This document shows, one piece after another, positions 1-64,000 of a stretch of DNA of 64,000 nt. The notes under the pieces were generated by a model. That model saw nothing but the letters and a program-made list of their open reading frames with translations, searched no databases and was not told where the DNA came from. The DNA comes from Planotetraspora phitsanulokensis. GTDB taxonomy: Bacteria > Actinomycetota > Actinomycetes > Streptosporangiales > Streptosporangiaceae. Made by a program: the position numbers and the translations under genes. The DNA lies in contig NZ_BOOP01000041.1 of assembly GCF_016863295.1 (NCBI RefSeq), forward strand, positions 1 through 64,000. The letters run 5' to 3'. Numbering within the stretch: the stretch's first letter is position 1; every line of letters starts with the position of its first letter.

Positions 1-39
1 ATCGACCTTCTCATCATGTTCCTTCCGGGGATGTCGTAA
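1..39 (+). CDS. kdpB: KdpB C-terminus (partial)
   Basis: The first 12 codons and a TAA read as a hydrophobic tail (IDLLIMFLPGMS) whose stop overlaps the kdpC ATG by one base (TAATG). KdpB, the P-type ATPase subunit of the KdpFABC potassium pump, normally ends this way just before kdpC. The assignment rests on this junction and the neighbour, because almost all of the gene lies outside the window. Confidence 0.7.
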   Translation: MDLLIMFLPGMS

Positions 40-926
40 TGGACCGTCTGCCTAGCTGGATCCGCCAGCACCTCGCCGCGATCAGGGCAGTCATCGTGCT
101 GACCGTGATCCTCGGCGGCATCTACCCACTGGTCGTCACGGGCGTCGCCCAGGCGTTGTTCAACTCCAACGCCAACGGCCAGATCATCGAGAAGAACGGC
201 GCCGACGTCGGCAGCGCCATCATCGGCCAGAACTTCACCGACAAGGACGGCAACCCGATCGGGAAGTACTTCCAGAGCCGGCCGTCCGCCGCCGGCGACG
301 GCTACGACATGTTGTCGACCGCCGCCAGCAACCTCGGCCCCGAGGACGTCGTCGACACCCTCCCCGACCCGAACGGGGCGGATGACGACGCCAAGGCGGG
401 CAGCCAGTCGCTGCTCACCACGGTCTGCGCCCGGTCCCAGGCGATCGGCGAACTGGACGGCGTCAGCGGCGCCCGGCCGTACTGCACCGCCGACGGCGTG
501 GGCGCGGTCCTGAAGGTCTTCCCGGCCGCCGGGAAGCCGACCCGGGTGGTCAGCGTCAACCAGGCCTGCCCCGCGACGCCCTTCATCGCCGAATACCAGG
601 GCGTGAAGGTGGAGTGCGGCAAGCCCGCCGAGGACTACTCGGCCGGCCGTACCGTGCCCGTCCGCGGCGACGCGCCGACGCCCGCGGTTCCCGCGGACGC
701 GGTGACCGCGAGCGGCAGCGGGCTCGACCCGAACATCTCGGTGGCCTACGCCGACCTCCAGGCGCCTCGGGTGGCCAAGGAGCGCGGCCTGGACGTCGCG
801 AAGGTGAAGTCGCTCATCGACGACAACACCACCGGCAGGGCTCTCGGCTTCATGGGCGAGCCCGCGGTCAACGTCCTGCAGCTCAACCTGGCCCTCGACG
901 ACCTGGCCTCCGGCACGGGACAGTGA
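39..926 (+). CDS. kdpC: KdpC, potassium-transporting ATPase subunit C
   Basis: KdpC is the accessory subunit of the high-affinity K+ pump KdpFABC; it has one membrane anchor and a domain outside the membrane that stabilises the complex. The single transmembrane segment is at residues ~15-40 (IRAVIVLTVILGGIYPLVV). The family blocks RPSAAGDGYD and SNLGPED follow, and the C-terminal block SGLDPNISVAYADLQ precedes the RVAKERGLD helix. At 295 aa it is about 90 residues longer than the usual KdpC; the extra material is a middle insertion (~110-210) that contains several cysteines. It is coupled to kdpB by a 1-nt overlap. A KdpE response regulator follows 208 bases later, but no KdpD sensor lies between. 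Confidence 0.95.
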   Translation: MDRLPSWIRQHLAAIRAVIVLTVILGGIYPLVVTGVAQALFNSNANGQIIEKNGADVGSAIIGQNFTDKDGNPIGKYFQSRPSAAGDGYDMLSTAASNLGPEDVVDTLPDPNGADDDAKAGSQSLLTTVCARSQAIGELDGVSGARPYCTADGVGAVLKVFPAAGKPTRVVSVNQACPATPFIAEYQGVKVECGKPAEDYSAGRTVPVRGDAPTPAVPADAVTASGSGLDPNISVAYADLQAPRVAKERGLDVAKVKSLIDDNTTGRALGFMGEPAVNVLQLNLALDDLASGTGQ

Positions 927-1134
927 CGGCGGTGCCAGGGCGACACTCCCGCACCGGCCCCGGACTCGGCTCCGGGGCCGGCGCGGGCCCCCGTGGCCGG
1001 CGCGCGCCGGGCGGCGACGCCCGGCGGCGTTCCACCGGCTGCTCCGTCCGGCGCCTCGCCGGGCGGCCGGTCCAGGGCCTCGCCGGGTGCTCCACACGGT
1101 GCCTCCCGGCTCGCGGGAAGGACCGGTGGTCATC

Positions 1135-1803
1135 GTGACACGCGTTCTCGTCGTCGACGACGAACCCCAGATCATCCGGGCGCTGCGCATCAACCTGGTC
1201 GCCCGCCACTACGAGGTCGCCGTCGCGGCCGACGGCGCCTCGGCGCTCCGCGAGGCCGCCGACTGGCATCCCGACCTGGTCGTGCTCGACCTCGGGTTGC
1301 CCGACCTCGACGGAGTGGACGTCATCCACGGCCTGCGCGGATGGACCAACGTCCCGATCATCGTGCTCTCCGGGCGCACCGGGCACCAGGACAAGGTCGA
1401 CGCCCTCGACGCGGGCGCCGACGACTACGTCACCAAGCCCTTCGGAATCGACGAGCTGCTCGCCCGCGTCCGGGCGGTCAGCCGCCGCGTCGTGGCCCAG
1501 GAGCCCGGACCCTCCGTGATCCAGATCGGTGACCACGCGATCGACCTCGTCGACAAGACGGTCACCGGCGACGTCCGGCTGACGCCCACCGAGTGGCATC
1601 TCCTGGAGATCCTGCTGCGCAACCCGGGCAAGCTCGTCAGCCAGCGGCAGCTGTTGACCCGGGTCTGGGGTGCGGGGTTCGTCAAGGAGACCAACTACCT
1701 GCGCCAGTACATGGCCCAGCTGCGGCGCAAGCTCGAGCGGGATCCCGCTCATCCCGCGCATCTCATCACTGAACCGGGCATGGGCTACCGGTTCAAACCC
1801 TGA
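1135..1803 (+). CDS. kdpE: KdpE-type response regulator
   Basis: OmpR/PhoB-family response regulator that switches on kdp transcription when K+ is low. The receiver domain shows acidic D8/D9, phospho-acceptor D52 in VVLDLGLPD, a Ser in LSG near 79 and K101 in VTKPFG. A winged-helix DNA-binding domain fills residues ~130-222, with LTPTEWHLLEIL and the wing near the end. I chose GTG 1135 because the protein then begins MTRVLVVDDE like the family. GTG 1126 is in frame and closer to the GGGAAGGA ribosome site at 1115-1122, so the exact start is uncertain. The partner kinase KdpD is not adjacent, which is unusual. Confidence 0.88.
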   Translation: MTRVLVVDDEPQIIRALRINLVARHYEVAVAADGASALREAADWHPDLVVLDLGLPDLDGVDVIHGLRGWTNVPIIVLSGRTGHQDKVDALDAGADDYVTKPFGIDELLARVRAVSRRVVAQEPGPSVIQIGDHAIDLVDKTVTGDVRLTPTEWHLLEILLRNPGKLVSQRQLLTRVWGAGFVKETNYLRQYMAQLRRKLERDPAHPAHLITEPGMGYRFKP

Positions 1804-1812
1804 GAGGACACG

Positions 1813-3663
1813 ATGTCCGCAGTAGCGAGTCCGCCTGCCGCTCCCGCGGCGCAGGAGCCCGCCGGCGAGCGGCACCGGCTCACGGTGACCGGTGGCCTGG
1901 CCGCCCTCTCGCTGGACGCGATGGCCTCCGTGGCGTACGGCCCCGAGGCGATCGTCGTGGTGCTCGCCCTCGCGGGCGGTGCGGGACTCGGCTTCACCCT
2001 CCCGGTCACGCTGGGGATCGCGCTGCTGCTGGCCGTGCTGACGTTGTCCTACCGGCAGGTCATCGCGGCCTTTCCCCAAGGAGGCGGCGCGTACGGCGTG
2101 GCGAAGACCCACCTCGGCAGCCAGGCGGGCCTGGTCGCGGGCGCGAGTCTCATCGTCGACTACGTGCTGAACGTGGCGGTGTCCGTCGCCGCCGGCGTCG
2201 CGGCGCTGACGTCCGCCTTCCCCGGGCTCGTGCCGTACACCGTCTGGTTGTGCCTGGCGGTCCTCGCCCTGGTCACCGCGATCAACCTGCGGGGCATCGC
2301 GCACAGCGCCCGCGCCTTCATCGCGCCCACGGTCGTGTTCGTCGGGGCGATCCTGCTGGTGATCGTGGCCGGTCTGCTGCGCGGCGCGCCCGCGACGGCC
2401 GTCGAGCACGCCGCCCAGGCGCGGAACCTGGAGACGGTCGGCGTCCTGCTGCTGCTCAGGGCCTTCGCGAACGGCTGCGCCTCGCTGACCGGTGTCGAGG
2501 CGATCGCCAACGCGGTCCCCGCCTTCCGCACTCCCAGGGTCAGGCGGGCGCAGAACGCCGAGGTCGCCCTCGGCGCGCTGCTGGCGGTCATGCTGATCGG
2601 CATCGCCGTCCTGATCGGGAAGTTCGCGATCGCGCCCGTCGACGGGATGACCGTGCTCGCGCAGGTCAGCCGGGCGTCCGTGGGCGACGGGCCGCTGTTC
2701 TACCTGGTGCAGTTCGCGACGGTGGTGCTCCTGGCGCTCGCCGCCAACACCTCCTTCGGCGGCCTGCCCGTGCTGGCCCGGCTGCTCGCCCAGGACAACA
2801 ACCTGCCGCACCTGTTCGCGGTGCGCGCCGACAGGAACGTCCACCGGTACGGCATCGCCTTCCTGGCCGTGGCCTCGGCCGCGCTGCTGGTGGCGGCACA
2901 CGGCGAGATGAACCTGCTGGTCCCCCTGTTCGCCGTCGGGGTCTTCGTCGGCTTCACGTTGTCCCAGGCCGGCATGGTCAGGCACTGGATCACCGACCGG
3001 CCCGCCGGATGGCGGTGGCGCACGGCGCTGAACGGGTTCGGCGCGCTGCTGACCGCTGTCGCCGCGGTCGTGGTGGCGATCTCGAAGTTCACCGAGGGCG
3101 GCTGGCTGGTCGTGGTCGCGCTTCCGCTGATCGTGCTGCTCATGCGGCGGATCAACCGGTCGTACGCCCTGATCGGCAAGCGCCTCGAACTGGGCAGGAC
3201 GCCCGCGCCGCCCAGACCCCGCCGGTCGCTCGTGGTGGTCCCCGTCCAGCAGGTCAACCGGCTCACACGTGACGCCCTGTCCGCCGCGCTCTCCCTCGGC
3301 GACCGCGTGGTGGCGGTCAACATCTCCCATCCCGAGAACGAGGAGGGGAGCCGCCGGTTCGGCGAGGGCTGGGGCCGCTGGGCACCCGACGTCGAACTGG
3401 TGCGGCTCTTCGACGCCCACTGGAGGTTGGACGAACCCCTGGTCGACTACCTCGGGAGCGTTCCGGAGGCCCACGTGTTCGTGCTCATCGCCGAGGTCGA
3501 GCCGGAGCACGTCTGGCAGCGGCTGCTGCAGAACCAGCGCGGCGCGATCCTCGCCCGCGCGCTGCGCCGGAGGACCGACGTCGTGGTCTGCCGCATGCGG
3601 TTCCGGATCGGCGGTCCCGCCGAGGAGCCGGAAGTCGGCCGGCGCGAGAAGAAGGTCAGATGA
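1813..3663 (+). CDS. KimA-like potassium:proton symporter (APC superfamily)
   Basis: Predicted plasma-membrane K+ importer. About twelve hydrophobic segments fill residues ~25-455, and a soluble C-terminal domain (~470-600) begins SLVVVPVQQVNRLTRDALSA, like the UspA-like cytosolic domain of KimA (YdaO). The 616-aa length matches Bacillus KimA (~607 aa). The N-terminal stretch ALSLDAMASVAYGPEAI corresponds to the KimA/KUP segment with the ion-coordinating Asp. It starts nine bases after kdpE with a GAGAGGA ribosome site, so it is probably co-transcribed with kdpE. A generic amino-acid permease is the alternative, but the soluble domain and Kdp neighbours favour potassium. Bacillus KimA is inhibited by c-di-AMP; that is inference here. 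Confidence 0.75.
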   Translation: MSAVASPPAAPAAQEPAGERHRLTVTGGLAALSLDAMASVAYGPEAIVVVLALAGGAGLGFTLPVTLGIALLLAVLTLSYRQVIAAFPQGGGAYGVAKTHLGSQAGLVAGASLIVDYVLNVAVSVAAGVAALTSAFPGLVPYTVWLCLAVLALVTAINLRGIAHSARAFIAPTVVFVGAILLVIVAGLLRGAPATAVEHAAQARNLETVGVLLLLRAFANGCASLTGVEAIANAVPAFRTPRVRRAQNAEVALGALLAVMLIGIAVLIGKFAIAPVDGMTVLAQVSRASVGDGPLFYLVQFATVVLLALAANTSFGGLPVLARLLAQDNNLPHLFAVRADRNVHRYGIAFLAVASAALLVAAHGEMNLLVPLFAVGVFVGFTLSQAGMVRHWITDRPAGWRWRTALNGFGALLTAVAAVVVAISKFTEGGWLVVVALPLIVLLMRRINRSYALIGKRLELGRTPAPPRPRRSLVVVPVQQVNRLTRDALSAALSLGDRVVAVNISHPENEEGSRRFGEGWGRWAPDVELVRLFDAHWRLDEPLVDYLGSVPEAHVFVLIAEVEPEHVWQRLLQNQRGAILARALRRRTDVVVCRMRFRIGGPAEEPEVGRREKKVR

Positions 3664-4184
3664 GCCCCCGCGACTCCGCACACCCATCGGGGGAGTTCCC
3701 AGGCGGGACGCCCGGCCCGAGCTCCGGGGCGCGGTGGACCTTGCCTGCCATGGCGATCGTGCTCATCGGCTGCGTCGCCGGCGTCGTCGCCTGCTTCGTC
3801 ATGACGCGCGCGGCGGACGCCTATCCCCTGACCCACCGGCAGGTCGACGCCCACATCGTGCGGGTGGTCGGGCCGCCGGGCGGCGGAGGGCGGTCGCTGC
3901 CCGCGCCGGGAGCGGACGTGGAGGTGGCGTGGACGGGCAGGGACGGCGCCGTCCACACCGGCAGGACGCACGTGGGCCCGCTTCCGGACCTGAAGGAAAC
4001 CGTCCGGGTGTGGACCGACACGAGGGAACGGCTCGACTGGGGGCCCCCGGTGAACGGCACGATCATCCTGGGATCGGTGCTCGGGGGGCTCGCCGCGGCG
4101 AGTGCCGCGTGGTCGGCCGACCGGCTGGTGCGCGTCGGCCGCCGCGCCTGGACGGCGCGGCGCGCCGTGGCCGGATGGGAGTGA
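3660..4184 (+). CDS. Small two-TM membrane protein (Rv1733c-like)
   Basis: A 174-aa protein with a Pro/Gly-rich cytoplasmic start, one membrane segment at ~30-52 (MAIVLIGCVAGVVACFVM), an external domain of ~80 residues and a second membrane segment at ~133-150 (GTIILGSVLGGLAAAS). This two-TM layout around a small beta-rich extracytoplasmic domain matches actinobacterial Rv1733c-type proteins of unknown function. It overlaps the KimA-like gene by four bases (ATGA) and ends just before a strong terminator, so it closes the potassium operon. Whether it acts in K+ transport is unknown. Confidence 0.7.
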   Translation: MSPRDSAHPSGEFPGGTPGPSSGARWTLPAMAIVLIGCVAGVVACFVMTRAADAYPLTHRQVDAHIVRVVGPPGGGGRSLPAPGADVEVAWTGRDGAVHTGRTHVGPLPDLKETVRVWTDTRERLDWGPPVNGTIILGSVLGGLAAASAAWSADRLVRVGRRAWTARRAVAGWE

Positions 4185-4190
4185 GAATGG

Positions 4191-4224
4191 AAGGAGATCA
4201 CCGCCATAGGGCGGTGATCTCCTT
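4191..4224. terminator. Intrinsic terminator after the potassium operon
   Basis: Perfect 15-bp stem (AAGGAGATCACCGCC / GGCGGTGATCTCCTT) with the 4-nt loop ATAG, followed by a short T run on the + strand. It sits between convergent transcription units and can serve both. Confidence 0.92.
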
Positions 4225-4254
4225 TTTGCAGGGCTGCTCTGCTAGCGCCGCGGC

Positions 4255-4374
4255 TCAGCCCTGCGGCTTGGGTTCGCCCGTCTGCCATTCGCTGAGGCGG
4301 GCGGTCAGGAGCTCCGCGATCGACGCGGAGTCCTCATCCTGGTCGGCCAGGTCCTGTTCGAGGACGCACATCAT
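4255..4374 (-). CDS. Small acidic hypothetical protein (39 aa)
   Basis: A 39-codon frame starts MMCVLEQDLADQDEDS, runs through an amphipathic stretch (IAELLTARLSEWQ) and ends GEPKPQG. Its ATG overlaps the stop of the SAV_915 gene (ATGA), and it ends 31 bases before the shared terminator. The overlap and gene-like composition suggest translational coupling. I do not recognise the family; it could be a partner peptide of the SAV_915 protein. Confidence 0.5.
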   Translation of the reverse strand: MMCVLEQDLADQDEDSASIAELLTARLSEWQTGEPKPQG

Positions 4375-4631
4375 GCGCTCCTGGCGACGGACCGGGACAT
4401 GGTCCCGGCGGGGTCGATCACGATGCCGATGACGTCCAGGTCATTGATCATGCACCGGAGGGCGGGTTCGCTGAGGCGGATCCACTCCTGGTCACTGCCG
4501 AGCACCTTGGCCAGCCGGAGCGGCGAGGTGAAGGCCACCGAGGTCTTCTTGCCCGATGCCGTGCGGAACAGGCGAAGGGAAAGGGAGAGCGTGCCGCGGT
4601 TGACGGGCACATATAAAGGATCTTCCAGCAT
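4371..4631 (-). CDS. SAV_915 family protein
   Basis: An 86-aa protein that reads MLEDPLYVPVNRGTLSLSLR, then VAFTSPLRLAKVLGSDQEWIRLSEPALR and IGIVIDPAG. These blocks are typical of SAV_915, a small actinobacterial family of unknown function, often in several copies in Streptomyces relatives. The start at 4631 has a GGAGG ribosome site (complement of CCTCC at 4637-4641). It is transcribed away from the divergent ROK gene and is followed by a 4-nt-overlapping small ORF. No catalytic motif is visible. Confidence 0.8.
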   Translation of the reverse strand: MLEDPLYVPVNRGTLSLSLRLFRTASGKKTSVAFTSPLRLAKVLGSDQEWIRLSEPALRCMINDLDVIGIVIDPAGTMSRSVARSA

Positions 4632-4819
4632 GGTGTCGCCTCCAGGGGAGAACTCGTACAAAGGCGACGCTAGACCCGGATTTTGGCGAAATGCCTGTTC
4701 GCTACGGAATTCCGACGTCGGTCGCGCGAACGCTGACGCCGCTTTGACGCCTTCCGGACGGAGCGCGAGCGCCGGGCGGGGATCTCTGGCGCGCCCGGCG
4801 CTCTGGCACAATTCGGAAT

Positions 4820-6061
4820 GTGACACGCGCGGTGCAGCAGACGACACGTGACCTGCGTCGACACAATCGATCCGCGCTGCTCTCGCGTCTGTACGTCCAG
4901 GGGCCGACGAGCCGTCAGGATCTCACGAGAGAGTCCGGGCTCAGCTCGGCGACGGTGAGCAACGTCGTGTCCGATCTGATCAACGACGGCGTCGTCGCCG
5001 AGGCCGGGCTGGTGGAGTCGGACGGCGGGCGCCCGCGCACCCTCATCCAGGTCCGCGGCGAGTTCGGCCACGTCGTCGGGGTGGACATCGGCGAGACCCA
5101 CGTCCAGATCGGGCTGTTCGACTACACGCTCGGGACGCTGGCGACCGCGACGTACTCGGTGGCGGCCACCCGGCTGGAGCCCGAGCAGGTCGTCGGCCTC
5201 GTGCTCGCCGGGGTGCGGGAGGTCGTCTCCAAGGCCGGCGTCGAGACGGGCGGCCTGCTCGGGATCGGCGTCGGGGTTCCCGGCGCCGTGCAGGTCGCCG
5301 GGCGCGAGCTGGTCTACGCCCCGACCCTCGGCTGGTCGGCTGTGCCCCTCGGCGACATGTTGCGCCGGGATCTTCCCGCGCCGATCTACCTCGACAACTG
5401 CGCTCGCACGCTCGGGCAGGCGGAGATGTGGCGTGGAGCCGGCCGTGGCGCACGGCGGGCGATCGTCGCGCTCCTCGGCGTCGGGGTGGGGGCCGCGGTG
5501 GCCACCGCGTCGGAGTCGTTCCGCGACATGGCCGGCACGACCAGCACGACCAGCGAATGGGGCCACACCGTCATCAACGTGGACGGCAGGCCATGCAGAT
5601 GCGGGTCGCGCGGGTGCCTCGAGGCCTACGTGGGGGCGGAGGCGGTCCTCGACGACTATCTGGCGCTTCCGGACGCCAGGCCGTTCGAGTCGGCGGGGAC
5701 CGAGGCGCGCCTGGCGGAGCTGGTGGCGCGCGCGGAGGACGACGGCGGCGCGTCGCAGGTCCTCGGCAGGACCGCGGAGTACCTGGGCATCGGCATCGCG
5801 AACCTGATCAACCTGCTCAGCCCCGACCGGGTCGTCCTGTCCGGATGGGTGGGGGAGACCATGGGGGCCGCGATCCTGCCCGCCGTACGTGAGACCGTGC
5901 GACGCCACGCCCTGTCCTACATGTACGGCCAGGTCCGCATCGAGCTCGGCCAGCTCGGGCAGGAGGCCGTGGCGCTGGGGGCGGCGACGTTGCCGGTGGT
6001 CCAGGTGCTGGCGAGCGGAGGATCGGTCCCCGCCTCTGCACCCGGCCCCCACTTGCCATGA
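4820..6061 (+). CDS. ROK-family transcriptional regulator
   Basis: A 413-aa protein with an N-terminal winged helix (~20-60, SRQDLTRESGLSSATVSNVV) and a ROK sugar-kinase-like domain (~85-400). The ROK zinc signature CRCGSRGCLE lies near residue 259, after the HTVIN segment that supplies the metal-binding His. The nucleotide-binding loop is VVGVDIGETHVQIG. ROK regulators repress or activate sugar-use genes in response to a sugar or sugar phosphate. It starts at GTG 4820, divergent from SAV_915. The effector cannot be read from the sequence; the alpha/beta hydrolase or aldehyde dehydrogenase operon downstream could be targets. Confidence 0.88.
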   Translation: MTRAVQQTTRDLRRHNRSALLSRLYVQGPTSRQDLTRESGLSSATVSNVVSDLINDGVVAEAGLVESDGGRPRTLIQVRGEFGHVVGVDIGETHVQIGLFDYTLGTLATATYSVAATRLEPEQVVGLVLAGVREVVSKAGVETGGLLGIGVGVPGAVQVAGRELVYAPTLGWSAVPLGDMLRRDLPAPIYLDNCARTLGQAEMWRGAGRGARRAIVALLGVGVGAAVATASESFRDMAGTTSTTSEWGHTVINVDGRPCRCGSRGCLEAYVGAEAVLDDYLALPDARPFESAGTEARLAELVARAEDDGGASQVLGRTAEYLGIGIANLINLLSPDRVVLSGWVGETMGAAILPAVRETVRRHALSYMYGQVRIELGQLGQEAVALGAATLPVVQVLASGGSVPASAPGPHLP

Positions 6062-6089
6062 TCGTCACGCGGCCGTGAGGATGGGGGCC

Positions 6090-6977
6090 ATGCCTGCTTT
6101 CGCCGCTCCCGACGGGACCGAGCTCGTCTATCACGTCACGGGTGAGGGCGAGCCGCTCCTCTGCCTGCCCGGGGGGCCGATGCGCGCTTCGGCCTACTTG
6201 GGCGACCTCGGCGGGCTGTCCGGGCACCGCCGGCTGGTCATGCTCGACCTGCGTGGCACCGGCGACTCCGCCGTCCCCTCCGACCCGGCGACGTATCGCT
6301 GCGATCGGCAGGTCGCCGACGTCGAGGCCCTGCGCGTTCACCTCGGGCTGGATCGGGTCGACCTCCTCGCGCACTCCGCCGGCGGCGATCTCGCCCTGCT
6401 CTACGCGGCCCGCCATCCGCGGCGCGTACGGACGCTCACCCTGGTCACCGCCCGTGCGCGCGCCCTCGGTGTGGACTTCACCGAAGAGCACCGCCGGGAG
6501 GCGGCCGCCCTGCGCGCCGCCGAGCCCTGGTTCGGCGCCGCACACGACGCCTACGAAGCCGTCTGGGCCGGGTCCGCGACCGACGCCGACTGGGACGCCG
6601 TCGCCCCGTTCTTCTACGGCCGCTGGGACGCGGCCGCCCAGGCGCATTCCGCATCCGACCTCGAACAGAGCAACCTGGAGGCCGGCGACCTGTACGCGAC
6701 CTCGGGCGCCTTCGACCCCGACGCGGCGCGTGCCTCCGTCGCCGCACTGGACGCGCGGGTCCTGGTCCTCGCGGGCGAGCTGGACGGCAGCCCGCTTCCC
6801 CGCGTCGCCGCCGTCGTCGCCGCGATGTTCCCCCGGGCGGAGCTGGCCGTTCAGCCGGGCGCGGGCCACTTCCCCTGGCTCGACGACCCGCGTGGCTTCG
6901 CCCATACCGTCGCGACGTTCCTGGGCGCGGCCGGGCCGTCCGGTTCCGGGGAGGACCCAGCCGAGATCGCCAGTTGA
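6090..6977 (+). CDS. Alpha/beta hydrolase (proline iminopeptidase-like)
   Basis: A 295-aa single-domain hydrolase. The oxyanion region is LCLPGGPM (~25), the nucleophile elbow is AHSAGG with Ser ~96, and the catalytic His is in GAGHFPW (~259). LAGELDGSPLP holds the acidic residue. The cap region (~135-205) is rich in aromatic and acidic residues. HxxxG-type PGGP and the DLRGTGDS motif are typical of the proline iminopeptidase/haloalkane-dehalogenase superfamily, so the substrate is open. I chose ATG 6090 over ATG 6081 because GAGG at 6077-6080 abuts 6081 but is well spaced from 6090. Confidence 0.85.
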   Translation: MPAFAAPDGTELVYHVTGEGEPLLCLPGGPMRASAYLGDLGGLSGHRRLVMLDLRGTGDSAVPSDPATYRCDRQVADVEALRVHLGLDRVDLLAHSAGGDLALLYAARHPRRVRTLTLVTARARALGVDFTEEHRREAAALRAAEPWFGAAHDAYEAVWAGSATDADWDAVAPFFYGRWDAAAQAHSASDLEQSNLEAGDLYATSGAFDPDAARASVAALDARVLVLAGELDGSPLPRVAAVVAAMFPRAELAVQPGAGHFPWLDDPRGFAHTVATFLGAAGPSGSGEDPAEIAS

Positions 6978-7021
6978 CCTTCGAACCAACGGTACTTAGC
7001 TTAAGTCGTGGACTAAGTAGT
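6974..7021 (+). promoter_or_regulatory. Promoter with overlapping operator-like palindromes
   Basis: TTGACC (6974-6979), a 17-nt spacer and TAGCTT (6997-7002) form a SigA-type promoter upstream of the aldehyde dehydrogenase operon. The -10 is inside the palindrome ACTTA-GCT-TAAGT (6994-7006), and ACTAAGTAGT (7012-7021) follows. The second half also pairs with the first (ACTTAG at 6994, CTAAGT at 7013). This arrangement suggests repressor binding over the start site. Confidence 0.55.
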
Positions 7022-7065
7022 ACACGACCGTGGTGCCGCGCACCGGACGATCCATCGGAGTTCGA

Positions 7066-8499
7066 ATGCCATCTCGTCATGCCGACGGCCATCTCTACAT
7101 CGACGGCGCCTGGCGTCCCTCCGCGTCGGGCCGGTTCGGCGACGTGGAGGAGAAGGCGACCGGTGCTCGAATCGGGCGCTACGCCCTGGGCGGCGCGGCG
7201 GACGTCGACCTGGCGGTCGACGCGGCCCGCGCCGCGCAGCCGGGGTGGGCGGCCCTGTCCGCGCCCGAGCGCGCCGGTCACCTGCGCCGGATGGCCGAGC
7301 ACCTCCAGGGCCGCTACGAGGAACTCGTCACGCTGAGCATGCGGGAGACCGGAGGGGTCCGGGCCAAGGCCGAGGACGAGGTCTCCACGACCATCCGCCA
7401 GCTCGGCATCTCGGCGGTGCAGGCGACGGAGAACGCGGGGGAGATCCTGCCGCCCTACAAGGCGGGCAAGCTGTCCCTGTCGAGAGTGGTCCCCCTCGGC
7501 GTGCTCGGCGTCATCACGCCGTGGAACTACCCGATGAACCTGGCCATGCGCGCGGTCGCGCCCGGGCTGGCGTTCGGCAACACGCTCGTCCTCAAGCCGG
7601 CCGAGCTCACCCCGATCATCGGCGGGCAGGTGCTCGCCGAGGCGGCCGACCACGCGGGTCTGCCGCCCGGCGTCCTCAACGTGGTCACCGGCGACGGTCC
7701 CGACGCCGGGTGGCCGCTGGCCACTCATGACGGCCTGGACCTCATCGACTTCACCGGCTCGCGCAGGGTCGGCCTGGACATCGCCGCGTCGGCCGCCGCC
7801 GTTCTGCGTCCCATCCGCCTCGAACTGGGGGGCGACAACGCCTTCCTCGTGCTCGGCGACGCCGACGTCGACCTGGCCGCCTCGCTCGCGATGGTCGCCT
7901 CCCTCGAGTTCCAGGGGCAGACCTGCATCAGCTCCAGCAGGCACATCGTGGTCCGCGAAGTGGCGGAGGAGTACATCGCGGCGGTGACGCGCCGGGTCGA
8001 GGCCCTGCGCGTGGGCGACCCGCTGTCCGGCGAGGCCGACCTGGGCCCGTTGATCAGCACCGCCCAGCGCGACCGGGTGCACCGGACGATCGTCGAACCG
8101 TCCGTCGCGATGGGGGCCAAGCTCGTCGCGGGCGGCACCTACGACGGCCTGTTCTACCGGCCGACCGTGCTGACCGGCGTCACGCCGGACATGCCGGCCT
8201 TCACCGAGGAGATCTTCGGCCCGGTCATCCCGATCACGGTCGTGGACACCGAAGAGGAGGCCGTCGCCCTGACGAACGGATATCCGATGCTGATGAACTC
8301 GGTGTTCACCGCCGACCTCATGCGGGGCATGCGGGTGGCCGAGCGGCTGCAGGCCGGTGAGGTGCACGTCAACGACGCGCACGCCCGACACGGCGCGGAG
8401 AACCAGATGCCGGGCTTCACCCGGCGCCAGTGGATCGGCGTCCAGCGCACGCCGCTCGACCTCCCCGCCTGGACCGCCGATCCGGCGGGCCGGCCGTGA
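7066..8499 (+). CDS. NAD(P)+-dependent aldehyde dehydrogenase
   Basis: A 477-aa soluble enzyme that oxidises an aldehyde to the acid. The Rossmann region has TPWNYPMNLAMRA and LKPAELTP; the general base Glu is in LELGGDNAF (~253) and the nucleophile Cys in GQTCISSSR (~287). EEIFGPVIPI is the conserved C-terminal block. The tail NDAHARHGAENQMPGFTRRQW replaces the usual GGxxxSGxGR motif, like vanillin/benzaldehyde-type members. It starts at ATG 7066 and overlaps the ThuA gene by four bases (GTGA). The aldehyde substrate is unknown; the two downstream genes suggest sugar or hydroxyacid catabolism. Confidence 0.9.
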   Translation: MPSRHADGHLYIDGAWRPSASGRFGDVEEKATGARIGRYALGGAADVDLAVDAARAAQPGWAALSAPERAGHLRRMAEHLQGRYEELVTLSMRETGGVRAKAEDEVSTTIRQLGISAVQATENAGEILPPYKAGKLSLSRVVPLGVLGVITPWNYPMNLAMRAVAPGLAFGNTLVLKPAELTPIIGGQVLAEAADHAGLPPGVLNVVTGDGPDAGWPLATHDGLDLIDFTGSRRVGLDIAASAAAVLRPIRLELGGDNAFLVLGDADVDLAASLAMVASLEFQGQTCISSSRHIVVREVAEEYIAAVTRRVEALRVGDPLSGEADLGPLISTAQRDRVHRTIVEPSVAMGAKLVAGGTYDGLFYRPTVLTGVTPDMPAFTEEIFGPVIPITVVDTEEEAVALTNGYPMLMNSVFTADLMRGMRVAERLQAGEVHVNDAHARHGAENQMPGFTRRQWIGVQRTPLDLPAWTADPAGRP

Positions 8500-9164
8500 G
8501 CGAGGGGGCGCGCCGCCGCGCGCTGGTCGTACGCGGCGGCTGGGAGGGCCACGCGCCCGTCGAGGCCACCGAGCTGTTCATCCCGTCGCTCGTCGAGGCA
8601 GGCTTCGGCGTGACCGTCAGTGAGGACCTCGACGTCTACACCGACGCGGAGCTCATGGCGGCGACCGACCTGGTCGTGCAGTGCTGGTCGATCGGCACGA
8701 TGACCCCCGAGCAGAGCGCCGGACTGGTCTCCGCCGTGCACGCGGGCACCGGCTTCGCCGGCTGGCACGGCGGAGTGGTCGGCACCTTCGGCGGCAGCCA
8801 CGACTACCTGCGGATGGTGGGCGGGCTGTTCCTGTGGCACCCCGAGGACTTCCTCGAGTACGAGGTCACGATCGAGCCCGGCCAGGCCGGCCATCCGATC
8901 GTCGCGGGTCTCGACGACTTCACCGTGACGACCGAGCAGTACTGGATGCTCACCGACTCGCTGAACACGGTCCTGGCGCGGACCACGTTCACGCCGGAGG
9001 ACGGCGAGCACGGGCGAGGGCCGGTCGACATGCCCGTGGTCTGGACCCGCGGATGGGGCGCCGGGAAGATCTTCTTCTCGGCGATCGGCCACCGGGTCGC
9101 CGACCTGGAGCAGCCCGCGGTCCGCACGCTCACCGAGCGCGGACTCGTCTGGGCGGCACGATGA
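8496..9164 (+). CDS. ThuA-like domain protein
   Basis: A 222-aa protein of the ThuA (trehalose utilisation) family, a class-I glutamine amidotransferase-like fold. Diagnostic blocks are ALVVRGGWEGH at the start, DLVVQCW, GFAGWHGGVVGTF, WMLTDSLNTVLARTTF and the end MPVVWTRGWGAGKIFFSAIGH. Family members act in disaccharide or sugar-derivative use, and several work with dehydrogenases. The GTG start overlaps the stop of the aldehyde dehydrogenase, and the stop overlaps the next ATG, so the three proteins are made from one message. Confidence 0.85.
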   Translation: MSEGARRRALVVRGGWEGHAPVEATELFIPSLVEAGFGVTVSEDLDVYTDAELMAATDLVVQCWSIGTMTPEQSAGLVSAVHAGTGFAGWHGGVVGTFGGSHDYLRMVGGLFLWHPEDFLEYEVTIEPGQAGHPIVAGLDDFTVTTEQYWMLTDSLNTVLARTTFTPEDGEHGRGPVDMPVVWTRGWGAGKIFFSAIGHRVADLEQPAVRTLTERGLVWAAR

Positions 9165-10201
9165 GCGCCCCCGTGGGCGGCTCGGCGGACCAGGCCGTTC
9201 CCGGCGCCGTCGTGCTGGCGATGCCGGCGGCCCTGCCCTCCCGGCTCTTCCAGGGCGAGAGCGCGGAACGGCTCCACGCCCTCGTCGGCCCCGACTGGGG
9301 GCCGCCCGTCACCGGGTTCCACTCCGCCGAGGCTCTCGAGCGGCTGGCGCGGGCGCGCGTCCTGCTCACCGGCTGGGGGAGCCCGATGATCGACGACAGG
9401 GTGCTCGACCACGCGCCGCACCTGCGGGCCGTCGTCCACGCGGCGGGCACGGTGAAGGGCCACGTCTGCCCCTCGGTGTTCGAGCGGGGCGTCCTGGTGA
9501 GCTCGGCGGCCGACGCGAACGCGGTCCCGGTCGCCGAGTACACCGTGGCGATGATCCTGCTCGCCAACAAGGCGGTGCCCGCGATGGCCCGGGAGTACCG
9601 CGCCCGGCGGGAGGCGATCGACCTCATCGGGGACTATCCCGACGTCGGCAACCACGGCAAGACCGTCGGCCTGGTGGGCGCGTCGAAGGTCGGCCGCAGG
9701 GTCGCCGAGCTGCTCCGGCCGTTCGATCTCGAGGTGCTGGTCAGCGACCCCTACCTCGACGAGGCCGGCGCCGCCGCGCTCGGCGTGCGCAAGACCGGCC
9801 TCGACGACCTGTTCGCCTCCTGCGACGTCGTGTCCCTGCACGCCCCCGCGATCGAGGAGACGCGGGGGATGGTCGACGCGGCGCGCCTCGCCGCCATGCG
9901 CCCGGGCGCGACGCTGATCAACACGGCCCGGGGGTCGCTGGTCGACCACGACGCCCTCATCGCGGAGTTGCGGCGCGGCCGGATCTCCGCCGTGCTCGAC
10001 GTGACGGAACCCGAGATCACCCCGTCGGACTCGCCGCTGTGGGAGCTGCCGAACGTCGTCCTGACCCCCCACGTCGCCGGATCCCTGGGCAACGAACTGG
10101 CCCGGCTGGGGTCGCAGGCCCTGGACGAGGTGCTCCGGGTCATCGACGGCCGGCCGCTGCGTCATCCCGTCGATCTGGCGGCTCTGCCGGTCACCGCCTG
10201 A
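9161..10201 (+). CDS. D-2-hydroxyacid dehydrogenase family protein
   Basis: A 346-aa NAD-dependent oxidoreductase. The NAD-binding Rossmann loop is VGLVGASKVGRRVAELL (~165-180), the catalytic Arg is in NTARGSLVD, a Glu in DVTEPEITPSDSPLW and the catalytic His in TPHVAGSLGNE. The expected GxGxxG is written GASKVG, so the second glycine is Ser-Lys-shifted. The N-terminal substrate domain has GWGSPMIDDRVLDHAPHLRAVVHAAG. It ends a three-gene operon with the aldehyde dehydrogenase and ThuA protein; a hydroxypyruvate- or sugar-acid-type substrate is likely. Confidence 0.88.
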   Translation: MSAPVGGSADQAVPGAVVLAMPAALPSRLFQGESAERLHALVGPDWGPPVTGFHSAEALERLARARVLLTGWGSPMIDDRVLDHAPHLRAVVHAAGTVKGHVCPSVFERGVLVSSAADANAVPVAEYTVAMILLANKAVPAMAREYRARREAIDLIGDYPDVGNHGKTVGLVGASKVGRRVAELLRPFDLEVLVSDPYLDEAGAAALGVRKTGLDDLFASCDVVSLHAPAIEETRGMVDAARLAAMRPGATLINTARGSLVDHDALIAELRRGRISAVLDVTEPEITPSDSPLWELPNVVLTPHVAGSLGNELARLGSQALDEVLRVIDGRPLRHPVDLAALPVTA

Positions 10202-10243
10202 CACCCACGCCGAAAACCCGGGTCTTCGCCGTGGAGTCCGGCG

Positions 10244-10882
10244 TCAGTGGTGGTAGGCGTGTACGACAGCGTGGCCCCGGCCCCTGCTGATGATCCACTT
10301 GTTGGCGGGGGTGGTGACGGCGAAGGCCAGCGCCAGCGAGGCCGCGAGCGATCCCCAGAAGAGCCCGGTGGTCAGCCCCGCGTCCATGGCTCCCGGGACG
10401 ACCAGGAGGAAGCCGTTGTCCACGATCTCCATGATCAGGATGGAGAGCGTGTCCGCCGCGATCGCCAGCCGTACGGCCTGCCGCCAGCCGACCTCGGCGC
10501 GGAGGAGGCCGCGCAGGGTCAGCGCGTAGCCGAAGAGGAACGCCAGGGCGACCGACAGGACCAGCGTCGCAGCGTCGCCCCAGGACAGGGCGGTGCCGAT
10601 CACCATGCCGAGCACCTCGCCGATGGCGCACCCGGTGAGGCAGTGGAGGGTCGCCGAGGCGGCCGTCCGCCACGTCGCCGGCTGGGGTCCGTGCCCGTGT
10701 TCTGTGTGCCCATGTTCCGTGTGCTCCGCGTGCCCGCGCTCCGTGTGCTCCGTGTGCTCCGCGTGCCCGTGCTCCGTGTGCGCGGTGTGCATGGTTTGGG
10801 CGGCGCCGGCCTGCGGGCTCTCGCCGTGGCCGGCCGGGTGACGCGGGGGTGCGGGATCGTCTGCGGGTGTCGATCCGGACAT
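10244..10882 (-). CDS. DUF4396 membrane protein with His-rich N-terminus
   Basis: A 212-aa protein. Residues ~31-66 are a low-complexity metal-binding tract of HTEHGHAEHTEH-type repeats. Four hydrophobic segments follow (~78-98, 102-122, 135-165, 170-192), ending TPANKWIISRGRGHAVVHAYHH. The core with LHCLTGCAIGE and DTLSILIMEIVDNG matches DUF4396. Two Cys in the first membrane segment (LHCLTGC) could bind a soft metal. A CsoR-like palindrome covers its -10 box, so copper control and a role in Cu(I) handling are my inference; the biochemical function of the family is not known to me. Confidence 0.82.
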   Translation of the reverse strand: MSGSTPADDPAPPRHPAGHGESPQAGAAQTMHTAHTEHGHAEHTEHTERGHAEHTEHGHTEHGHGPQPATWRTAASATLHCLTGCAIGEVLGMVIGTALSWGDAATLVLSVALAFLFGYALTLRGLLRAEVGWRQAVRLAIAADTLSILIMEIVDNGFLLVVPGAMDAGLTTGLFWGSLAASLALAFAVTTPANKWIISRGRGHAVVHAYHH

Positions 10883-10913
10883 GATGATCTTCCTCTCGGC
10901 TCGGTCGACCTTC

Positions 10914-10933
10914 ACTATACCCCCAGGGGGTAT
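10914..10933 (-). promoter_or_regulatory. CsoR-like copper operator over a -10 box
   Basis: A perfect 17-bp palindrome, ATACCCCC-A-GGGGGTAT (10917-10933), matches the G-tract style of actinobacterial CsoR operators. On the - strand it runs directly into TATAGT (10919-10914), a good -10 for the DUF4396 gene, which starts 32 bases further on. Binding would block the promoter. Confidence 0.75.
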
Positions 10934-11105
10934 CAGCGGCGTCGTACCCCGGATGGCGGCGACGCGGTGAACCGGAGGTACTCTGCGCTCATGAGGCCCG
11001 ATGATCAGCTCCCGCGGAAAGCGCCACACGACATGAGCGCACCGGTCGCGATGTGCCCCCTCACATCTCCGGCGTCGTCGTCCGCGGGACCGGTGGGCTG
11101 AGGTC

Positions 11106-11918
11106 ATGGGAAGCGGAGTCCGGCGGATCGTCCTGCTCACACTCGGCTGGGAGGACCTGCCCAAGACGGTCTCGGTGCACGGGGACACCTCGGGGACGCG
11201 GCTGCGCGAGCCCGTGCCCGGCGTGCTGCTCCAGACCGACGGCGGCTGGGTGCTGCTCGACACCGGGTTCAACACCGCCCTGATCCGTGACGCGGCTCTC
11301 GCCCGGCGGTTCTATCCGCGGCCGGAGTACCTCCCCGTGCTCCCCGGATCCGGAGAGCCGCTCGAGGAGACGCTCGCGGGGGCGGGCATCGCGATGGAGG
11401 AGATCCGTGCGGTGGCTGTCAGCCACCTGCACCTCGATCACGCGGGAGGGCTCAAGCACTTCGCCGGGCGCGTTCCCGTGCACGCCCAGCGGACCGAGTT
11501 GCGGTACGGCCTGTCGGACGCGGCGGAGGCGCACGGCATCTTCCGCATCGACTTCGACGACCCGCGCATCGACTGGCGGCTCGCCGATGGGGAGGCGGAG
11601 ATCGCCCCGGGGGTGACCGCCGTGCCGACGCCGGGCCACACCCCGGGCCACCAGAGCTTCGTCGTCGACCTGGACGAGTCCGTGGGCGGCGGCGGCTTCG
11701 TCTTCGCCTTCGACGCGGCCGACCTCACCGAGAACGTCGACGGGGAACTCGCGGTGGGCGGGTTCATCGACTGCGAGCCGCAGGACACCGTCGAGCAGAT
11801 CAGGAAACTCAAGAAGATCGCCGCGGCGAAGGGGTATGCGCTGATCCCGGGACACGACCCGGTGGCGTGGCCGGCCTACACGGCCGAGTTCGCCGAGCGC
11901 TTCCGGGCTCGCGGCTGA
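11106..11918 (+). CDS. Metallo-beta-lactamase-fold hydrolase (AHL lactonase-like)
   Basis: A 270-aa protein with the dinuclear zinc motif HLHLDH near residue 108, a downstream His in PTPGHTPGHQ (~178), an Asp in FAFDAADL and a final His in IPGHDP. N-terminal LLQTDGGWVLLDTGFN is typical of the N-acyl-homoserine lactonase subgroup. Family members hydrolyse lactones, so quorum quenching or lactone detoxification is possible. The gene stands alone, divergent from the DUF4396 gene across ~220 bases. Start ATG 11106 is supported by the GVRRIVLLTLGW opening. Confidence 0.85.
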   Translation: MGSGVRRIVLLTLGWEDLPKTVSVHGDTSGTRLREPVPGVLLQTDGGWVLLDTGFNTALIRDAALARRFYPRPEYLPVLPGSGEPLEETLAGAGIAMEEIRAVAVSHLHLDHAGGLKHFAGRVPVHAQRTELRYGLSDAAEAHGIFRIDFDDPRIDWRLADGEAEIAPGVTAVPTPGHTPGHQSFVVDLDESVGGGGFVFAFDAADLTENVDGELAVGGFIDCEPQDTVEQIRKLKKIAAAKGYALIPGHDPVAWPAYTAEFAERFRARG

Positions 11919-11923
11919 CTCCT

Positions 11924-11993
11924 CCCGCGTCTGGGTGGACATCACGCTCGCGCCTGACCCCCGCGTCCGCGTGGACATCACGCTCGCGCCGAC
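11924..11993. repeat. Two-copy 36-bp direct repeat
   Basis: GTGGACATCACGCTCGCGCC occurs at 11935 and again at 11971, inside a 36-bp unit that differs at a few positions. It lies just downstream of the lactonase-like gene, in non-coding DNA. Confidence 0.7.
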
Positions 11994-12095
11994 CGGGGGG
12001 TGCTGCGCAGGGATGGATACCAAAGCCTGCGGAATGGCGATACTTCGGCCCGCCTGCGTGAAAAATGGGGGCGACTGCCACGAAGGGTGGACGCG

Positions 12096-12305
12096 ATGAC
12101 CAGCGAGGAGCCCGCCGAATTATCGGGCATAGATTTCCACCAGATGCCGATGCTGGATCTGGTCGCACTCCACGACGAAAGCGCCGAGGGCCTGCATCCC
12201 CTTCCGCAGGCAGTCATGGACCGCATCTGCGAGGTCATACGGGAGGGCATCCATTTCTGCGGGTGCGACATGACCGACCTCATGATCAGGCTCCTCGGCG
12301 GCTGA
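12096..12305 (+). CDS. Small hypothetical protein with CxC motif
   Basis: A 69-aa acidic protein: MTSEEPAELSGIDFHQ, a middle helix (AVMDRICEVIREGIH), then FCGCDMTDLMIRLLGG. The CGC pair and one more Cys could bind a metal or form a disulphide. GAAGGG lies about ten bases before ATG 12096; in-frame codons upstream exist but look less coding. I do not recognise the family. It sits alone between the lactonase-like gene and the zinc-responsive island. Confidence 0.5.
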   Translation: MTSEEPAELSGIDFHQMPMLDLVALHDESAEGLHPLPQAVMDRICEVIREGIHFCGCDMTDLMIRLLGG

Positions 12306-12406
12306 TCACGACTGCCCGCACCATTCGGGACACCAGCGGCGCGTTGAGCCGTACGGCAGGGGCCGTCTCGGCCGGCACGGCAGGGCGTGCCTCGGGTCAC
12401 ACGAGC

Positions 12407-12438
12407 GAGCCCGCCAGCACGTGCGTCCTGGCGGGCTC
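12407..12438 (-). terminator. Hairpin terminator after rpsR
   Basis: Perfect 11-bp stem GAGCCCGCCAG / CTGGCGGGCTC with a 10-nt loop, 42 bases past the S18 stop. No T run follows, as is common in high-GC actinomycetes. Confidence 0.7.
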
Positions 12439-12479
12439 CTGTCGATCTACGTTGTAAAGGGTGACGGATCGCGATGCGC

Positions 12480-12704
12480 TCAGCGGGCGCGGGAGGAGTA
12501 GGGGAGAAGGGCCATCTCCCGGGCGTTCTTGATGGCCCGTGCGAGCTGCCGCTGTTGCCGGCCGCTCACTCCGGTGACCCGGCGGCTGCGGATCTTCCCG
12601 CGGTCGGAGATGAACCTCCGCAGCAGATCGGTGTCCTTGTAGTCGATGTAGTCGACACCGAGCAGGGGATTGGCCTTCTTCCTCGGAACACGGCGGTTCT
12701 TCAC
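12480..12704 (-). CDS. rpsR: 30S ribosomal protein S18, zinc-independent paralogue
   Basis: A 74-aa S18: [20 protein letters not shown], then [17 protein letters not shown] and [20 protein letters not shown]. The N-terminal cysteines of the zinc-binding form are absent, so this is the C- paralogue used when zinc is short. The GTG start overlaps the stop of the COG0523 gene (GTGA), so the two are co-translated and should share control by the Zur-like box upstream. A housekeeping S18 is expected elsewhere. Confidence 0.95.
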
Positions 12705-13852
12705 GCGATCTCCTCCAGATCCAGGACGGCGGCGAAGGGGTCGTCGAAGGCGGCCCAGGCGTCGGGGCCGGCGACGGATTCCTCCGGGGTGAGCAGGCAC
12801 GAGTCGAGCAGCGCGTGGATGCGCTCGCGGTCGAGCTCGGGGCCGGTGAAGACCAGGTGCTGGACGCGGTCGCCGACGGTGGGCGCCCAGTCGAGCGAGG
12901 CGGCCATGCGGCGCGCGGGCGAGACCAGCTCCCACGCTGCGTCGGGCAGCGCCGCCAGCCACGGGCCCGCGTCCTCGACGGAGACCACGCCGGCCACCGC
13001 GTCCCAGGCCAGCAACCGCTGCGGCCGGGTGGCCAGCCAGAACCGGCCACGGCTGCGGACCGATTCGGTGACCAGTTCGTCGACGGCCTCGAACAGGCGG
13101 TCCGGGTGGAGCGGGCGGAGGCGGTGCCAGACGACCGTGGTGATCTCGTCCGTGACCGCGTCGCACGGCAGCTGCGCGGTCGCCGGGTCGACGCGCGCCG
13201 CCAGTTCGTCGGCGCGCAGGGCGGGACCCGTCACCTCGGGGAGCGGACCGTCCACCGGCGTGACCGGGGTCAGCGGGGCGAGATGGCCCAGCACGGCGCG
13301 TGTCAGCTCCACGTCCCCCTCGTCGCCGTCGCCGCGGTGGACCATCAGGCCGGTGGCGTACTCGATCTGCCGGGCGAGCACCTCGGCCAGGTAGCGCTGG
13401 TCGCCCTGCGCGGCCTGCCTGCCGACTTCGACGAGGCGGTCGGCGCGGGCGATGTCGACGGGCATGTGCTCGGCGTCCAGCGCGGTCAGCACGGCGGTGA
13501 CCCGGAGGAGGTCGTGTGCCTCCTCGCAGTCGAGGGCCTCGGCGACGGACCGGGGCTCGACCGAGTCCCACAGGTCCGCGATGAGCAGCGGGGCGGCGCC
13601 GGCCTGCCGTACGAGCTCGGGCACCAGGTCCTCGCGCACCGTGCAGGTGACGCAGCCGTGGGCGAGCCGGACGTCGGTCCTGTCACGGATCCGGTCGGCG
13701 TCGCGGACGACCCGCTCCACCCGGCCACGGGTCACGTCGCGCAGGTCGTGGTGGACGGCGACCGCTCCGGGGTGGGCGCGCAGCAGCCGGTCGACGGCGG
13801 CGGTCCTGGCCGCGTCATGCAGGCCCGCGACGAGGACAACAGGGACGGACAC
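12701..13852 (-). CDS. COG0523 (CobW/YciC-like) metal-homeostasis protein
   Basis: A 383-aa member of the G3E/COG0523 family of metallochaperone-like GTPases. The family cysteine motif appears as [10 protein letters not shown] (~77-86), followed by the [10 protein letters not shown] switch region, and the C-terminal CobW_C domain lies at ~230-370. The P-loop is degenerate: where GxxGxGKT is expected the protein has [15 protein letters not shown], with no Lys-Thr, so ordinary GTP binding is doubtful. I chose GTG 13852, which has a GGAGGGAG site, over an ATG further upstream that would run through the Zur-like box. Confidence 0.88.
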
Positions 13853-13875
13853 GAGGTCTCCCTCCAGGAATAAAA

Positions 13876-13890
13876 CGGTTATCATTTTCA
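13876..13890. promoter_or_regulatory. Zur-like operator between divergent zinc-stress genes
   Basis: On the - strand the site reads TGAAAATGATAACCG, close to the actinobacterial Zur consensus TGAAAATGATTTTCA. It lies in an AT-rich patch (13869-13897) 24 bases from each start codon, between the COG0523-rpsR pair and the rpmG-rpmF run, so one Zur dimer pair could repress both directions when zinc is plentiful. Confidence 0.82.
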
Positions 13891-13914
13891 TTCTACGACC
13901 CGAAAGGAGCTGGA

Positions 13915-14079
13915 GTGGCCAGAAACGAGGTGCGTCCCGTGATCAAGCTGCGTTCGACCGCGGGAACCGGCTACACCTACGTGACCCGCAAGAACAGGCG
14001 CAACGACCCCGACCGGCTGACGCTGCGCAAGTACGACCCCATCGCCCGGCAGCACGTGCTGTTCAGAGAGGACCGATAA
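13915..14079 (+). CDS. rpmG: 50S ribosomal protein L33, zinc-independent paralogue
   Basis: A 54-aa L33: [20 protein letters not shown], then [20 protein letters not shown] and [14 protein letters not shown]. The CxxC pairs of the zinc form are missing (KLRS and KYDP instead). GTG start at 13915 has an AAAGGAG site. It is the first gene of a five-gene run facing the COG0523 gene across the Zur-like box. Confidence 0.95.
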
Positions 14080-14081
14080 CC

Positions 14082-14327
14082 ATGAGGAAGGGCATCCACC
14101 CCGAGTACCGTCCGGTCGTCTTCCGCGACCCCAGCGCGGACTTCGCCTTCCTGACGCGGTCGACCGTCACGAGTGACAAGACCATCGAGTGGGAGGACGG
14201 CAACGTCTACCCGGTGGTCGACGTCGACGTGTCCTCGGCGAGCCACCCGTTCTACACCGGTCGCGGGCGCGTGCTCGACACCCAGGGCCGCGTCGAGCGC
14301 TTCCGCCAGCGCTACGGGAGCCGGTGA
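14082..14327 (+). CDS. rpmE2: 50S ribosomal protein L31 type B
   Basis: An 81-aa L31: [20 protein letters not shown], then [19 protein letters not shown] and [20 protein letters not shown]. Length and sequence are type B, which lacks the CxxC zinc site of type A. In Streptomyces and mycobacteria this form is made under zinc limitation. It follows L33 by two bases and overlaps L28 by one (TGATG). Confidence 0.95.
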
Positions 14328-14563
14328 TGTCGGCCCGCTGCCAGCTCACCGGGGCCGCACCGGTCTTCGGCAACAACGTCTCCCACTCCCACCGGCGCAC
14401 CCGGCGCCGGTGGGAGCCCAACATCCAGCACAAGCGCTACTGGCTGCCGAGCGAGGGCCGGTTCGTACGGCTCACGCTGAGCGCGAAGGCGATCAAGACC
14501 ATCGACAAGATCGGCATCGAGCGCGCCGTCGCGCGGATCAGGGCTCGGGGAGAGAAGATCTGA
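14327..14563 (+). CDS. rpmB: 50S ribosomal protein L28, zinc-independent paralogue
   Basis: A 78-aa L28: [20 protein letters not shown], then [20 protein letters not shown] and [16 protein letters not shown]. One Cys remains (C5), but the CxxC pair of the zinc form is not present. The start overlaps the L31 stop by one base and its stop overlaps the S14 ATG (TGATG). Such tight coupling supports equal production of the set. Confidence 0.95.
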
Positions 14564-14862
14564 TGGCCAAGAAGAGCAAGATCGCGGCCAATGAGCGCAG
14601 GAAGGCGGTCGCCGCCCGCTTCGCCGGCCGCCGGGCCGAGCTCAAGGAACTCGTCAGGACGGGTTCCGCCGAGGAGCGCGCGGGAGCCGTACGCGAGTTG
14701 AGCAGGCAGCCTCGTGACGCCAGTGCCACCCGCGTGCGCAACCGGGACGCGGTCGACGGCCGTCCCCGGGGATATCTGCGCACGTTCGGGATCTCGCGGA
14801 TCCGCTTCCGTGAGATGGCCCATCGGGGAGAGCTCCCCGGTGTCACCAAGTCGAGCTGGTAG
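14563..14862 (+). CDS. rpsN: 30S ribosomal protein S14, zinc-independent (long) form
   Basis: A 99-aa S14: [20 protein letters not shown], then [20 protein letters not shown] and [20 protein letters not shown]. The long, cysteine-free form replaces the ~61-aa zinc-ribbon S14 in zinc-poor cells. It is the fourth gene of the run, followed six bases later by L32. Confidence 0.95.
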
Positions 14863-14868
14863 GAGAGC

Positions 14869-15039
14869 ATGGCCGTCCCCAAGCGCAAGACGTCCCGCAG
14901 CAACACGCGCAGCCGCCGTTCCCAATGGAAGGCGCAGGCCCTCGACCTGGTGCCCATCGTCCTCGACGGGAGGCGGATCCTCGTCCCCAGGCGGCTCGTG
15001 AAGGCCTACCACGCGGGGCTCATCGAGCCTCCGGCCTAA
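14869..15039 (+). CDS. rpmF: 50S ribosomal protein L32, zinc-independent paralogue
   Basis: A 56-aa L32: [20 protein letters not shown], then [20 protein letters not shown]. The four zinc-binding Cys of common L32 are absent. It ends the run; a GC hairpin follows at 15110. TAGGAGAG before ATG 14869 is a good ribosome site that overlaps the S14 stop. Confidence 0.93.
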
Positions 15040-15109
15040 GTCGTGTCTGACGAATCAAGCCGCCCTGCGCGTGGCCCAGACGGCGCCTCGCGCGTCTGAC
15101 CGGCGGTGC

Positions 15110-15156
15110 CCGAGGGGCCCGGTGCGCGGTGGCCGACCCGCGCCCGGGCCCCTCGG
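15110..15156. terminator. Hairpin between convergent rpmF and glycosyltransferase
   Basis: Perfect 13-bp arms CCGAGGGGCCCGG (15110-15122) and CCGGGCCCCTCGG (15144-15156) with a 21-nt loop. It lies between two convergent genes and can end both transcripts, although there is no T run. Confidence 0.7.
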
Positions 15157-15159
15157 CGT

Positions 15160-17853
15160 CTACGGACTCCGCCGTTCCCTGGCGGGCCGCCGCCTGATGC
15201 GGACGCCGAGCGCGGAGCGCGACAGCGCCAAGGCCGTCCGGGCGGACGGGTTGATGCGCATCGCCTCGTAGGCCGCGATGGTGGACAACGCCCTGCCACC
15301 GGGACCGAGCCCGCGGGCGAGACGGCCGATGGTGAGCCACGCCTTGGCCCGGTCCCCGGCGTTGAGCGCCGCCACCGTAAGGAGCCTTCGCGCCTCGGTG
15401 AGCTCGCCCTCCTGCGCGAGGATGTCCGCCATTCCGAGCAGCACGTCCATCGGGCTGCGGTCGAGGAGCACGGTGGTCCCGACGCGCAGGGCGTCGTCGT
15501 GCCGCCCGGACTCGTAGAGCTCCTTGAACTCGGCGACCCGGAAGTCGAGCCGCTGCTCGGCCTGCGCCGCGAGGCGCTCGTCGTACAGGCTCTCGGACGG
15601 CCCGCCCCCCTCCGCCGCGCGCGGCAGGCTGAGCGCGGTCGACATGCGCTCAGTGAAGGCCGGGATGTCGAACAGGTCCTCCACCTCGCGGAAGCCGTCC
15701 TCCGAGATCGGTTCGCACAACACCGCCTGGAGCGCGGCGAAGGCGGCGTCGGGGGTGTACTCGCCGAAGGAACGGTAGCCGGACACCCCGGCGAGGACCT
15801 CGTGGGAGCCGACCCGCTCGTAGGTCACCACGCGCAGCCGTTGCTGCACCGCCTCGACCACCGACAGCGGCATCGGGTCGTCGGCGCTCGAGAGGAAGAA
15901 GACGTCGGACTCGGCCAGCTCACGCCGTACGCGGCGGCGCGGCAGCGGGCCGAGCCACTCGACGCTGTCGGAGACGAGCGTGCTCTCACCGAGCCGTCGC
16001 GTCCGCTGCCCGATCCAGGTGAAACGCCAGGGCAGGCCGAGAGCGCGGGCGCGCTCCGCCACCCTGGAGAACAGGTCGACGCCCTTGCGGTCCTGAACGC
16101 TGCCCACCATGACGATCCGCGACTCGCTGGAGACCCCTTCCCTGGCCCGCCGCCGCTCGGGATCGCGGGGCACGGTGTTGTAGACGACCATCGGGTCCCT
16201 GGCGCCCAGAGTGCGGAACAGGTCCGCCTGCGCCTTGGAGACGCACAGCAGCTGCACGAGCGGGAGCAGTTCCAGCATGTCCGTGTGCCGGTCGCCGCGG
16301 ATTCGCGCCTCGTAGTCCATGACCCACTGGGTCTCGTGGACGTACACCGCGACGCGGACCCCCGACTCGACGAGGGCGCGCACGACCTCGTTGGCGATGG
16401 GGGACCGCCAGAAGAAGGCGAGGCTGTTGACCAGCACCACCTCCATGTCGCGCAACGCGGCCAGCACGTCGCTCACGGTGGAGAACGCCTGGATGTCGAA
16501 GTAGTGGACGGCCACGGGGCTGCGGGCGAGCAGCGACTGGGTGTAGGTGAGCACCGGGACGGCGACGCCCGTGGCGTAGGAGAAGTCGTCGCCGAGGACG
16601 GCGAGCGAGTGCGGCCGGGTGACCCGGTCGCGCACTTCGGCCAGGGCGCGTTCGGAGAGGGTGGCGGTCGTGGACGCCGAGGGGGAGATGGCACGTTCCA
16701 CCGGGGCGGGCGAAGGCTCCCGCGGGGTGCGCGCCGCCATGATGACGTCGAGGATGTCGTCGGCCACGCCGTCGCCGAAGCTGATGAAGTGGTCGAGCGG
16801 CTCGCCGTGCGCGTTGCCGGCGAACGTGGCCGACGTCTTGAGTTGCAGGGCGACGTCGGTCAGCGCGCCGATGGATCCGACGTTGCGCAGCATGGCGTGC
16901 TGGATCACCGGGAAGACGATGTTCAGCTGCTCGGGGTTGTAGAGCACCAGCGGCGTGCCGGCGCGCAGCGTCTGCAGGTAGGTCGTGGAGAAGAACGTGA
17001 CGGCCAGGTCGTAGCCGCGCAGCCCGGCCGCGTCGACGAGCACGTCCGCGCCGCGGACGGTCACGTCCGGCAGGGTCTCCAGCCATTCGAGGTGGGAGTC
17101 CCGCGACGACGGGTGGGGCTTGACGTCGATCGTCCCGTACGGCGCCAGCGCGGCGACCATCTCAGTCAGCACCTCGCGGTGCTCCTTGGCGGTCAGCTTG
17201 CCCTGGTCGGACAGCGACTGGTCCAGGACGACGATCCGAAGGGGCTCCCCGGGCGTCCGGGAAGGGCGGAAGGACAGGGCTCGGGCCGCGTTGACGAGTT
17301 CGGGGTCGTCGCTGTGGCCGAGGGCCCCGGTGATCACCACGTCGCCGGACTCGGAGTTCGACCGGAACCTCAGGTGGTTGCTCGTCGCCGGACCCCAGAC
17401 GCAGACGGCGGAGGGCGCTGACGCGCCGTAGTACCAGTTCTGGTCGCGCTGGGATCCCGCGTGGCGCTTGTAATGGAAGTCGAGATGCCCGTCCTGGACG
17501 AGCACGACGGGCAAGCGCCGGTTGAGCGCACGGGCGACCAGTCGTCCCCGGCGTGACTGGTCGTTGAACAGGACGAGCCGGTCGACGTCCTCCTTCTCGG
17601 CGAACTCCACGATGCGCCGCTCAAGCTCGTCGGCGAATTCCCGGTCGCCGATCGGTTCGCCCACCTCGAAGAGATTTCGGACGGTCGTGTGGGGGAGGCG
17701 TGCCTGCCCTTCGGCGGCGACCCAGGTGGCCACGTCGCCTTCGGCGTCCGCGGTCAGGACCGAGAAGTCCGGTGCTTCCGGACGTTCGGTCGCGATGAGC
17801 CGGCCAGTGAGGGCGATGCCATTGCGGTTCTCGACGAATATCGCTATATGCAC
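15160..17853 (-). CDS. Two-module glycosyltransferase with C-terminal TPR-like tail
   Basis: An 897-aa protein. The N-terminal half (~1-390) resembles CDP-glycerol glycerophosphotransferase/GT-B enzymes: DVKPHPSSRDSHLEWLETLP, then DLAVTFFSTTYLQTLRAGTP. The second part (~405-760) is a GT4 glycosyltransferase with IVMVGSVQDRKGVDLFSRVA and a donor-binding block FLSSADDPMPLSVVEAVQQR. The last ~130 residues form helical repeats (DDALRVGTTVLLDRSPMDVL). It probably builds or modifies a cell-wall glycopolymer such as a teichoic-acid-like chain. It stands alone, with an AT-rich promoter region upstream. Confidence 0.75.
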   Translation of the reverse strand: MHIAIFVENRNGIALTGRLIATERPEAPDFSVLTADAEGDVATWVAAEGQARLPHTTVRNLFEVGEPIGDREFADELERRIVEFAEKEDVDRLVLFNDQSRRGRLVARALNRRLPVVLVQDGHLDFHYKRHAGSQRDQNWYYGASAPSAVCVWGPATSNHLRFRSNSESGDVVITGALGHSDDPELVNAARALSFRPSRTPGEPLRIVVLDQSLSDQGKLTAKEHREVLTEMVAALAPYGTIDVKPHPSSRDSHLEWLETLPDVTVRGADVLVDAAGLRGYDLAVTFFSTTYLQTLRAGTPLVLYNPEQLNIVFPVIQHAMLRNVGSIGALTDVALQLKTSATFAGNAHGEPLDHFISFGDGVADDILDVIMAARTPREPSPAPVERAISPSASTTATLSERALAEVRDRVTRPHSLAVLGDDFSYATGVAVPVLTYTQSLLARSPVAVHYFDIQAFSTVSDVLAALRDMEVVLVNSLAFFWRSPIANEVVRALVESGVRVAVYVHETQWVMDYEARIRGDRHTDMLELLPLVQLLCVSKAQADLFRTLGARDPMVVYNTVPRDPERRRAREGVSSESRIVMVGSVQDRKGVDLFSRVAERARALGLPWRFTWIGQRTRRLGESTLVSDSVEWLGPLPRRRVRRELAESDVFFLSSADDPMPLSVVEAVQQRLRVVTYERVGSHEVLAGVSGYRSFGEYTPDAAFAALQAVLCEPISEDGFREVEDLFDIPAFTERMSTALSLPRAAEGGGPSESLYDERLAAQAEQRLDFRVAEFKELYESGRHDDALRVGTTVLLDRSPMDVLLGMADILAQEGELTEARRLLTVAALNAGDRAKAWLTIGRLARGLGPGGRALSTIAAYEAMRINPSARTALALSRSALGVRIRRRPARERRSP

Positions 17854-17879
17854 TGTTGAACGTCTCCACTGGTCATTGC

Positions 17880-18106
17880 GGGCGCGATCCGGTGTTCACC
17901 GGAGGCGCCGTCCCCTGGGCAACAGCGGTGGCTCAATCAACGGGATTTATGTGCAAATAATAACCGTCAGATAAGAATCATCCGAAGGAGGCGTTGAATT
18001 CGATCAGATATCTGATGGATATCAAATAAATAACAAATGGCCGAGTGTGCGAACTTTTTTCATCCGGCTTCGTTCCGGTGCGCCCGGTCTCCGGGTGGCG
18101 CCCCGG
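17880..18106. promoter_or_regulatory. AT-rich intergenic region with 14-bp palindrome
   Basis: The region from 17940 to 18060 is markedly AT-rich for this genome and lies between the glycosyltransferase start and the HxlR stop. It contains the perfect palindrome ATCAGATATCTGAT (18003-18016) and a nearby GGATATCAAA. It probably holds the glycosyltransferase promoter. I see no gene in it. Confidence 0.5.
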
Positions 18107-18487
18107 TCAGCGGGCGTCGAACGTCCTGCGGTTGGCCTCGATCTCGGAGTAGTTCGCGGTGGCCCAGGCGGCGAGGGCGAAGACCGGTTCCAGCAGGGTC
18201 CGGCCGAGGCGGGTGAGTTCGTACTCCACCCGCGGCGGCACCTCGGCGTAGACCGAGCGGGTGACCAGCCCGTCGCGCTCGAGGTGGCGGAGGTTGAGGG
18301 TCAGCATGCGCTGCGAGATGCCCCCGATGGCCTGGCGGAGCTCGCCGAACCGCCGCGGCCCGTGCTGGAGCGTGCCGATGATGAGCAGACTCCACTTGTC
18401 GCCCACCCGGTCGAGGACCTCCCGGACCTTCGGCCCTTCACTCGAGACGCGGTCACACGGGTTGGGTGCCCCTTTTCCGTCCTCCAT
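18107..18487 (-). CDS. HxlR-family transcriptional regulator
   Basis: A 126-aa winged-helix regulator with the family core VLDRVGDKWSLLIIGTLQHG, then RRFGELRQAIGGISQRMLT and LERDGLVTRSVYAEVPPRVE, ending in LGRTLLEPVFALAAWA. A single Cys (PNPCDRV) precedes the core, as in redox- or electrophile-sensing members (YodB, HypR). I chose ATG 18487 with a GGAGA site; ATG 18547 is in frame but poorly supported. The DoxX gene just upstream in the same direction is a likely target. Confidence 0.88.
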   Translation of the reverse strand: MEDGKGAPNPCDRVSSEGPKVREVLDRVGDKWSLLIIGTLQHGPRRFGELRQAIGGISQRMLTLNLRHLERDGLVTRSVYAEVPPRVEYELTRLGRTLLEPVFALAAWATANYSEIEANRRTFDAR

Positions 18488-18705
18488 CGCGTCTCCAGGT
18501 CCGTCGGGGCCTGTCGAGATGAATTCGGCCCGTCCTTTAATGCTCAAATATCATCGTAATACGGGATAAGAATGAATGTCACCTGACGAGCCCGTTCGGT
18601 GCCGCCCCCCTTGTGCGGCACGGCAGGGCGGCCGCGCGCTCGGCCCGCGACCGCCCCTGCTCTTCGTGCTGGATCAGGCTGTTCCGCGATGATCCTCGCC
18701 GGGCC

Positions 18706-19077
18706 TCAGAAGGCCCAGGGGCCGAAGCGTCCCCACGCGATGACCGCGGCGAGGACGAGCAGGACCACGTTGAACGGCACGAGCTTCGTCTCGCCGCGGC
18801 GCACGTGCACCGGGATGGCGCCGACCTGGACGAGCGCGAGGCCGGTCGCCGCGAGCGGCGTGAGGATCGGCGCGATGTCGAGGGCCGCCGGGAGGATCAG
18901 CCCGATCGCGCCCAGCAGTTCGACGATGCCGATCAGCTTGACCTGGCCGTCGGAGAGGTCTTCCACCCAGCCCATCTGCGGGGCCAGCGCGGCACGCGAC
19001 TGGAAGGTCTTCTTGATTCCCGCGAACAGATAGAGAAGGGCGAGGATGCTCTGCAGCACCCACAGGACGATGTTCAT
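18706..19077 (-). CDS. DoxX-like membrane protein
   Basis: A 123-aa protein with four hydrophobic segments: ~5-25, 45-65, 70-90 and 100-118. VLQSILALLYLFAGIKKTFQ and IVELLGAIGLILPAALDIAP are typical of the DoxX-like family. Relatives act in membrane redox stress or partner with sulphur or quinone chemistry. Its neighbour HxlR regulator suggests electrophile- or quinone-responsive control, which is inference. Confidence 0.85.
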   Translation of the reverse strand: MNIVLWVLQSILALLYLFAGIKKTFQSRAALAPQMGWVEDLSDGQVKLIGIVELLGAIGLILPAALDIAPILTPLAATGLALVQVGAIPVHVRRGETKLVPFNVVLLVLAAVIAWGRFGPWAF

Positions 19078-19218
19078 GGAGACTCCGTGGGGGAAGCCCG
19101 CCGCGCGAGGCGGCGGGCAGATGCGAAGCGCACGCAGAGCACATAAACGCAGTTCAGCGCCATTGGTTACTGTTTGTGCGCATGCTCATGATGCACCACC
19201 ACCACAGAGCCCACAAAA

Positions 19219-19234
19219 GGCACATTGATGTGCC
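19219..19234. promoter_or_regulatory. Palindrome upstream of DoxX gene
   Basis: GGCACAT-TG-ATGTGCC is a 16-bp inverted repeat 142 bases upstream of the DoxX start. It may be an operator or part of the read-through region. I see no gene in 19078-19304. Confidence 0.35.
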
Positions 19235-19257
19235 CAGGGGACATCCGTGTGCCCACG

Positions 19258-19289
19258 CGCCCTGCTCGGCCGGACAGCCGAACAGGGCG
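19258..19289 (-). terminator. Terminator of the ring-cleavage operon
   Basis: Arms CGCCCTGCTCGGC and GCCGAACAGGGCG (one mismatch, 6-nt loop) begin 16 bases past the oxidoreductase stop at 19305. Confidence 0.65.
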
Positions 19290-19304
19290 TGGGGAGGAGA
19301 TCAC

Positions 19305-20333
19305 TCAGTTGAGTCCCGGGTCTTCCGGCGTGGACAGGGTCCAGGGGGCGACGACGATCCGGCGGATCGCGGTGCCCGCCGCCTGACTCGACCAGGCCGT
19401 CCGGACGCGGTCGAGCGGGGCCAGATCGAACGCGACCTTCAGCCGGCCGGCGACGGCATGCTCCATGACCTGCGAGAAGGCGGTCCGCCGCTGGTCGTTG
19501 GTGAGGTCGTTGTTCGTGTATCCGAGCACCGCGGCCGAGCGGCTGCGCAGCGCCGAGGAACCGAGGGTTGCGCTCTCCCCGGCGGAACCGCCGAGGTTGA
19601 CCAGGCGGCCGCCCTGCGCGAGCACCCGCGCGGCAGCCTCGGCGGGCACTCCGAACAGCGGGTCGACGACGACGTCCACCCCTCCGTCGCAGGCGGCCGC
19701 CAACCGTTGCGCGAGGGTCGCGGCGTCGTCGCCGTCCTTGATGGCGACGACGGCGTCCGCTCCGGCGGCCCGGGCCGTCTCCTGCGCGGAGTCGGACCGG
19801 CAGGCGGCGACCACCCGGCGCGCGCCGAGCAGCCTCGCGGCCTGCACGGCCACCTGGCCGACGACGCCTCCCGCCCCGAGGACGAGCACCTGTTCACCGG
19901 GCTGTAGGGCGGCCCGCCAGGTCAGCGCCATCCAGGCCGCGACCGCGGACAGGCCGAGCGCCGCGGCCTGGGCCTCCCCGACCCCGTCGGGAATCGGCAC
20001 GAGGTCGTCCTCGGCGGCCGCGCAGAACTGCGCGAGGCTGCCGTCGCCCGGACGCATCCCGGCCTGGGTGGGGAACCACACCCGCGTCCCGGCAGGCCCC
20101 CATCCGGTGTCCTCCGTGACGAACCCGACGCCCTGCACGCCCGGCACGTACGGCAACTCAGGGACGCCGAAGTACGAGGTGCCCGAGGCGCACAGGAGAT
20201 CGAGCGGCGTGATCGGGGCCGCCAGCACGCTGACGACGACCTGGCCCTCCCGCCGCTTCGGCTTGTCCCGCTCGCCCCATTGCGGTGCTTCCCCGCACGC
20301 GTGGACGATCGCCGCGCGCATCGCGTCGCTCAC
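19305..20333 (-). CDS. Quinone-oxidoreductase-like alcohol dehydrogenase
   Basis: A 342-aa zinc-free MDR oxidoreductase. The N-terminal GroES-like part has LAAPITPLDLLCASGTSYFG and LPYVPGVQGVGFV; the Rossmann part has VLVLGAGGVVGQVAVQAARL and PVD-like VVVDPLFGVPAEAAA. Zinc-binding Cys of classical ADHs are absent. The GTG start at 20333 overlaps the LigA stop (GTGA) and gives MSDAMRAAIVH; ATG 20321 is an alternative. It is last in the five-gene operon and may reduce or detoxify an unsaturated intermediate. Confidence 0.82.
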   Translation of the reverse strand: MSDAMRAAIVHACGEAPQWGERDKPKRREGQVVVSVLAAPITPLDLLCASGTSYFGVPELPYVPGVQGVGFVTEDTGWGPAGTRVWFPTQAGMRPGDGSLAQFCAAAEDDLVPIPDGVGEAQAAALGLSAVAAWMALTWRAALQPGEQVLVLGAGGVVGQVAVQAARLLGARRVVAACRSDSAQETARAAGADAVVAIKDGDDAATLAQRLAAACDGGVDVVVDPLFGVPAEAAARVLAQGGRLVNLGGSAGESATLGSSALRSRSAAVLGYTNNDLTNDQRRTAFSQVMEHAVAGRLKVAFDLAPLDRVRTAWSSQAAGTAIRRIVVAPWTLSTPEDPGLN

Positions 20334-20692
20334 GTCGCGATGTCCGGGTACGGCAGGCTGAAGTGCTGGAGCCGCCTGCCGTACTCCTTCTGGAAGGCGA
20401 GCGGCTCGTCGTGGTCGCGCTCGAACATGGCGATGAAGAGCGTGAGCGTGAGGAACGGGTGGGCGCCGAGCTCGAACAGCCGGACGTAGTCGTGGCCGAC
20501 CAGAGCCTCGCGCTCGGCGTCCTCGAACTTCAGCCAGGTGCTCGCCTCGCCGGAGTGGCAGCCGAGGATCGTGTTGGCCCGCTCGGCCTCCCACCAGGCG
20601 ACGGTGCCGCGGGGGTCCTCCCGGTAGCGCTCGACGAGCTCGGGGTCGCGGTCGACGGTGAACAGGAACTTGTCGATCAGGTACTTGCTCAT
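20330..20692 (-). CDS. LigA-like subunit of extradiol dioxygenase
   Basis: A 120-aa alpha-helical protein: MSKYLIDKFLFTVDRDPELV, then GTVAWWEAERANTILG and REALVGHDYVRLFELGAHPF. These blocks match the small alpha subunit (LigA family) of protocatechuate 4,5-dioxygenase-type enzymes, which covers the active site of the LigB subunit. It overlaps the LigB stop (ATGA) and the downstream GTG, so it is coupled on both sides. Confidence 0.82.
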   Translation of the reverse strand: MSKYLIDKFLFTVDRDPELVERYREDPRGTVAWWEAERANTILGCHSGEASTWLKFEDAEREALVGHDYVRLFELGAHPFLTLTLFIAMFERDHDEPLAFQKEYGRRLQHFSLPYPDIAT

Positions 20693-21552
20693 GCGGTCAC
20701 CCCGTTGGGATACCAGGTGAAGTACGCCTCCATGGTGTGGAACAGGTCGAGCGAGTCCACGTAGTCGGCCTTGGCGCCCTCTCCGGCGACGCCCATCATC
20801 AGCATGAAGTCCATGAAGCCGTGGGTGGCGTTGCCCGGCTCCCACAGGCTGTCGAGCGTCACCTCGGACAGGCAGCCATCGATGTCGCCACTGGCGATCC
20901 ACTCGACGGCCTTCCTGTCGAACTCGGGGTCGGGTCCGTGCGGCCCGAACTGGCGCGGTCCGCCGAGTTCGAGGGAGAGGTGTCCCGTGCCGATGACCGC
21001 GACTCGCTTGTCGCTCGGCCACGACTCGACGAGCTGCCGGATCGTCCTGCCCAGCTCCACGAAGCGCTTCGGGCGGGGGAGCGGCGGCGCGAAGATGTTG
21101 GTGTAGATCGGCACGATGGGCAGGTCGGCCTCGGGTCGCAGCGTGATGATCGGGCACGTGACGCTGTGGTCGATGCGCAGCTCGTTGCTGAAGGCGAGGT
21201 CGAAGCCGGCGTCCAGGCCCTCACGCAGGATGTAGGCCGACAGGTCCTCCTGGCCGCGCAGCAGCATGCGCGGCAGGCCGAACTCGCGCTCCTCGTTGTA
21301 GAAGTTGGCGTCGTAGAAGGGCGCCTTCCCGACGAGGAACTGCGGCATGTTGTCCAGCCACAGCTGGTGGAAGTGGTCGGAGCCGACCATCACCAGCACG
21401 TCGGGGTTCGCCCGGGTCAGCGTCTCGCGGAAGGCCGCGATCTTGGCGACCCAGGCGTCGGCGAACGGGGGGCGTTCCTCCGGCGGGGCCGTGCTCGCCC
21501 GGTAGTAGAAGGGGTGATGCGTGGACGCGATCACCGCGACCAGTTCTGCCAT
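20689..21552 (-). CDS. LigB-like class III extradiol ring-cleavage dioxygenase
   Basis: A 287-aa catalytic subunit that would cleave a catecholic ring next to its hydroxyls with non-haem Fe(II). Metal ligands are expected at H12/H13 (IASTHHPFYY) and H60 (VGSDHFHQLW), with the third, a Glu, in the C-terminal half. IGTGHLSLELGG supplies the conserved catalytic His. The adjacent LigA gene supports the two-subunit form. The substrate may be a protocatechuate- or gallate-like acid; CoA-transferase and lyase genes upstream imply processing of the cleavage product. Confidence 0.85.
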   Translation of the reverse strand: MAELVAVIASTHHPFYYRASTAPPEERPPFADAWVAKIAAFRETLTRANPDVLVMVGSDHFHQLWLDNMPQFLVGKAPFYDANFYNEEREFGLPRMLLRGQEDLSAYILREGLDAGFDLAFSNELRIDHSVTCPIITLRPEADLPIVPIYTNIFAPPLPRPKRFVELGRTIRQLVESWPSDKRVAVIGTGHLSLELGGPRQFGPHGPDPEFDRKAVEWIASGDIDGCLSEVTLDSLWEPGNATHGFMDFMLMMGVAGEGAKADYVDSLDLFHTMEAYFTWYPNGVTA

Positions 21553-21582
21553 GAGACCTCCCGGGGCGGGTGGGGTGAGCGG

Positions 21583-22374
21583 TCAGTCCTCGTCCGGCAC
21601 GTACGTCGCGTTCCGGTCGACGGTCATGTAGACGTCCATGCCGATCGGCCGGCGGCGCTCCTCAGCGAGATGCCCGAGGAGTCCGGCGGCCCGCGCCAGC
21701 AGGGCGAATCCGCGCAGCAGGTCGACCGGCAGGCCCAGGTCGGCCAGGGCCGCCCCGCAGACTCCGGCGCCGTTCAGCGGCAGCGTCCTGCCGAGGACCC
21801 GCGGGTGCACCCGGCCGATCGCCTCGAACAGCCGCAGGTGGGGTCCGCGCAGGCCCTCCTCGTCGGCGATCGCGAGGAGTACCGGCGTCCGCGGGTCCTG
21901 GACCTTGTGCACCGGATGGCCGAGGCCGGGGACCAGCCGCCGGGCCTCGCGCGCCTCGGTGACCGCCGCCAGCGCGAGCGCGTCCCAGCCCTCGTCGTCG
22001 CCGGGCAGCGGGCCCTTGTGGGCCGCGAGGACCCCGGCGAGGAAGCGCCCGCTGTCCTCGGTGACGCCGAGGAACCGCGACCCGCCGCCGAGCAGGCCGG
22101 CGGCGAGCGCCCCCTGCACGGACTCCGGCGCGCTGAGGTACGTCAGCCGCGCGGCGATCGCCGTCGGGGTGAAGCCGTGGTCGGCGAGTGCGACCAGTAC
22201 GGTCTCGAACACCCGCGTCTCCTGCGGCGTGGGCCGGCGCCCGGCCACCAGCCAGAACGCGAGCTCGCCGAAACCGACCTTCCCCATGAGGTCGCTCGCC
22301 AGGTCCTGCCCGAGCAGCCGGATGGCCGTCGGGTCGGAGGTCCCGATCGAGGTGGGAAACGTCGCGCCGTCCAT
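21583..22374 (-). CDS. Citrate synthase-fold lyase (citryl-CoA lyase-like)
   Basis: A 263-aa protein of the citrate synthase superfamily, shorter than true citrate synthase (~370-430 aa). It has LSAPESVQGALAAGLLGGGS, the catalytic His region GLGHPVHKVQDPRTPVLLAI and the C-terminal GMDVYMTVDRNATYVP. Members annotated citryl-CoA lyase cleave a citryl-CoA-type thioester. Together with the CoA-transferase immediately upstream, it could activate and cleave a ring-fission product to a CoA ester and a keto acid. Confidence 0.75.
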   Translation of the reverse strand: MDGATFPTSIGTSDPTAIRLLGQDLASDLMGKVGFGELAFWLVAGRRPTPQETRVFETVLVALADHGFTPTAIAARLTYLSAPESVQGALAAGLLGGGSRFLGVTEDSGRFLAGVLAAHKGPLPGDDEGWDALALAAVTEAREARRLVPGLGHPVHKVQDPRTPVLLAIADEEGLRGPHLRLFEAIGRVHPRVLGRTLPLNGAGVCGAALADLGLPVDLLRGFALLARAAGLLGHLAEERRRPIGMDVYMTVDRNATYVPDED

Positions 22375-22418
22375 GGATGATTCCTCGCTGTCGTAGTCGC
22401 CGTCGTGCTCTGCGGGCC

Positions 22419-23615
22419 TCAGGTGTCCTGCCGCCCGGGCCGCTCCGGCTCGGTCAGCCATGCGCGGATCTCCGCGCCGTGTTCGTCGAGCGCCGGAGGA
22501 GGCAGCCGGTAGGAGGGCTCGGTCAGGGAGAAGGTGATGGGGTTGCGCACCGAGGGGACGGCCCGATCGCCTTCGCCGGGTCTCACGACCGGGTCCAGGC
22601 CCAGGCTTTCGGCGAAGGCCACGCCCTCGTCGACGGTGTTGATCGGCCCGCAGGGCACACCGGCCGCGGTGAGCTCGTGGAACCACTCCATCTTCGACCG
22701 GCGGCCGAGCCGTTCCACCAGCAGCGGGCGCAGCGCCTCGCGGTTGGCCGTCCGGTCCCTGGTGCGCGCGAACCGCAGGTCGTCGACGAGTTCGGGGAGA
22801 CCGAGGACCTCGCAGAGCTTGCGGAACTGGCCGTCGTTGCCCGCCGCGACGATGAGGTCGCCGTCGGCCGCGGGCAGCGGCTCGTAGGGGAACAGGCTCG
22901 GGTGGGCGTTGCCCATGCGCAGCGGAACGACGCCGGCGGCGACGTACGCGCTCGAGTGGTTGACCATCCCGGACAGTGCGGTGCTCAGCAGGTTGACCTC
23001 GACATGCTGGCCCTGTCCGGTGGCGGCCCTGTGGTGGAGCGCGGCGAGGATGCCGATGCTCGCGTGCAGGCCGGCCATGACGTCGAAGACGGAGATACCG
23101 GCCCGGTACGGCGAGCCGTCCGCGTCGCCCGTGAGGCTCATGAGCCCGGACATGGCCTGCACGATGAGGTCGTAGCCGGGCAGGGACGCGCCGCCGCCCG
23201 AGCCGAACCCGCTGATCGACGCGTACACGATCCCGGGGTTGGACGCGCTCACCGCCTCGTAGTCCAGCGCGAACCTGCGCAGGCCGCCGGGCTTGAAGTT
23301 CTCCACCATGATGTCGGCCCGCCGGGCGAGCTCCCGGGCCGCCGCGAGATCGGCGTCGTCCTTCAGGTCGAGCGCGACCGACCGCTTGTTGCGGTTCACG
23401 CCCAGGTAGTAGGTGGACACCTCGTCGTGGACGGGGGGCATCCACGTGCGCGTGTCGTCTCCCGCGGGGCTCTCCACCTTGACGACCTCCGCGCCGAGGT
23501 CGGCCAGGAGCATCGTGGCGTACGGCCCCGCGAGGATGCGGGAGAAGTCGGCCACGAGCAGGCCGGACAACGGCCCGGACGCTGCGGACGGGGTCGCCGC
23601 GCTGGAGGTGGTCAT
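22419..23615 (-). CDS. Family III CoA-transferase (CaiB/BaiF)
   Basis: A 398-aa enzyme that moves CoA between carboxylic acids. It shows the opening LLVADFSRILAGPYATMLLA, DLGAEVVKVESPAGDDTR, VNRNKRSVALDLKD and the catalytic Asp region LPGYDLIVQAMSG. The ATG 23615 start has GAGAGGAA about nine bases upstream, whereas an in-frame ATG at 23684 would overlap the operator side. It is the first gene of a five-gene operon with the lyase and ring-cleavage genes, preceded by a palindrome likely bound by the adjacent IclR regulator. Confidence 0.88.
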   Translation of the reverse strand: MTTSSAATPSAASGPLSGLLVADFSRILAGPYATMLLADLGAEVVKVESPAGDDTRTWMPPVHDEVSTYYLGVNRNKRSVALDLKDDADLAAARELARRADIMVENFKPGGLRRFALDYEAVSASNPGIVYASISGFGSGGGASLPGYDLIVQAMSGLMSLTGDADGSPYRAGISVFDVMAGLHASIGILAALHHRAATGQGQHVEVNLLSTALSGMVNHSSAYVAAGVVPLRMGNAHPSLFPYEPLPAADGDLIVAAGNDGQFRKLCEVLGLPELVDDLRFARTRDRTANREALRPLLVERLGRRSKMEWFHELTAAGVPCGPINTVDEGVAFAESLGLDPVVRPGEGDRAVPSVRNPITFSLTEPSYRLPPPALDEHGAEIRAWLTEPERPGRQDT

Positions 23616-23676
23616 GAAGGGACGGGTTCCTCTCTGAGGATGGATCGTCGGGCCGACCGGCTCATGCGTCCGTTGA

Positions 23677-23692
23677 GCGGACAATTGTCCGC
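23677..23692. promoter_or_regulatory. IclR-type operator candidate 1
   Basis: Perfect 16-bp palindrome GCGGACAATTGTCCGC, 61 bases upstream of the CoA-transferase start, with an extra GTCCG half-site at 23668-23672. The core CGGAC-N4-GTCCG is repeated before the amidohydrolase gene. Confidence 0.7.
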
Positions 23693-23766
23693 CGTGGCAG
23701 TCTGCGCGTCCCGATCCGTCCTGTCAAGGTGCGGGACGGCCGGCCCGTGCGCTCCCCTCGGTCGGG

Positions 23767-24567
23767 TCAGGACGCGGTCACCTGCGGGATCGACTCGTAG
23801 AGCGCCCAGTCGGCGCTGATCGCGGCGGCCGTCCTGAGCAGGAGCGGAAGGTGCTCCTCGGTGAGCTTCTCGACCGATGTCTCGGCGGCGTGGGCGTTGA
23901 CGTTGAGCGCGGCGACGACCCGGCCGGTCCCGTCGCGTAGAGGCACGGCCACGGACCGGATGCCGAGCGCCAGCTCCTGGTCGGTCAGCGCCCACCCCTT
24001 GGCCCGCACGTCGCGGAGCTCGGCCTCCCGCTCGTCCGGCCCGGGCTGCCTGCGGGCGGAGATGCCCGACCGGCTGGGCTCGGCGAGCACCCTGTCGGCC
24101 TCGGCGGGGGCGAGGCCCGCCAGCAGGACCTTCCCGAGCGACGTCTGCAGGGCGGGGAAGCGCGTCCCGATGCTCACCGACAGTGCGACGATCTTCGGCA
24201 CCGCCACGCGTGCCACGTACACGATGTCCGAGCCGTCCAGCTGGGCGATGGAGGAGGACTCCCGCGTCCTGGCCACGAGGAGTTCCATGTGGGGGCGGGC
24301 GATCTCCCACAGGCCGGTGGAGTGCACGTAGGAGACCCCGAGCTCCAGCACGCGCGGGGTGAGGGCGAAGCCGCCCTGCTCACTCCTGGCGTAACCGAGC
24401 TCCTCGAGGGTGAGCAGGATCCGGCGGGCCGTCGGGCGGGCCAGCTCGGCGGCGGTCGCCACCTCGGTGAGGGACATCAGGGGCCGCCCCGGCCGAAACG
24501 CCTTGATCACATCGAGACCGCGCGCGAGCGCCTCGATGAAGTCGGGTCCGGTGTCCTTGCGCGCCAT
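23767..24567 (-). CDS. IclR-family transcriptional regulator
   Basis: A 266-aa regulator. The N-terminal winged helix (~10-70) has LARGLDVIKAFRPGRPLMSL and ELARPTARRILLTLEELGYA. The effector domain (~85-250) has SIGTRFPALQTSLGKVLLAG, VRAKGWALTDQELALGIRSV and the GAF-like core AALNVNAHA. It resembles the PcaR/PobR subgroup that controls aromatic catabolism. It lies between the ring-cleavage operon and the divergent amidohydrolase gene, each preceded by the same palindrome. Effector unknown, probably a pathway intermediate. Confidence 0.9.
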   Translation of the reverse strand: MARKDTGPDFIEALARGLDVIKAFRPGRPLMSLTEVATAAELARPTARRILLTLEELGYARSEQGGFALTPRVLELGVSYVHSTGLWEIARPHMELLVARTRESSSIAQLDGSDIVYVARVAVPKIVALSVSIGTRFPALQTSLGKVLLAGLAPAEADRVLAEPSRSGISARRQPGPDEREAELRDVRAKGWALTDQELALGIRSVAVPLRDGTGRVVAALNVNAHAAETSVEKLTEEHLPLLLRTAAAISADWALYESIPQVTAS

Positions 24568-24739
24568 GTCGGTTTCTTTCCTGTCGGTTCACTGGCCATC
24601 CGACTCTAACCGTGGAGCGGCGTGATGTCCGTATGTCGGATGGGCCAGGTGGGCCGGGTCGCGATTTCGTGCGTCCCGCCACCCTTGACAGCGACGATGG
24701 CTCACCTCATTGTTACATCCACATTGCGTTGACCGCTCT

Positions 24740-24755
24740 ACGGACGTTCGTCCGT
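24740..24755. promoter_or_regulatory. IclR-type operator candidate 2
   Basis: ACGGACG-TT-CGTCCGT shares the CGGAC-N4-GTCCG core with the site at 23677. It is 64 bases upstream of the amidohydrolase ATG and inside the IclR/amidohydrolase divergent region, with an isolated GTCCG at 24627-24631. Confidence 0.68.
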
Positions 24756-24819
24756 GATTGCCCGCGTGTCGCGATCCCCCGCGGCGGCGGATGAAGGCCC
24801 AGGGAAGAAGTGGGGCACG

Positions 24820-26295
24820 ATGAGCACGACGACCACCCACGACACGAGCCGCGGCGACCTCGGACCGGGACGGCCGGTGGTGTTCCGCAAGGGCGTCGTC
24901 CTGACGATGGACGACCGGCACGACATCCTCCGCGACGCCGACGTGCTTGTGGTGGGCGAGCGCATCGCGGCCGTCGGGCACGGCCTGGAGGTCCCCGAAG
25001 GCACGCTCGAGATCGACGCGAGCGGCGGGATCGTCATGCCCGGCATGGTCGACACGCACCGGCACATGTGGCAGACGGCGATGCGCGGATACGGCGCCGA
25101 CTGGACGCTCACCCAGTACTTCGTCTGGTACTACCTCGAGTGGGGGAAGGTCTTCCGCCCCCAGGACGTGTACGCGGGAAACCTGCTCGCCGCGATCGAG
25201 GCGCTGGACGCCGGCGTGACCACCACCGTCGACTGGTCGCATGGCCTGCAGACCGTCGACCACGCGGACGCCGCGGCCGACGCCCTCGAGGCGGTGCCGG
25301 GCCGGTTCGTCCTCGCCTACGGCAACATCCAGCAGGGGCCGTGGGCGTGGTCCACCACCCCCGAGTTCCGCGACTTCGTCAGCCGCCGCGTCCACGGGCG
25401 CGGGGACATGTTCGGGTTCCAGATGGCCTTCGACGTGACGGGTGACCCCGAGTTCCCCGAGCGGGCCGCCTTCGAGGTCGCCCGCGACCTCGGCGTCCCG
25501 GTCACCACCCACGCGGGCGTCTGGGGCGCGACCAACGACGACGGCATCCGCCTGATGCACGAGAACGGCTTCATGACTCCGGAGACCGTCTACGTCCACG
25601 CCGCGACGCTCAGCTCCGACTCCTACCACCGGATCGCCGCGACCGGGGGCTCCGTCTCGGTGTCCACGGAGAGCGAGCAGAGCGCGGGCCAGGGCTACCC
25701 GCCCACCTGGCGGTTGCGCAGGCACGACATCCCGGTGTCCCTGTCCATGGACACCAGCGTGTGGTGGAGCGGCGACCTGTTCTCCGCGATGCGCACCACG
25801 CTCGGCGCCGACCGGTCGAGGGAGCACATGGAGGCGCACGGCCGGCAGGAGACGGTCACCCACGCGCACCTGCGCGCCGAGCACGTCGTCGACTGGGCCA
25901 CGCGCGGCGGGAGCAGGGCCCTCGGCCTGGACGGCGCCGTCGGAAGCCTCGAGGTCGGCAAGAAGGCCGACATCGTGCTCATCAAGAACGACCACTCGCC
26001 GGTCATGTTCCCGATGTTCAACCCGTACGGGCACGTCGCCTTCCAGGCGCAGCGCGCGGACGTGCACACCGTCGTGGTCAACGGGCGGATCGTCAAGCTC
26101 GACCACCGGCTGGTCGGGATCGACCTCGCCGCCGCGCGGCGGAGCGTCGAGAGCACCGTCGAGCATCTCGTCGGCGCACTCGGCGAGGAGGCGTGGGCCA
26201 AGGGCATGAACCCCGACGTCCCCGAGACGAAGGTCTTCGACAACCCCTACACCTACACCGACTGGGACGCCCGCGGCGCCCAGTGGAAGGGCTGA
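24820..26295 (+). CDS. Amidohydrolase (TrzA/AtzA-like deaminase family)
   Basis: A 491-aa metal-dependent hydrolase. The first metal motif HxH is in VDTHRHMW (~82), further ligands in VTTHAGVW and VHAATL, with the Asp in SLSMDTSV. Its C-terminal composite domain (GSLEVGKKADIVLIKNDHS) is typical of TrzA/AtzA/SAH-deaminase members, which remove amino or chloro groups from heterocycles. GGGAAGAAG precedes ATG 24820. Its palindrome links it to the ring-cleavage operon, so an N-containing aromatic such as a pyridine or purine may be the starting substrate; that is inference. Confidence 0.82.
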   Translation: MSTTTTHDTSRGDLGPGRPVVFRKGVVLTMDDRHDILRDADVLVVGERIAAVGHGLEVPEGTLEIDASGGIVMPGMVDTHRHMWQTAMRGYGADWTLTQYFVWYYLEWGKVFRPQDVYAGNLLAAIEALDAGVTTTVDWSHGLQTVDHADAAADALEAVPGRFVLAYGNIQQGPWAWSTTPEFRDFVSRRVHGRGDMFGFQMAFDVTGDPEFPERAAFEVARDLGVPVTTHAGVWGATNDDGIRLMHENGFMTPETVYVHAATLSSDSYHRIAATGGSVSVSTESEQSAGQGYPPTWRLRRHDIPVSLSMDTSVWWSGDLFSAMRTTLGADRSREHMEAHGRQETVTHAHLRAEHVVDWATRGGSRALGLDGAVGSLEVGKKADIVLIKNDHSPVMFPMFNPYGHVAFQAQRADVHTVVVNGRIVKLDHRLVGIDLAAARRSVESTVEHLVGALGEEAWAKGMNPDVPETKVFDNPYTYTDWDARGAQWKG

Positions 26296-26304
26296 GCGCG
26301 GGGG

Positions 26305-28065
26305 TCACTCGCAGGTGAGCTGAGGTTCCGGCATGTAGGTCGTCCGGAACCTCTGCCTGCGGACCTCCTCGTCGTCCTGCTTGAAGATCCGCCACACGTC
26401 GATCGTGAAGCCGTCGACGCCGGTCATCGGGATGCACTCCGGGCCGGTGTCGGTGAGCGTGGGGAAGCCCTTCAGGTTGTAGCGCGCCGAACTCTCCGAT
26501 TCCACGTCGAACCGCTTGGTGCTCCAGAAATTCACCGTGACGGACGTGCTCGTGTACGACGTCGTGATGAACACGCCGTACGGAGAGTCGTTTCGCCACC
26601 GGAAGTCGGGCTGGGGGAAGGAGATCGTCGACTCCCGCCCCGCCGGGTACCGGGAGATGTAGAACGAGTGCGGCGTGTGCTGGACGTCCTGGAAGCCGCC
26701 GAAGAAGACGGCGTTGAACATCGTGGTGGTGAACTGCGAGACTCCGCCGCCCACGTCGTCGACGTACCTGCCGTTGAGGATCATCGGAGCCTCGACGAAC
26801 CCCCGCGCCGTGTCGCGCCTGCCCACCAGCCCGTTGAGGGAGAACGTCTCCCCGGGCCGGACCAGGTGCCCGTTCACGATCTCGGCGATGCGGTGGATGT
26901 TGGTCACCCTGGGCGCGCAACACGGATATTCCGTGGTGAAGGAGCTCACCTGCTCGGTGACTCCGAGCGCGCGCGCCTGCGCGGTGGTCAGCCGGGGCGC
27001 CTCCTTCGTGATCGGCACCTCGATGGTCCGGCCCCCGCCGTCCTCGATCACGGCGGCGATGAGGCGGCCGAGTCCGTCGGCGTCGATCGCCTGCCCGGTT
27101 CGTGACGGGACCACGCGCGGCTTGCCGTCGACGATCTCGAACGAGGCGTCCCGGGGGACGCGGTCGTCGCCGATGAGCCGGGACCTGAAATCCGCGGCGG
27201 TCTCCTCCGCGTCGAACGACGGGCGCATCAGGCCTGTGCCCGCCGCGACGAAGCGCAGGCCGCCCGCGAGCTCCTCGCGGCTCAGCGTCGCCTCGCGAGA
27301 GCCGTTCTTCAGCAGGAACGGGGTGGCGACCGCCGTACGCGCGGTGGTCTGCGCGACCCGGTTCACCACCGCGGCGGAGACCTGAGGGGTGACGACGCGC
27401 ACCGGCAGCGGTACCGGCTCCCGCGAGCGCGGGTAGGCCGCGCGGAGCGCCCGGGCGGCCTGCGGCTGGTCGAGCGCGCGCCCGTTCGCGGGGAGCGTCA
27501 CGCGGGGTTCGAGGCCCCGGTAGCCGACCTCGCCTTCGCGCACCGGGACGTCGACCTCCTCGGCGAGTTGGGCGACGCGCGCGGTGAGCCGTCGGGTGTC
27601 GACGGCCACGCGCGGGGCGACCTCCTGCCCGCCGAACAGGACCCGGACCAGGGATACGGGGGTGGGCCAGCCCGTCCCGGCGTCCGCCACGGTTCCCTTG
27701 ACGTCCACCGACAGCCCGATCTCCGCCGGCGAGAGGATCTGGCGCGTGCCGCCGGAGCCTGTCACCCCGGCATGGGCGATGAGCGGCCGGTCGGCCGAGT
27801 CCGCGATCCCCCTGCGGAGCACCGCCTCCGCGGACGCGGGGGACAGGCCGCCGATGTCGACGCCCGCGACGCGGGTGCCGGGGAGGACCTCGCCCGACAG
27901 CGCGCCGGCGGCGGCGAGGTAACCGGCCGCGCCCACCGCCGCGACCGCTGAGAGGCCGAGGAGAGTTCTGCGTAACCAGCGGCGCGGGGGAGCCGGCTCG
28001 GAAGCGGGCTCGGCGAGGTGCGAAGAGGTCATGGGCTCAGAGCCGCCCGCCCTCGGGCCCGCCAT
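26305..28065 (-). CDS. VanW-family exported protein
   Basis: A 586-aa protein with an N-terminal membrane anchor (~33-55, TLLGLSAVAAVGAAGYLAAA), repeated peptidoglycan-binding-like YkuD-linked domains with GTRVAGVDIGGLSPASAEAV, and a VanW domain (~395-520) holding NIHRIAEIVNGHLVRPGETF and GGGVSQFTTTMFNAVFFGG. VanW proteins occur in cell-wall or glycopeptide-resistance settings, but their reaction is not established. A Cys pair (YPCCAPRV) and CIPM suggest disulphides. ATG 28065 has GAGGAG upstream. No van genes are near. Confidence 0.85.
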   Translation of the reverse strand: MAGPRAGGSEPMTSSHLAEPASEPAPPRRWLRRTLLGLSAVAAVGAAGYLAAAGALSGEVLPGTRVAGVDIGGLSPASAEAVLRRGIADSADRPLIAHAGVTGSGGTRQILSPAEIGLSVDVKGTVADAGTGWPTPVSLVRVLFGGQEVAPRVAVDTRRLTARVAQLAEEVDVPVREGEVGYRGLEPRVTLPANGRALDQPQAARALRAAYPRSREPVPLPVRVVTPQVSAAVVNRVAQTTARTAVATPFLLKNGSREATLSREELAGGLRFVAAGTGLMRPSFDAEETAADFRSRLIGDDRVPRDASFEIVDGKPRVVPSRTGQAIDADGLGRLIAAVIEDGGGRTIEVPITKEAPRLTTAQARALGVTEQVSSFTTEYPCCAPRVTNIHRIAEIVNGHLVRPGETFSLNGLVGRRDTARGFVEAPMILNGRYVDDVGGGVSQFTTTMFNAVFFGGFQDVQHTPHSFYISRYPAGRESTISFPQPDFRWRNDSPYGVFITTSYTSTSVTVNFWSTKRFDVESESSARYNLKGFPTLTDTGPECIPMTGVDGFTIDVWRIFKQDDEEVRRQRFRTTYMPEPQLTCE

Positions 28066-28255
28066 GCGATCTCCTCACCTGTCCTCCGCCCCGGCAGGCG
28101 CCGTCGCGACGGCGTGTGCGGGCGGCGCGTGAACCTACTGGTCGCGCCCTCATCGGGCTCGCCCATAGTACGGGCCCGGCGTCCGGCCCTCCGGCCTGCG
28201 CGCGGACCCGTTGGGGCTCCTTGTTGCGACCCGGCGAACACCGCGTGACGACCTC

Positions 28256-28306
28256 TTGACGGACCAACATAGACGGGTATAAACACATACGAAACAACAT
28301 CGAAAC
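28256..28306 (+). promoter_or_regulatory. Promoter and DeoR-type direct repeats
   Basis: TTGACG (28256-28261), a 16-nt spacer and TATAAA (28278-28283) form a strong promoter. CGAAAC occurs at 28290 and 28301, an 11-bp direct repeat one helical turn apart, a layout used by DeoR-family repressors. The regulator gene begins at 28324, so autoregulation of the PTS operon is likely. Confidence 0.7.
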
Positions 28307-28323
28307 GGCGGTGAATCAACAGG

Positions 28324-29085
28324 ATGTACGCCGAGGAACGGCAGCAGGAAATCCTCCGTGAGGCCCGCGCCGCCGGACGCGTGGACGTGGTGACCCTGGC
28401 GGAGCAGTTCGGCGTCACGACCGAGACGATCCGCAGGGATCTGACCGTCCTCGAACGCGCGGGCGTGTTGCGGCGTGTGCACGGCGGCGCCATTCCCGTC
28501 GAACGGCTCGGCTTCGAACCGGCCGTGGCGACGCGCGACGAGGTCATGACCGCCGAGAAGGAGCGCATCGCCAAGGCCGCCCTCGCCGAGCTTCCCCAGG
28601 ACGGAGCCATCGTCATCGACGCGGGCACCACCACCGGCCGTCTGGTCCAGGCCCTTCCCGCCGACCGCGAGCTCACCGTCATCGTCAATTCGCCGCCCCT
28701 GGCGACCGTGCTGGCGACCCGCCCCAACGTGACGGTGTTCCTCCTGGGCGGCCGGGTTCGCGGCAGGACGCTGGCGACCGTCGAGGACTGGGCGCTCCAG
28801 CAGCTCTCGCAGCTTCACGTCGATGTGGCCTTCATGGCGACCAACGGATGTTCGGTCGCCCGGGGCCTGACGACCCCCGATCCGTCCGAGGCGGCGATCA
28901 AACGGGCGATGGTCGCCTCGGCGCAACGTTCGGTGCTCCTGGCCGACCACACGAAGTTCTCCAGCAACTACCTGGCCCGCTTCGCGACGTTGTCGGAGAT
29001 CGACGTGATCGTCAGCGACGCCGGCCTCGATCTGGAGCTGGCGTCGGATCTGGCCGCGGCCGGGCCGGAGGTCGTCCGCGCATGA
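28324..29085 (+). CDS. DeoR-family regulator of the PTS operon
   Basis: A 253-aa repressor. The N-terminal HTH (~5-60) has EERQQEILREARAAGRVDVV and TLAEQFGVTTETIRRDLTVL, followed by RRVHGGAIP, the family hallmark. The C-terminal sugar-phosphate-binding domain (~75-235) has IVIDAGTTTGRLVQALP and KFSSNYLARF. Such proteins sense a phosphorylated sugar. It is the first gene of the operon and overlaps the kinase ATG (ATGA). Confidence 0.9.
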   Translation: MYAEERQQEILREARAAGRVDVVTLAEQFGVTTETIRRDLTVLERAGVLRRVHGGAIPVERLGFEPAVATRDEVMTAEKERIAKAALAELPQDGAIVIDAGTTTGRLVQALPADRELTVIVNSPPLATVLATRPNVTVFLLGGRVRGRTLATVEDWALQQLSQLHVDVAFMATNGCSVARGLTTPDPSEAAIKRAMVASAQRSVLLADHTKFSSNYLARFATLSEIDVIVSDAGLDLELASDLAAAGPEVVRA

Positions 29086-30023
29086 TCCTCACCTTGACGC
29101 TGAACCCGAGCCTGGACCGGACGATAGAGGTCGGCTCGCTGACCAGGGGAGCGGTCATCAGGGCGGCCGCCGCCCATCTCGACCCCGGCGGCAAGGGCGT
29201 CAACGTCTCACGCGCGCTGCTGGCCAACCAGGTGCGCTCGTGCGCGGTCATCCCGTTCGGAGGCGACGAGGGACGGCAGCTCGTCGGGCTGCTGTCGGCG
29301 GAGGGCATCGACATGATCCCCGTTTCCGTCGGCGGAGCGACCAGGTCCAACGTCACCCTCGCCGAGCCCGACGGAACGGTCACCAAGCTCAACGAGCCGG
29401 GCACGGCGCTCACCCCGTCCGAGCTCGACACGCTGGCGAGCGCGGTGCTCGGCGCGGCCGAGTCGGCCGACTGGGTCGTCGCCTCGGGCAGCCTGCCGCC
29501 CGGAGTGCCGGTCGACGTGTACGCGGGGTTGTGCCGCAGGTTCGCCGCCGCCGGCATCCAGACGGCGATCGACACGAGCGGCCCCGCCCTGGTCGCGGCG
29601 GTCGCCGCGGGCCCCACGCTCGTCAAGCCCAACCGCGAGGAGCTCGCGGAGGCGACCGGCACGCCGATCACCCGTCTCGGCGACGTCATCGACGCCGCGG
29701 AGAAGCTGCGCGGGATGGGCGCGCGCTCCGTGCTCACCAGCCTCGGCGCGGACGGCGCGCTCCTCATGGAGGACGACCGGTTCTGGTACGGCCGGTGCCC
29801 CGTCGAGGAGCCGCGCAGCAGCGTGGGGGCGGGCGACGCCATGCTCGCCGGCTTCCTGGCCGCGGGCGCGTCCGGCGAGGCGGCGCTGGCCGAGGGGCTC
29901 GCCTGGGCGAGCGCCGCCGTGGGCCTGCCGGGGAGCCGGATGCCCGCCCCGGCCGACATCGATCGTTCAGCAGTCCGGATCAGCACTCCTGATCCGGCCC
30001 AGCCGCTTATGTCCGGGGGATGA
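29082..30023 (+). CDS. fruK: PfkB-family sugar-phosphate kinase (1-phosphofructokinase-like)
   Basis: A 313-aa kinase of the PfkB/LacC-FruK subgroup: MILTLTLNPSLDRTIEVGSL, GGKGVNVSRAL for substrate binding and RSSVGAGDAMLAGFLA with the catalytic Asp of GAGD. It would phosphorylate fructose-1-phosphate or tagatose-6-phosphate to the bisphosphate. The operon encodes a mannitol-type PTS and a dehydrogenase, so a hexitol-derived keto-phosphate is the likely substrate. The symbol follows the closest family, not a proven substrate. Confidence 0.85.
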   Translation: MILTLTLNPSLDRTIEVGSLTRGAVIRAAAAHLDPGGKGVNVSRALLANQVRSCAVIPFGGDEGRQLVGLLSAEGIDMIPVSVGGATRSNVTLAEPDGTVTKLNEPGTALTPSELDTLASAVLGAAESADWVVASGSLPPGVPVDVYAGLCRRFAAAGIQTAIDTSGPALVAAVAAGPTLVKPNREELAEATGTPITRLGDVIDAAEKLRGMGARSVLTSLGADGALLMEDDRFWYGRCPVEEPRSSVGAGDAMLAGFLAAGASGEAALAEGLAWASAAVGLPGSRMPAPADIDRSAVRISTPDPAQPLMSGG

Positions 30024-30053
30024 GAAGCGGCACGTAACCACCGGCACCACCCC

Positions 30054-30074
30054 AGCCGGCCTGCCAGGCCGGCT
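30054..30074 (+). other. Intercistronic hairpin before EIIC gene
   Basis: AGCCGGCCT-GCC-AGGCCGGCT is a perfect 9-bp stem with a 3-nt loop, lying just upstream of the EIIC ribosome site (AAGGAG, 30081-30086). It may stabilise or process the long mRNA. Confidence 0.5.
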
Positions 30075-30095
30075 CCCCGGAAGGAGCACATTCAG

Positions 30096-31274
30096 TTGGC
30101 CACTCCCTATACACCGACGGTCCAGGGGACCGGCATGCGGGCGACCATCCAGCGGTTCGGCGGGCACCTCGCCGGCATGATCATGCCCAACATCGGGGCG
30201 TTCATCGCCTGGGGCCTGATCACCGCGCTGTTCATCCCCACCGGCTGGGTGCCCAACGCGACCCTGGCCGAACTGGTCGGCCCCATCATCACCGTCCTGC
30301 TTCCCGTGCTGATCGGATACACCGGTGGCCGCATGGTGCACGGACAGCGCGGCGCCGTCGTCGGCGCCGTCGCGACCATGGGCGTCGTGGTCGGCGCGGA
30401 CGTCCCGATGTTCCTCGGCGCCATGATCATGGGTCCGCTCGGGGCGTTCGTGATCAAGCAGGTCGACAGGATGTTCGCGGACCGCATCAAGGCGGGCTTC
30501 GAAATGCTCGTCGACAACTTCAGCGCGGGCATCGTCGGCGGCGTCATGGCCATCCTCGGAGTCCTGGCCATCGGCCCGGTCGTCAGAACGATCACCGAGG
30601 CCGCGGGCGACGTCGTGGAGTGGCTGGTCCACCACGACCTGCTGCCGCTGGCATCGGTCCTGATCGAGCCGGCCAAGGTGCTGTTCCTCAACAACGCGAT
30701 CAACCACGGCGTCCTCACCCCGCTCGGCGTGGCGGAGTCGGCCGGCGTCGGCAAGTCGATCCTGTTCATGCTGGAGTCGAACCCCGGCCCCGGCCTGGGC
30801 CTTCTCCTCGCGTATATGCTGTTCGGACCCCGGGCGCTGCGGGCCAGCACCCCGGCGGCGATAGTCATCCAGTTCTTCGGCGGCATTCACGAGATCTACT
30901 TCCCGTACGTTCTCATGAAGCCCCGTCTCATCCTCGCCACGATCGCCGGCGGCGCCGCGGGCATCCTCACCTTCCTGGTCACGGGTGCCGGGCTCATCGC
31001 CTCTCCGTCGCCGGGAAGCATCTTCGCCTACTTCGCGGTGACCCCGAAGGGCGGCTACTTCGGAGTGATCGCCGGAATCGTCGTGGCCGCCGCGGTCTCG
31101 TTCGCGGTCGCGTCGGCACTGCTCGGCTTCGGGCGCAAGAACGGCGACGAGCAGGCGGAGGCCGAGCCCGGGGGCCGGCCCGAGGACGAGAGCGCCACGC
31201 CGGCCACCGAGACCGGCGCCCAGACCGAAGCCGCGGCCGGCAGCGAGTCCGTGCCCGCAACGAAGGAGTCGTGA
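30096..31274 (+). CDS. PTS mannitol-type EIIC permease
   Basis: A 392-aa membrane permease matching the IIC part of MtlA: MIMPNIGAFIAWGLITALFI, the glycine-rich VLIGYTGGRMVHGQRG and the conserved sugar-binding region FFGGIHEIYFPYVLMKP, with GGIHE holding the conserved Glu. The tail (~345-392) is acidic and disordered, and carries no IIB domain, so IIC and IIB are separate proteins here. It starts at TTG 30096, nine bases after AAGGAG; no ATG fits. It imports and phosphorylates a hexitol. Confidence 0.9.
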   Translation: MATPYTPTVQGTGMRATIQRFGGHLAGMIMPNIGAFIAWGLITALFIPTGWVPNATLAELVGPIITVLLPVLIGYTGGRMVHGQRGAVVGAVATMGVVVGADVPMFLGAMIMGPLGAFVIKQVDRMFADRIKAGFEMLVDNFSAGIVGGVMAILGVLAIGPVVRTITEAAGDVVEWLVHHDLLPLASVLIEPAKVLFLNNAINHGVLTPLGVAESAGVGKSILFMLESNPGPGLGLLLAYMLFGPRALRASTPAAIVIQFFGGIHEIYFPYVLMKPRLILATIAGGAAGILTFLVTGAGLIASPSPGSIFAYFAVTPKGGYFGVIAGIVVAAAVSFAVASALLGFGRKNGDEQAEAEPGGRPEDESATPATETGAQTEAAAGSESVPATKES

Positions 31275-31588
31275 CCACCGTGTCCAGCATCGAGAGCAAG
31301 GACGTCCACAAGATCGTCGTCGCCTGCGACGCCGGCATGGGCAGCAGCGTCATGCTCGCCAGTCAGCTCCGCAAGCAGCTGAAGAGCGCGCAGGTCCAGG
31401 TGGAGCACACCCCGGTCAACTCGATCCCGGCCGACGCCGACGTCGTGGTCTGCCACGTGGGTCTGGCCGACCGCGCCCGGGCCACGGCTCCCAGCGTGGT
31501 GCTCATCCCCTTCCAGGTCTTCATCGGGGACCCGGCGGTCGCCAAGCTGGTCAGCACCATCAAGAGCGGCGGCACCATCAATGGCTGA
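31271..31588 (+). CDS. PTS mannitol-type EIIB
   Basis: A 105-aa phosphocarrier with the active-site Cys19 in VVACDAGMGSSVM. It passes phosphate from EIIA to the incoming polyol. The GTG at 31271 overlaps the EIIC stop (GTGA); GTG 31280 is in frame and better spaced from GAAGGAG, so the first three residues are uncertain. The 3' end overlaps the EIIA start by eight bases. Confidence 0.9.
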   Translation: MTTVSSIESKDVHKIVVACDAGMGSSVMLASQLRKQLKSAQVQVEHTPVNSIPADADVVVCHVGLADRARATAPSVVLIPFQVFIGDPAVAKLVSTIKSGGTING

Positions 31589-32039
31589 GACGGCCCCGCT
31601 GCCGCTCGACCCCCGCGCCGTCCGCCTCGACGAGCAGGCGGACGGCCGCGACGGGGCGATCCGCCGCTGCGGGGAGGTCCTCGTCGAGGTGGGCGCCGTG
31701 GAGGCGGACTACATCGACGCGATGCTCGAACGTGAGCGCTCGATCTCCACGTACGTCGGCGAGGGCGTCGCCATCCCGCACGGCACCCTCGTGGCCAAGG
31801 ACGCCGTCCACCACGACGCGATCTGCGTGCTGCGCTTCCCCGGCGGCGTCGACTGGGACGGCGAGCGGGTCTCCGTCTGCGTCGGCATCGCCGCGCGCGG
31901 CGACGGCCACATCAGGCTGCTGTCGGAACTCGCCCAGATCCTGCTCGATCCGGAGCAGGCACAGGCCCTGCGGGAGGCGACCGAGGTCTCCGACGTCATC
32001 CGCCTGCTGCAACCGTCAAGAGAGGAACCATCCGAGTGA
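31581..32039 (+). CDS. PTS mannitol/fructose-type EIIA
   Basis: A 152-aa phosphocarrier with active His67 in GVAIPHGTL, followed by AVHHDAICVLRFPGGVDWDG. It takes phosphate from HPr and gives it to EIIB. It overlaps the EIIB gene by eight bases and the dehydrogenase by four (GTGA). Confidence 0.9.
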   Translation: MAETAPLPLDPRAVRLDEQADGRDGAIRRCGEVLVEVGAVEADYIDAMLERERSISTYVGEGVAIPHGTLVAKDAVHHDAICVLRFPGGVDWDGERVSVCVGIAARGDGHIRLLSELAQILLDPEQAQALREATEVSDVIRLLQPSREEPSE

Positions 32040-33076
32040 AGGTCGCCCGTTTCCACGCTCCCGGCGACATCCGCATCGAGGACGTGCCGGAGCCCGTCGC
32101 GGGCCCCGGCGACGTCAAGATCCGTGTCCGCAACTGCTCGACCTGCGGCACCGATGTCAAGATTTTCAAGTTCGGCCACCACCACATCAGGCCGCCGAGG
32201 GTCATGGGGCACGAGATCGCCGGTGAGGTCGCCGACGTCGGTGAGGGCGTGACCGGCTGGGCGCCGGGTGACCGCGTCCAGGTGATCGCCGCGATCCCCT
32301 GCGGTCAGTGCGAGGAGTGCCGCCGAGGCCACATGACGGTCTGCCCGAAGCAGGAGTCGATGGGCTACCACTACGACGGCGGGTTCGCGCAGTACATGAT
32401 CGTCCCGGCCAAGGTCCTCGCCGTCGACGGCCTCAACCGCATCCCCGACGGCCTCGGGTTCGCCGAGGCGTCCGTCGCCGAGCCGCTCGCCTGCGTCCTC
32501 AACGGCCAGGAGCTGGCCCGGGTCGGCGAGGGCGACGACGTCGTCGTCATGGGGTCGGGACCCATCGGCTGCCTGCACGTACGGCTGGCCCGCTCGCGCG
32601 GGGCCGCACGCGTGTTCCTCGTCGACCTCAACGCGGACCGGCTGGCCATGGCGGCCGACCTGGTCAGGCCGGACGCGGCGATCTGCGCCGCCGACACCGA
32701 CGTCGTGGACGAGGTGCTGAAGCTCACCGGCGGAAGGGGAGCGGACGTCGTCATCACGGCCGCCGCGTCCGGGGCCGCCCAGGAGCAGGCGCTGCAGATG
32801 ACGGCCCGTCAGGGGCGCATCAGCTTCTTCGGCGGGCTGCCCAAGGACGATCCGATCATCCGGCTCGACTCCAACCTGGTGCACTACCGCGAGTTCACGA
32901 TCGTCGGGGCCAACGGCTCGAGCCCGGCCCACAACAAGCGCGCGCTCGAGCTCATCGCCGACGGATCGGTGCCCGTGGCCGACCTGATCACCCACCGGCT
33001 CCCGCTGGGCGAGGTGCTCGACGCCATCGACATCGTGAGCCGCGGCGCCGCGATCAAGGTCACCATCGAACCCTGA
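32036..33076 (+). CDS. Zinc-dependent polyol(-phosphate) dehydrogenase
   Basis: A 346-aa MDR dehydrogenase. Catalytic zinc ligands are in NCSTCGTD and MGHEIAGEV; the structural zinc loop is CGQCEECRRGHMTVC (~90-104). The NAD-binding part has VVVMGSGPIGCLHVRLARSR. Related enzymes include sorbitol and galactitol-1-phosphate dehydrogenase. In this operon it would oxidise the polyol phosphate made by the PTS; a classical MtlD-type dehydrogenase is missing. The start GTG overlaps the EIIA stop. Confidence 0.88.
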   Translation: MKVARFHAPGDIRIEDVPEPVAGPGDVKIRVRNCSTCGTDVKIFKFGHHHIRPPRVMGHEIAGEVADVGEGVTGWAPGDRVQVIAAIPCGQCEECRRGHMTVCPKQESMGYHYDGGFAQYMIVPAKVLAVDGLNRIPDGLGFAEASVAEPLACVLNGQELARVGEGDDVVVMGSGPIGCLHVRLARSRGAARVFLVDLNADRLAMAADLVRPDAAICAADTDVVDEVLKLTGGRGADVVITAAASGAAQEQALQMTARQGRISFFGGLPKDDPIIRLDSNLVHYREFTIVGANGSSPAHNKRALELIADGSVPVADLITHRLPLGEVLDAIDIVSRGAAIKVTIEP

Positions 33077-33106
33077 CATCGAACCCTGAGAGGAAGGAGG
33101 AGCCAG

Positions 33107-33391
33107 ATGCCGGAAAGGACAGTGATCGTCGCCTCACGGTCCGGTCTGCACGCGCGCCCCGCCAAGATCTTCGTCCAGGCCGTGGCCAGGCAGGGCACCG
33201 CCGTCCGCATCCGCGTCGGCGACGGCAGGCCGGTCCCCGCCAACAGCATGCTCGCCGTGTTGTCGCTCGGGGCCGGGCATGGCGCCGAGGTCACGCTCGA
33301 CGCGGACGGGCCGGGCGCGGAAGAGGTTCTGGACGCGCTGGCCGACCTGCTGTCCCGCGACCTCGACGCCGAGGAAGCCTCCGATGCCTGA
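33107..33391 (+). CDS. HPr phosphocarrier
   Basis: A 94-aa HPr with active His15 in SGLHARPA and the second site region NSMLAVLSLGAGHGAEV. It carries phosphate from EI to EIIA. GGAAGGAGGAG gives a strong ribosome site. Its 3' end overlaps the EI gene by eight bases. A second, chromosomal HPr is likely elsewhere, so this copy is probably dedicated to the operon. Confidence 0.92.
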   Translation: MPERTVIVASRSGLHARPAKIFVQAVARQGTAVRIRVGDGRPVPANSMLAVLSLGAGHGAEVTLDADGPGAEEVLDALADLLSRDLDAEEASDA

Positions 33392-35048
33392 GGCGGCGCC
33401 CGACGTCCTGCGCGGCCTGGGCATCAGCCCGGGCCGCGCCGCCGGCCGGGTGCACAGGATGGCGGGACCGCCCCTGCTGCCCGCGCCCGTGCCGGTCGCG
33501 GACACCGCCGCGGAGACCGCCCGTGCCGTACACGGCCTGGAGTCGGCGGCCCGGGAGCTGACCGCCCGGGCCGAAGGCGCGACGGACGCCACGGCCCGGG
33601 AGATCCTCGAGGCGCAGGCCATGATCGCGGCAGACCCCATGCTGCGGGAGTCGGTCGAGCAACGGGTCGCCGCGGGGTCGGACGCCGCCCACGCCATCGA
33701 CGCCGCGTGCGCCGAGCAGAGGGAGGCCCTGCTGGCCGTGGGCGGCTACATCGCCGAGCGCGCGAGCGACCTCGACGACATCAAGAACCGCGCCGTCGCG
33801 GCCGTGCTCGGCCTGCCCATGCCGGGCCTGCCGTCCCCCGGGCACCCGTACATCCTGGCGGCCGGCGACCTGGCCCCCGCGGACACCGTCGCCCTCGACC
33901 CGGGCGTGGTGCTCGCACTGGTCACGGAGAAGGGCGGGCCGACCAGCCACACCGCGATCCTCGCGCGGGCACTCGGCATTCCCGCGGTCGTGGCCTGTCC
34001 CGGAATCCTGTCCGTGGCGGACGGGACCTGGGCGGTCGTCGACGGCGGCGCCGGCGAGGTCCGCACCGGCATCGACGAGCGGACGGCTGCGGAGGTCGAG
34101 CGTGCGGCCCGCGCCGACCGCGACCGTCTCGCCACGGCGACCGGTCCGGGGCGGACCGCCGACGGGCACCCGGTCAAGCTGCTGCTCAACATCGGATCCG
34201 TGGCGGACGTCCCGGAGGGCTCACCGGGGGAGGGCGTCGGGCTCTTCCGCAGCGAGTTCCTCTTCCTCGACCGCCGGACCGCCCCCACCCACGAGGAGCA
34301 GACCGGCGCGTACGAGGCCGTTCTCCGTGCCTTCCCCGACGCCACGGTCGTGGTCCGCACCCTGGACGCCGGCACCGACAAGCCCCTGCCCTTCCTCGGC
34401 CTGCCCGAGGAGCCCAACCCGGCGCTCGGCGTGCGCGGGCTGCGGGTGTCGCGCCGGTCGCCCGAGGTGCTGGACGCCCAGCTCGACGCTCTGGCCGAGG
34501 CGGCGCGCGCGAGCGGAACCTCGCCCTGGGTGATGGCGCCGATGGTCACCACGACGGGGGAGGCGGCCGACTTCGCCCGGCGGGCCCGTGCCCGGGGCAT
34601 CGCTCACGTGGGCGCCATGGTGGAGGTCCCCGCCGCCGCGCTGCACGCCGACCGCCTCCTCGAGCAGCTGGACTTCCTCAGCATCGGCACCAACGACCTC
34701 AGCCAGTACACCTTCGCGTCCGACCGTCAGCACGGCGAGCTGGCCGATCTCCTCGACCCATGGCAGCCGGCGCTCCTTCAGCTGATCGAGCGGTGCGCGG
34801 AGGCGGGGCGTGCCGCGGGCAAGCCGGTCGGCGTGTGCGGAGAGGCCGCGGCCGACCCGTTGCTGGCCACCGTGCTGGTCGGGCTCGGCGTCACCAGCCT
34901 GTCGATGTCGGCGAGGAGCGTGGCGGCGGTGCGAGACGCCCTCGCCCGCCACTCTCTCGACCAGTGCAGGGAACACGCCCGGCTCGCACTGGCGGCCGCC
35001 GACCCGGGCGGCGCGCGCGACGCCGTACGAGAGGCGGCGTCCGGGTGA
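33384..35048 (+). CDS. ptsI: PTS enzyme I
   Basis: A 554-aa phosphotransferase that starts the PTS with PEP. The swivelling domain carries His189 in GGPTSHTAILAR; the PEP-binding barrel has LFRSEFLFLDR, PNPALGVRGLRVSRR, SIGTNDLSQYTFASDR and the catalytic Cys in GVCGEAA. It starts at ATG 33384 inside the end of the HPr gene. It ends the operon before a hairpin terminator. Confidence 0.93.
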   Translation: MPEAAPDVLRGLGISPGRAAGRVHRMAGPPLLPAPVPVADTAAETARAVHGLESAARELTARAEGATDATAREILEAQAMIAADPMLRESVEQRVAAGSDAAHAIDAACAEQREALLAVGGYIAERASDLDDIKNRAVAAVLGLPMPGLPSPGHPYILAAGDLAPADTVALDPGVVLALVTEKGGPTSHTAILARALGIPAVVACPGILSVADGTWAVVDGGAGEVRTGIDERTAAEVERAARADRDRLATATGPGRTADGHPVKLLLNIGSVADVPEGSPGEGVGLFRSEFLFLDRRTAPTHEEQTGAYEAVLRAFPDATVVVRTLDAGTDKPLPFLGLPEEPNPALGVRGLRVSRRSPEVLDAQLDALAEAARASGTSPWVMAPMVTTTGEAADFARRARARGIAHVGAMVEVPAAALHADRLLEQLDFLSIGTNDLSQYTFASDRQHGELADLLDPWQPALLQLIERCAEAGRAAGKPVGVCGEAAADPLLATVLVGLGVTSLSMSARSVAAVRDALARHSLDQCREHARLALAAADPGGARDAVREAASG

Positions 35049-35055
35049 TCGGACG

Positions 35056-35087
35056 CCGGAGCCGCCGGCGTGCTCCGGTGGCTCCGG
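35056..35087. terminator. Terminator between EI and encapsulin genes
   Basis: Arms CCGGAGCCGCC (35056-35066) and GGTGGCTCCGG (35077-35087) form an 11-bp stem with one G-U pair and a 10-nt loop, between convergent genes. Confidence 0.65.
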
Positions 35088-35174
35088 CGGTCTCACCGAC
35101 TTGCGGGCTCAGGCGAGGGCGACAGCGGTCTCACCGGCCCGCGGCCTCAGGTGAGGGCGACGGCGGCCTCGCCG
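35087..35174. repeat. 38-bp tandem repeat overlapping the encapsulin stop
   Basis: GCGGTCTCACCG recurs at 35087, 35125 and (diverged) 35163, a 38-bp period. The third unit is the end of the encapsulin gene (GEAAVALT-stop), and the preceding copy reads GETAVALA-stop, a duplicated but untranslated tail. Confidence 0.65.
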
Positions 35175-35941
35175 GTGTAGGCGAGGAAGGTCAGGGTCTC
35201 CTGGAGGTACAGCCGGACGCTGGTCGCGTCGTGCGAGTCGTAGCCGATCGAGAGGTCCTGGCCGATGCGCAGCTCGTAGTCTCCACCACGGGTGGTCAGC
35301 AGGAACGCGCCGCTGATGGCGGGAGCCCAGATGATCTCCCCGTCGATGAGCCGCGCGAGATGCTCGTGGATGGGGTAGCCGTGGTCGGAGGTCTCGTTGA
35401 CCGCGGTGTAGGCGTCCGCGCTGAGCGCGAGCGAGTAGGGGCCGTCCACACCGGCGAGGCGCAGGGTGGTGATCGCCTGGCTGATCGTGTTGGGGTAGTC
35501 CCGCACCTCCGCCGGAAGCACCAGCGGCGGGTTGGTCGAGCCGCGCCGGATTCCCCCGATGCCGGCCGCCGCGTACCCCTCGAAGACCGCGCGGTCCTCG
35601 GCGTAGGCCATCTGCCTGGCGGCCTCCTTGGCCGGGTCCCAGTCCGGATCCTTCGCGCCCCGCTCGACGTCGTCGACGGCCTGGCGGTCCACGGTGAACG
35701 GCACGCGCAACTCCACGAGGGACTGGGACTCACGCAGGCGCGCCCCGACCCCCGGAGCGGGCGACTCGACGGCGGCCAGATGGCCGGTGGCCACCGAGGC
35801 GAGGGCGACGCCGCCCGGCTCGGGCACGTCGACCAGCCGGCGTCCCGCGAGATGCCGGATGAACGTCCGGCGGACCTCGCTCTCGAGGTCGGCCCAGGCC
35901 GCATCCGAGATGGGCGCGAGTTCGCGGTGCAGGTTGTTCAT
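35147..35941 (-). CDS. Type 1 encapsulin shell protein
   Basis: A 264-aa HK97-fold shell protein of the linocin M18/CFP29 family: MNNLHRELAPISDAAWADLE, then EVRRTFIRHLAGRRLVDVPE, FTVDRQAVDDVERGAKDPDW and DGPYSLALSADAYTAVNE. It self-assembles into a nanocompartment of about 25 nm. The peroxidase gene directly upstream overlaps its start by four bases and carries a docking tail, so this is a peroxidase-loaded encapsulin. The order, cargo first then shell, is usual in actinobacteria. Confidence 0.95.
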   Translation of the reverse strand: MNNLHRELAPISDAAWADLESEVRRTFIRHLAGRRLVDVPEPGGVALASVATGHLAAVESPAPGVGARLRESQSLVELRVPFTVDRQAVDDVERGAKDPDWDPAKEAARQMAYAEDRAVFEGYAAAGIGGIRRGSTNPPLVLPAEVRDYPNTISQAITTLRLAGVDGPYSLALSADAYTAVNETSDHGYPIHEHLARLIDGEIIWAPAISGAFLLTTRGGDYELRIGQDLSIGYDSHDATSVRLYLQETLTFLAYTGEAAVALT

Positions 35942-37125
35942 CGCGGGGTGCTCCTCTTCAGGTGCTTGAGGTCGCCGATCGCCAGAGAACCGTCGGATGT
36001 GCGCGGGGGCTCGTCCGGGGGCTCTGCGGCGACGGCCGTCTCCGCCGTCCGCCCGGTCTCGAGCCGCCCGGGAGGCGGGGGAGGATCGTCGAGGAAGTCG
36101 GCCGACGGCGCGAAGAACAGGCTTCCGGTCACCGCGGTGGACACGTCGAGGATCCGGTCGTGGGCGCCCGGCGGGTCGCCGACGAACATGCGCTCCAGCA
36201 TCAGCTCCGTGACCGACGGCGAACTGGAGTAGCCGATGAAGTACGTGCCGAACTCGCCGCGTCCGGGAGCGCCGAACGGCATGTTGTCGCGCACGATCTG
36301 GCGCTCGGTGCCGTCGGGGTCGGTGATGGTGGTGAGCGCCACGTGGGAGTCGCCCGGCTTGACCTCGTCGGGAAGCTCGATGTCCTGCAGCTTGGTGCGT
36401 CCGATGGCCCGCTCCTGCGCCTCGACCGGCAGGGCGTTCCACGCGGCGAGGTCGTGGATGTACTTCTGGACGATGACGTAGCTGCCGCCGTCGAAGTCGG
36501 GGTCCTGGTCCGGGTCGGCGGCGCCGACGGTCACGGCGTCGCACGCGTCCCGCCCCGTGGGGTTCTCGGTGCCGTCGACGAATCCGAGCAGGTCACGTTC
36601 GTCGAAGTACTTGAACCCCTGCACCTCGTCGAAGACCGTGACGGCCCCCCGCAACCGGTCCATGATCTGTGCGGCCAGTTCGAAGCAGAGGTCCATCTGG
36701 CCGGCCCTGATGTGGAACAGCAGGTCGCCCGGCGTGGCGACGGCGGTGTGCCGGGCGCCGGCCACCTCACGGAAGGGATGGAGCTCGGCGGGACGCGGGC
36801 CGGCGAACAGACGGTCCCACACGTCGGATCCGATGGCCGTGACGCAGGTCAGCGCCCCGGACGGGACGCGGAATCCGACCGACCGCACCAGCCCCGCCAC
36901 GTCGGACAGGAGTTCCCTGACGACCGGCTCGCCCCCCTGGTCGACCGTCACGATCAGGAAGATCGCCGAACTGGTGAGCGGTGTCAGCACGGCCTGTGGC
37001 TCGGGTGCTCGCTCCGTCACGATGAATGCCTGGCCCTTCTCCGGTCGCTGTGCTCCGTCTGATGGGGGGACATCCGGAGGATATGTCAGTGAGGTCCGGC
37101 CCTGTGGCCCCGGGGTGAGGATCAC
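35938..37125 (-). CDS. DyP-type peroxidase, encapsulin cargo
   Basis: A 395-aa haem peroxidase. The distal Asp184 is in GFVDGTENP, the proximal His261 in GDSHVAL and the distal Arg in IVRDNMPFG. After a Pro/Gly-rich linker (~330-375), the C-terminus reads DGSLAIGDLKHLKR, the encapsulin targeting peptide that docks cargo inside the shell. The GTG 37125 start has the strong GGAGGAGGG site. A second GTG at 37020 would remove 35 residues and is closer to the usual family start. It is translationally coupled to encapsulin. Confidence 0.95.
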   Translation of the reverse strand: MILTPGPQGRTSLTYPPDVPPSDGAQRPEKGQAFIVTERAPEPQAVLTPLTSSAIFLIVTVDQGGEPVVRELLSDVAGLVRSVGFRVPSGALTCVTAIGSDVWDRLFAGPRPAELHPFREVAGARHTAVATPGDLLFHIRAGQMDLCFELAAQIMDRLRGAVTVFDEVQGFKYFDERDLLGFVDGTENPTGRDACDAVTVGAADPDQDPDFDGGSYVIVQKYIHDLAAWNALPVEAQERAIGRTKLQDIELPDEVKPGDSHVALTTITDPDGTERQIVRDNMPFGAPGRGEFGTYFIGYSSSPSVTELMLERMFVGDPPGAHDRILDVSTAVTGSLFFAPSADFLDDPPPPPGRLETGRTAETAVAAEPPDEPPRTSDGSLAIGDLKHLKRSTPR

Positions 37126-37138
37126 GCCCTCCTCCGAA

Positions 37139-37177
37139 CGTGATCATGCACACTTTCGTGAGGTGTGCATGATCACG
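37139..37177. promoter_or_regulatory. 15-bp-arm inverted repeat before the DyP gene
   Basis: CGTGATCATGCACAC (37139-37153) and its perfect complement (37163-37177) flank a 9-nt loop. It lies between the SDR stop and the DyP ribosome site. It could be the terminator of the SDR pair or an operator of the DyP-encapsulin operon. Confidence 0.65.
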
Positions 37178-37186
37178 GCCGGTTTT

Positions 37187-38089
37187 TCAGAGGCTGCTGC
37201 CGGGGGTCAGTAGGTCGTCGAGGCCGATGCGCCGGAAGAAGTCCACCCGGATGCGGTCGGCGACGGCGGAGACCACCTCGCTCCCGTCGCGGCTGGGGTC
37301 GACGTGGGTGCGCAGCGGCCTGGTCCCGGCGGGCATGTCCACCACCTGTGCGATGACCTCCGCCACCTCCGCGACGTCGGCCGTCGGCGGCAGCAACCCG
37401 GCCAGGCGGACGTTGACGTCGTCCATCAGGGCCGCGTACTTCTCGTCGTACGCCGCGGCGCGCTCGGCGTCGTCCGGCCGTCCGGCGTGGAGGAAGTGGT
37501 TGGTGCCCTCGGTGTACGCGCCGGGGACGACGATCGCTGTCTCGACACCGAACCGGACCAGCTCACCGGCGTAGCTGACGGCGAGGGCGTCCATCGCGGC
37601 CTTCGCCGCGAAGTAGGGGCCGAGGAACGGCGGGCATCCGCCCCGTGTGCTCGAACTGCCGACCCACACGAGCAGTCCCTCGTGCCGGTCCCGCATGTAC
37701 GGCAGGGCGGCGCGGTTGACGCGCTGGGTTCCCAGCACGTTGGTGTCGTAGACCTGGGCGATCTGCTCGGGGGTGAACGCCTCGGCGGGCCCGAGCACCA
37801 TGTGCCCGGCGTTGTGCACGACCACGTCGAGACGGCCGTGGGCGTGCACGATCTCGCTGATCGCGTCGTCCGCCGACGTCTGCGAGGACACGTCGAGCTC
37901 GATGGGCCGCAGGTCGACGGCGTTGTCCGCGGCGTGCTTCAGGAGGTCGGCGACCGCGGGCGCGTTACGTCCTTCGGTCTCCCTGATCCCCGCGTACACG
38001 GTGTGACCCGCACGGGCGAGGACGCGGACGGTCAGCGCGCCGAAGCCGCTTGACGCGCCGGTGACGAGGATGATCTTGCTGGAGTTCAT
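37187..38089 (-). CDS. Short-chain dehydrogenase/reductase
   Basis: A 300-aa classical SDR. The cofactor motif is TGASSGFGALTVRVLARAG, with LDVVVHNAGHM, a Ser in VWVGSSSTRGG and the YxxxK in GPYFAAKAAMDALA. It would use NAD(P)H on an unknown carbonyl or hydroxyl substrate. It is the second gene of a pair with another SDR, 32 bases downstream of it. Confidence 0.88.
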   Translation of the reverse strand: MNSSKIILVTGASSGFGALTVRVLARAGHTVYAGIRETEGRNAPAVADLLKHAADNAVDLRPIELDVSSQTSADDAISEIVHAHGRLDVVVHNAGHMVLGPAEAFTPEQIAQVYDTNVLGTQRVNRAALPYMRDRHEGLLVWVGSSSTRGGCPPFLGPYFAAKAAMDALAVSYAGELVRFGVETAIVVPGAYTEGTNHFLHAGRPDDAERAAAYDEKYAALMDDVNVRLAGLLPPTADVAEVAEVIAQVVDMPAGTRPLRTHVDPSRDGSEVVSAVADRIRVDFFRRIGLDDLLTPGSSL

Positions 38090-38121
38090 CGGGGGATCCT
38101 TTTTCCGGTACCGGCCGCGTG

Positions 38122-38880
38122 TCAGATGGCGCCGCCGTTGGCACGGATGACCTGGCCGTTCACCCAGTGGCCCTCGGGGCTCACGAGGAAGGCGACGACC
38201 TCGGTGATGTCCTCCGCCGTGCCGAGGCGCTCCAGCGGCGGCGCGGAGGCGAGGCGGCCGAGGTTCTCCTCGGTGTTGTTGTCGAAGAGCAGGTCGGTGG
38301 CGGTCGGGCCGGGGGCCACGACGTTGACGGTGATGTCGCGGCCGCGCATCTCGCGGGCGAGGATGAGCGTCATGGCCTCGACGGCGCCCTTGCTGGCGGC
38401 GTATCCGCTGTAGCGCGGGAAGGCGAGCCCGACGACCGACGACGAGAAGTTGATGAGCGTGCCGCCGGACCGCAGGCGCCGGAGGGCCTGCTGGGAGACG
38501 ACGAACGTGCCGCGGATGTTGGTGCGGTGCATCTCGTCGAGCACCTTGAGGTCGAGATCGGCGAGGGTGGACAGGACCATCCGGCCGGCGGCGTTCACGA
38601 CGACGTCGATGCCGCCGAACGTCTGCTCGGCCAGGTCGAACACCGCGGCCATGTCGTTCTCGTCGGCGATGTCGGCCTGGGCGGCGATCGCCTGCCCGCC
38701 CGCCTCGCGGATCTCCTTCACGGTGACCTCCGCCGCGGCCTGGTTGCCCCCGTAGACCACGACGACGGCGAGGCCGTCCGCCGCGAGCTTCCTGGCCACC
38801 TGGTTGCCGATGCCGCGCGATCCTCCGGTGACGACGGCGACGCGTCCCTGGCCGGATTCGTTCTCCGTGGTGATGGACAT
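38122..38880 (-). CDS. Short-chain dehydrogenase/reductase
   Basis: A 252-aa SDR with TGGSRGIGNQVARKLAADG, the NNAG-like segment VVNAAGRM, SSSVVGLAFPRYSGYAASKG holding Ser-Tyr-Lys, and a C-terminal NGQVIRANGGAI. It resembles 3-oxoacyl-ACP-reductase-like SDRs. ATG 38880 has GGGGAGA upstream. It is first of the SDR pair and divergent from the regulatory gene at 39132-39722 only in location, not strand. Confidence 0.88.
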   Translation of the reverse strand: MSITTENESGQGRVAVVTGGSRGIGNQVARKLAADGLAVVVVYGGNQAAAEVTVKEIREAGGQAIAAQADIADENDMAAVFDLAEQTFGGIDVVVNAAGRMVLSTLADLDLKVLDEMHRTNIRGTFVVSQQALRRLRSGGTLINFSSSVVGLAFPRYSGYAASKGAVEAMTLILAREMRGRDITVNVVAPGPTATDLLFDNNTEENLGRLASAPPLERLGTAEDITEVVAFLVSPEGHWVNGQVIRANGGAI

Positions 38881-38920
38881 CGAGGTCTCCCCGCATTCAT
38901 AGCAGTGCTTTCGCGTTTGC

Positions 38921-38935
38921 GTTAGCAACGATAAC
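38921..38935. promoter_or_regulatory. Inverted repeat upstream of SDR pair
   Basis: GTTA-GCAACGA-TAAC lies 41 bases upstream of the first SDR in an AT-rich patch. It could be a repressor site. The 250-bp interval 38881-39131 shows no gene. Confidence 0.35.
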
Positions 38936-39131
38936 ACGGATTGGGAACTGCTGCTACCCGCTCTCGGTATCGCCGTTAACAAGCCATGCGCGAGAGTGTC
39001 GGCAGGAAACACGTCTGCCCGATGAGCAGGGCGCTCATCGGGCAGAGGGAGGTTCGGCAGGTGCGCGTGTCAGCCGGAGCTTCCAGGCCTTCGTGGTCGC
39101 GGCGTCGACGGGGACGTGTCCCGGGCCGGAG

Positions 39132-39722
39132 TCATGCGCCGTGTGTCTTGACGCTGGGATGGACGGCGACGATCACCCGGTGGTCGCGCCCGCCCTCGGC
39201 CGCCTCGTCGTGATACTTGCTCACCAGCGCGGCCACCGCCCCGGCCAGCTCCTCCGCGAACGCCGCCCGATCGGCCGCCGAGGCGAAACGCACCTCCCCG
39301 TCCAGTGCGAACGTCGCCACCCGTTTGCGCGCCGCAGTCGCCCCCGTGATCAACTCGCCCACGTCCCGCACCAGCTGCGCCGCCAGTGCCAGCAGCCACC
39401 GCGCCGACAACCGATCAGGCGACCGCGAAGGATCCGGCTGCACCGCCGCCAGCGCCAGCGGCGAGATCACGTACGACGCCGCCGTCGCCCGCATGACCCG
39501 CTCGGTCACGTTGCCCTTGCGGCGCTCCTCCACCAGCTCCACCAGGCCGTGCCGCTCCAGCGCCTTCAGGTGATAGTTCACCTTCTGCCGCGGCAACCCC
39601 ACCTTGGCCGCCAGCATCGTCGCGGACCCCGGCTCCGCCAGCTCCGCCAGCAACCGCGCGCGCACCGGATCCAGCGACACCTCGGCGGCCGCTGCATCCT
39701 CGATCACCGCAACTTCGAACAT
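39132..39722 (-). CDS. ArsR-type winged-helix regulator
   Basis: A 196-aa protein. The N-terminal winged helix (~18-75) has LLAELAEPGSATMLAAKVGL, then RQKVNYHLKALERHGLVELV and the wing RRKGNVTERVM. A long C-terminal part (~90-180) is mostly helical, without metal-binding Cys, so it belongs to the non-metal, helix-extended group often linked with SRPBCC-type proteins. Its target is unknown; the inverted repeat at 39738-39775 may be its operator. Confidence 0.82.
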   Translation of the reverse strand: MFEVAVIEDAAAAEVSLDPVRARLLAELAEPGSATMLAAKVGLPRQKVNYHLKALERHGLVELVEERRKGNVTERVMRATAASYVISPLALAAVQPDPSRSPDRLSARWLLALAAQLVRDVGELITGATAARKRVATFALDGEVRFASAADRAAFAEELAGAVAALVSKYHDEAAEGGRDHRVIVAVHPSVKTHGA

Positions 39723-39737
39723 GACCTCACCATCCCA

Positions 39738-39775
39738 CCGACAATTATCTCTGTCAAGGCACTAGAAGTTGTCGG
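39738..39775. promoter_or_regulatory. Inverted repeat upstream of the ArsR-type gene
   Basis: CCGACAA (39738-39744) and TTGTCGG (39769-39775) are perfect complements 24 bases apart. Between them is an AT-rich block with TTGACA on the - strand (complement of 39750-39755), a likely -35. Confidence 0.45.
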
Positions 39776-39841
39776 AAGGTCGTCCGAGCTGGTCGTACAG
39801 TACGCCTGATCCCGGCGCCCGCCCGGCCGTACGGTGAAGGT

Positions 39842-40585
39842 GTGCTGACGGTGGGAGTGGATCTCGCGGCCGAGGCGGTGCGTACGGCCGTGGCCTGGGT
39901 GGAATGGTCGGAGAGAGGAGCTCGCGTCAGGGACGTCGTCGTGGGCGCGGACGACGATCTGATCGTCGAGGCGGTCAAGGGAGCCGCCAAGTCGGGGATC
40001 GACTGTCCACTCGGCTGGCCGGATCTGTTCGTGTCGTTCGTCTCAGCGCATCGGGCGGGCGACGTCGCCGTGCCCGCGGGGCTGGGCCGCGACTGGCGCA
40101 GGGATCTCGCACTCCGCGTGACCGACCGGGCCGTCCACGAACGGACCGGCCTGCGGCCGCTGAGCGTCTCCGCCGACCGCATCGCCCACCCCGCGATGCG
40201 CTGCGCCGCCCTGCTGGCCAGGCTCGCCGGGGAGACGGGTACGGTGGTGGCCCGGGACGGCGGCGGCCTCGTCGTGGAGGTCTATCCCGCGGCCTCACTC
40301 AAGGAGTGGGGTCTGCCGTACCGCGGATACAAGAGGACGGAGAACGCCGAGGCTCTGAGCCGGGTGATCGACGTTCTGCTGGCCGCGGCGCCCTGGCTGA
40401 GCCTGGGGGACCACGAGGCCGTCTGCCGGAGGTCGGACGACGCCGCCGACGCGGTCGTCGCCGCTCTCACCGCTCGGGCCGCCGCGTGCGGACTCGTCAC
40501 CGCACCCGCGCCGGAGCAGGCCGCGAGCGCCGCCACGGAAGGCTGGATCGCGGTTCCGACCGCTTCACTGGACGCGCTGCGCTAA
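39842..40585 (+). CDS. DUF429 family protein (RNase H-like fold)
   Basis: A 247-aa protein with the DUF429 opening LTVGVDLAAEAVRTAVAW (a DxA-type acidic start), IDCPLGWP, SADRIAHPAMRCAALLARL and VEVYPAASLKEWGLPYRGYK. DUF429 is predicted to be a nuclease-like domain, with the acidic residues clustering like RNase H. The GTG start follows the region upstream that is divergent from the ArsR-type gene. No substrate is known. Confidence 0.8.
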   Translation: MLTVGVDLAAEAVRTAVAWVEWSERGARVRDVVVGADDDLIVEAVKGAAKSGIDCPLGWPDLFVSFVSAHRAGDVAVPAGLGRDWRRDLALRVTDRAVHERTGLRPLSVSADRIAHPAMRCAALLARLAGETGTVVARDGGGLVVEVYPAASLKEWGLPYRGYKRTENAEALSRVIDVLLAAAPWLSLGDHEAVCRRSDDAADAVVAALTARAAACGLVTAPAPEQAASAATEGWIAVPTASLDALR

Positions 40586-40654
40586 GGGGTCCTGATCGAG
40601 CTACTGGGGCCACTTCTCCGAGAAGATCCATACGAATCTGTGCGGACGCGGAGG

Positions 40655-41257
40655 TCAGGCGCCGGCCGGCGGCTCGATGACGGCGAGAGCCGCGTCGAGC
40701 GGCACCTTCAGGAACTCGATGTTCCCGGTGGCCTGCATCATGACCACGCCGCCCTGGATCGACGCCAGGATCGAGGACGCGACCTTGTCCGCCTCCAGGG
40801 ACGGATCGGCGAGACCGGCCGCCTGCGCGCGGCGGACTCCGTCGGCGATCCGGGTGTGCCACGTATCGAGCAGGTCCGCGACGATGACGCGGATGCCCGG
40901 GTCGGCCGGTCCGAGCTGGGTGGTCAGCGCGCTCAGCGGGCAGTGCACGCCCTGCTCCTGGTATTTCGCGACCACCGCGTCGCGCCACGCCTGCCAGCTG
41001 CCCGCGGGCCCGAGCCCGTCGAGGAAGGGCTGCTGGTCGCTCAGGACCTCACCGGCCTCGTGCGCGGCGACCGCCCGGAGCAGCTCGGCGCGCCCGTCGG
41101 GGAAGTAGTGGAACAGCTGGCTCTTGCTGGTCGCCGTCGCCGCGCGGATGTCGTCGAGGCCGACCTGGTCGGCTCCCCTCGCGCGGACCAGGTCCGCCGT
41201 GCCGGCGACGATCCGTTGCCGGGTCGCGGCGCCCTTGGCGGTGAGAGCACGGGTCAT
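40655..41257 (-). CDS. TetR-family repressor
   Basis: A 200-aa regulator. The HTH (~10-55) has TRQRIVAGTADLVRARGADQ and ATSKSQLFHYFPDGRAELL; the C-terminal domain (~80-190) has HCPLSALTTQL and LADPSLEADKVASSILASIQ. A Cys in GVHCPLS is conserved in some members. An 18-bp palindrome lies 18 bases before its start, which suggests autorepression. Target genes are not clear; no transporter is next to it. Confidence 0.9.
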   Translation of the reverse strand: MTRALTAKGAATRQRIVAGTADLVRARGADQVGLDDIRAATATSKSQLFHYFPDGRAELLRAVAAHEAGEVLSDQQPFLDGLGPAGSWQAWRDAVVAKYQEQGVHCPLSALTTQLGPADPGIRVIVADLLDTWHTRIADGVRRAQAAGLADPSLEADKVASSILASIQGGVVMMQATGNIEFLKVPLDAALAVIEPPAGA

Positions 41258-41275
41258 GCACAGGAGGATACAAGG

Positions 41276-41293
41276 CTGGACTCCACAGTCCAG
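41276..41293. promoter_or_regulatory. Likely TetR operator
   Basis: CTGGACT-CCAC-AGTCCAG is a perfect 7-bp-arm palindrome immediately upstream of the TetR gene. Confidence 0.65.
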
Positions 41294-41378
41294 TCCGATG
41301 CGGGATCTTCGGGGGGAGGGGCGGCCGGGCCGGTCCGCCGACGAGCGCGCGGCCTCAGGTGTGGCCCCGGGTGTGGTC

Positions 41379-41723
41379 TCAGCGGTGGGCGAGGGACTCG
41401 ATCGACGCGTCGTCGACCCGGAACGCCTCGCGGAGCCGGGTGGCGTCGAGGACCACGCCCAGTGTGCCGTGCACGCCGGTGAGCTCGAGCGTTCCGCCTG
41501 ACCGCACGGCGTCGTCGAGGCCGTCGATCAGGACCTCCAGGCCGGACGAGTCGCAGAACCACAGGGCCGAGGCGTCCACCACGAGCCTGACGCGTCCCTC
41601 GGACACGAGCCGCCTGAGTGCGCCGCGCAACAGTCCTCCGGTCGCGATGTCGAGTTCGCCGGCTACGGCGACCACGGTGACGGCCGGATGATCGTTGACG
41701 GTGATGTCGAGCTGAGCAGTCAT
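41379..41723 (-). CDS. STAS-domain anti-anti-sigma factor
   Basis: A 114-aa STAS protein: LDITVNDHPAVTVVAVAGEL, then LVVDASALWFCDSSGLEVLI. The Ser in CDSSGL is the usual phosphorylation site that frees or binds an anti-sigma kinase. It probably adjusts a stress sigma factor such as SigB/SigF. No kinase or sigma gene is adjacent. Confidence 0.88.
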   Translation of the reverse strand: MTAQLDITVNDHPAVTVVAVAGELDIATGGLLRGALRRLVSEGRVRLVVDASALWFCDSSGLEVLIDGLDDAVRSGGTLELTGVHGTLGVVLDATRLREAFRVDDASIESLAHR

Positions 41724-42062
41724 ATGCGCGCCTTCGGTCGGATCGGGGCGTGCTGTCCGAAATGACGCTATCCGTTTGACCGTCTACGGTAAGTAACGTC
41801 CGTGCTCGGTTCGAGCCGTGGAAGGCGCACAGCGCAACCTCCCGGGCATCCGCCGGTCAACCGGGTAAAGCCGGGAACCCCGAGCCCGGAGTCGTGAGCG
41901 GCGTCGCGCGCGGGCTGACAGGGGTCGCGGGAAGGCCCGGCCGCCCCCGCCCCACCGCTGCCCTTACCGGCCGCCCGGTATAAACCGATCTTTGGCGGTA
42001 AGAGAGACTCTTATCTGTAACGGACGCTATGCCGGAAAAGGCATCAAGGACAGGGAACAGCC
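41724..42062. promoter_or_regulatory. Intergenic region upstream of the stress protein gene
   Basis: 339 bases without a gene. It contains GTTTGACC (41774-41781) and an AT-rich tail with TAAGAG-AGA-CTCTTA (41999-42013), a perfect 6-bp-arm inverted repeat about 50 bases before the universal stress protein gene. It is likely to hold a stress-responsive promoter. I could not recognise a riboswitch. Confidence 0.4.
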
Positions 42063-42476
42063 ATGTACAAGCGCATCCTCGCGGCGGTCGACAACTCCCC
42101 GCGCTCGGACCGGGTCCTGGAGACGGTCGAGAACCTCGCCAAGCTCACCGGTGCGGCCGTCGACGTGGTTCACGTCGGCGCCTCGCAGGTGGTGTACGAC
42201 ACGGTCGTCCAGGTCGAGGATGAACAGGAGGCCCAGGCGGTCGTCGACAACGCCTTGGCGAAGTTGAAGGAGGCGGGGGTCACGGCCCGGGGTGAACTGC
42301 TGACGGGGCTTCGCGGCGACATCTCCAGCATCATCGTCGAGCGGGCGCACGAGTTCGGCAGCGACCTGATCGTCCTCGGCCCCGCCCACCACACGCAGCT
42401 GGGCGTGCTGGTCGGCGAGAGCGTGAGCGAGAAGGTCGCGCTGCACACCCCCACGTCGGTCCTGCTGGCCGTCTGA
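42063..42476 (+). CDS. Universal stress protein (UspA family)
   Basis: A 137-aa single-domain Usp: MYKRILAAVDNSPRSDRVLE, then DVVHVGASQVVYD and the nucleotide-binding block LIVLGPAHHTQLGVLVGESV with G-x2-G-x9-G(S) partly kept (GPAHHTQLG), ending VLLAV. ATP binding looks possible but the loop is not canonical. It is alone, downstream of a likely stress promoter. Confidence 0.88.
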   Translation: MYKRILAAVDNSPRSDRVLETVENLAKLTGAAVDVVHVGASQVVYDTVVQVEDEQEAQAVVDNALAKLKEAGVTARGELLTGLRGDISSIIVERAHEFGSDLIVLGPAHHTQLGVLVGESVSEKVALHTPTSVLLAV

Positions 42477-42688
42477 TGCCTGGTCAGGTGTGTCGTCGGG
42501 CGGATCACCGCAGGCGGTCGCCCGACGGTCACCTGGCCTGAACCCGGGTCGCTCGTACAGGGAACCCGTCCGGTGCAAATACCCAAAAATCTGGCTTCTT
42601 CGGGAAAGTCCATGCACGCCGGGAGTGATCCCTTATAGCGTCGGCAGGTCGAGTTACCCGGGGATCACCAGAGATCAGGTGAAGCGGC

Positions 42689-43960
42689 GTGGCGCGTTCA
42701 TGGGCGGAGCTGCCGACAGGCCGCGTCATCTGCCTGGCGGGAGCCGGCCGCGAAGCCCTCGCGCTGTCGCTGGAATCGCTGCCCGCTGGTGCCCCCGCCG
42801 TCCTCACCTACGCCGCGAGTGCGGCGCCCACCGCCTCCGCCATGGTCGAGTCGGTGTTGTCGGAGCTCGAAACGGCCGCCGTCGCTCTCTATCCGGCCTG
42901 GCTGCCGGACGCCGAGGGCATCGAACCCGGGGGAGCCGGAGTCGGCGCGGTCCGGGCGCTCGCCCTGCGGATGGCCTCGGGCACGCATCACTTCGGCCCT
43001 TTCGTGGCCGACCTCGCTCAGGCGTCCCTGACCGGACAGGCGCCAGGGCCCACGCGGTTTCCCGCCGAGGTGCGGGCAGCCGGTCTCGCGCGCGTGCTCG
43101 CCGCGGCGTTCGGCCGCCGGCAGGTCGCGTTGCTGGTCGACGTCCCCGAGGGCCTTTCGGCCCGGGACGAGGACGTGCTGGTCGCGGGATGCGAGTGGCT
43201 GGCCCATCGCTCCGGTATGGGCGTGTGGCTCACCGGCGCGCGCGTCGTCCGCGCCGACCGCCTGGAGACCGTGGCCGTGCGGCTCCCGGAGGACGTCGCC
43301 GCCATAGCCCGCGACGTGCCGGAGACCTCCGTACACGCGGCCGTTACCGCTCACACGCCCGCCGGCTCCCTCCCGCCGGTTACCGCTCACGCGCCCGCGG
43401 GCTCCCTCCCGCCGGTTACCGCTGACGCGCCTGCGGACTCCCTCCCGCCGGTTCCCGCTGACGCGCCCGCGGGCTCTCTCCGGCCGATACCCGCCCGGAC
43501 CGAGACGTCCGTACGGAAGGGTCCCGATGGTCGCGGGCACGGCGCCTCCGAACCCCGCACGGGCGAGCCCGCCATCGGCTACCCGGCCGTGACGGGGCGC
43601 CCGCACCCGGCGAGCGCCGCCGAACAGGCGCTGGAGAGGGCACTGGCCTCCAGCCAATGGGCCGCCGGGCGGGCCTGGAACCAGACCCACCGGTCCCACG
43701 CCCTCGCCCGCACCTTCCGGCTCGACCTCCTCTGGCGTGAGGAGCGGTGCGTGGTCGAGGTCGACGGCCCGGAACATCGCGAGGCGGTCCGCTTCGAAGC
43801 CGACCGGCGGCGCGACGTGCAACTCCAGCTCGACGGCTTCGCCGTGCTGCGCTTCACGAATGACCAGATCGCCTCCGATCTCGCCGCTGTCGTCCGCCAG
43901 CTGGAGCGGTTCGTCACGAGCCGCCGCACTGGAACGTTCGAAGGGTCACACCATGGCTGA
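42689..43960 (+). CDS. DUF559 nuclease protein, first gene of the HerA trio
   Basis: A 423-aa protein. Residues ~1-220 are an unrecognised domain (RVICLAGAGREALALSLESL) with no P-loop. Residues ~218-270 are four 12-residue VTAHAPAGSLPP-type repeats and a Pro-rich linker. The C-terminal DUF559 domain (~310-410) has RLDLLWREERCVVEVDGPEH and DRRRDVQLQLDGFAVLRFT: the D and E-x-D of a Vsr/PD-(D/E)xK-like nuclease with the following His are intact. The GTG start has AGGTGAAG upstream. It overlaps the next gene by eight bases, so the three proteins are co-produced. Confidence 0.75.
   Translation: MARSWAELPTGRVICLAGAGREALALSLESLPAGAPAVLTYAASAAPTASAMVESVLSELETAAVALYPAWLPDAEGIEPGGAGVGAVRALALRMASGTHHFGPFVADLAQASLTGQAPGPTRFPAEVRAAGLARVLAAAFGRRQVALLVDVPEGLSARDEDVLVAGCEWLAHRSGMGVWLTGARVVRADRLETVAVRLPEDVAAIARDVPETSVHAAVTAHTPAGSLPPVTAHAPAGSLPPVTADAPADSLPPVPADAPAGSLRPIPARTETSVRKGPDGRGHGASEPRTGEPAIGYPAVTGRPHPASAAEQALERALASSQWAAGRAWNQTHRSHALARTFRLDLLWREERCVVEVDGPEHREAVRFEADRRRDVQLQLDGFAVLRFTNDQIASDLAAVVRQLERFVTSRRTGTFEGSHHG
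43343..43486 (+). repeat. Four-copy 36-bp coding repeat
   Basis: Four 36-bp units encode VTAHTPAGSLPP and variants, a linker before the nuclease domain. Exact unit length means copy number can change without a frameshift. Confidence 0.85.
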
Positions 43961-44561
43961 CATAAACCTGTCCCTGCCCCAGATCGCCGCCCTCGTCGTG
44001 CTCATGGTGGAGGCGGGTGAGATCTCCAACACCGACATGAAGGCGCGCCACGGCATCACGCTCGACGGCGCCGACCGCCGGAAGTTGAACGAGCTGAAAC
44101 TCGTCGACAGCTGGAAGCAGGGGCGCCCGTACGTCCACGTGCTGACCGACGCGGGCTGGGCACGGGTGGCGGAGGAGTTCCGCGCCGGCACAGTCAAGGT
44201 CACCGGGTCGCCTTGGACGACGGCCCGGGCGCTGATGAGCGGCGTCCAGGGCTTCATGGAGCGGACCGATCGCAGGCTCGCCGACGTCTTCGGGCCCGCG
44301 TCCGACGTCGAGGCCCTCATCCGGGAGGCCTACGCGGAGCTGGCCAGGGAGCCGGGAGGCTGGGTGAGCCTCACGGAACTCCGCGTGCTCCTGCGCGACG
44401 CCGCGAGGACGAAGGTGGACGAGACGCTCAGGCGGATGGCCGCCATGCCCGACGTGAACGTCGTCCCGGAGTCGAACCAGAAGGCCCTCACCCGGCGCGA
44501 CCGGGAAGCCGCGCTGGTCATCGGCGACCAGGACAAGCACCTCATCTCGATCGGAGCATGA
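43953..44561 (+). CDS. Winged-helix-like protein between nuclease and HerA genes
   Basis: A 202-aa protein. The N-terminal half (~8-75) is helix-rich with a winged-helix look: LSLPQIAALVVLMVEAGEIS, NTDMKARHGI and LVDSWKQGRPYVHVLTDAGW. The second part (~100-200) has a second possible HTH, GGWVSLTELRVLLRDAARTK and VDETLRRMAAM. I do not recognise a named family. Its 8-nt overlap with the DUF559 gene and 4-nt overlap with the ATPase gene indicate a stable complex. It may be the DNA-recognising or adaptor part. Confidence 0.65.
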   Translation: MADINLSLPQIAALVVLMVEAGEISNTDMKARHGITLDGADRRKLNELKLVDSWKQGRPYVHVLTDAGWARVAEEFRAGTVKVTGSPWTTARALMSGVQGFMERTDRRLADVFGPASDVEALIREAYAELAREPGGWVSLTELRVLLRDAARTKVDETLRRMAAMPDVNVVPESNQKALTRRDREAALVIGDQDKHLISIGA

Positions 44562-47500
44562 TGACGGTCGACGCGAACACCGCGCTCTCCGCGCTCACGT
44601 TCAACTGGGCCTCCGGCCCCGAAGACGTCTGGAGCCCGTCGCTCTTCCACGTCGAGGCGTTGAACCGGCCGACCGCGCAGGCGGTCCTCGACGGTGTGGG
44701 CGAGGCCGCCCGGAGCGCGGGAACGAGCCCGATCGGGCTGGTCATCGAGGGTCAGCGCGGTGTGGGCAAGACGCACCTGCTCGGCTGGATCCGGGAGAAG
44801 GTCCAGGAAGAGGGTGGCTACTTCTTCCTCGTCGGGCTCTTGGACGCCGGCACGTTCTGGGTCAACGTCGTGAACTCGATGATGGACAACCTGTCGCGCG
44901 AGCTGGACGGCGAGAGCCAGCTCAAGGCGTTCCTGCGCCGCATCTCCTCGCAGGTGGGCGTGTCCAGGATGGTGCGGCGCGCGGTGATCGGCGACACTCC
45001 GGTGACCGCGGAGGCTCTCGACGTCTTCATCGAGGCGCTGCGCGGCTACGACGGGCACATCGGCAGGGAGAGCCAGGACGTCGCGAGAGCACTCGTGCTC
45101 CGCGCCTCCAAGGATCCGCACAATCAGGACGTCGCGGATGCGCTGCTCTATTCGCAGCCGGAAGAGGAACCGGGGGATCGTGCGCCCTGGGGCATACGGC
45201 GAGGATGGCGGTCTCCGCAGGAGATCGTCAGGGACGTGTCCCGCCTGCTCGCGCTCACCGGTCCCTCCGTCATGGCGATCGATCAGATCGACGCATTCAT
45301 CTCAACAGCGGCGACCCGGACGCTGGACCGTACGGGCGACTGGCGCGAGGCGCTGGTGATGGACCAGTTCGCGGGCGGCCTCATGGCGCTGCGCGAGGTC
45401 ACCAGACGCACGCTCACCGTCCTCTCATGCATTCCTGCGACGTGGGCGCTCATCAAGACGAACGCCACCGACACGGTGCAGGACCGGTTCCGCAAGCCCG
45501 TTCAGCTCAAGGCCGTCCCCGATGCCGAGACCGGCCGCGCCCTGGTCGAACGACGGCTCGGGGCGCACTACCGCTCCGTGGGCTTCCGGCCGCCCCATCC
45601 GTCCTGGCCGGTCAGGCCGAGCGCCTTCGACTCCGTGCCCGGGCTCACTCCGCGGCAGATCCTGATGAGGATCGACGCGCACATCCGGTCCTGCCGGGCC
45701 GCAGGCGAGATCACGGAGCTGGCGGGCTTCGACGGCGCCGGCGCGATGGCCCCCGAGCACGTTCCCACGCCCCACTTCGTCGTGCCCGAGGCGGATCTCG
45801 GCGCGCTGGACGCCCGGTACACCGAGCTGAGGAGCGCGGCACAGGTCGCGGCGGAGGCCGCGGCGGCGCTCGATCCCGCGACGGAGGACACGACGATGCC
45901 GGCGCTCCTGTCCGCGGGGCTCGCCGCGTGGATCGCCGAGCGGGGCGAGAGCGGGCGGACGTTCAGCCAGGACGCCCCACCCAGCGCGAAGCCGCCCCTC
46001 CATGCGCGTCTGCGGCGGTCCCTCGACGAGGCCACGGAAGACGAGGAGCACTGGAGCTTCCGCGCGATAGCGGCGGCTCACGCCAACGCCGCCCTCACCC
46101 GGCTGCGCAACGCGTCGGTCGCGGCGGCGCTGGACTCCGCCCTGGGCAAACGCAGGTTGTTCCTGCTGCGCAACACCGAGTGGTCGGGCGGCGCCAAGAC
46201 GCGGGAGGCGGTCGCGGCCTTCGAGCGGGCGGGCGGCAGGACCCTGCGGGTCGAGGAGGAGGACCTGAAGATCCTCGCGGCGCTCCGGGCCCTGCTGAAG
46301 GAGAATTCGCCCACCCTGCAGGCGTGGCTCGCCGCCAGACGGCCGACCGGCGAGATCAAGCTGCTCGGCGACGCGCTCGGCGACGTGTGGACCGTTCCGT
46401 ACGGCACGCCCGCCGAGGAAGGGGATACCGCGGCGCCGGTGGCCGCCACGGGCGGTGATGTGGGCGCCCCGGCCGTGGATCTCCCGACGGACGCGGCGGC
46501 GGCGACCCGGGGTGAGAAGGCGTCGGCCGTGCCGGCCCTCACGGGAAGCGCGGACGCCCCGTCGATCGTGATCGGGACGACCGCCGACCGGGTTCCCGTC
46601 CGAGTCGGCCTGGAGGCGCTGCGGAAACACACGTCGATCTTCGCCGGCTCGGGTTCGGGGAAGACCGTGCTGATCCGCCGGCTGATCGAGGAGTGCGCGC
46701 TTGAGGGGGTGTCGGCCATCGTGCTCGACCCCAACAACGACCTCGCACGCCTCGGCGACCGCTGGCCGGAGCGGCCCGGGCAATGGGGGGACGGCGACGC
46801 GGACAAGGCCGAGCGCTACCTCGCGGGCACCGACGTCACGGTCTGGACGCCCGGCCGGGTCGGCGGGCGCCCCCTGGCCTTCCAGCCGCTTCCGGATTTC
46901 AGCGGCGTGCTGGACGACGCGGACGAGTTCCGAGAGGCCGTCGACGCGGCCGTCTCGTCGCTGGTGCCCCGGGCGAAGCTCGAAGGCAACACGCAGAAGG
47001 CCCACCGCGGCCGGGCGGTCCTGAAGGAGGCGGTCGAGTACTACGGGCGGCACGGGACCGCCGGCCTGCACGGTCTGATCGCGCTGCTGTCCGAGCTTTC
47101 CGAAGGGGTGAGCACGCTCGCCGGCGCCGACAAGATCGCGGCGGAGATCGCACAGAACCTCACGGCGACGATGGTCAGCGACCCGCTGTTCGGCGGCGAG
47201 GGCGCGGCGGCCGACCCCGGGGTGCTGCTGACCCCGCCGCCCGGCAAGAGGGCCCGCATCTCAGTGATCAGCTTCGTCGGCCTGCCGTCCGACGAGCAGC
47301 GGCAGAGTTTCGTCAACCTGCTGCAGCTCGCGCTGTTCTCGTGGATCAGAAGGAACCCGGCCGGCGACCGGCCGCTGGGCGGCCTGTTCGTCATGGACGA
47401 GGCGCAGACGTTCGCGCCGTCCGGGGCGATGACCGCGTGCACGCACAGCACGCTGGCGCTCGCCTCCCAGGCCCGCAAGTACGGCCTCGGCCTCGTCTTC

Positions 47501-47782
47501 GCGACGCAGGCCCCGAAAGGGCTGCACAACCGCATCCCCGGGAACTCCGCCACCCAGTTCTTCGGACTGCTCAACAGCCCCGCCCAGATCGAGGCGGCCA
47601 AGGAGGTGGCGAGGTCCAAGAACAGCGCCATCGGGGACGTCGGGCACCTCGGCCCCGGCGAGTTCTACGCCGGCGTCGAGGGGACGGCGTTCGCCAGGAT
47701 CCAGGCCCCCATGTGCCTGAGCCACCATCCGAGAAGCCCGCTGACGACGGAGGAGGTCATCCAGAGGGCTAGAAAACTGTAG
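44558..47782 (+). CDS. Fused AAA-type and HerA/FtsK-type ATPase
   Basis: A 1,074-aa protein with two P-loops. The first (~67-75, GQRGVGKTHLLG) belongs to an ORC/STAND-like AAA domain with a Walker B-like MAIDQIDAFIS (~240) and sensor-like LSCIPATWALI. The second (~697-704, GSGSGKTVLIRR) is HerA/FtsK-type, with Walker B LFVMDEAQTF (~945) and the HerA arm VFATQAPKGLHNRIP (~980). Between lie helices and a ~140-residue region with KKLFLLRN-type beta-alpha units. HerA enzymes translocate DNA with nucleases, so with the DUF559 protein it likely forms a DNA-processing machine. Start ATG 44558 overlaps the previous stop; ATG 44561 follows in frame. Confidence 0.82.
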   Translation: MMTVDANTALSALTFNWASGPEDVWSPSLFHVEALNRPTAQAVLDGVGEAARSAGTSPIGLVIEGQRGVGKTHLLGWIREKVQEEGGYFFLVGLLDAGTFWVNVVNSMMDNLSRELDGESQLKAFLRRISSQVGVSRMVRRAVIGDTPVTAEALDVFIEALRGYDGHIGRESQDVARALVLRASKDPHNQDVADALLYSQPEEEPGDRAPWGIRRGWRSPQEIVRDVSRLLALTGPSVMAIDQIDAFISTAATRTLDRTGDWREALVMDQFAGGLMALREVTRRTLTVLSCIPATWALIKTNATDTVQDRFRKPVQLKAVPDAETGRALVERRLGAHYRSVGFRPPHPSWPVRPSAFDSVPGLTPRQILMRIDAHIRSCRAAGEITELAGFDGAGAMAPEHVPTPHFVVPEADLGALDARYTELRSAAQVAAEAAAALDPATEDTTMPALLSAGLAAWIAERGESGRTFSQDAPPSAKPPLHARLRRSLDEATEDEEHWSFRAIAAAHANAALTRLRNASVAAALDSALGKRRLFLLRNTEWSGGAKTREAVAAFERAGGRTLRVEEEDLKILAALRALLKENSPTLQAWLAARRPTGEIKLLGDALGDVWTVPYGTPAEEGDTAAPVAATGGDVGAPAVDLPTDAAAATRGEKASAVPALTGSADAPSIVIGTTADRVPVRVGLEALRKHTSIFAGSGSGKTVLIRRLIEECALEGVSAIVLDPNNDLARLGDRWPERPGQWGDGDADKAERYLAGTDVTVWTPGRVGGRPLAFQPLPDFSGVLDDADEFREAVDAAVSSLVPRAKLEGNTQKAHRGRAVLKEAVEYYGRHGTAGLHGLIALLSELSEGVSTLAGADKIAAEIAQNLTATMVSDPLFGGEGAAADPGVLLTPPPGKRARISVISFVGLPSDEQRQSFVNLLQLALFSWIRRNPAGDRPLGGLFVMDEAQTFAPSGAMTACTHSTLALASQARKYGLGLVFATQAPKGLHNRIPGNSATQFFGLLNSPAQIEAAKEVARSKNSAIGDVGHLGPGEFYAGVEGTAFARIQAPMCLSHHPRSPLTTEEVIQRARKL

Positions 47783-47856
47783 ATTCACGCAAAGCCACCT
47801 GAACGCCAACACAGGTACGGTAGTCGGAAAGCTCCCGTATCGAGAAAAGGCGGTAG

Positions 47857-48345
47857 GTGCAGGTGGAGGTCGAGCAGACGGCGTTGCCGGGAATCGGGCT
47901 GCGGCACGAGTTCACGACACGGTCGGGGCGCCGCATCGGCGTGGTCTCCCACCGAACCGGCCGCCGCGACCTGGTGATCTACGACCCCGACGATCCCGAC
48001 CGCGCCTGCGAGACCGTGAAACTCAACGACGAGGAGGCCGATGCGCTCGCCGAGCTGCTCGGCGCTCCGCGCATCGTCCAGCGCCTCAACGACCTGCATC
48101 GCGAGGTCGAGGGGCTGGTCAGCCTGCAGCTGCCGATCCTGCCTGACTCGCCGTACGCCGGCCGCGCGATGGGGGACGCCCGCGTCCGCACCAGGACCGG
48201 CGCGTCCATCGTGGCGATCGTCCGCTCAGGGCTGGTCGCCGCCAGCCCCGGGCCGGACTTCCTGCTGGCCGACGGTGACGTCGTCGTGGTGGTGGGCAGC
48301 CCCGAGAGCACCGCCGCCGTCGCCGACATCCTGTCCAACGGTTAG
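47857..48345 (+). CDS. KhtT-like regulatory subunit (RCK_C domain)
   Basis: A 162-aa soluble protein. The C-terminal RCK_C/TrkA-C domain (~80-160) has RVRTRTGASIVAIVRSGLVA and the closing GDVVVVVGSPESTAAVADIL. The N-terminal part (~1-70) resembles the KhtT N-domain (IGLRHEFTTRSGRRIGVVSH). KhtT gates the KhtU K+/H+ antiporter and binds c-di-AMP in relatives. The antiporter gene follows nine bases later. Confidence 0.85.
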   Translation: MQVEVEQTALPGIGLRHEFTTRSGRRIGVVSHRTGRRDLVIYDPDDPDRACETVKLNDEEADALAELLGAPRIVQRLNDLHREVEGLVSLQLPILPDSPYAGRAMGDARVRTRTGASIVAIVRSGLVAASPGPDFLLADGDVVVVVGSPESTAAVADILSNG

Positions 48346-48353
48346 GCCGGCTT

Positions 48354-49514
48354 GTGCACGAAACAGCAATACTGTTCCTGGAATTCGGCGCGGTGGTCCT
48401 CGGGCTCGGCATCCTCGGTGCGTTAGCCCTGCGTGTGGGAATCTCGCCCATCCCCCTCTATCTGATCGCCGGACTGGCGTTCGGCACCGGCGGCATCCTG
48501 CCGCTCGCGACCAGCGAGGAGTTCATCTCCGTCGGAGCCGAGCTCGGTGTCATCCTCCTCCTGCTGACCCTCGGCCTGGAGTACAACGCGGGCGAGCTCG
48601 TGACCAGCCTCAAGGGCAACGCCCGCGCGGGGCTCGTCGACGTCGTGCTCAACGCCGTGCCGGGCGCGGTGTTCGCGCTCCTGCTCGGCTGGGGGCCGGT
48701 CGCCGCTCTCGCGATGGCCGGCGTCACCTACGCCACGTCGTCGGGCATCACGGCGAAGGTCCTGTCGGACCTCGGCTGGATCGGCAACAGGGAGACCCCC
48801 GTGGTCCTGTCGTTGCTCGTCTTCGAGGACCTGACCATGGCGATCTACCTCCCGGTCCTGACGGCCGTGCTGGCCGGGCTCAGCTTCGTCAGTGGTGCGG
48901 TCACGGTGGCGATCGCGCTGGCGACGGTCAGCGTCGTGCTGGTGGTCGCCCTGCGCTTCGGGAGGTTCATCCAGGCGTTCGTCGAGAGCCCCAACTCCGA
49001 GGTGCTCCTGCTGAAGGTGGTCGGCCTCGCCCTGCTGGTCGCGGGAGTGGCGCAACAACTGCAGGTGTCCGCGGCGGTGGGCGCGTTCCTGGTCGGCATC
49101 GCCCTGTCGGGGAAGCTCGCGGAGGACGCGCAGGCGTTGCTCGCGCCGCTGCGCGACCTGTTCGCCGCGGTGTTCTTCGTGTTCTTCGGCCTGCAGACCG
49201 ACCCGGCCAAGATCGGGCCCGTTGTTTGGCTCGCGGCGCTGCTCGCGATCGTCAGCATGATCACCAAGCTGCTCTCCGGCGCGTACGCCGCCCGCAGGGC
49301 GGGCATCGCGAGAGCGGGATGGGCCCGTGCCGGCATCGCGCTGATCCCCAGGGGCGAGTTCAACATCGTGATCGCCGGGCTGGCCGTGGCGGCCGGCGCC
49401 CATCCCGATCTCGGGCCGGTCGCGGCCGCGTACGTGCTCATCCTGGCGGCGTTCGGCCCGCTCGCCGCGCGGCTGGTCCAGCCGTTCATCACCGCCATCG
49501 CCAAACGGGCCTGA
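48354..49514 (+). CDS. CPA2 cation:proton antiporter (KhtU-like)
   Basis: A 386-aa membrane protein with about twelve hydrophobic segments. It starts HETAILFLEFGAVVLGLGIL; LGVILLLLTLGLEYNAGELV, VVLSLLVFEDLTMAIYLPVL (with the essential Asp of the CPA2 family) and ALIPRGEFNIVIAGLAVA are diagnostic. It exports K+ in exchange for H+, the counterpart of the Kdp and KimA-like importers at the other end of the window. It overlaps nothing but follows KhtT by nine bases, so it is an operon. Confidence 0.88.
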   Translation: MHETAILFLEFGAVVLGLGILGALALRVGISPIPLYLIAGLAFGTGGILPLATSEEFISVGAELGVILLLLTLGLEYNAGELVTSLKGNARAGLVDVVLNAVPGAVFALLLGWGPVAALAMAGVTYATSSGITAKVLSDLGWIGNRETPVVLSLLVFEDLTMAIYLPVLTAVLAGLSFVSGAVTVAIALATVSVVLVVALRFGRFIQAFVESPNSEVLLLKVVGLALLVAGVAQQLQVSAAVGAFLVGIALSGKLAEDAQALLAPLRDLFAAVFFVFFGLQTDPAKIGPVVWLAALLAIVSMITKLLSGAYAARRAGIARAGWARAGIALIPRGEFNIVIAGLAVAAGAHPDLGPVAAAYVLILAAFGPLAARLVQPFITAIAKRA

Positions 49515-49553
49515 GGGAGATCGGGAGCGTGCTCCGGGGGTAGGTGCTTCGGC

Positions 49554-49685
49554 GTGGCGGACAGACTCGAGCCCTACCGAGGCAAGCGCGACCCCCGGCG
49601 CACGCGCGAGCCGATCCCCGAGACCGCGCCCGAGGCGGGCGGCGACGACACCTTCGTGATCCAGGAGCACCACGCGCGGTCGCAC
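49554..49685 (+). pseudogene. Truncated LigD-type 3'-phosphoesterase gene
   Basis: The first ~44 residues read MADRLEPYRGKRDPRRTREP and DDTFVIQEHHARS, a close match to the opening of stand-alone LigD phosphoesterase-domain proteins (end-joining DNA repair). The expected LHWDxRLE metal-site block is missing: after HHARS the sequence changes to phage-tail-like protein. The 3' end is not seen nearby, so the gene is destroyed. Confidence 0.7.
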
Positions 49686-50613
49686 AGCTTCAGTGTCGGG
49701 GAGCGCGGCCGCGACGCCGAGCCCAGCGTCGTCTGGTCCGACGACAGCTCCTACTCCCTGACCGAGGGCGAATCCGTGGTGGTCCGCGTACAGACCAGCG
49801 ACCCCTTCTCCGAGGCTCGCCGCCCGCAGTCCGGGCGGGACTACCTCGTGCGGTCCGGGGGCGTCACCGAACTCCCTCTCCCGCACGTCCGGCCAGTCGA
49901 CACCGATCACGCTGCGCGCGGTCGGTGGGCCGGCCGTCTTCGACACCCTCCAGTTGCGCGCCTTCAACGTGCCGGTCCTGCGGACCACGGTGGTCGAGGC
50001 GGTCGACTCCACATCGGTCCAGCAGTACGGCGAACGCAGCAACCCGAATGACGCGCCGTGGGCCAACGTCCACGACGCCCGTGCGATCGCCGACGCGGTC
50101 CTCGCGCAGCGTGCCCAGCGACTGCCGACCGTCCGCATCCGGATCGTCTGCGGAGACACCACCCCGAGTTCGCGGATCGCCGCCGCGCTCGCCCGTGACC
50201 TATCCGACCGGATCACCATCATCGAGCCGCAGACCGGCCTGTCCGCCGAATTCTTCGTCGAACGGATCGAGCACACCATCGATCGCGGCAAGATCCATGA
50301 GATCGTCCTCGGCTGCGAGAAGGTTCCGGCCCAGCCCAGTCCCGTCTTCACCTTCGACGCCGCCGGCCGCGGCTTCAACGACGGCAAGTTCGGCGTGCGC
50401 GGCCTCGACGACACCTCGCTCGTCTTCTTCACGTCGGACATCGAGTGGCCGGCCGACGGGCCGGAGCTCATGGAGGTCCTGGCGCGGCGGCCGATCCCGG
50501 GCAGCCGGAACTGGTACCTCCAGGACCACAGTGTCGCGGTGCGCGCTGGCATACCGCATGGGCAGACCCCTGCGGATTTGTGGGACGAGAACGCGGAGCA
50601 TGGGGTTTCCTAA
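49686..50613 (+). pseudogene. Frameshifted phage tail protein
   Basis: The left part (frame of 49554) has SSYSLTEGESVVVRVQTSDP and ARRPQSGRDYLVRSG. The right part continues in another frame: LSRTSGQSTPITLRAVGGPA, LQLRAFNVPVLRTTVVEAVD, NVHDARAIADAVLAQRAQRL and EIVLGCEKVPAQPSPVF, all typical of siphophage tail-module proteins. The frames switch at a run of five Gs (49857-49861); removing one G joins them into one protein. A second change in composition near 50395 may mark its true end. Confidence 0.68.
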
Positions 50614-50698
50614 CCCGATGCGCAATGTAGCCGTTCGCTCACTCACCGCGTCCATTGTTATGGCGGCTCCGCTTCTAACAGTCACAGGGGAGGCCAGG

Positions 50699-51784
50699 GT
50701 GACCGTGGCCACGAGCGTCGTCTTCCAGGCAGGCATCGGGGGATACGACGTCTACCGGATCCCAGCCATCGTCCGAACCCCATCCGGGATCCTCGTCGCG
50801 TTCGCCGAGGGCCGGCACACGACCTCCGACACCGGGAACGTCGATATCGTCGCCCGCCGCTCCTTCGACGGCGGCACCACGTGGCTGGCCCAGCGAGTCG
50901 TCACCAACCACGGGTCCGACACCGCCGGCAACCCGACCGTCATGGTCGACCCCGCGTCCGGGGACATCGTGCTGCTGTCCTGCCGCAACGGCGGTGCGCT
51001 GACAGAGGCGCAGATCATGCAAGGTCAAGCGTCCGCGGCGACGACCCGCCGGGTGTATGTGCAGCGGTCCGCCGACAACGCGGTGACCTGGTCGGCGCCA
51101 GTGGAGGTCACCACGGTCAAAGACGCGGGGTGGCGGTGGTACGCCACCGGCCCCGGGCACGGCGTCGCCAAGCAGGCGGCGCCGCACGCAGGCCGCCTGG
51201 TCGTGGCGGCCAACCACTCCAAGCCTCCGGCAGGGTCGGACACGGGCACGGAGAACAAGTACTACGGCGCCCACTCCATCTACTCCGACGACGGCGGGGT
51301 CACGTGGCAGGTCGGGTTCACGAGCTCGGCCACGAACGGGTACGTCAACGAGAACGAGTCGACCGTGGCCGAACTGCCGGACGGCCGGCTGTACTTCTCG
51401 GCACGGGGCCAGAACGACACCGCGCCCGGCACTCGCGCCGATGCCATCTCCGTCGACGGCGGACAGACCCTCGAGCGGGCGTACCGGCCGCAGGCGACCA
51501 TCACCACTCCGGTCGTCGAGGGCTCCGTGCTCGCCCTCCCGGACGGGCGGCTCCTCTACTCCGGGCCGTCGCATCCGACTGACCGGGCCGCCATGGCGAT
51601 CCGTGTCTCTGAGGACGACGGCCGAACATGGACGATCGGCCACCAGGTGTCCGGCCTCCCTGCCGCGTACTCGGACATGGTCCTCATGGACGGCGCGGTC
51701 GGGGTGCTGTACGAGACGGGCGACTTCGGGCCGAACGAAACGATCACGTTCACGTCGGTCCCGATCGCGGAGATAAGGGGATAG
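50699..51784 (+). CDS. Sialidase-fold protein, probably phage tail-associated
   Basis: A 361-aa six-bladed propeller protein. It has the RIP motif (VYRIPAIV) near the start and several Asp boxes: SFDGGTTW, SDDGGVTW, SVDGGQTL and SEDDGRTW. A catalytic Glu/Tyr pair could be in NENESTVAELPD and the C-terminal PAAYSDMVL. I chose GTG 50699, with GGGGAGG five bases upstream; an ATG at 50618 would add 27 residues that resemble a signal peptide in low-GC DNA. It lies between tail-protein remnants, so it may degrade a surface glycan for phage binding. Confidence 0.72.
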   Translation: MTVATSVVFQAGIGGYDVYRIPAIVRTPSGILVAFAEGRHTTSDTGNVDIVARRSFDGGTTWLAQRVVTNHGSDTAGNPTVMVDPASGDIVLLSCRNGGALTEAQIMQGQASAATTRRVYVQRSADNAVTWSAPVEVTTVKDAGWRWYATGPGHGVAKQAAPHAGRLVVAANHSKPPAGSDTGTENKYYGAHSIYSDDGGVTWQVGFTSSATNGYVNENESTVAELPDGRLYFSARGQNDTAPGTRADAISVDGGQTLERAYRPQATITTPVVEGSVLALPDGRLLYSGPSHPTDRAAMAIRVSEDDGRTWTIGHQVSGLPAAYSDMVLMDGAVGVLYETGDFGPNETITFTSVPIAEIRG

Positions 51785-51787
51785 CGA

Positions 51788-51937
51788 ATGGCCTGGTCGG
51801 CCCCGATGACGGCCGTCGCGAACAGCATCTTTACGACGGCGGCCTTCAATCAATACGTGCGCGACAACTTGCTCGAGACGGCGCCGGCCAAGGCGACGAC
51901 CGGGAGCCGACTGATCGTCACGACCGGCAGCACCTGA
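51788..51937 (+). pseudogene. Truncated phage tail fragment (49 aa)
   Basis: MAWSAPMTAVANSIFTTAAF then NQYVRDNLLETAPAKATTGS matches the opening of a phage minor tail family that is normally longer. It stops at TGA 51935 after TTGST. The following 70 bases (HLIPTAITAVAGFRTDH in another frame) do not clearly continue it. It is either truncated by deletion or frameshifted. Confidence 0.62.
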
Positions 51938-52066
51938 TCCCTACGGCGATCACCGCGGTGGCCGGCTTCCGGACCGACCACACTCCGCGCCCGGATCTCG
52001 GCCAGTAGCCTGGTCCCATGCCGGCAGCCACACAGACGGCGCTCACCGACCTCCGCGACCGGGGCG

Positions 52067-52594
52067 TCAGGCGACGATGGCCCAGACCTGTACGTCGCGG
52101 TGTTCGCCGTCGAGGTGGAAGGCTTTGCGGTGGGTGCCCTCGTGGGTGAAACCGAGGCGTCGGGCGGCGGCGATACTGGCCTCGTTACGGGGGTCGCACA
52201 GCCACTCGACGCGGACCATCCCACGCACGTTGAGCGCCCAGTCGATGAGCGCACGGCAGGCCAGGGTGATCAGGCCCCTGCCTCGTACCTCCGGAGAGAG
52301 CCAGACGCCGATCTCGCAGACGCCCTGAGTGGCGTTGAAGGCGCGGTAGACGATACCACCCTGCAGGACGCCCGAGACGTACAAGCCGAAGATGCGACCA
52401 GTGTCGGCGGCTTGGCGATCGGCGTAGTCCTGCAGGAATGCACGAGCCGACGCCTCGTCCACGACGGAGTAGGCCCACGGGATCCAGGGCTTGAGCGCAT
52501 CGCGTACCCGGTCGATGTAGGCGGTGAACTCGCCTGCCTGCCACGGCTCCAACGGACGCAGCTCAGCATCGTCTCCCAGTGCCCGGCTGAACAT
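52067..52594 (-). CDS. RimJ/RimL-type GNAT N-acetyltransferase
   Basis: A 175-aa acetyltransferase. It opens with FSRALGDDAELRPLEPWQAG, and the acetyl-CoA-binding motif A is GVWLSPEVRGRGLITLACRA. The end has NEASIAAARRLGFTHEGTHR, typical of RimL-like enzymes acting on protein N-termini or small amines. The start has GGAGGTGAG upstream. It is a single gene next to the prophage remnant. Confidence 0.88.
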   Translation of the reverse strand: MFSRALGDDAELRPLEPWQAGEFTAYIDRVRDALKPWIPWAYSVVDEASARAFLQDYADRQAADTGRIFGLYVSGVLQGGIVYRAFNATQGVCEIGVWLSPEVRGRGLITLACRALIDWALNVRGMVRVEWLCDPRNEASIAAARRLGFTHEGTHRKAFHLDGEHRDVQVWAIVA

Positions 52595-52767
52595 CTCACC
52601 TCCAGATGCGTCGGTTTCTGCGGCATACCTTCTCGCATCCCGGTGTACGTTCGAGCGGCGGGGCCCTGGAGAGGCGCGCTGGGCGACGTCAACGACAACG
52701 ACGTGGACCGGGTGCTGAAGCGCGTCCTCCCCGAAGCCGCCGCGGTGGGCAAGCGGCTCGACTCTCG

Positions 52768-53268
52768 TTACGAGTCGGGACGGGAATCGGCGGCGTGGAT
52801 CTTCCTGCCGGCCTGAGCGGGGTTCATGCCCGGATCAGGAGCCGCGGGGGACAGCTCGCACCCGAGCTGGGCGTAGAGCTCGAGCTGGTCGAAATACACA
52901 CGGTGCGTGATGATCAGGCCGTCTTCCAGCGTGCACGCAGCGCAGCCGCGGACGGTGACGCGGCGGCCGGTGCCCTCCAGCGTCTCGCCGTTGGGCAGCC
53001 AGAAGGGCCCGGTGTGCGTGCCGTTCATGGTCCACTCGGTGAAGGCCGGATCTGCGGGGAGCATCCCCTGCCACGGCGTGAAGGCGAGATCGGGGAAGGC
53101 GACGAAGATGTGCTCGTAGTGCCACGCGATCTCCGCCGCGCCCTCCGCGACGCCCGCGGGTGAGACGAGGACGGCATCGGCGTGGAAATGCCGCAACAAC
53201 GCGTCGATGTCGTGTTTGTTGATCGCGCCGTACAAAAGATCGGCCATGCGCCGGGCATCGGGCTTCAT
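52768..53268 (-). CDS. SnoaL-like/NTF2-fold protein
   Basis: A 166-aa protein with the SnoaL ester-cyclase pattern: MADLLYGAINKHDIDALLRH, HFHADAVLVSPAG, FTEWTMNGTHTGPFW and DGLIITHRVYFDQLELYAQL. Such proteins bind or isomerise small hydrophobic molecules or polyketides. The last ~20 residues are not typical. No polyketide genes are near, so the function is unknown. Confidence 0.8.
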   Translation of the reverse strand: MKPDARRMADLLYGAINKHDIDALLRHFHADAVLVSPAGVAEGAAEIAWHYEHIFVAFPDLAFTPWQGMLPADPAFTEWTMNGTHTGPFWLPNGETLEGTGRRVTVRGCAACTLEDGLIITHRVYFDQLELYAQLGCELSPAAPDPGMNPAQAGRKIHAADSRPDS

Positions 53269-53327
53269 GCGTGCCCCCTCGAAGTCATGCGGATTCTCAA
53301 GCTATCGAGCCGTGGGCAAAGAACTGT

Positions 53328-53487
53328 TCAAGATCGTCTGCTCGCATCGCTCGCCGCGCCGTCCGGTATGACCATGGCCGCAGGCGGAGGGGACCGCGCC
53401 GGGGGGAGCACGAACAGGACGATGATGAGGGCCGCGCCGAACGCCAGGTGGTACCCCTCGAAACGGCAGGCAGAAGGTGGTGCGACC
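53328..53487 (-). pseudogene. Possible MFS transporter C-terminal fragment
   Basis: The - strand reads FEGYHLAFGAALIIVLFVLP, like the last membrane helix of an MFS drug transporter, followed by a polar tail. No upstream part is present; that strand enters the SDR gene instead. It may be a decayed end of a lost transporter. Confidence 0.3.
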
Positions 53488-53507
53488 GGCATGGGTAGGG
53501 AACCTGC

Positions 53508-54302
53508 ATGCACATCGACCTCGCAGGCCGCACGGCCTTCGTCAGCGGCTCCACGCACGGGATCGGCCGGGTGATCGCGGCCCGGCTGGCGGCCGCCGGG
53601 GCGGACACGGTGATCAACGGCAGAGCCGCGGACCGCGTCGAGGCGGTCGTCGAGGAGTTGCGGGCCGCCGATCCGCGCGCCCGGATCGACGGGATCGCCG
53701 CCGACGTCTCGACGCCGGAGGGAGCGGCGACCGTGTTCGGCGCGCTGCCCGCCGTGGACGTCCTCATCAACAACCTCGGGATCTACGCGCCTCAGCCGGT
53801 GCTGGAGATCGACGACGAGACCTGGCTGCACTACTGGAACGTCAACGTCATGTCGGGGGTGCGGCTGGCACGCCACTACCTGCCCGGCATGCGCGACCGC
53901 GGATGGGGGCGTGTCCAGTTCATGGCCAGCGAGTCCGCCGTGGTGATTCCCATCGAGATGGTCCATTACGGCGTGACGAAGACGGCGCTGCTCGGGGTGT
54001 CGCGCGGGTTCGCCAAGGCGGTGGCCGGAACCGGGGTGACCGTCAACGCCGTGATCGCCGGTCCCACGCGGTCCGAGGGCGTCGAGGAGTTCATCCGCGG
54101 GCTCCTCGGCGAGGATCTGCCCTGGGAGCGGGCCGAGGCCGAGTTCATGTCGCGGCTGCGCCCTACGTCGCTGATCAAGCGGCTGATCGACCCCGAGGAG
54201 ATCGCCAACATGGTGGTCTATCTCAGCTCCGACCTCGCCTCGGCGACCACGGGAGGCGCACTGCGCGTGGACGGCGGCTGCGCCGACCACATCCTCCCGT
54301 GA
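53508..54302 (+). CDS. Short-chain dehydrogenase/reductase
   Basis: A 264-aa SDR with SGSTHGIGRVIAARLAAAGA, LINNLGIYAPQPVLEI, MASESAVVIPIEMVHYGVTK (Ser, Tyr, Lys) and a C-terminal ATTGGALRVDGGCADHILP. Its active-site Ser is in ASES, slightly shifted. The alcohol or ketone it acts on is unknown. The possible MFS fragment on the other strand at 53328-53487 hints at a former detoxification locus. Confidence 0.88.
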   Translation: MHIDLAGRTAFVSGSTHGIGRVIAARLAAAGADTVINGRAADRVEAVVEELRAADPRARIDGIAADVSTPEGAATVFGALPAVDVLINNLGIYAPQPVLEIDDETWLHYWNVNVMSGVRLARHYLPGMRDRGWGRVQFMASESAVVIPIEMVHYGVTKTALLGVSRGFAKAVAGTGVTVNAVIAGPTRSEGVEEFIRGLLGEDLPWERAEAEFMSRLRPTSLIKRLIDPEEIANMVVYLSSDLASATTGGALRVDGGCADHILP

Positions 54303-54380
54303 GGATCTGCGGCCAGTGCCCAGGGGTCCCCGCCGAGGACGGCACGGCGGGGACCTGAGGTCAGCGGCCCGGAGCGTGAC

Positions 54381-55733
54381 TCACGGATGCCCGGGCAACC
54401 GGTAGTTCTCGTCGAGGGCCGCGCCGCGTTCGGGCTTGTACAGGTCGTAGCCGCGGGCGTTGCACTGCAGACCGCCGTTGATGCAGTGGGTGACCAGGGC
54501 GGCCAGCGTGGCGGGGTCCCAGGCGTTGAAGAAGTCGTAGTGCCAGGTGTAGCCGCGGCCGCTGGACAGCCTCACCTGCGCCATGTCGCCGTCGGCAGGG
54601 AAGGCGATCTTGTATTCGAGCATCGGCACCGCGACGGGGTGCGTCACCGGGCACTCGCCGTTGACCGGGTAGGCCATGTGGCTCTTGTGATCGGCGCTGT
54701 CGAGGTGGACGCCGTCCCAGCAGCTCGGGGCCTGATAACGGACGTTGAGCTGGCTTCCGGCCGGGCAGGAGGCCGGGAAGTCCCAGTTGTGGAAGCTCTC
54801 CCCGCACTCCCAGCCCTCGACCGCGCCGGGGGCGTGCTGGAAGTCGGACTGGGTCGCGGTGGGACTGCCGACCACGAACCGGAGGCCCTGGGGGAACGGG
54901 CGCACGGAGGTGTAGTCGAGCACGCCGGACTTGTAGTAGAGCACCTGCGGGCCGACCGGCACGATGAGCTGGTCACCCTTGTAGACCGGGGGGAACCAGT
55001 AGCTCGACTTGTCGGCGGGGACGACGCACGATGTTCCTCCCGCGAGGAGGGAGGCGAGGGTGGAGCTCGCCGTGGTCGTCACGTTGCCGACGAACGTGTG
55101 CATGTGCGACGCCCCCGGCAGGCCGGGGTAGACGATCGGGTCGTCGGGACGGCTCTGCGTCACGCTGCAGTTCGCCTGGAACTCGTGGTGGGTGACCAGG
55201 GAGGTGCCCGTGGGGGAGGGGGTCGGAGCCGGTGATCCGCCGGTCCCGTAGATCTTGAATTCCCAGAGGGAGTAGCCGTATCCGGTGGCTCTGGCTGTGG
55301 CGTATAGGCGGACGTAGCGGCCGGTGCCGGTGAGGGTGATGGTCTGGGTTCCGCCGGTGCCGGTGGTGGTGCTGTAGGCGTCGGTCCAGGTCGTGCCGTT
55401 GGGGGAGGTTTGGATTTTGAAGGCGGTGGCGTAGGCGGATTCCCAGGTCAGGACGGCCTGGCTGATCGTGGCGGTGGCTCCCAGGTCGACCTGTAGCCAT
55501 TGCGGGTCGCTGAACGCGCTTGCCCAGCGCGTCCCCGGGTTGCCGTCGACGGCGAGGTAGGCGGCGTAGGCCCCTCCTTCGCTGGACGACGCGGTGGCCT
55601 GCCTGCCCTGCGACAGCAGGGCGTCGGCCGCGACCGCGGGGCTGACGACCGCGACGAGCGCCGCGACCATGGCGGCCGCGGCCGCGACGACCAGCGCGAA
55701 CCGGAGCCGGCCGGGACTGCGGGGTGGGTGCAT
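54381..55733 (-). CDS. Secreted CBM32-DUF1996 protein
   Basis: A 450-aa exported protein. The signal peptide (~1-35) has FALVVAAAAAMVAALVAVVS and ends AVAADA. A CBM32/F5-8C discoidin domain (~37-165) binds carbohydrate, with TRWASAFSDPQWLQVDLGA. After a Pro/Thr linker, DUF1996 (~185-450) shows VTHHEFQANCSVTQSRPDDP, GASHMHTFVGN and CWDGVHLDSADHKSHMAYP. DUF1996 domains are found in fungi and actinomycetes; the reaction is unknown. Two operators lie upstream (55788 and 55988). Its CBM32 is nearly identical to the first CBM32 of the large glycosidase. Confidence 0.9.
   Translation of the reverse strand: MHPPRSPGRLRFALVVAAAAAMVAALVAVVSPAVAADALLSQGRQATASSSEGGAYAAYLAVDGNPGTRWASAFSDPQWLQVDLGATATISQAVLTWESAYATAFKIQTSPNGTTWTDAYSTTTGTGGTQTITLTGTGRYVRLYATARATGYGYSLWEFKIYGTGGSPAPTPSPTGTSLVTHHEFQANCSVTQSRPDDPIVYPGLPGASHMHTFVGNVTTTASSTLASLLAGGTSCVVPADKSSYWFPPVYKGDQLIVPVGPQVLYYKSGVLDYTSVRPFPQGLRFVVGSPTATQSDFQHAPGAVEGWECGESFHNWDFPASCPAGSQLNVRYQAPSCWDGVHLDSADHKSHMAYPVNGECPVTHPVAVPMLEYKIAFPADGDMAQVRLSSGRGYTWHYDFFNAWDPATLAALVTHCINGGLQCNARGYDLYKPERGAALDENYRLPGHP
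55246..55553 (-). repeat. CBM32 inverted repeat, copy A
   Basis: This 308-bp stretch is the reverse complement of 60161-60468 with about five mismatches by eye. It covers most of the discoidin domain. The pair lies 4.6 kb apart in opposite orientation. Confidence 0.9.
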
Positions 55734-55787
55734 GTTCTCTCCTCACTGCGGGGGGTGCTGGGCCCTGCGGCGACGGCGAAGGAGGTG

Positions 55788-55801
55788 GGAGAGCGCTCTC
55801 C
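55788..55801. promoter_or_regulatory. LacI/CebR-type operator 1
   Basis: Perfect GGAGAGCGCTCTCC, 54 bases upstream of the CBM32-DUF1996 start. Confidence 0.85.
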
Positions 55802-55987
55802 ACGAGAGTGGACCGGGCTGTCAGGGGTTGTCAAGAAGCTCGTTTGAACTCGGTGAAATTCGCGGTTCATCCGCTGGAAACGAGAAAATCGACGAGATCG
55901 TCCGGTCGGGCGGGGCGTCGTTCGAGGGGTCGCGAGCCGGTGGAGAGGCGTCGCGCACCGCGTCGCCGCCCTCTGACGGCCCGCGTC

Positions 55988-56001
55988 GGAGAACGCTCTC
56001 C
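55988..56001. promoter_or_regulatory. LacI/CebR-type operator 2
   Basis: GGAGAACGCTCTCC, one base off the palindrome, 254 bases upstream of the CBM32-DUF1996 start, giving a two-site arrangement suited to looping. Confidence 0.7.
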
Positions 56002-56040
56002 ATGAGCGCCCGACCCGCGCGGGCGCGATCGACGCGACGC

Positions 56041-57093
56041 TCAGGCGGACTGGCGGACCACCAGGACGGGCGGGAAGATGACCGAGGTCACCTGGAAGTC
56101 CGGGTCCTCGATGTGGGCCAGCAGCAGCCGGGCCATCTCGCCTGCCATGTCCTCCATGGGCTGGCGGACCGTGGTCAGCTGCGGCCGGCAGGCCGTCGCG
56201 GCGCTGCTGTCGTCGAAGCCGATCACCGCGACGTCGTCGGGCACCGCGCGGCCGTGCTCCCGGAGCGCGAGGAGCGCCCCCTGCGCCATCAGGTCGTTGG
56301 CCGCGAACACCCCGTCGATGTCGGGATGCTCCGCGAGCAGCCGATGCATGCCGGCCTCGCCGCTGTCATGGGTGAAGTTGCCCTCGACCCCGGGGATGTA
56401 CGGATGACCGTAACGGGCCATGGCGTCCTGGAAGCCGGACAGCCGGTCCTGGCTCGCGCGCACGTCGAAGGGGCCGGAGATCGTCGCCACGCGCCGGCAG
56501 CCCCGTGCTACGAGGCGGTCGGCGGCCAGCTCGGCCCCCGCCCGATGGGACAGGTCGACGTAGCTGATCGGCGTGGGCCGGGCAGGCCGGGCCCACAACA
56601 CCGCAGGAAGCCCCGCCTCCACGATGAGCCGGGGCAGGGGGTCCTCGCCGTGGGTGGACACGAGCAGCGCGCCGTCCGCGCTGCCCTGCCGCAGATAACC
56701 GATCACCTGGTCGCGGGCGTGGGCGGTCTCGGCGAACATCAGGACGGGGTGGATCCCCCGGGGGCGGAGGAAGGCCACGGCGCCGCCCGCCACCCGCCCG
56801 AAGAACGGGTCGGCGAAGACCTGGCTCTCGAACGGCTCCGCGCCCTCGTCGCCGCCGGCGCCCGAGACGACGAGCGCCACCGACCCGGTCCGCCGCGTGA
56901 CCAGGGAACGGGCCGCACGGTTCGGCACGTATCCGGTGGCCGCGATGGCCCGCTGGACGGTCTCCTGGATGTCCGGCGCGACGTTGCGGATGCCGTTGAT
57001 CACGCGGGACACCGTCGCCCGGGAGACCCCCGCCACGCGGGCCACGTCCTCCAGCGTCGGAGTCGCCTGCGCCGGCGGGAGATCCGTACTCAT
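56041..57093 (-). CDS. LacI-family repressor (CebR-like)
   Basis: A 350-aa regulator. The HTH (~10-60) has TLEDVARVAGVSRATVSRVI, with VPNRAARSLVTRRTGSVALV. The effector domain (~70-340) is periplasmic-binding-protein-like: ISYVDLSHRAGAELAADRLV and DGVFAANDLMAQGALLALRE. CebR relatives respond to cello-oligosaccharides. ATG 57093 is downstream of an operator (57115-57128) and a TATAAA -10, so it represses itself. It sits between its targets: the CBM32-DUF1996 gene and the GH3/GH genes. Confidence 0.9.
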   Translation of the reverse strand: MSTDLPPAQATPTLEDVARVAGVSRATVSRVINGIRNVAPDIQETVQRAIAATGYVPNRAARSLVTRRTGSVALVVSGAGGDEGAEPFESQVFADPFFGRVAGGAVAFLRPRGIHPVLMFAETAHARDQVIGYLRQGSADGALLVSTHGEDPLPRLIVEAGLPAVLWARPARPTPISYVDLSHRAGAELAADRLVARGCRRVATISGPFDVRASQDRLSGFQDAMARYGHPYIPGVEGNFTHDSGEAGMHRLLAEHPDIDGVFAANDLMAQGALLALREHGRAVPDDVAVIGFDDSSAATACRPQLTTVRQPMEDMAGEMARLLLAHIEDPDFQVTSVIFPPVLVVRQSA

Positions 57094-57114
57094 ACGGTCT
57101 TTATAACACGAACC

Positions 57115-57128
57115 GGAGAGCGCTCTCC
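57115..57128. promoter_or_regulatory. LacI/CebR-type operator 3 (autoregulation)
   Basis: Perfect GGAGAGCGCTCTCC, directly upstream of the -10 (TTATAAA on the - strand) of the LacI gene. Confidence 0.85.
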
Positions 57129-57204
57129 CCCTGCTTCTCATACCCGCGCTTCCGTACTCGTGCTCCCGTACCTGTGCTTCCGTACCCGCGCTGTCGTCAC
57201 CCGT

Positions 57205-57238
57205 GCTCCCGTACCCCTGCCCGCCCGGGTACGGGAGC
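57205..57238 (-). terminator. Terminator of the GH3 gene
   Basis: Perfect 12-bp arms GCTCCCGTACCC and GGGTACGGGAGC with a 10-nt loop, immediately after the GH3 stop (57241). Confidence 0.75.
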
Positions 57239-57240
57239 GG

Positions 57241-59685
57241 CTACGGGCGCGCCTCCCCGGCGATGGTCGTGGCGGTGAGGGGGAGGTCGCCGGCGGAGCG
57301 CCCGACGAGCACACGGAAGGGTCCCGGCTCGGTGCGCCAGGCGCCATCCGCCACGGACCAGTGTTGGACGGCGCGCGCCGCCACGGCGACCTCGATCTCG
57401 GTCTCCTCACCCGGCCCGGCCTCGGCGACGGCGTGGCCGGCCAGCCATCGCGCGGGCCGTTCAACTTCGCTCCGGGAGCGCGAGAGGTAGACCTGCACCA
57501 CCTCGCGCCCCGCACGGTCACTGGTGTTGTGCAGCCGTACGGTGACCGTGAACGGGCGGCCGGGTTCGACCTCCGGCGGCACAGTCAGATCCTCGTACGA
57601 CCAGGACGTGTAGCCGAGTCCGTGACCGAACCAGTAGGCCGGGGTGCCGGTCCCGCGCGCCCATGCCCGGTAGCCGAGATGCGGGCCCTCGGTGTAGCTG
57701 AGCACGCCGTCCACCGGCGCGGTGCCGACCACGGCCTCATCGGCCCAGGTCGTCGGCAGGCGGCCGCCGGGCTCCGCCGCGCCGAGCAGGACGTCGGCCA
57801 GCCCGTGGCCGCCCTCCTGCCCGGGGAACCAGCTCAGCAGCACGGCGGAGACCCGCTCGCGCCACGGCAGGGCGACCGGTCCCCCGGAGTTCACGACCAC
57901 GACGGTGTTCGGGTTGGCCGCGGCCACGGCACGGACGAGATCATCCTGCCTGCCGGGCAGGTCGAGGGACTCGCGGTCGCGTCCCTCGCTCTCGGCCGCC
58001 TCGTCGGTGCCGACGACGACGACCGCGACATCGCTGTCACGCGCGAGCGCCACGGCCGCCGCGAGTTCGTCGTCGTCGCTCAGCCGGGGTGGGTCCATGG
58101 CGAGCACGGAGGCGCGCCCGGTGCCGCGGTCGAGGCGTCGCCGTGCCACCAGTTCGACCTCGCGGCCGGGCTGGAGGTCCACCTCCGCTCGCCGGTAGGG
58201 AGGGGAGAGGTGAACGGTCGCGGGATCGGCGGTGTCGAGCGCCACGTCGGCGTCGAGGACGACCTGCCCGTCCACCGCGAGTGAGACGTGGCCCCACCCT
58301 CCGACGGCCACGCTCCACCGTCCCCCGGCGTCCGGGCGCACGAGAGCGCGGATCTCCACGGTGCGGGCCCCGCGGACGGGCGCGGATTCGAGGATCCTCC
58401 CGGTGAGGCGGCGCTCGGCGTGGAGTTCCCCGCCGTCGGCGTCGAGCAGCCGCACCAGCACTCCCGGCAGGCCGCTTCGCAGATCACGCGCATTGCCCGT
58501 GTCCAGGGGGGTGGGGAGATCGCTCGGGTGTGCGCCGGCCGCATGGGTCACCTCAGCCCTCCCGGCCAGGGCGGTGCGGATGCCCTCCAGCGGGGAGACG
58601 GCCGAGGCCGGGTACACGCCCGCGCTCCCGCCGCCCTGGATCCGGGCGGACGCGGCGTTCGGTCCGAGCACCGCGACCCGGCGCAGCCGCCGCGCGTCGA
58701 GCGGCAACAGCCCGCCCTCGTTGCGGAGCAGCACCGTGCTCGCGCTCATGGCACGGCGTAGCAGCGCACGGCTCGCCTCACCAGCGGTCTCCTCAGGCGT
58801 GGAATCCCCATGAGTGGACTCCGCATGCGGGCTGAGTGCGCCGACGCGGGCGGCGAGCCGCAGCAGGCGGCGCACCTTGTCGTCGACGGCCGACTCGGGG
58901 ACCTCGCCCGACCGTACGGCCGCCGCGAGCCCGCCGCCCCAGTGCTCGTTGGGACCCGGCATGGCGAGATCCTGGGCCGCCGCCGCGGACGCCACCGTGG
59001 ACCGCACTGCCCCCCAGTCGGACACCACCACACCGTCGAACCCCCACTCGCCCTTGAGTGGCTCGGCCAGCAGGGCGTTCTCCGACATCGTGACGCCGTT
59101 CACGCCGTTGTACGCCGACATCACCACCCACACGCCCGCTTCGACCGCGGCCTCGAACGGCGCGAGGTACACCTCGCGAAGGGTTCGCTCGTCGACGCGG
59201 GCGTCGAGGGTGAGCCGTTCGGTCTCGGAGTCGTTGGCGACGTAGTGCTTGGCCGTCGCGGCGACGCCGCCCGACTGCACGCCGCGGACGAAGGCCGCGC
59301 CGATCCACCCGGCCAGCAGCGGGTCCTCGGAGAAGCATTCGAAGTGGCGGCCGCCGAGGGCGGAGCGGTGCAGGTTCAGCGTCGGCGCGAGCAGGACGTC
59401 GACGCCCTTGCGCCGTGCCTCGCCGGCCAGCAGGGCGCCGAGTCGCGTGACGAGGTCGCCGTCCCACGTCGCGGCCAGCGCCGTGGCGGAGGGGAGCGTC
59501 AACGACGTGTCGCGCTCGTCCCAGCCCTCGCCGCGCACGCCGGCAGGGCCGTCCGAGGTCACCATGGAACGCAGCCCGATGTCCGGCTCCGCGCCGGTCC
59601 GCCAGACGGTCGCGCCGGTGAGCAGCCGCACCTTCTGGTCGAGGTCCAGCTTTCCCACCAGGTGGTCGAGCTCGTCGTCGGTCAC
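57241..59685 (-). CDS. GH3 beta-glucosidase
   Basis: An 814-aa glycoside hydrolase. The nucleophile Asp223 is in VVVSDWGAV; GGRHFECFSEDPLLAG and ATAKHYVANDSET carry substrate-binding residues. The (alpha/beta)6 sandwich has VVVGTDEAAESEGRDRESLD with the acid/base region. A PA14-like insert (~400-540) and a C-terminal fibronectin-like domain follow. No signal peptide is visible, so it is probably cytoplasmic and cuts imported oligosaccharides. GTG 59685 follows AAGGGG; ATG at 59733 would put the operator inside the gene. Confidence 0.92.
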   Translation of the reverse strand: MTDDELDHLVGKLDLDQKVRLLTGATVWRTGAEPDIGLRSMVTSDGPAGVRGEGWDERDTSLTLPSATALAATWDGDLVTRLGALLAGEARRKGVDVLLAPTLNLHRSALGGRHFECFSEDPLLAGWIGAAFVRGVQSGGVAATAKHYVANDSETERLTLDARVDERTLREVYLAPFEAAVEAGVWVVMSAYNGVNGVTMSENALLAEPLKGEWGFDGVVVSDWGAVRSTVASAAAAQDLAMPGPNEHWGGGLAAAVRSGEVPESAVDDKVRRLLRLAARVGALSPHAESTHGDSTPEETAGEASRALLRRAMSASTVLLRNEGGLLPLDARRLRRVAVLGPNAASARIQGGGSAGVYPASAVSPLEGIRTALAGRAEVTHAAGAHPSDLPTPLDTGNARDLRSGLPGVLVRLLDADGGELHAERRLTGRILESAPVRGARTVEIRALVRPDAGGRWSVAVGGWGHVSLAVDGQVVLDADVALDTADPATVHLSPPYRRAEVDLQPGREVELVARRRLDRGTGRASVLAMDPPRLSDDDELAAAVALARDSDVAVVVVGTDEAAESEGRDRESLDLPGRQDDLVRAVAAANPNTVVVVNSGGPVALPWRERVSAVLLSWFPGQEGGHGLADVLLGAAEPGGRLPTTWADEAVVGTAPVDGVLSYTEGPHLGYRAWARGTGTPAYWFGHGLGYTSWSYEDLTVPPEVEPGRPFTVTVRLHNTSDRAGREVVQVYLSRSRSEVERPARWLAGHAVAEAGPGEETEIEVAVAARAVQHWSVADGAWRTEPGPFRVLVGRSAGDLPLTATTIAGEARP

Positions 59686-59717
59686 GCGGCACCCCTTCGT
59701 CTCATCCGGCCCGTGGT

Positions 59718-59731
59718 GGAGAGCGCTCTCC
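59718..59731. promoter_or_regulatory. LacI/CebR-type operator 4
   Basis: Perfect GGAGAGCGCTCTCC, 32 bases upstream of the GH3 start; TTGACA on the - strand (59769-59764) lies further upstream. Confidence 0.85.
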
Positions 59732-59882
59732 ATCGTTACAGCGTCGGTGTGGCGGAGGCGGACTGTCAATCACGCCGGGGGTCGGCGTGTGGTGTCGCGA
59801 ACGTTCCCGGAATGCGAGCGGGAGGTTTCGGGTGGAAGTGAAGGGACTTGACAGGCGTCCTGTCATGGGTCCACTCTCCACT

Positions 59883-59896
59883 GGAGAGCGCTCTCC
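59883..59896. promoter_or_regulatory. LacI/CebR-type operator 5
   Basis: Perfect GGAGAGCGCTCTCC, 60 bases upstream of the large glycosidase start; TTGACA (59848-59853) precedes it. Confidence 0.85.
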
Positions 59897-59956
59897 CATC
59901 TCCTGCCACGTCCGAGCACGGGTACGGCAGGCACCCCCCGGTAGTGAGGAGAGGTC

Positions 59957-62900
59957 GTGCTTCCATCTCGTCGTCCAGGCCGCCCGCGGTCAGGCCTGGT
60001 CATCGCCACGTTGATCACCGTGCTGGTCACCGTGCTCGCCGCCGTGACCGGGGCCGGCTCCGCGCTCGTGGGCCGCGCGGTCGCGGCGGACGCGTTGTTG
60101 TCCCAGGGGAAGCCGGCGACCGCGTCGTCGAGCGAGGGCGCCGGGTACGCCGCCTCGTTCGCCGTCGACGGCGACCCGGGGACGCGCTGGGCAAGCGCGT
60201 TCAGCGACCCGCAATGGCTACAGGTCGACCTGGGAGCCACCGCCACGATCAGCCAGGCCGTCCTGACCTGGGAATCCGCCTACGCCACCGCCTTCAAAAT
60301 CCAAACCTCCCCCAACGGCACGACCTGGACCGACGCCTACAGCACCACCACCGGCACCGGCGGAACCCAGACCATCACCCTCACCGGCACCGGCCGCTAC
60401 GTCCGCCTGTACACCACCGCCAGAGCCACCGGCTACGGCTACTCCCTCTGGGAATTCAAGATCTACGGCACGAGCGGGACGTCGACTCCGTCGCCGACCC
60501 CCACACCGAGCCCGTCCGCCGATTGCGGTTCCGCGAACGCGGCCCTCGGTAGGCCGGCCACCGCCTCCTCGACCGAAGGCGCGGGCACTCCCGCCTCGGC
60601 CGCCTTCGACGGAGACGCGACCGGCACCCGCTGGGCCAGCGCGTACAGCGACCCGCAGTGGCTCCAGGTCGACCTGGGCTCGTCCCAGCAGATCTGCCGG
60701 GTGGTGCTGGTCTGGGAGACCGCGTACGCGACCGCGTTCAGGATCCAGACGTCCGCGGACGGATCGAGCTGGACCGACGTCTACTCCACGACGAGCGCGA
60801 GCGGCGGAACCCAGACTCTCGACGTGTCGGGCACCGGCCGCTACCTCCGCGTGTACGGCACCGCCAGAGCCACCGGATACGGCTACTCCCTCTGGGAGGT
60901 CACCGTCAACACCGGCACCGGCGGCGGCCCCGGCCCCGGCACCGGGGACTGGACCGAGGTGTGGAAGGACGACTTCGACGGGGCCGCCGGCACCTCACCG
61001 TCGGCCGCCAACTGGATCCTTCGTACCGGAACGCAGTTCCCCGGCGGCGCGGAGAAGTGGGGGACCGGTGAGGTCGAGACGGCCACCGCGTCGACCGCCA
61101 ACGTCTATCTCGACGGCGCGGGACGGCTCAACATCAAGGCGATCAGGGACGGCGCCGGCAACTGGACCTCGGGCCGTCTGGAGACCCAGCGCACCGACTT
61201 CGCCGCCCAGCCCGGCGAGCAGGTCAGGTTCACGGCGAGACTGAAGCAGCCCGACGTCGCCGACGCCAACGGCTACTGGCCGGGCTTCCGCGCCACGGGC
61301 GCGGCCTACCGCGGCGTCTACACGAACTGGCCCGGCGTCGGCGAGACCGACATCATGACCGACGTCAACGGCCGCAGCCAGCTCTCGAACACCCTGCACT
61401 GCGGCACCGCGCCGGGCGGGCCGTGCAACGAGTACGACGGCAGGACCAGCGGGTTCGCGACCTGCGCGGGCTGTCAGACGGGCTACCACGAGTACACCCA
61501 GGTGATCGACCGCAGCACCACCGACGAGCAGATCCGCTTCTACCTCGACGGGGTGCAGACCTGGGTCGTCCGCGAGAGCCAGGTCGGCGTCACCGCCTGG
61601 CAGGCCGCGGTCCACCACGGCTTCTATCTGCGGTTCGACCTGGCGATCGGCGGTTCTCTGCCGAACGCCGTCGCGGGATTCACCACGCCCACCGCCACCA
61701 CCACGTCGGGTGGCGTCCTGAGCGTCGAGTCGGTCTCGGTGGCGAAGAAGACCGGTTCCGCCCCGCCGGCCATGACCGATCCGGCCACCCCCGCCGGTCC
61801 GAGCAACGTCCGGGTCACCGGCGGACAGGGCAACTGGCAGTTGTCGGTGAACGGCCAGCCGTACGAGATCAGGGGACTGACCTACGGCCCGCCGCAGGCG
61901 GCGGCGGACGGCTACATGCGCGACCTGAAGTCGATGGGCGTCAACACGATCCGCACCTGGGGAGTCGACGACGCGGCGACGCCGACGTTGCTGAACAGGG
62001 CGGCGCAGCAGGGCATCAAGGTGATCGTCGGCCACTGGCTCAACCAGGGCGCCGACTACGTCAACGACACCGCGTACAAGACGAGCGTGAAGAACGAGAT
62101 CGTCGCCCGGGTCAACGCGCTCAAGGGCTACCAGGGCGTTCTCATGTGGGACGTGGGCAACGAGGTCATCCTCACCATGCAGGACCACGGCCTGCCGGCC
62201 GCCGAGGTGGAGGCGCGACGCGTCGCCTACGCGAAGTTCGTGAACGAGGTCGCCGTCGCCGTCCACGCCGCCGATCCGAACCACCCCGTCACCTCGACCG
62301 ACGCCTGGACGGGCGCGTGGCCGTACTACAAGGCGTACGCCCCGGCGCTCGACCTGCTCGCGGTGAACTCCTACGGCGCCGTCGGCGGGGTCAAGCAGGC
62401 CTGGATCGACGGCGGATACACCAAGCCGTACATCCTGACCGAGGGCGGCCCGGCCGGCGAGTGGGAGGTGCCCGCGGACGTCAACGGTGTGCCGACCGAA
62501 CCGGCCGACCTGCAGAAACGAGCCGGCTACACGGCGAGCTGGAACGCCATCAAGGCGCATCCGGGCGTGGCCCTCGGCGCCACCGAGTTCCACTACGGCC
62601 TGGAGAACGACTTCGGCGGCGTCTGGCTGAGCACCTTCACCGGAGGCTGGCGCCGGCTGGGCTACTACGCGCTGCGCCAGGCCTACACCGGCCAGCAGGC
62701 GGCGAACACTCCGCCGGAGATCACCGCCATGACCGTCGGATCCCAGACGGCGGTCCCCGCGGGCGGGCAGTTCACCGTCGGAGTGACGGCCGCCGATCCG
62801 CAGGGGGACCCGATCCGCTACAACCTGATGATGAGCGACAAGCACATCAGCGGCGGCACCGGCTTCCGGCACGTCCGGTTCACGCAGACGGGCCCCGGCC

Positions 62901-63418
62901 AGTTCTCCGTGACCGCGCCGCAGCAGATGGGCGTGTGGAAGGTGTACGTCTACGCCTACGACGGGCAGGGAAACGTCGGCATCGAGCAGAGGTCGTTCAA
63001 GGTCGTGCCCCCGCAGGTCGCCGGGACCAACGCGGCACTCGGCAGGCCCACCACCGCCTCGAGCTACCAGGCGACCGGTGACGGCGGGCCGTTCACGCCG
63101 GGCAGGGCCACAGACGGCAGCTTCACGAGCCGCTGGGCGAGCGAGTGGAGCGACCCCCAGTGGTTGCAGGTCGACCTCGGCCAGGCGACGGCGATCAAGC
63201 ACGTCCAGCTCGGCTGGGAGTCCGCGTACGGCAAGGCATACCAGATCCAGACGTCGAACGACGGCGCCGGCTGGACCACGGTCTACTCGACCACGACGGG
63301 CGACGGCGGGTTCGACGACCTCGATCTCGCCGTCTCCGCGAGGTACGTGCGGCTGAACCTCACCCAGCGCGGGACGGCGTACGGCTACTCGCTGTGGGAG
63401 TTCGGGGTTTACAAGTAG
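59957..63418 (+). CDS. Large secreted multi-domain glycosidase with three CBM32
   Basis: A 1,153-aa exported protein. Signal peptide ~1-44; CBM32 at ~45-172 and ~192-318; a GH16-like beta-sandwich at ~335-595; a TIM-barrel glycosidase (GH2/GH5-like) at ~610-910 with acid/base Glu in WDVGNEVI (~735) and nucleophile Glu in ILTEGGPAGEW (~829); an Ig-like domain ~917-1017; a third CBM32 ~1020-1153. The GH16 signature is GETDIMTDVNG (~463) instead of ExDxxE, so the acid/base Glu is Thr and this module may only bind glucan. GTG 59957 has GAGGAGAGG. It likely attacks a beta-glucan outside the cell. Confidence 0.88.
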   Translation: MLPSRRPGRPRSGLVIATLITVLVTVLAAVTGAGSALVGRAVAADALLSQGKPATASSSEGAGYAASFAVDGDPGTRWASAFSDPQWLQVDLGATATISQAVLTWESAYATAFKIQTSPNGTTWTDAYSTTTGTGGTQTITLTGTGRYVRLYTTARATGYGYSLWEFKIYGTSGTSTPSPTPTPSPSADCGSANAALGRPATASSTEGAGTPASAAFDGDATGTRWASAYSDPQWLQVDLGSSQQICRVVLVWETAYATAFRIQTSADGSSWTDVYSTTSASGGTQTLDVSGTGRYLRVYGTARATGYGYSLWEVTVNTGTGGGPGPGTGDWTEVWKDDFDGAAGTSPSAANWILRTGTQFPGGAEKWGTGEVETATASTANVYLDGAGRLNIKAIRDGAGNWTSGRLETQRTDFAAQPGEQVRFTARLKQPDVADANGYWPGFRATGAAYRGVYTNWPGVGETDIMTDVNGRSQLSNTLHCGTAPGGPCNEYDGRTSGFATCAGCQTGYHEYTQVIDRSTTDEQIRFYLDGVQTWVVRESQVGVTAWQAAVHHGFYLRFDLAIGGSLPNAVAGFTTPTATTTSGGVLSVESVSVAKKTGSAPPAMTDPATPAGPSNVRVTGGQGNWQLSVNGQPYEIRGLTYGPPQAAADGYMRDLKSMGVNTIRTWGVDDAATPTLLNRAAQQGIKVIVGHWLNQGADYVNDTAYKTSVKNEIVARVNALKGYQGVLMWDVGNEVILTMQDHGLPAAEVEARRVAYAKFVNEVAVAVHAADPNHPVTSTDAWTGAWPYYKAYAPALDLLAVNSYGAVGGVKQAWIDGGYTKPYILTEGGPAGEWEVPADVNGVPTEPADLQKRAGYTASWNAIKAHPGVALGATEFHYGLENDFGGVWLSTFTGGWRRLGYYALRQAYTGQQAANTPPEITAMTVGSQTAVPAGGQFTVGVTAADPQGDPIRYNLMMSDKHISGGTGFRHVRFTQTGPGQFSVTAPQQMGVWKVYVYAYDGQGNVGIEQRSFKVVPPQVAGTNAALGRPTTASSYQATGDGGPFTPGRATDGSFTSRWASEWSDPQWLQVDLGQATAIKHVQLGWESAYGKAYQIQTSNDGAGWTTVYSTTTGDGGFDDLDLAVSARYVRLNLTQRGTAYGYSLWEFGVYK
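60161..60468 (+). repeat. CBM32 inverted repeat, copy B
   Basis: Partner of 55246-55553: the same 308 bases in opposite orientation with about five mismatches by eye. It includes an identical stretch through PQWLQVDLGATATISQAVL. Confidence 0.9.
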
Positions 63419-63447
63419 CACTGGAACAGCGGCTCTATATCGGCTGC

Positions 63448-63475
63448 GCGGCCCCGCCCGGGCGGGCGGGGCCGC
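63448..63475 (+). terminator. Terminator of the large glycosidase gene
   Basis: Perfect 12-bp arms GCGGCCCCGCCC and GGGCGGGGCCGC with a 4-nt loop, 30 bases after the stop, then TT. Confidence 0.78.
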
Positions 63476-63646
63476 TTGGCGGCACTTGGGCGCACTCCCC
63501 GGCTAGTGCAGCTGGGTGGCGATGCTGAACCGCCCTCCGCCGGAGATGACCTCGATGCTGAGCAGATCGGTCCGGATGCCGGCGCCGTGCCATGCCGGAT
63601 GCCGCGTGCGGCCTGACGGGAGAGGTGTGGTTGGGTCGTCCCTGTG

Positions 63647-64000
63647 ATGGGGGACGTGCTCGGACTGGTCGCCGTGGGCCTGGCGGCGGGAGTGGTCAGC
63701 ACGGTGGTGAGCCTGGCGTCGCTCGTCTCCTATCCGGCGCTGCTGGCCTTCGGCATCCCGCCGCTCAGCGCGAACGTCACCAACACCGTCGCGCTGCTGT
63801 TCACCGGGCTGGGTGCGGCCGCGGGGTCGCGGCCGGAGCTCGCCGGGCAGGGCCGGTTGGTCCTGCGCCTGGGGTGGGTCACCGCACTGGGGGGCGCGGC
63901 CGGGGCGGGGCTCCTGCTCGCGACGCCGGCCGACACGTTCGAGGCGATCGCCCCGTTCCTGATCGCGGGCGCCTCCCTGCTGCTGTTGACCCGCCGCTGG
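63647..64000 (+). CDS. TauE/SafE-family permease (partial)
   Basis: 118 codons of an open frame that runs off the window. It opens MGDVLGLVAVGLAAGVVSTV, then SLVSYPALLAFGIPPLSANV and TNTVALLFTGLGAAAGSRPE: the TauE/SafE sulfite/sulfonate-exporter pattern with hydrophobic helices and a conserved Asn-Thr-rich loop. GTG 63644 is an alternative start one codon upstream. GGGAGAGG lies 18-25 bases before, slightly far. Substrate unknown. Confidence 0.82.
   Translation, partial: MGDVLGLVAVGLAAGVVSTVVSLASLVSYPALLAFGIPPLSANVTNTVALLFTGLGAAAGSRPELAGQGRLVLRLGWVTALGGAAGAGLLLATPADTFEAIAPFLIAGASLLLLTRRW

Follow-up and report, generated by a model that had tools for sequence, protein, structure and literature searches.

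In HerA/FtsK capture neighbourhoods, as set out in the accessible text of Rakesh, Aravind and Krishnan (2024; PMC10853773), genes for Orc/CDC6, an inactive REase, an active REase, HerA/FtsK and a wHTH component are found together. Their arrangement varies from one to several polypeptides, and related neighbourhoods are described there as mobile. BREX-Related Capture (BRC) systems likewise comprise a HerA translocase, an ORC/Cdc6-like AAA protein, a wHTH-type protein and an effector, according to the portions of PMC12839542 that were available. A HerA motor is coupled to an effector in SIR2-HerA (Nezha) and HerA-DUF4297 systems, and it is joined to a REase within the DndH subunit of DndFGH.

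We analyzed a 64,000-nucleotide stretch of Planotetraspora phitsanulokensis DNA (the window), in which a first-pass annotation had singled out three overlapping genes as a candidate new DNA-processing or defence system. The layout of the locus is as follows.

42063, upstream of the trio: universal-stress-type gene (usp; label read from sequence)
42689..43960, + strand: gene 1, DUF559 nuclease protein, 423 aa, GTG start (ORF, profile match)
43953..44561, + strand: gene 2, probable double winged helix, 202 aa (sequence pattern; adjoins gene 3)
44558..47782, + strand: gene 3, AAA + middle domain + HerA/FtsK ATPase, 1074 aa (ORF, profiles, alignments)
47857 and 48354, downstream of the trio: trkA-C/kefC-type pair (labels read from sequence)

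The ORF coordinates agree with the overlaps of 8 and 4 bases reported initially: the gene 1 stop ends at 43960 with the gene 2 ATG at 43953, and the gene 2 stop occupies 44559-44561 with the gene 3 ATG at 44558. The GTG start of gene 1 is supported by the conservation of the N-terminus in the alignment. Profile searches, which the first-pass annotation had proposed as a check, recovered DUF559, AAA_22 and the HerA part; for gene 2, no match in the Pfam, NCBIfam, PADLOC and PHROGs scans fell below E 0.012.

The gene 1 protein consists of an apparently inactive NTPase-like domain, a disordered linker and a DUF559 nuclease domain.

42689..43318, + strand: N-terminal ~210 residues, P-loop NTPase-like fold (structure model, alignment)
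43607..43930, + strand: DUF559 Vsr-fold endonuclease domain, residues 307-414 (profile, fold, invariant residues)

PF04480 (DUF559) matches residues 340-407 in the Pfam scan (E 1.2e-11). Residues D346, E357, D359, H363, D372 and D376 are invariant in 60/60 aligned rows of the nuclease protein, these being 60 of 64 rows after omission of four short or cut ones. Profile, Vsr fold and conserved acidic residues place the protein in the DUF559/Vsr-fold nuclease family, and the catalytic-type residues of the predicted nuclease are intact, in line with the initial description. The N-terminal region, for which the first-pass annotation could name no matching system, has a fold of the P-loop type, with a Walker A motif in 0/60 aligned rows. 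Foldseek with the gene 1 model gave no match at the 0.001 level; ABC-type ATPases ranked highest, with E 0.01. On the model, these ~210 residues are a probable inactive NTPase, and they probably act as a docking or sensor domain; the domain readings of the gene 1 model rest on the VIA fold comparison. According to hhalign, neither the AAA nor the middle domain of gene 3 is related to the nuclease protein.

The sequence pattern of the gene 2 protein suggests two probable winged-helix domains. Calmodulin, which appeared in PDB profile searches with E values down to 4e-4 among the 60 matches listed out of 177, was rejected as a spurious overlap with the EF-hand helix pattern. Gene 2 evolves fast, with a median pairwise identity of 39% versus 56% for gene 3 across 63 loci.

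Three regions were delimited in the gene 3 protein.

44558..45757, + strand: N-terminal AAA-type ATPase, residues 1-400 (AAA_22, E 3.4e-8; column counts)
45791..46387, + strand: middle domain, residues 412-610 (AF2 secondary structure, conservation)
46547..47752, + strand: HerA/FtsK translocase domain, residues 664-1065 (profile, motifs, fold matches)

The two P-loops and HerA/FtsK features seen at first lie at residues 65-72 and 697-703, with the HerA Walker B motif MDEAQ at 946-950. In Pfam, the AAA domain matches AAA_22 above and AAA_16 below cut-off. Column counts based on 56 of 81 rows show an intact Walker A, an invariant R310 and a Walker B D242-Q243 in which Gln replaces the usual Glu in 56/56 rows. 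A PDB profile search run as an Orc/CDC6 test of this domain gave weak matches, the best at E 0.013. The middle domain is a possible inactive REase, as its predicted strand order resembles a REase core without ExK; its PDB profile search produced chance matches, and nuclease profile comparison by hhalign gave no match.

The C-terminal part displays the features of the HerA/FtsK superfamily, i.e., Walker A, Walker B, sensor Gln, upstream Arg and a HerA fold, and its motor residues are fully conserved across aligned rows. Strong fold matches were obtained with HerA, HerA-NurA, DndH-C and the SIR2-HerA and DUF4297-HerA antiphage complexes, and the fold is also HerA/FtsK/TrwB-like. The VIA comparison of the gene 3 model spans residues ~663-1070 and is uninformative on folds elsewhere. 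A HAS barrel N-terminal to the motor is a mark of classical HerA of the HerA-NurA and SIR2-HerA type; the alignments to HerA chains mostly take in the model from residue ~665 onward and the chains from ~110-150 onward, and barely probe the residues that precede. As the gene 3 model has a pTM of 0.58, the arrangement of its domains is unsure.

Set against the available description of HerA/FtsK capture systems (PMC10853773), the trio has an AAA ATPase, a possible inactive REase after it, a HerA/FtsK ATPase, a probable wHTH protein and a nuclease. The coupling of a translocase to a REase-type nuclease that characterizes such systems is predicted here as well. The order differs, in that the inactive REase is placed there between the AAA and a C-terminal wHTH, whereas HerA follows it in the trio. 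TIR domains, fused to Orc/CDC6 in the capture systems as described in that text, are fused to the nuclease in trio relatives (see below). DUF559, trypsin and WD40 are absent from the main text of PMC10853773 as available, and the trio family may already figure among its supplementary examples. No description of DUF559 or trypsin versions was found in the accessible literature searched. The trio, whose AAA fusion the first-pass annotation could assign to no nameable system, is close to published systems, as far as the accessible text of PMC10853773 describes them.

BRC differs in its seven components, which include PglZ, DUF6079 and DUF4007 in the available part of PMC12839542; none of these was detected in the Pfam scan of the trio. 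The pairing of a HerA motor with an effector and the strong motor fold matches recall SIR2-HerA and HerA-DUF4297, but the HerA of the trio shares its polypeptide with an AAA and a middle domain, and profile scans found no SIR2 or DUF4297 domain in the trio; membership in either was rejected. In place of the joined REase and HerA of DndH, the trio has a separate DUF559 nuclease protein; PADLOC produced no Dnd model for the trio at E 1 nor for 38 neighbours at 1e-15, and DndFGH was discarded. For gene 3, mad8 of MADS was the top-scoring PADLOC model (E 8e-18, over the HerA part). As no other mad component was present in the trio or the 38 scanned neighbours, membership in MADS was rejected too. 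Beyond matches to the HerA part, PADLOC (2023) holds no model for the trio.

Relatives were collected by a search of genome contigs, and the best 80 of at least 526 were examined, a set that leans to close relatives. A gene 2 relative lies beside gene 3 in 80/80 of these loci and a DUF559 gene is the partner in 63/80. The genes are therefore mostly conserved together, a point on which the original proposal had been staked beforehand. Among the same best 80, the gap between genes 2 and 3 is at most 30 bases in 79/80 loci, and that between the nuclease gene and gene 2 at most 60 bases in 59/63 DUF559 loci. The trio arrangement is beyond chance.

Within the genus, the window and four further Planotetraspora genomes all hold the trio beside trkC/kefC, with gene 3 identities of 79-91% to same-genus genomes and 78-89% to named Planotetraspora loci; the contig of one locus (L023) begins too near the trio to show the upstream gene. 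In four other genomes (G007, G008, G009 and G013), kefC/trkC have no trio in the 1,500 adjoining bases, and the trio or its core is on other contigs. The dN/dS of the three genes ranges from 0.17 to 0.37 (NG86, window versus four Planotetraspora relatives), indicating purifying selection. The trio diverges faster than the adjoining genes: relative to locus L042, identities are 73% for the nuclease, 79% for the winged-helix protein and 81% for HerA, versus 98% and 96% for trkC and kefC. Other flanking genes are also variable (STAS, 85% and 72%; usp, 93% and 76%).

Farther afield, 16/37 genomes of the family sample were positive (a count that takes in the genome itself and omits one partial match), and the core was present in 26/246 genomes of the class sample (own genome included). 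The phylum sample was far sparser than the class, with 4/296 positive genomes (own included, at most two candidates scored per genome). The trio is thus conserved yet patchy in family and class. A non-immune DNA-processing or repair machine of the host, whose HerA and nuclease would process chromosomal ends or recombination intermediates in the manner of HerA-NurA, would be in keeping with the stable synteny in five Planotetraspora genomes, the purifying selection and the HerA-NurA structures among the best fold matches. We regard it as unlikely, however, given the patchy distribution and the diversity of partners described below, which repair does not explain.

The partners in the best 80 loci comprise 63 DUF559, 11 trypsin-WD40, 4 P-loop and 1 DUF4365/PDC-M02B proteins and 1 cut case. 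All 16 non-DUF559 loci with visible upstream sequence have another gene there; in the remaining one, L104, the contig is cut. The trypsin type (11 of the best 80) is a divergent gene with trypsin-like and WD40 parts, one of which gave a Trypsin_2 match at E 1.4e-9 (L082), and Trypco1 adjoins it in 9/11 loci. A P-loop can also be read from the sequences of the trypsin-WD40 proteins. Trypco1 beside a trypsin-like peptidase recalls the conflict systems of Kaur et al. (2020; PMC7159879); the text available describes no coupling to a HerA core and names HerA only in a reference.

In the P-loop type (L084, L109, L112 and L118, among the best 80), the partner is encoded in the same direction and has an invariant GKT P-loop; the two of these four proteins that were scanned had no Pfam match. 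One DUF559 locus (L069) has a relative of this protein directly before the DUF559 gene, with weak HTH and AAA matches. DUF4365 and the PADLOC candidate PDC-M02B occupy the slot in L116; L035 and L037, two loci among the relatives collected first, are of the same type.

Trypsin, Trypco1 or PDC-M02 relatives were found in 0/63 DUF559 loci of the best 80, 8 of which have less than 5 kb of upstream sequence. The trypsin type is thus present in 0/63 DUF559 loci versus 11/16 others (Fisher P 5e-10, kinship ignored). Around the 11 trypsin loci the flanking genes vary, with another gene family common to 5/55 locus pairs; the trypsin-core link is kept nonetheless. On a gene 3 FastTree of 83 rows, the four partner labels require 4 changes versus a shuffled mean of 15.4. 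As the trypsin loci form a single clade with full support on this tree, the swap to trypsin probably occurred once and was then retained.

In the class sample, loci of 20 of the 26 positive genomes were read. Thirteen are of the DUF559 type, one has trypsin/Trypco1 (L146) and one DUF4365/PDC-M02B (L151). Gene 2 was found in 19/20, the exception being L162. Three loci (L162-L164) hold a large variant adjoining PknB-like kinase genes, the same variant lies beside a DUF559 trio in L148, and the core of two others (L147 and L160) has no recognized partner. In 3 of the 13 DUF559 class loci (L149, L154 and L157), an N-terminal TIR domain is fused to the nuclease (E 2e-33 to 2e-34). The DUF559 nuclease is therefore one of several exchangeable partners.

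Replacement of the nuclease by trypsin-WD40, P-loop, DUF4365 or TIR-bearing partners would also be expected of abortive infection, in which the core would sense invasion and activate whichever effector is present to kill or arrest the cell, with no feeding of DNA to a nuclease. This is quite unlikely in our estimation: the DNA nuclease is the commonest partner (63 of the best 80 of at least 526), and the full conservation of the HerA motor residues suggests that pumping matters.

We also looked at the genomic surroundings for signs of defence or mobility. The window contains 50 predicted non-trio genes, of which 12 spurious-looking or cut ones were omitted; 0 of the other 38 matched any PADLOC model at 1e-15, a result that suits a repair role. 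For an island test at other loci, Planotetraspora loci plus L049, L104, L120 and L121 were dropped before drawing, and neighbour proteins that passed filters of length and distance were sampled for a PADLOC scan at 1e-15, 110 out of 309 from the near set and 110 out of 362 from the far set. Near proteins matched 54 PADLOC families, and each of the 25 families listed, PD-T4-6, mad6, a kinase model and MkoA among them, was matched by 3 members; far proteins matched 4 families. Near and far sets of 110 proteins each showed no clear defence-island enrichment, and the window, with 0/38 neighbours matched, does not resemble the defence island whose presence the first-pass annotation had proposed to check. 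In L110, Lamassu-type LmuA/LmuB genes occur close to the trio, and clustered relatives were seen in two further genera.

Three plasmid records match gene 3. A complete trio is carried by a Tsukamurella plasmid, and in the trio of a Methylobacterium plasmid the gene 2 position is taken by a 226-aa protein without BLAST similarity. In L039, the HerA end is present as a broken copy among genes of conjugative appearance. Together with the HerA/FtsK/TrwB-like fold and the mobility that the accessible text of Rakesh et al. (PMC10853773) ascribes to related neighbourhoods, these cases could reflect a translocase-nuclease module that helps integrative or conjugative elements to spread or compete and has no part in host immunity. 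We hold this to be improbable: by inspection, none of 28 recurrent neighbour clusters resembles integrase or transfer genes; the trio has long resided at one site in Planotetraspora; and no relatives were found in the phages and viral contigs searched.

The evidence is best read as pointing to conflict or defence, because a coupled, conserved and patchy nuclease + HerA module has relatives with immune-type domains. This much of the first-pass proposal stands; its novelty does not entirely, given the proximity to HerA/FtsK capture as described in the available text of PMC10853773. We thus lean, with moderate confidence, toward a DNA-targeting conflict system of the HerA/FtsK capture kind, probably anti-phage or anti-plasmid, with an exchangeable effector slot. 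Its constant core would consist of the small, probably winged-helix protein and the AAA-HerA protein, which may form a complex with the partner. Recognition of foreign DNA, or loading on it, would fall to the small protein together with the AAA part; the N-terminal AAA may be an ATP-binding switch, since Gln replaces the catalytic Glu of Walker B. The HerA-type ring would pump DNA, and the DUF559 protein, docked via its inactive NTPase domain, would cut the captured DNA.

Several observations count against a conflict role: no defence match in 38 neighbours, no clear island enrichment, no relatives in the phages and viral contigs searched, cores with no recognized partner in L147 and L160, and the sparse phylum sample. 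The retention of the trio beside trkC/kefC in five genomes of its own genus fits a lineage role too.

Since the slot is filled variously by trypsin-WD40 with Trypco1, a P-loop protein, DUF4365 with PDC-M02B or a TIR-nuclease, the core is probably a trigger for effectors that can replace one another. That a protease-WD40 protein can stand in for the nuclease, or TIR be added to it, argues for triggering by the core no less than for feeding. A bolder version, which we put forward tentatively and consider rather doubtful, is that the small protein and AAA-HerA form a general hub for sensing invaders, into whose effector slot a DNA nuclease, TIR-nuclease, trypsin-WD40, P-loop or DUF4365 protein would plug. 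The translocase would then steer protein-cleaving, NAD-consuming and DNA-cutting outputs, with the inactive NTPase as the plug. If confirmed, the DNA-targeting conflict system would connect an ATPase that pumps DNA with a set of exchangeable effectors, a protease and TIR among them, and its compact three-gene operon would allow the capture model of Rakesh et al. to be tested.

In gene 1, whose DUF559 nuclease domain lies behind an inactive NTPase-like domain, the linker (window 43340-43545) is Pro/Ala-rich and repetitive, and model confidence there is very low. At three other loci (L149, L154 and L157), the inactive-NTPase/DUF559 protein carries a TIR_2 domain fused at its N-terminus. Another DUF559 match is present in the window's own genome (locus L002, G000:C37:42587-42793); it is weak, with an E value of 9.9e-4 that lies above the cut-off.

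Loci L039 (7758-8395) and L038 (9553-10065) each carry a partial copy of the AAA-HerA gene, gene 3, that appears to be broken; the genes surrounding the L039 copy are conjugative-element-like by appearance. The gene 3 relative of locus L133 (G507:C10) contains a single internal stop codon.

A larger AAA-HerA variant of 1447 aa, with a long Pro/Ala-rich linker, adjoins a DUF559-type trio in locus L148 of genome G441 (2001-11686), and the helical insert appears to be absent from its HerA domain. Two PknB-like kinase genes adjoin this trio and the larger variant. A kinase-like gene also lies immediately downstream of the trio, at about 13300-14150, in three Microtetraspora loci (L045, L050 and L091). 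Near the DUF559-type trio of locus L110 are Lamassu-like LmuA and LmuB genes (3393-7447; PADLOC E values of 8e-167 and 5e-174).
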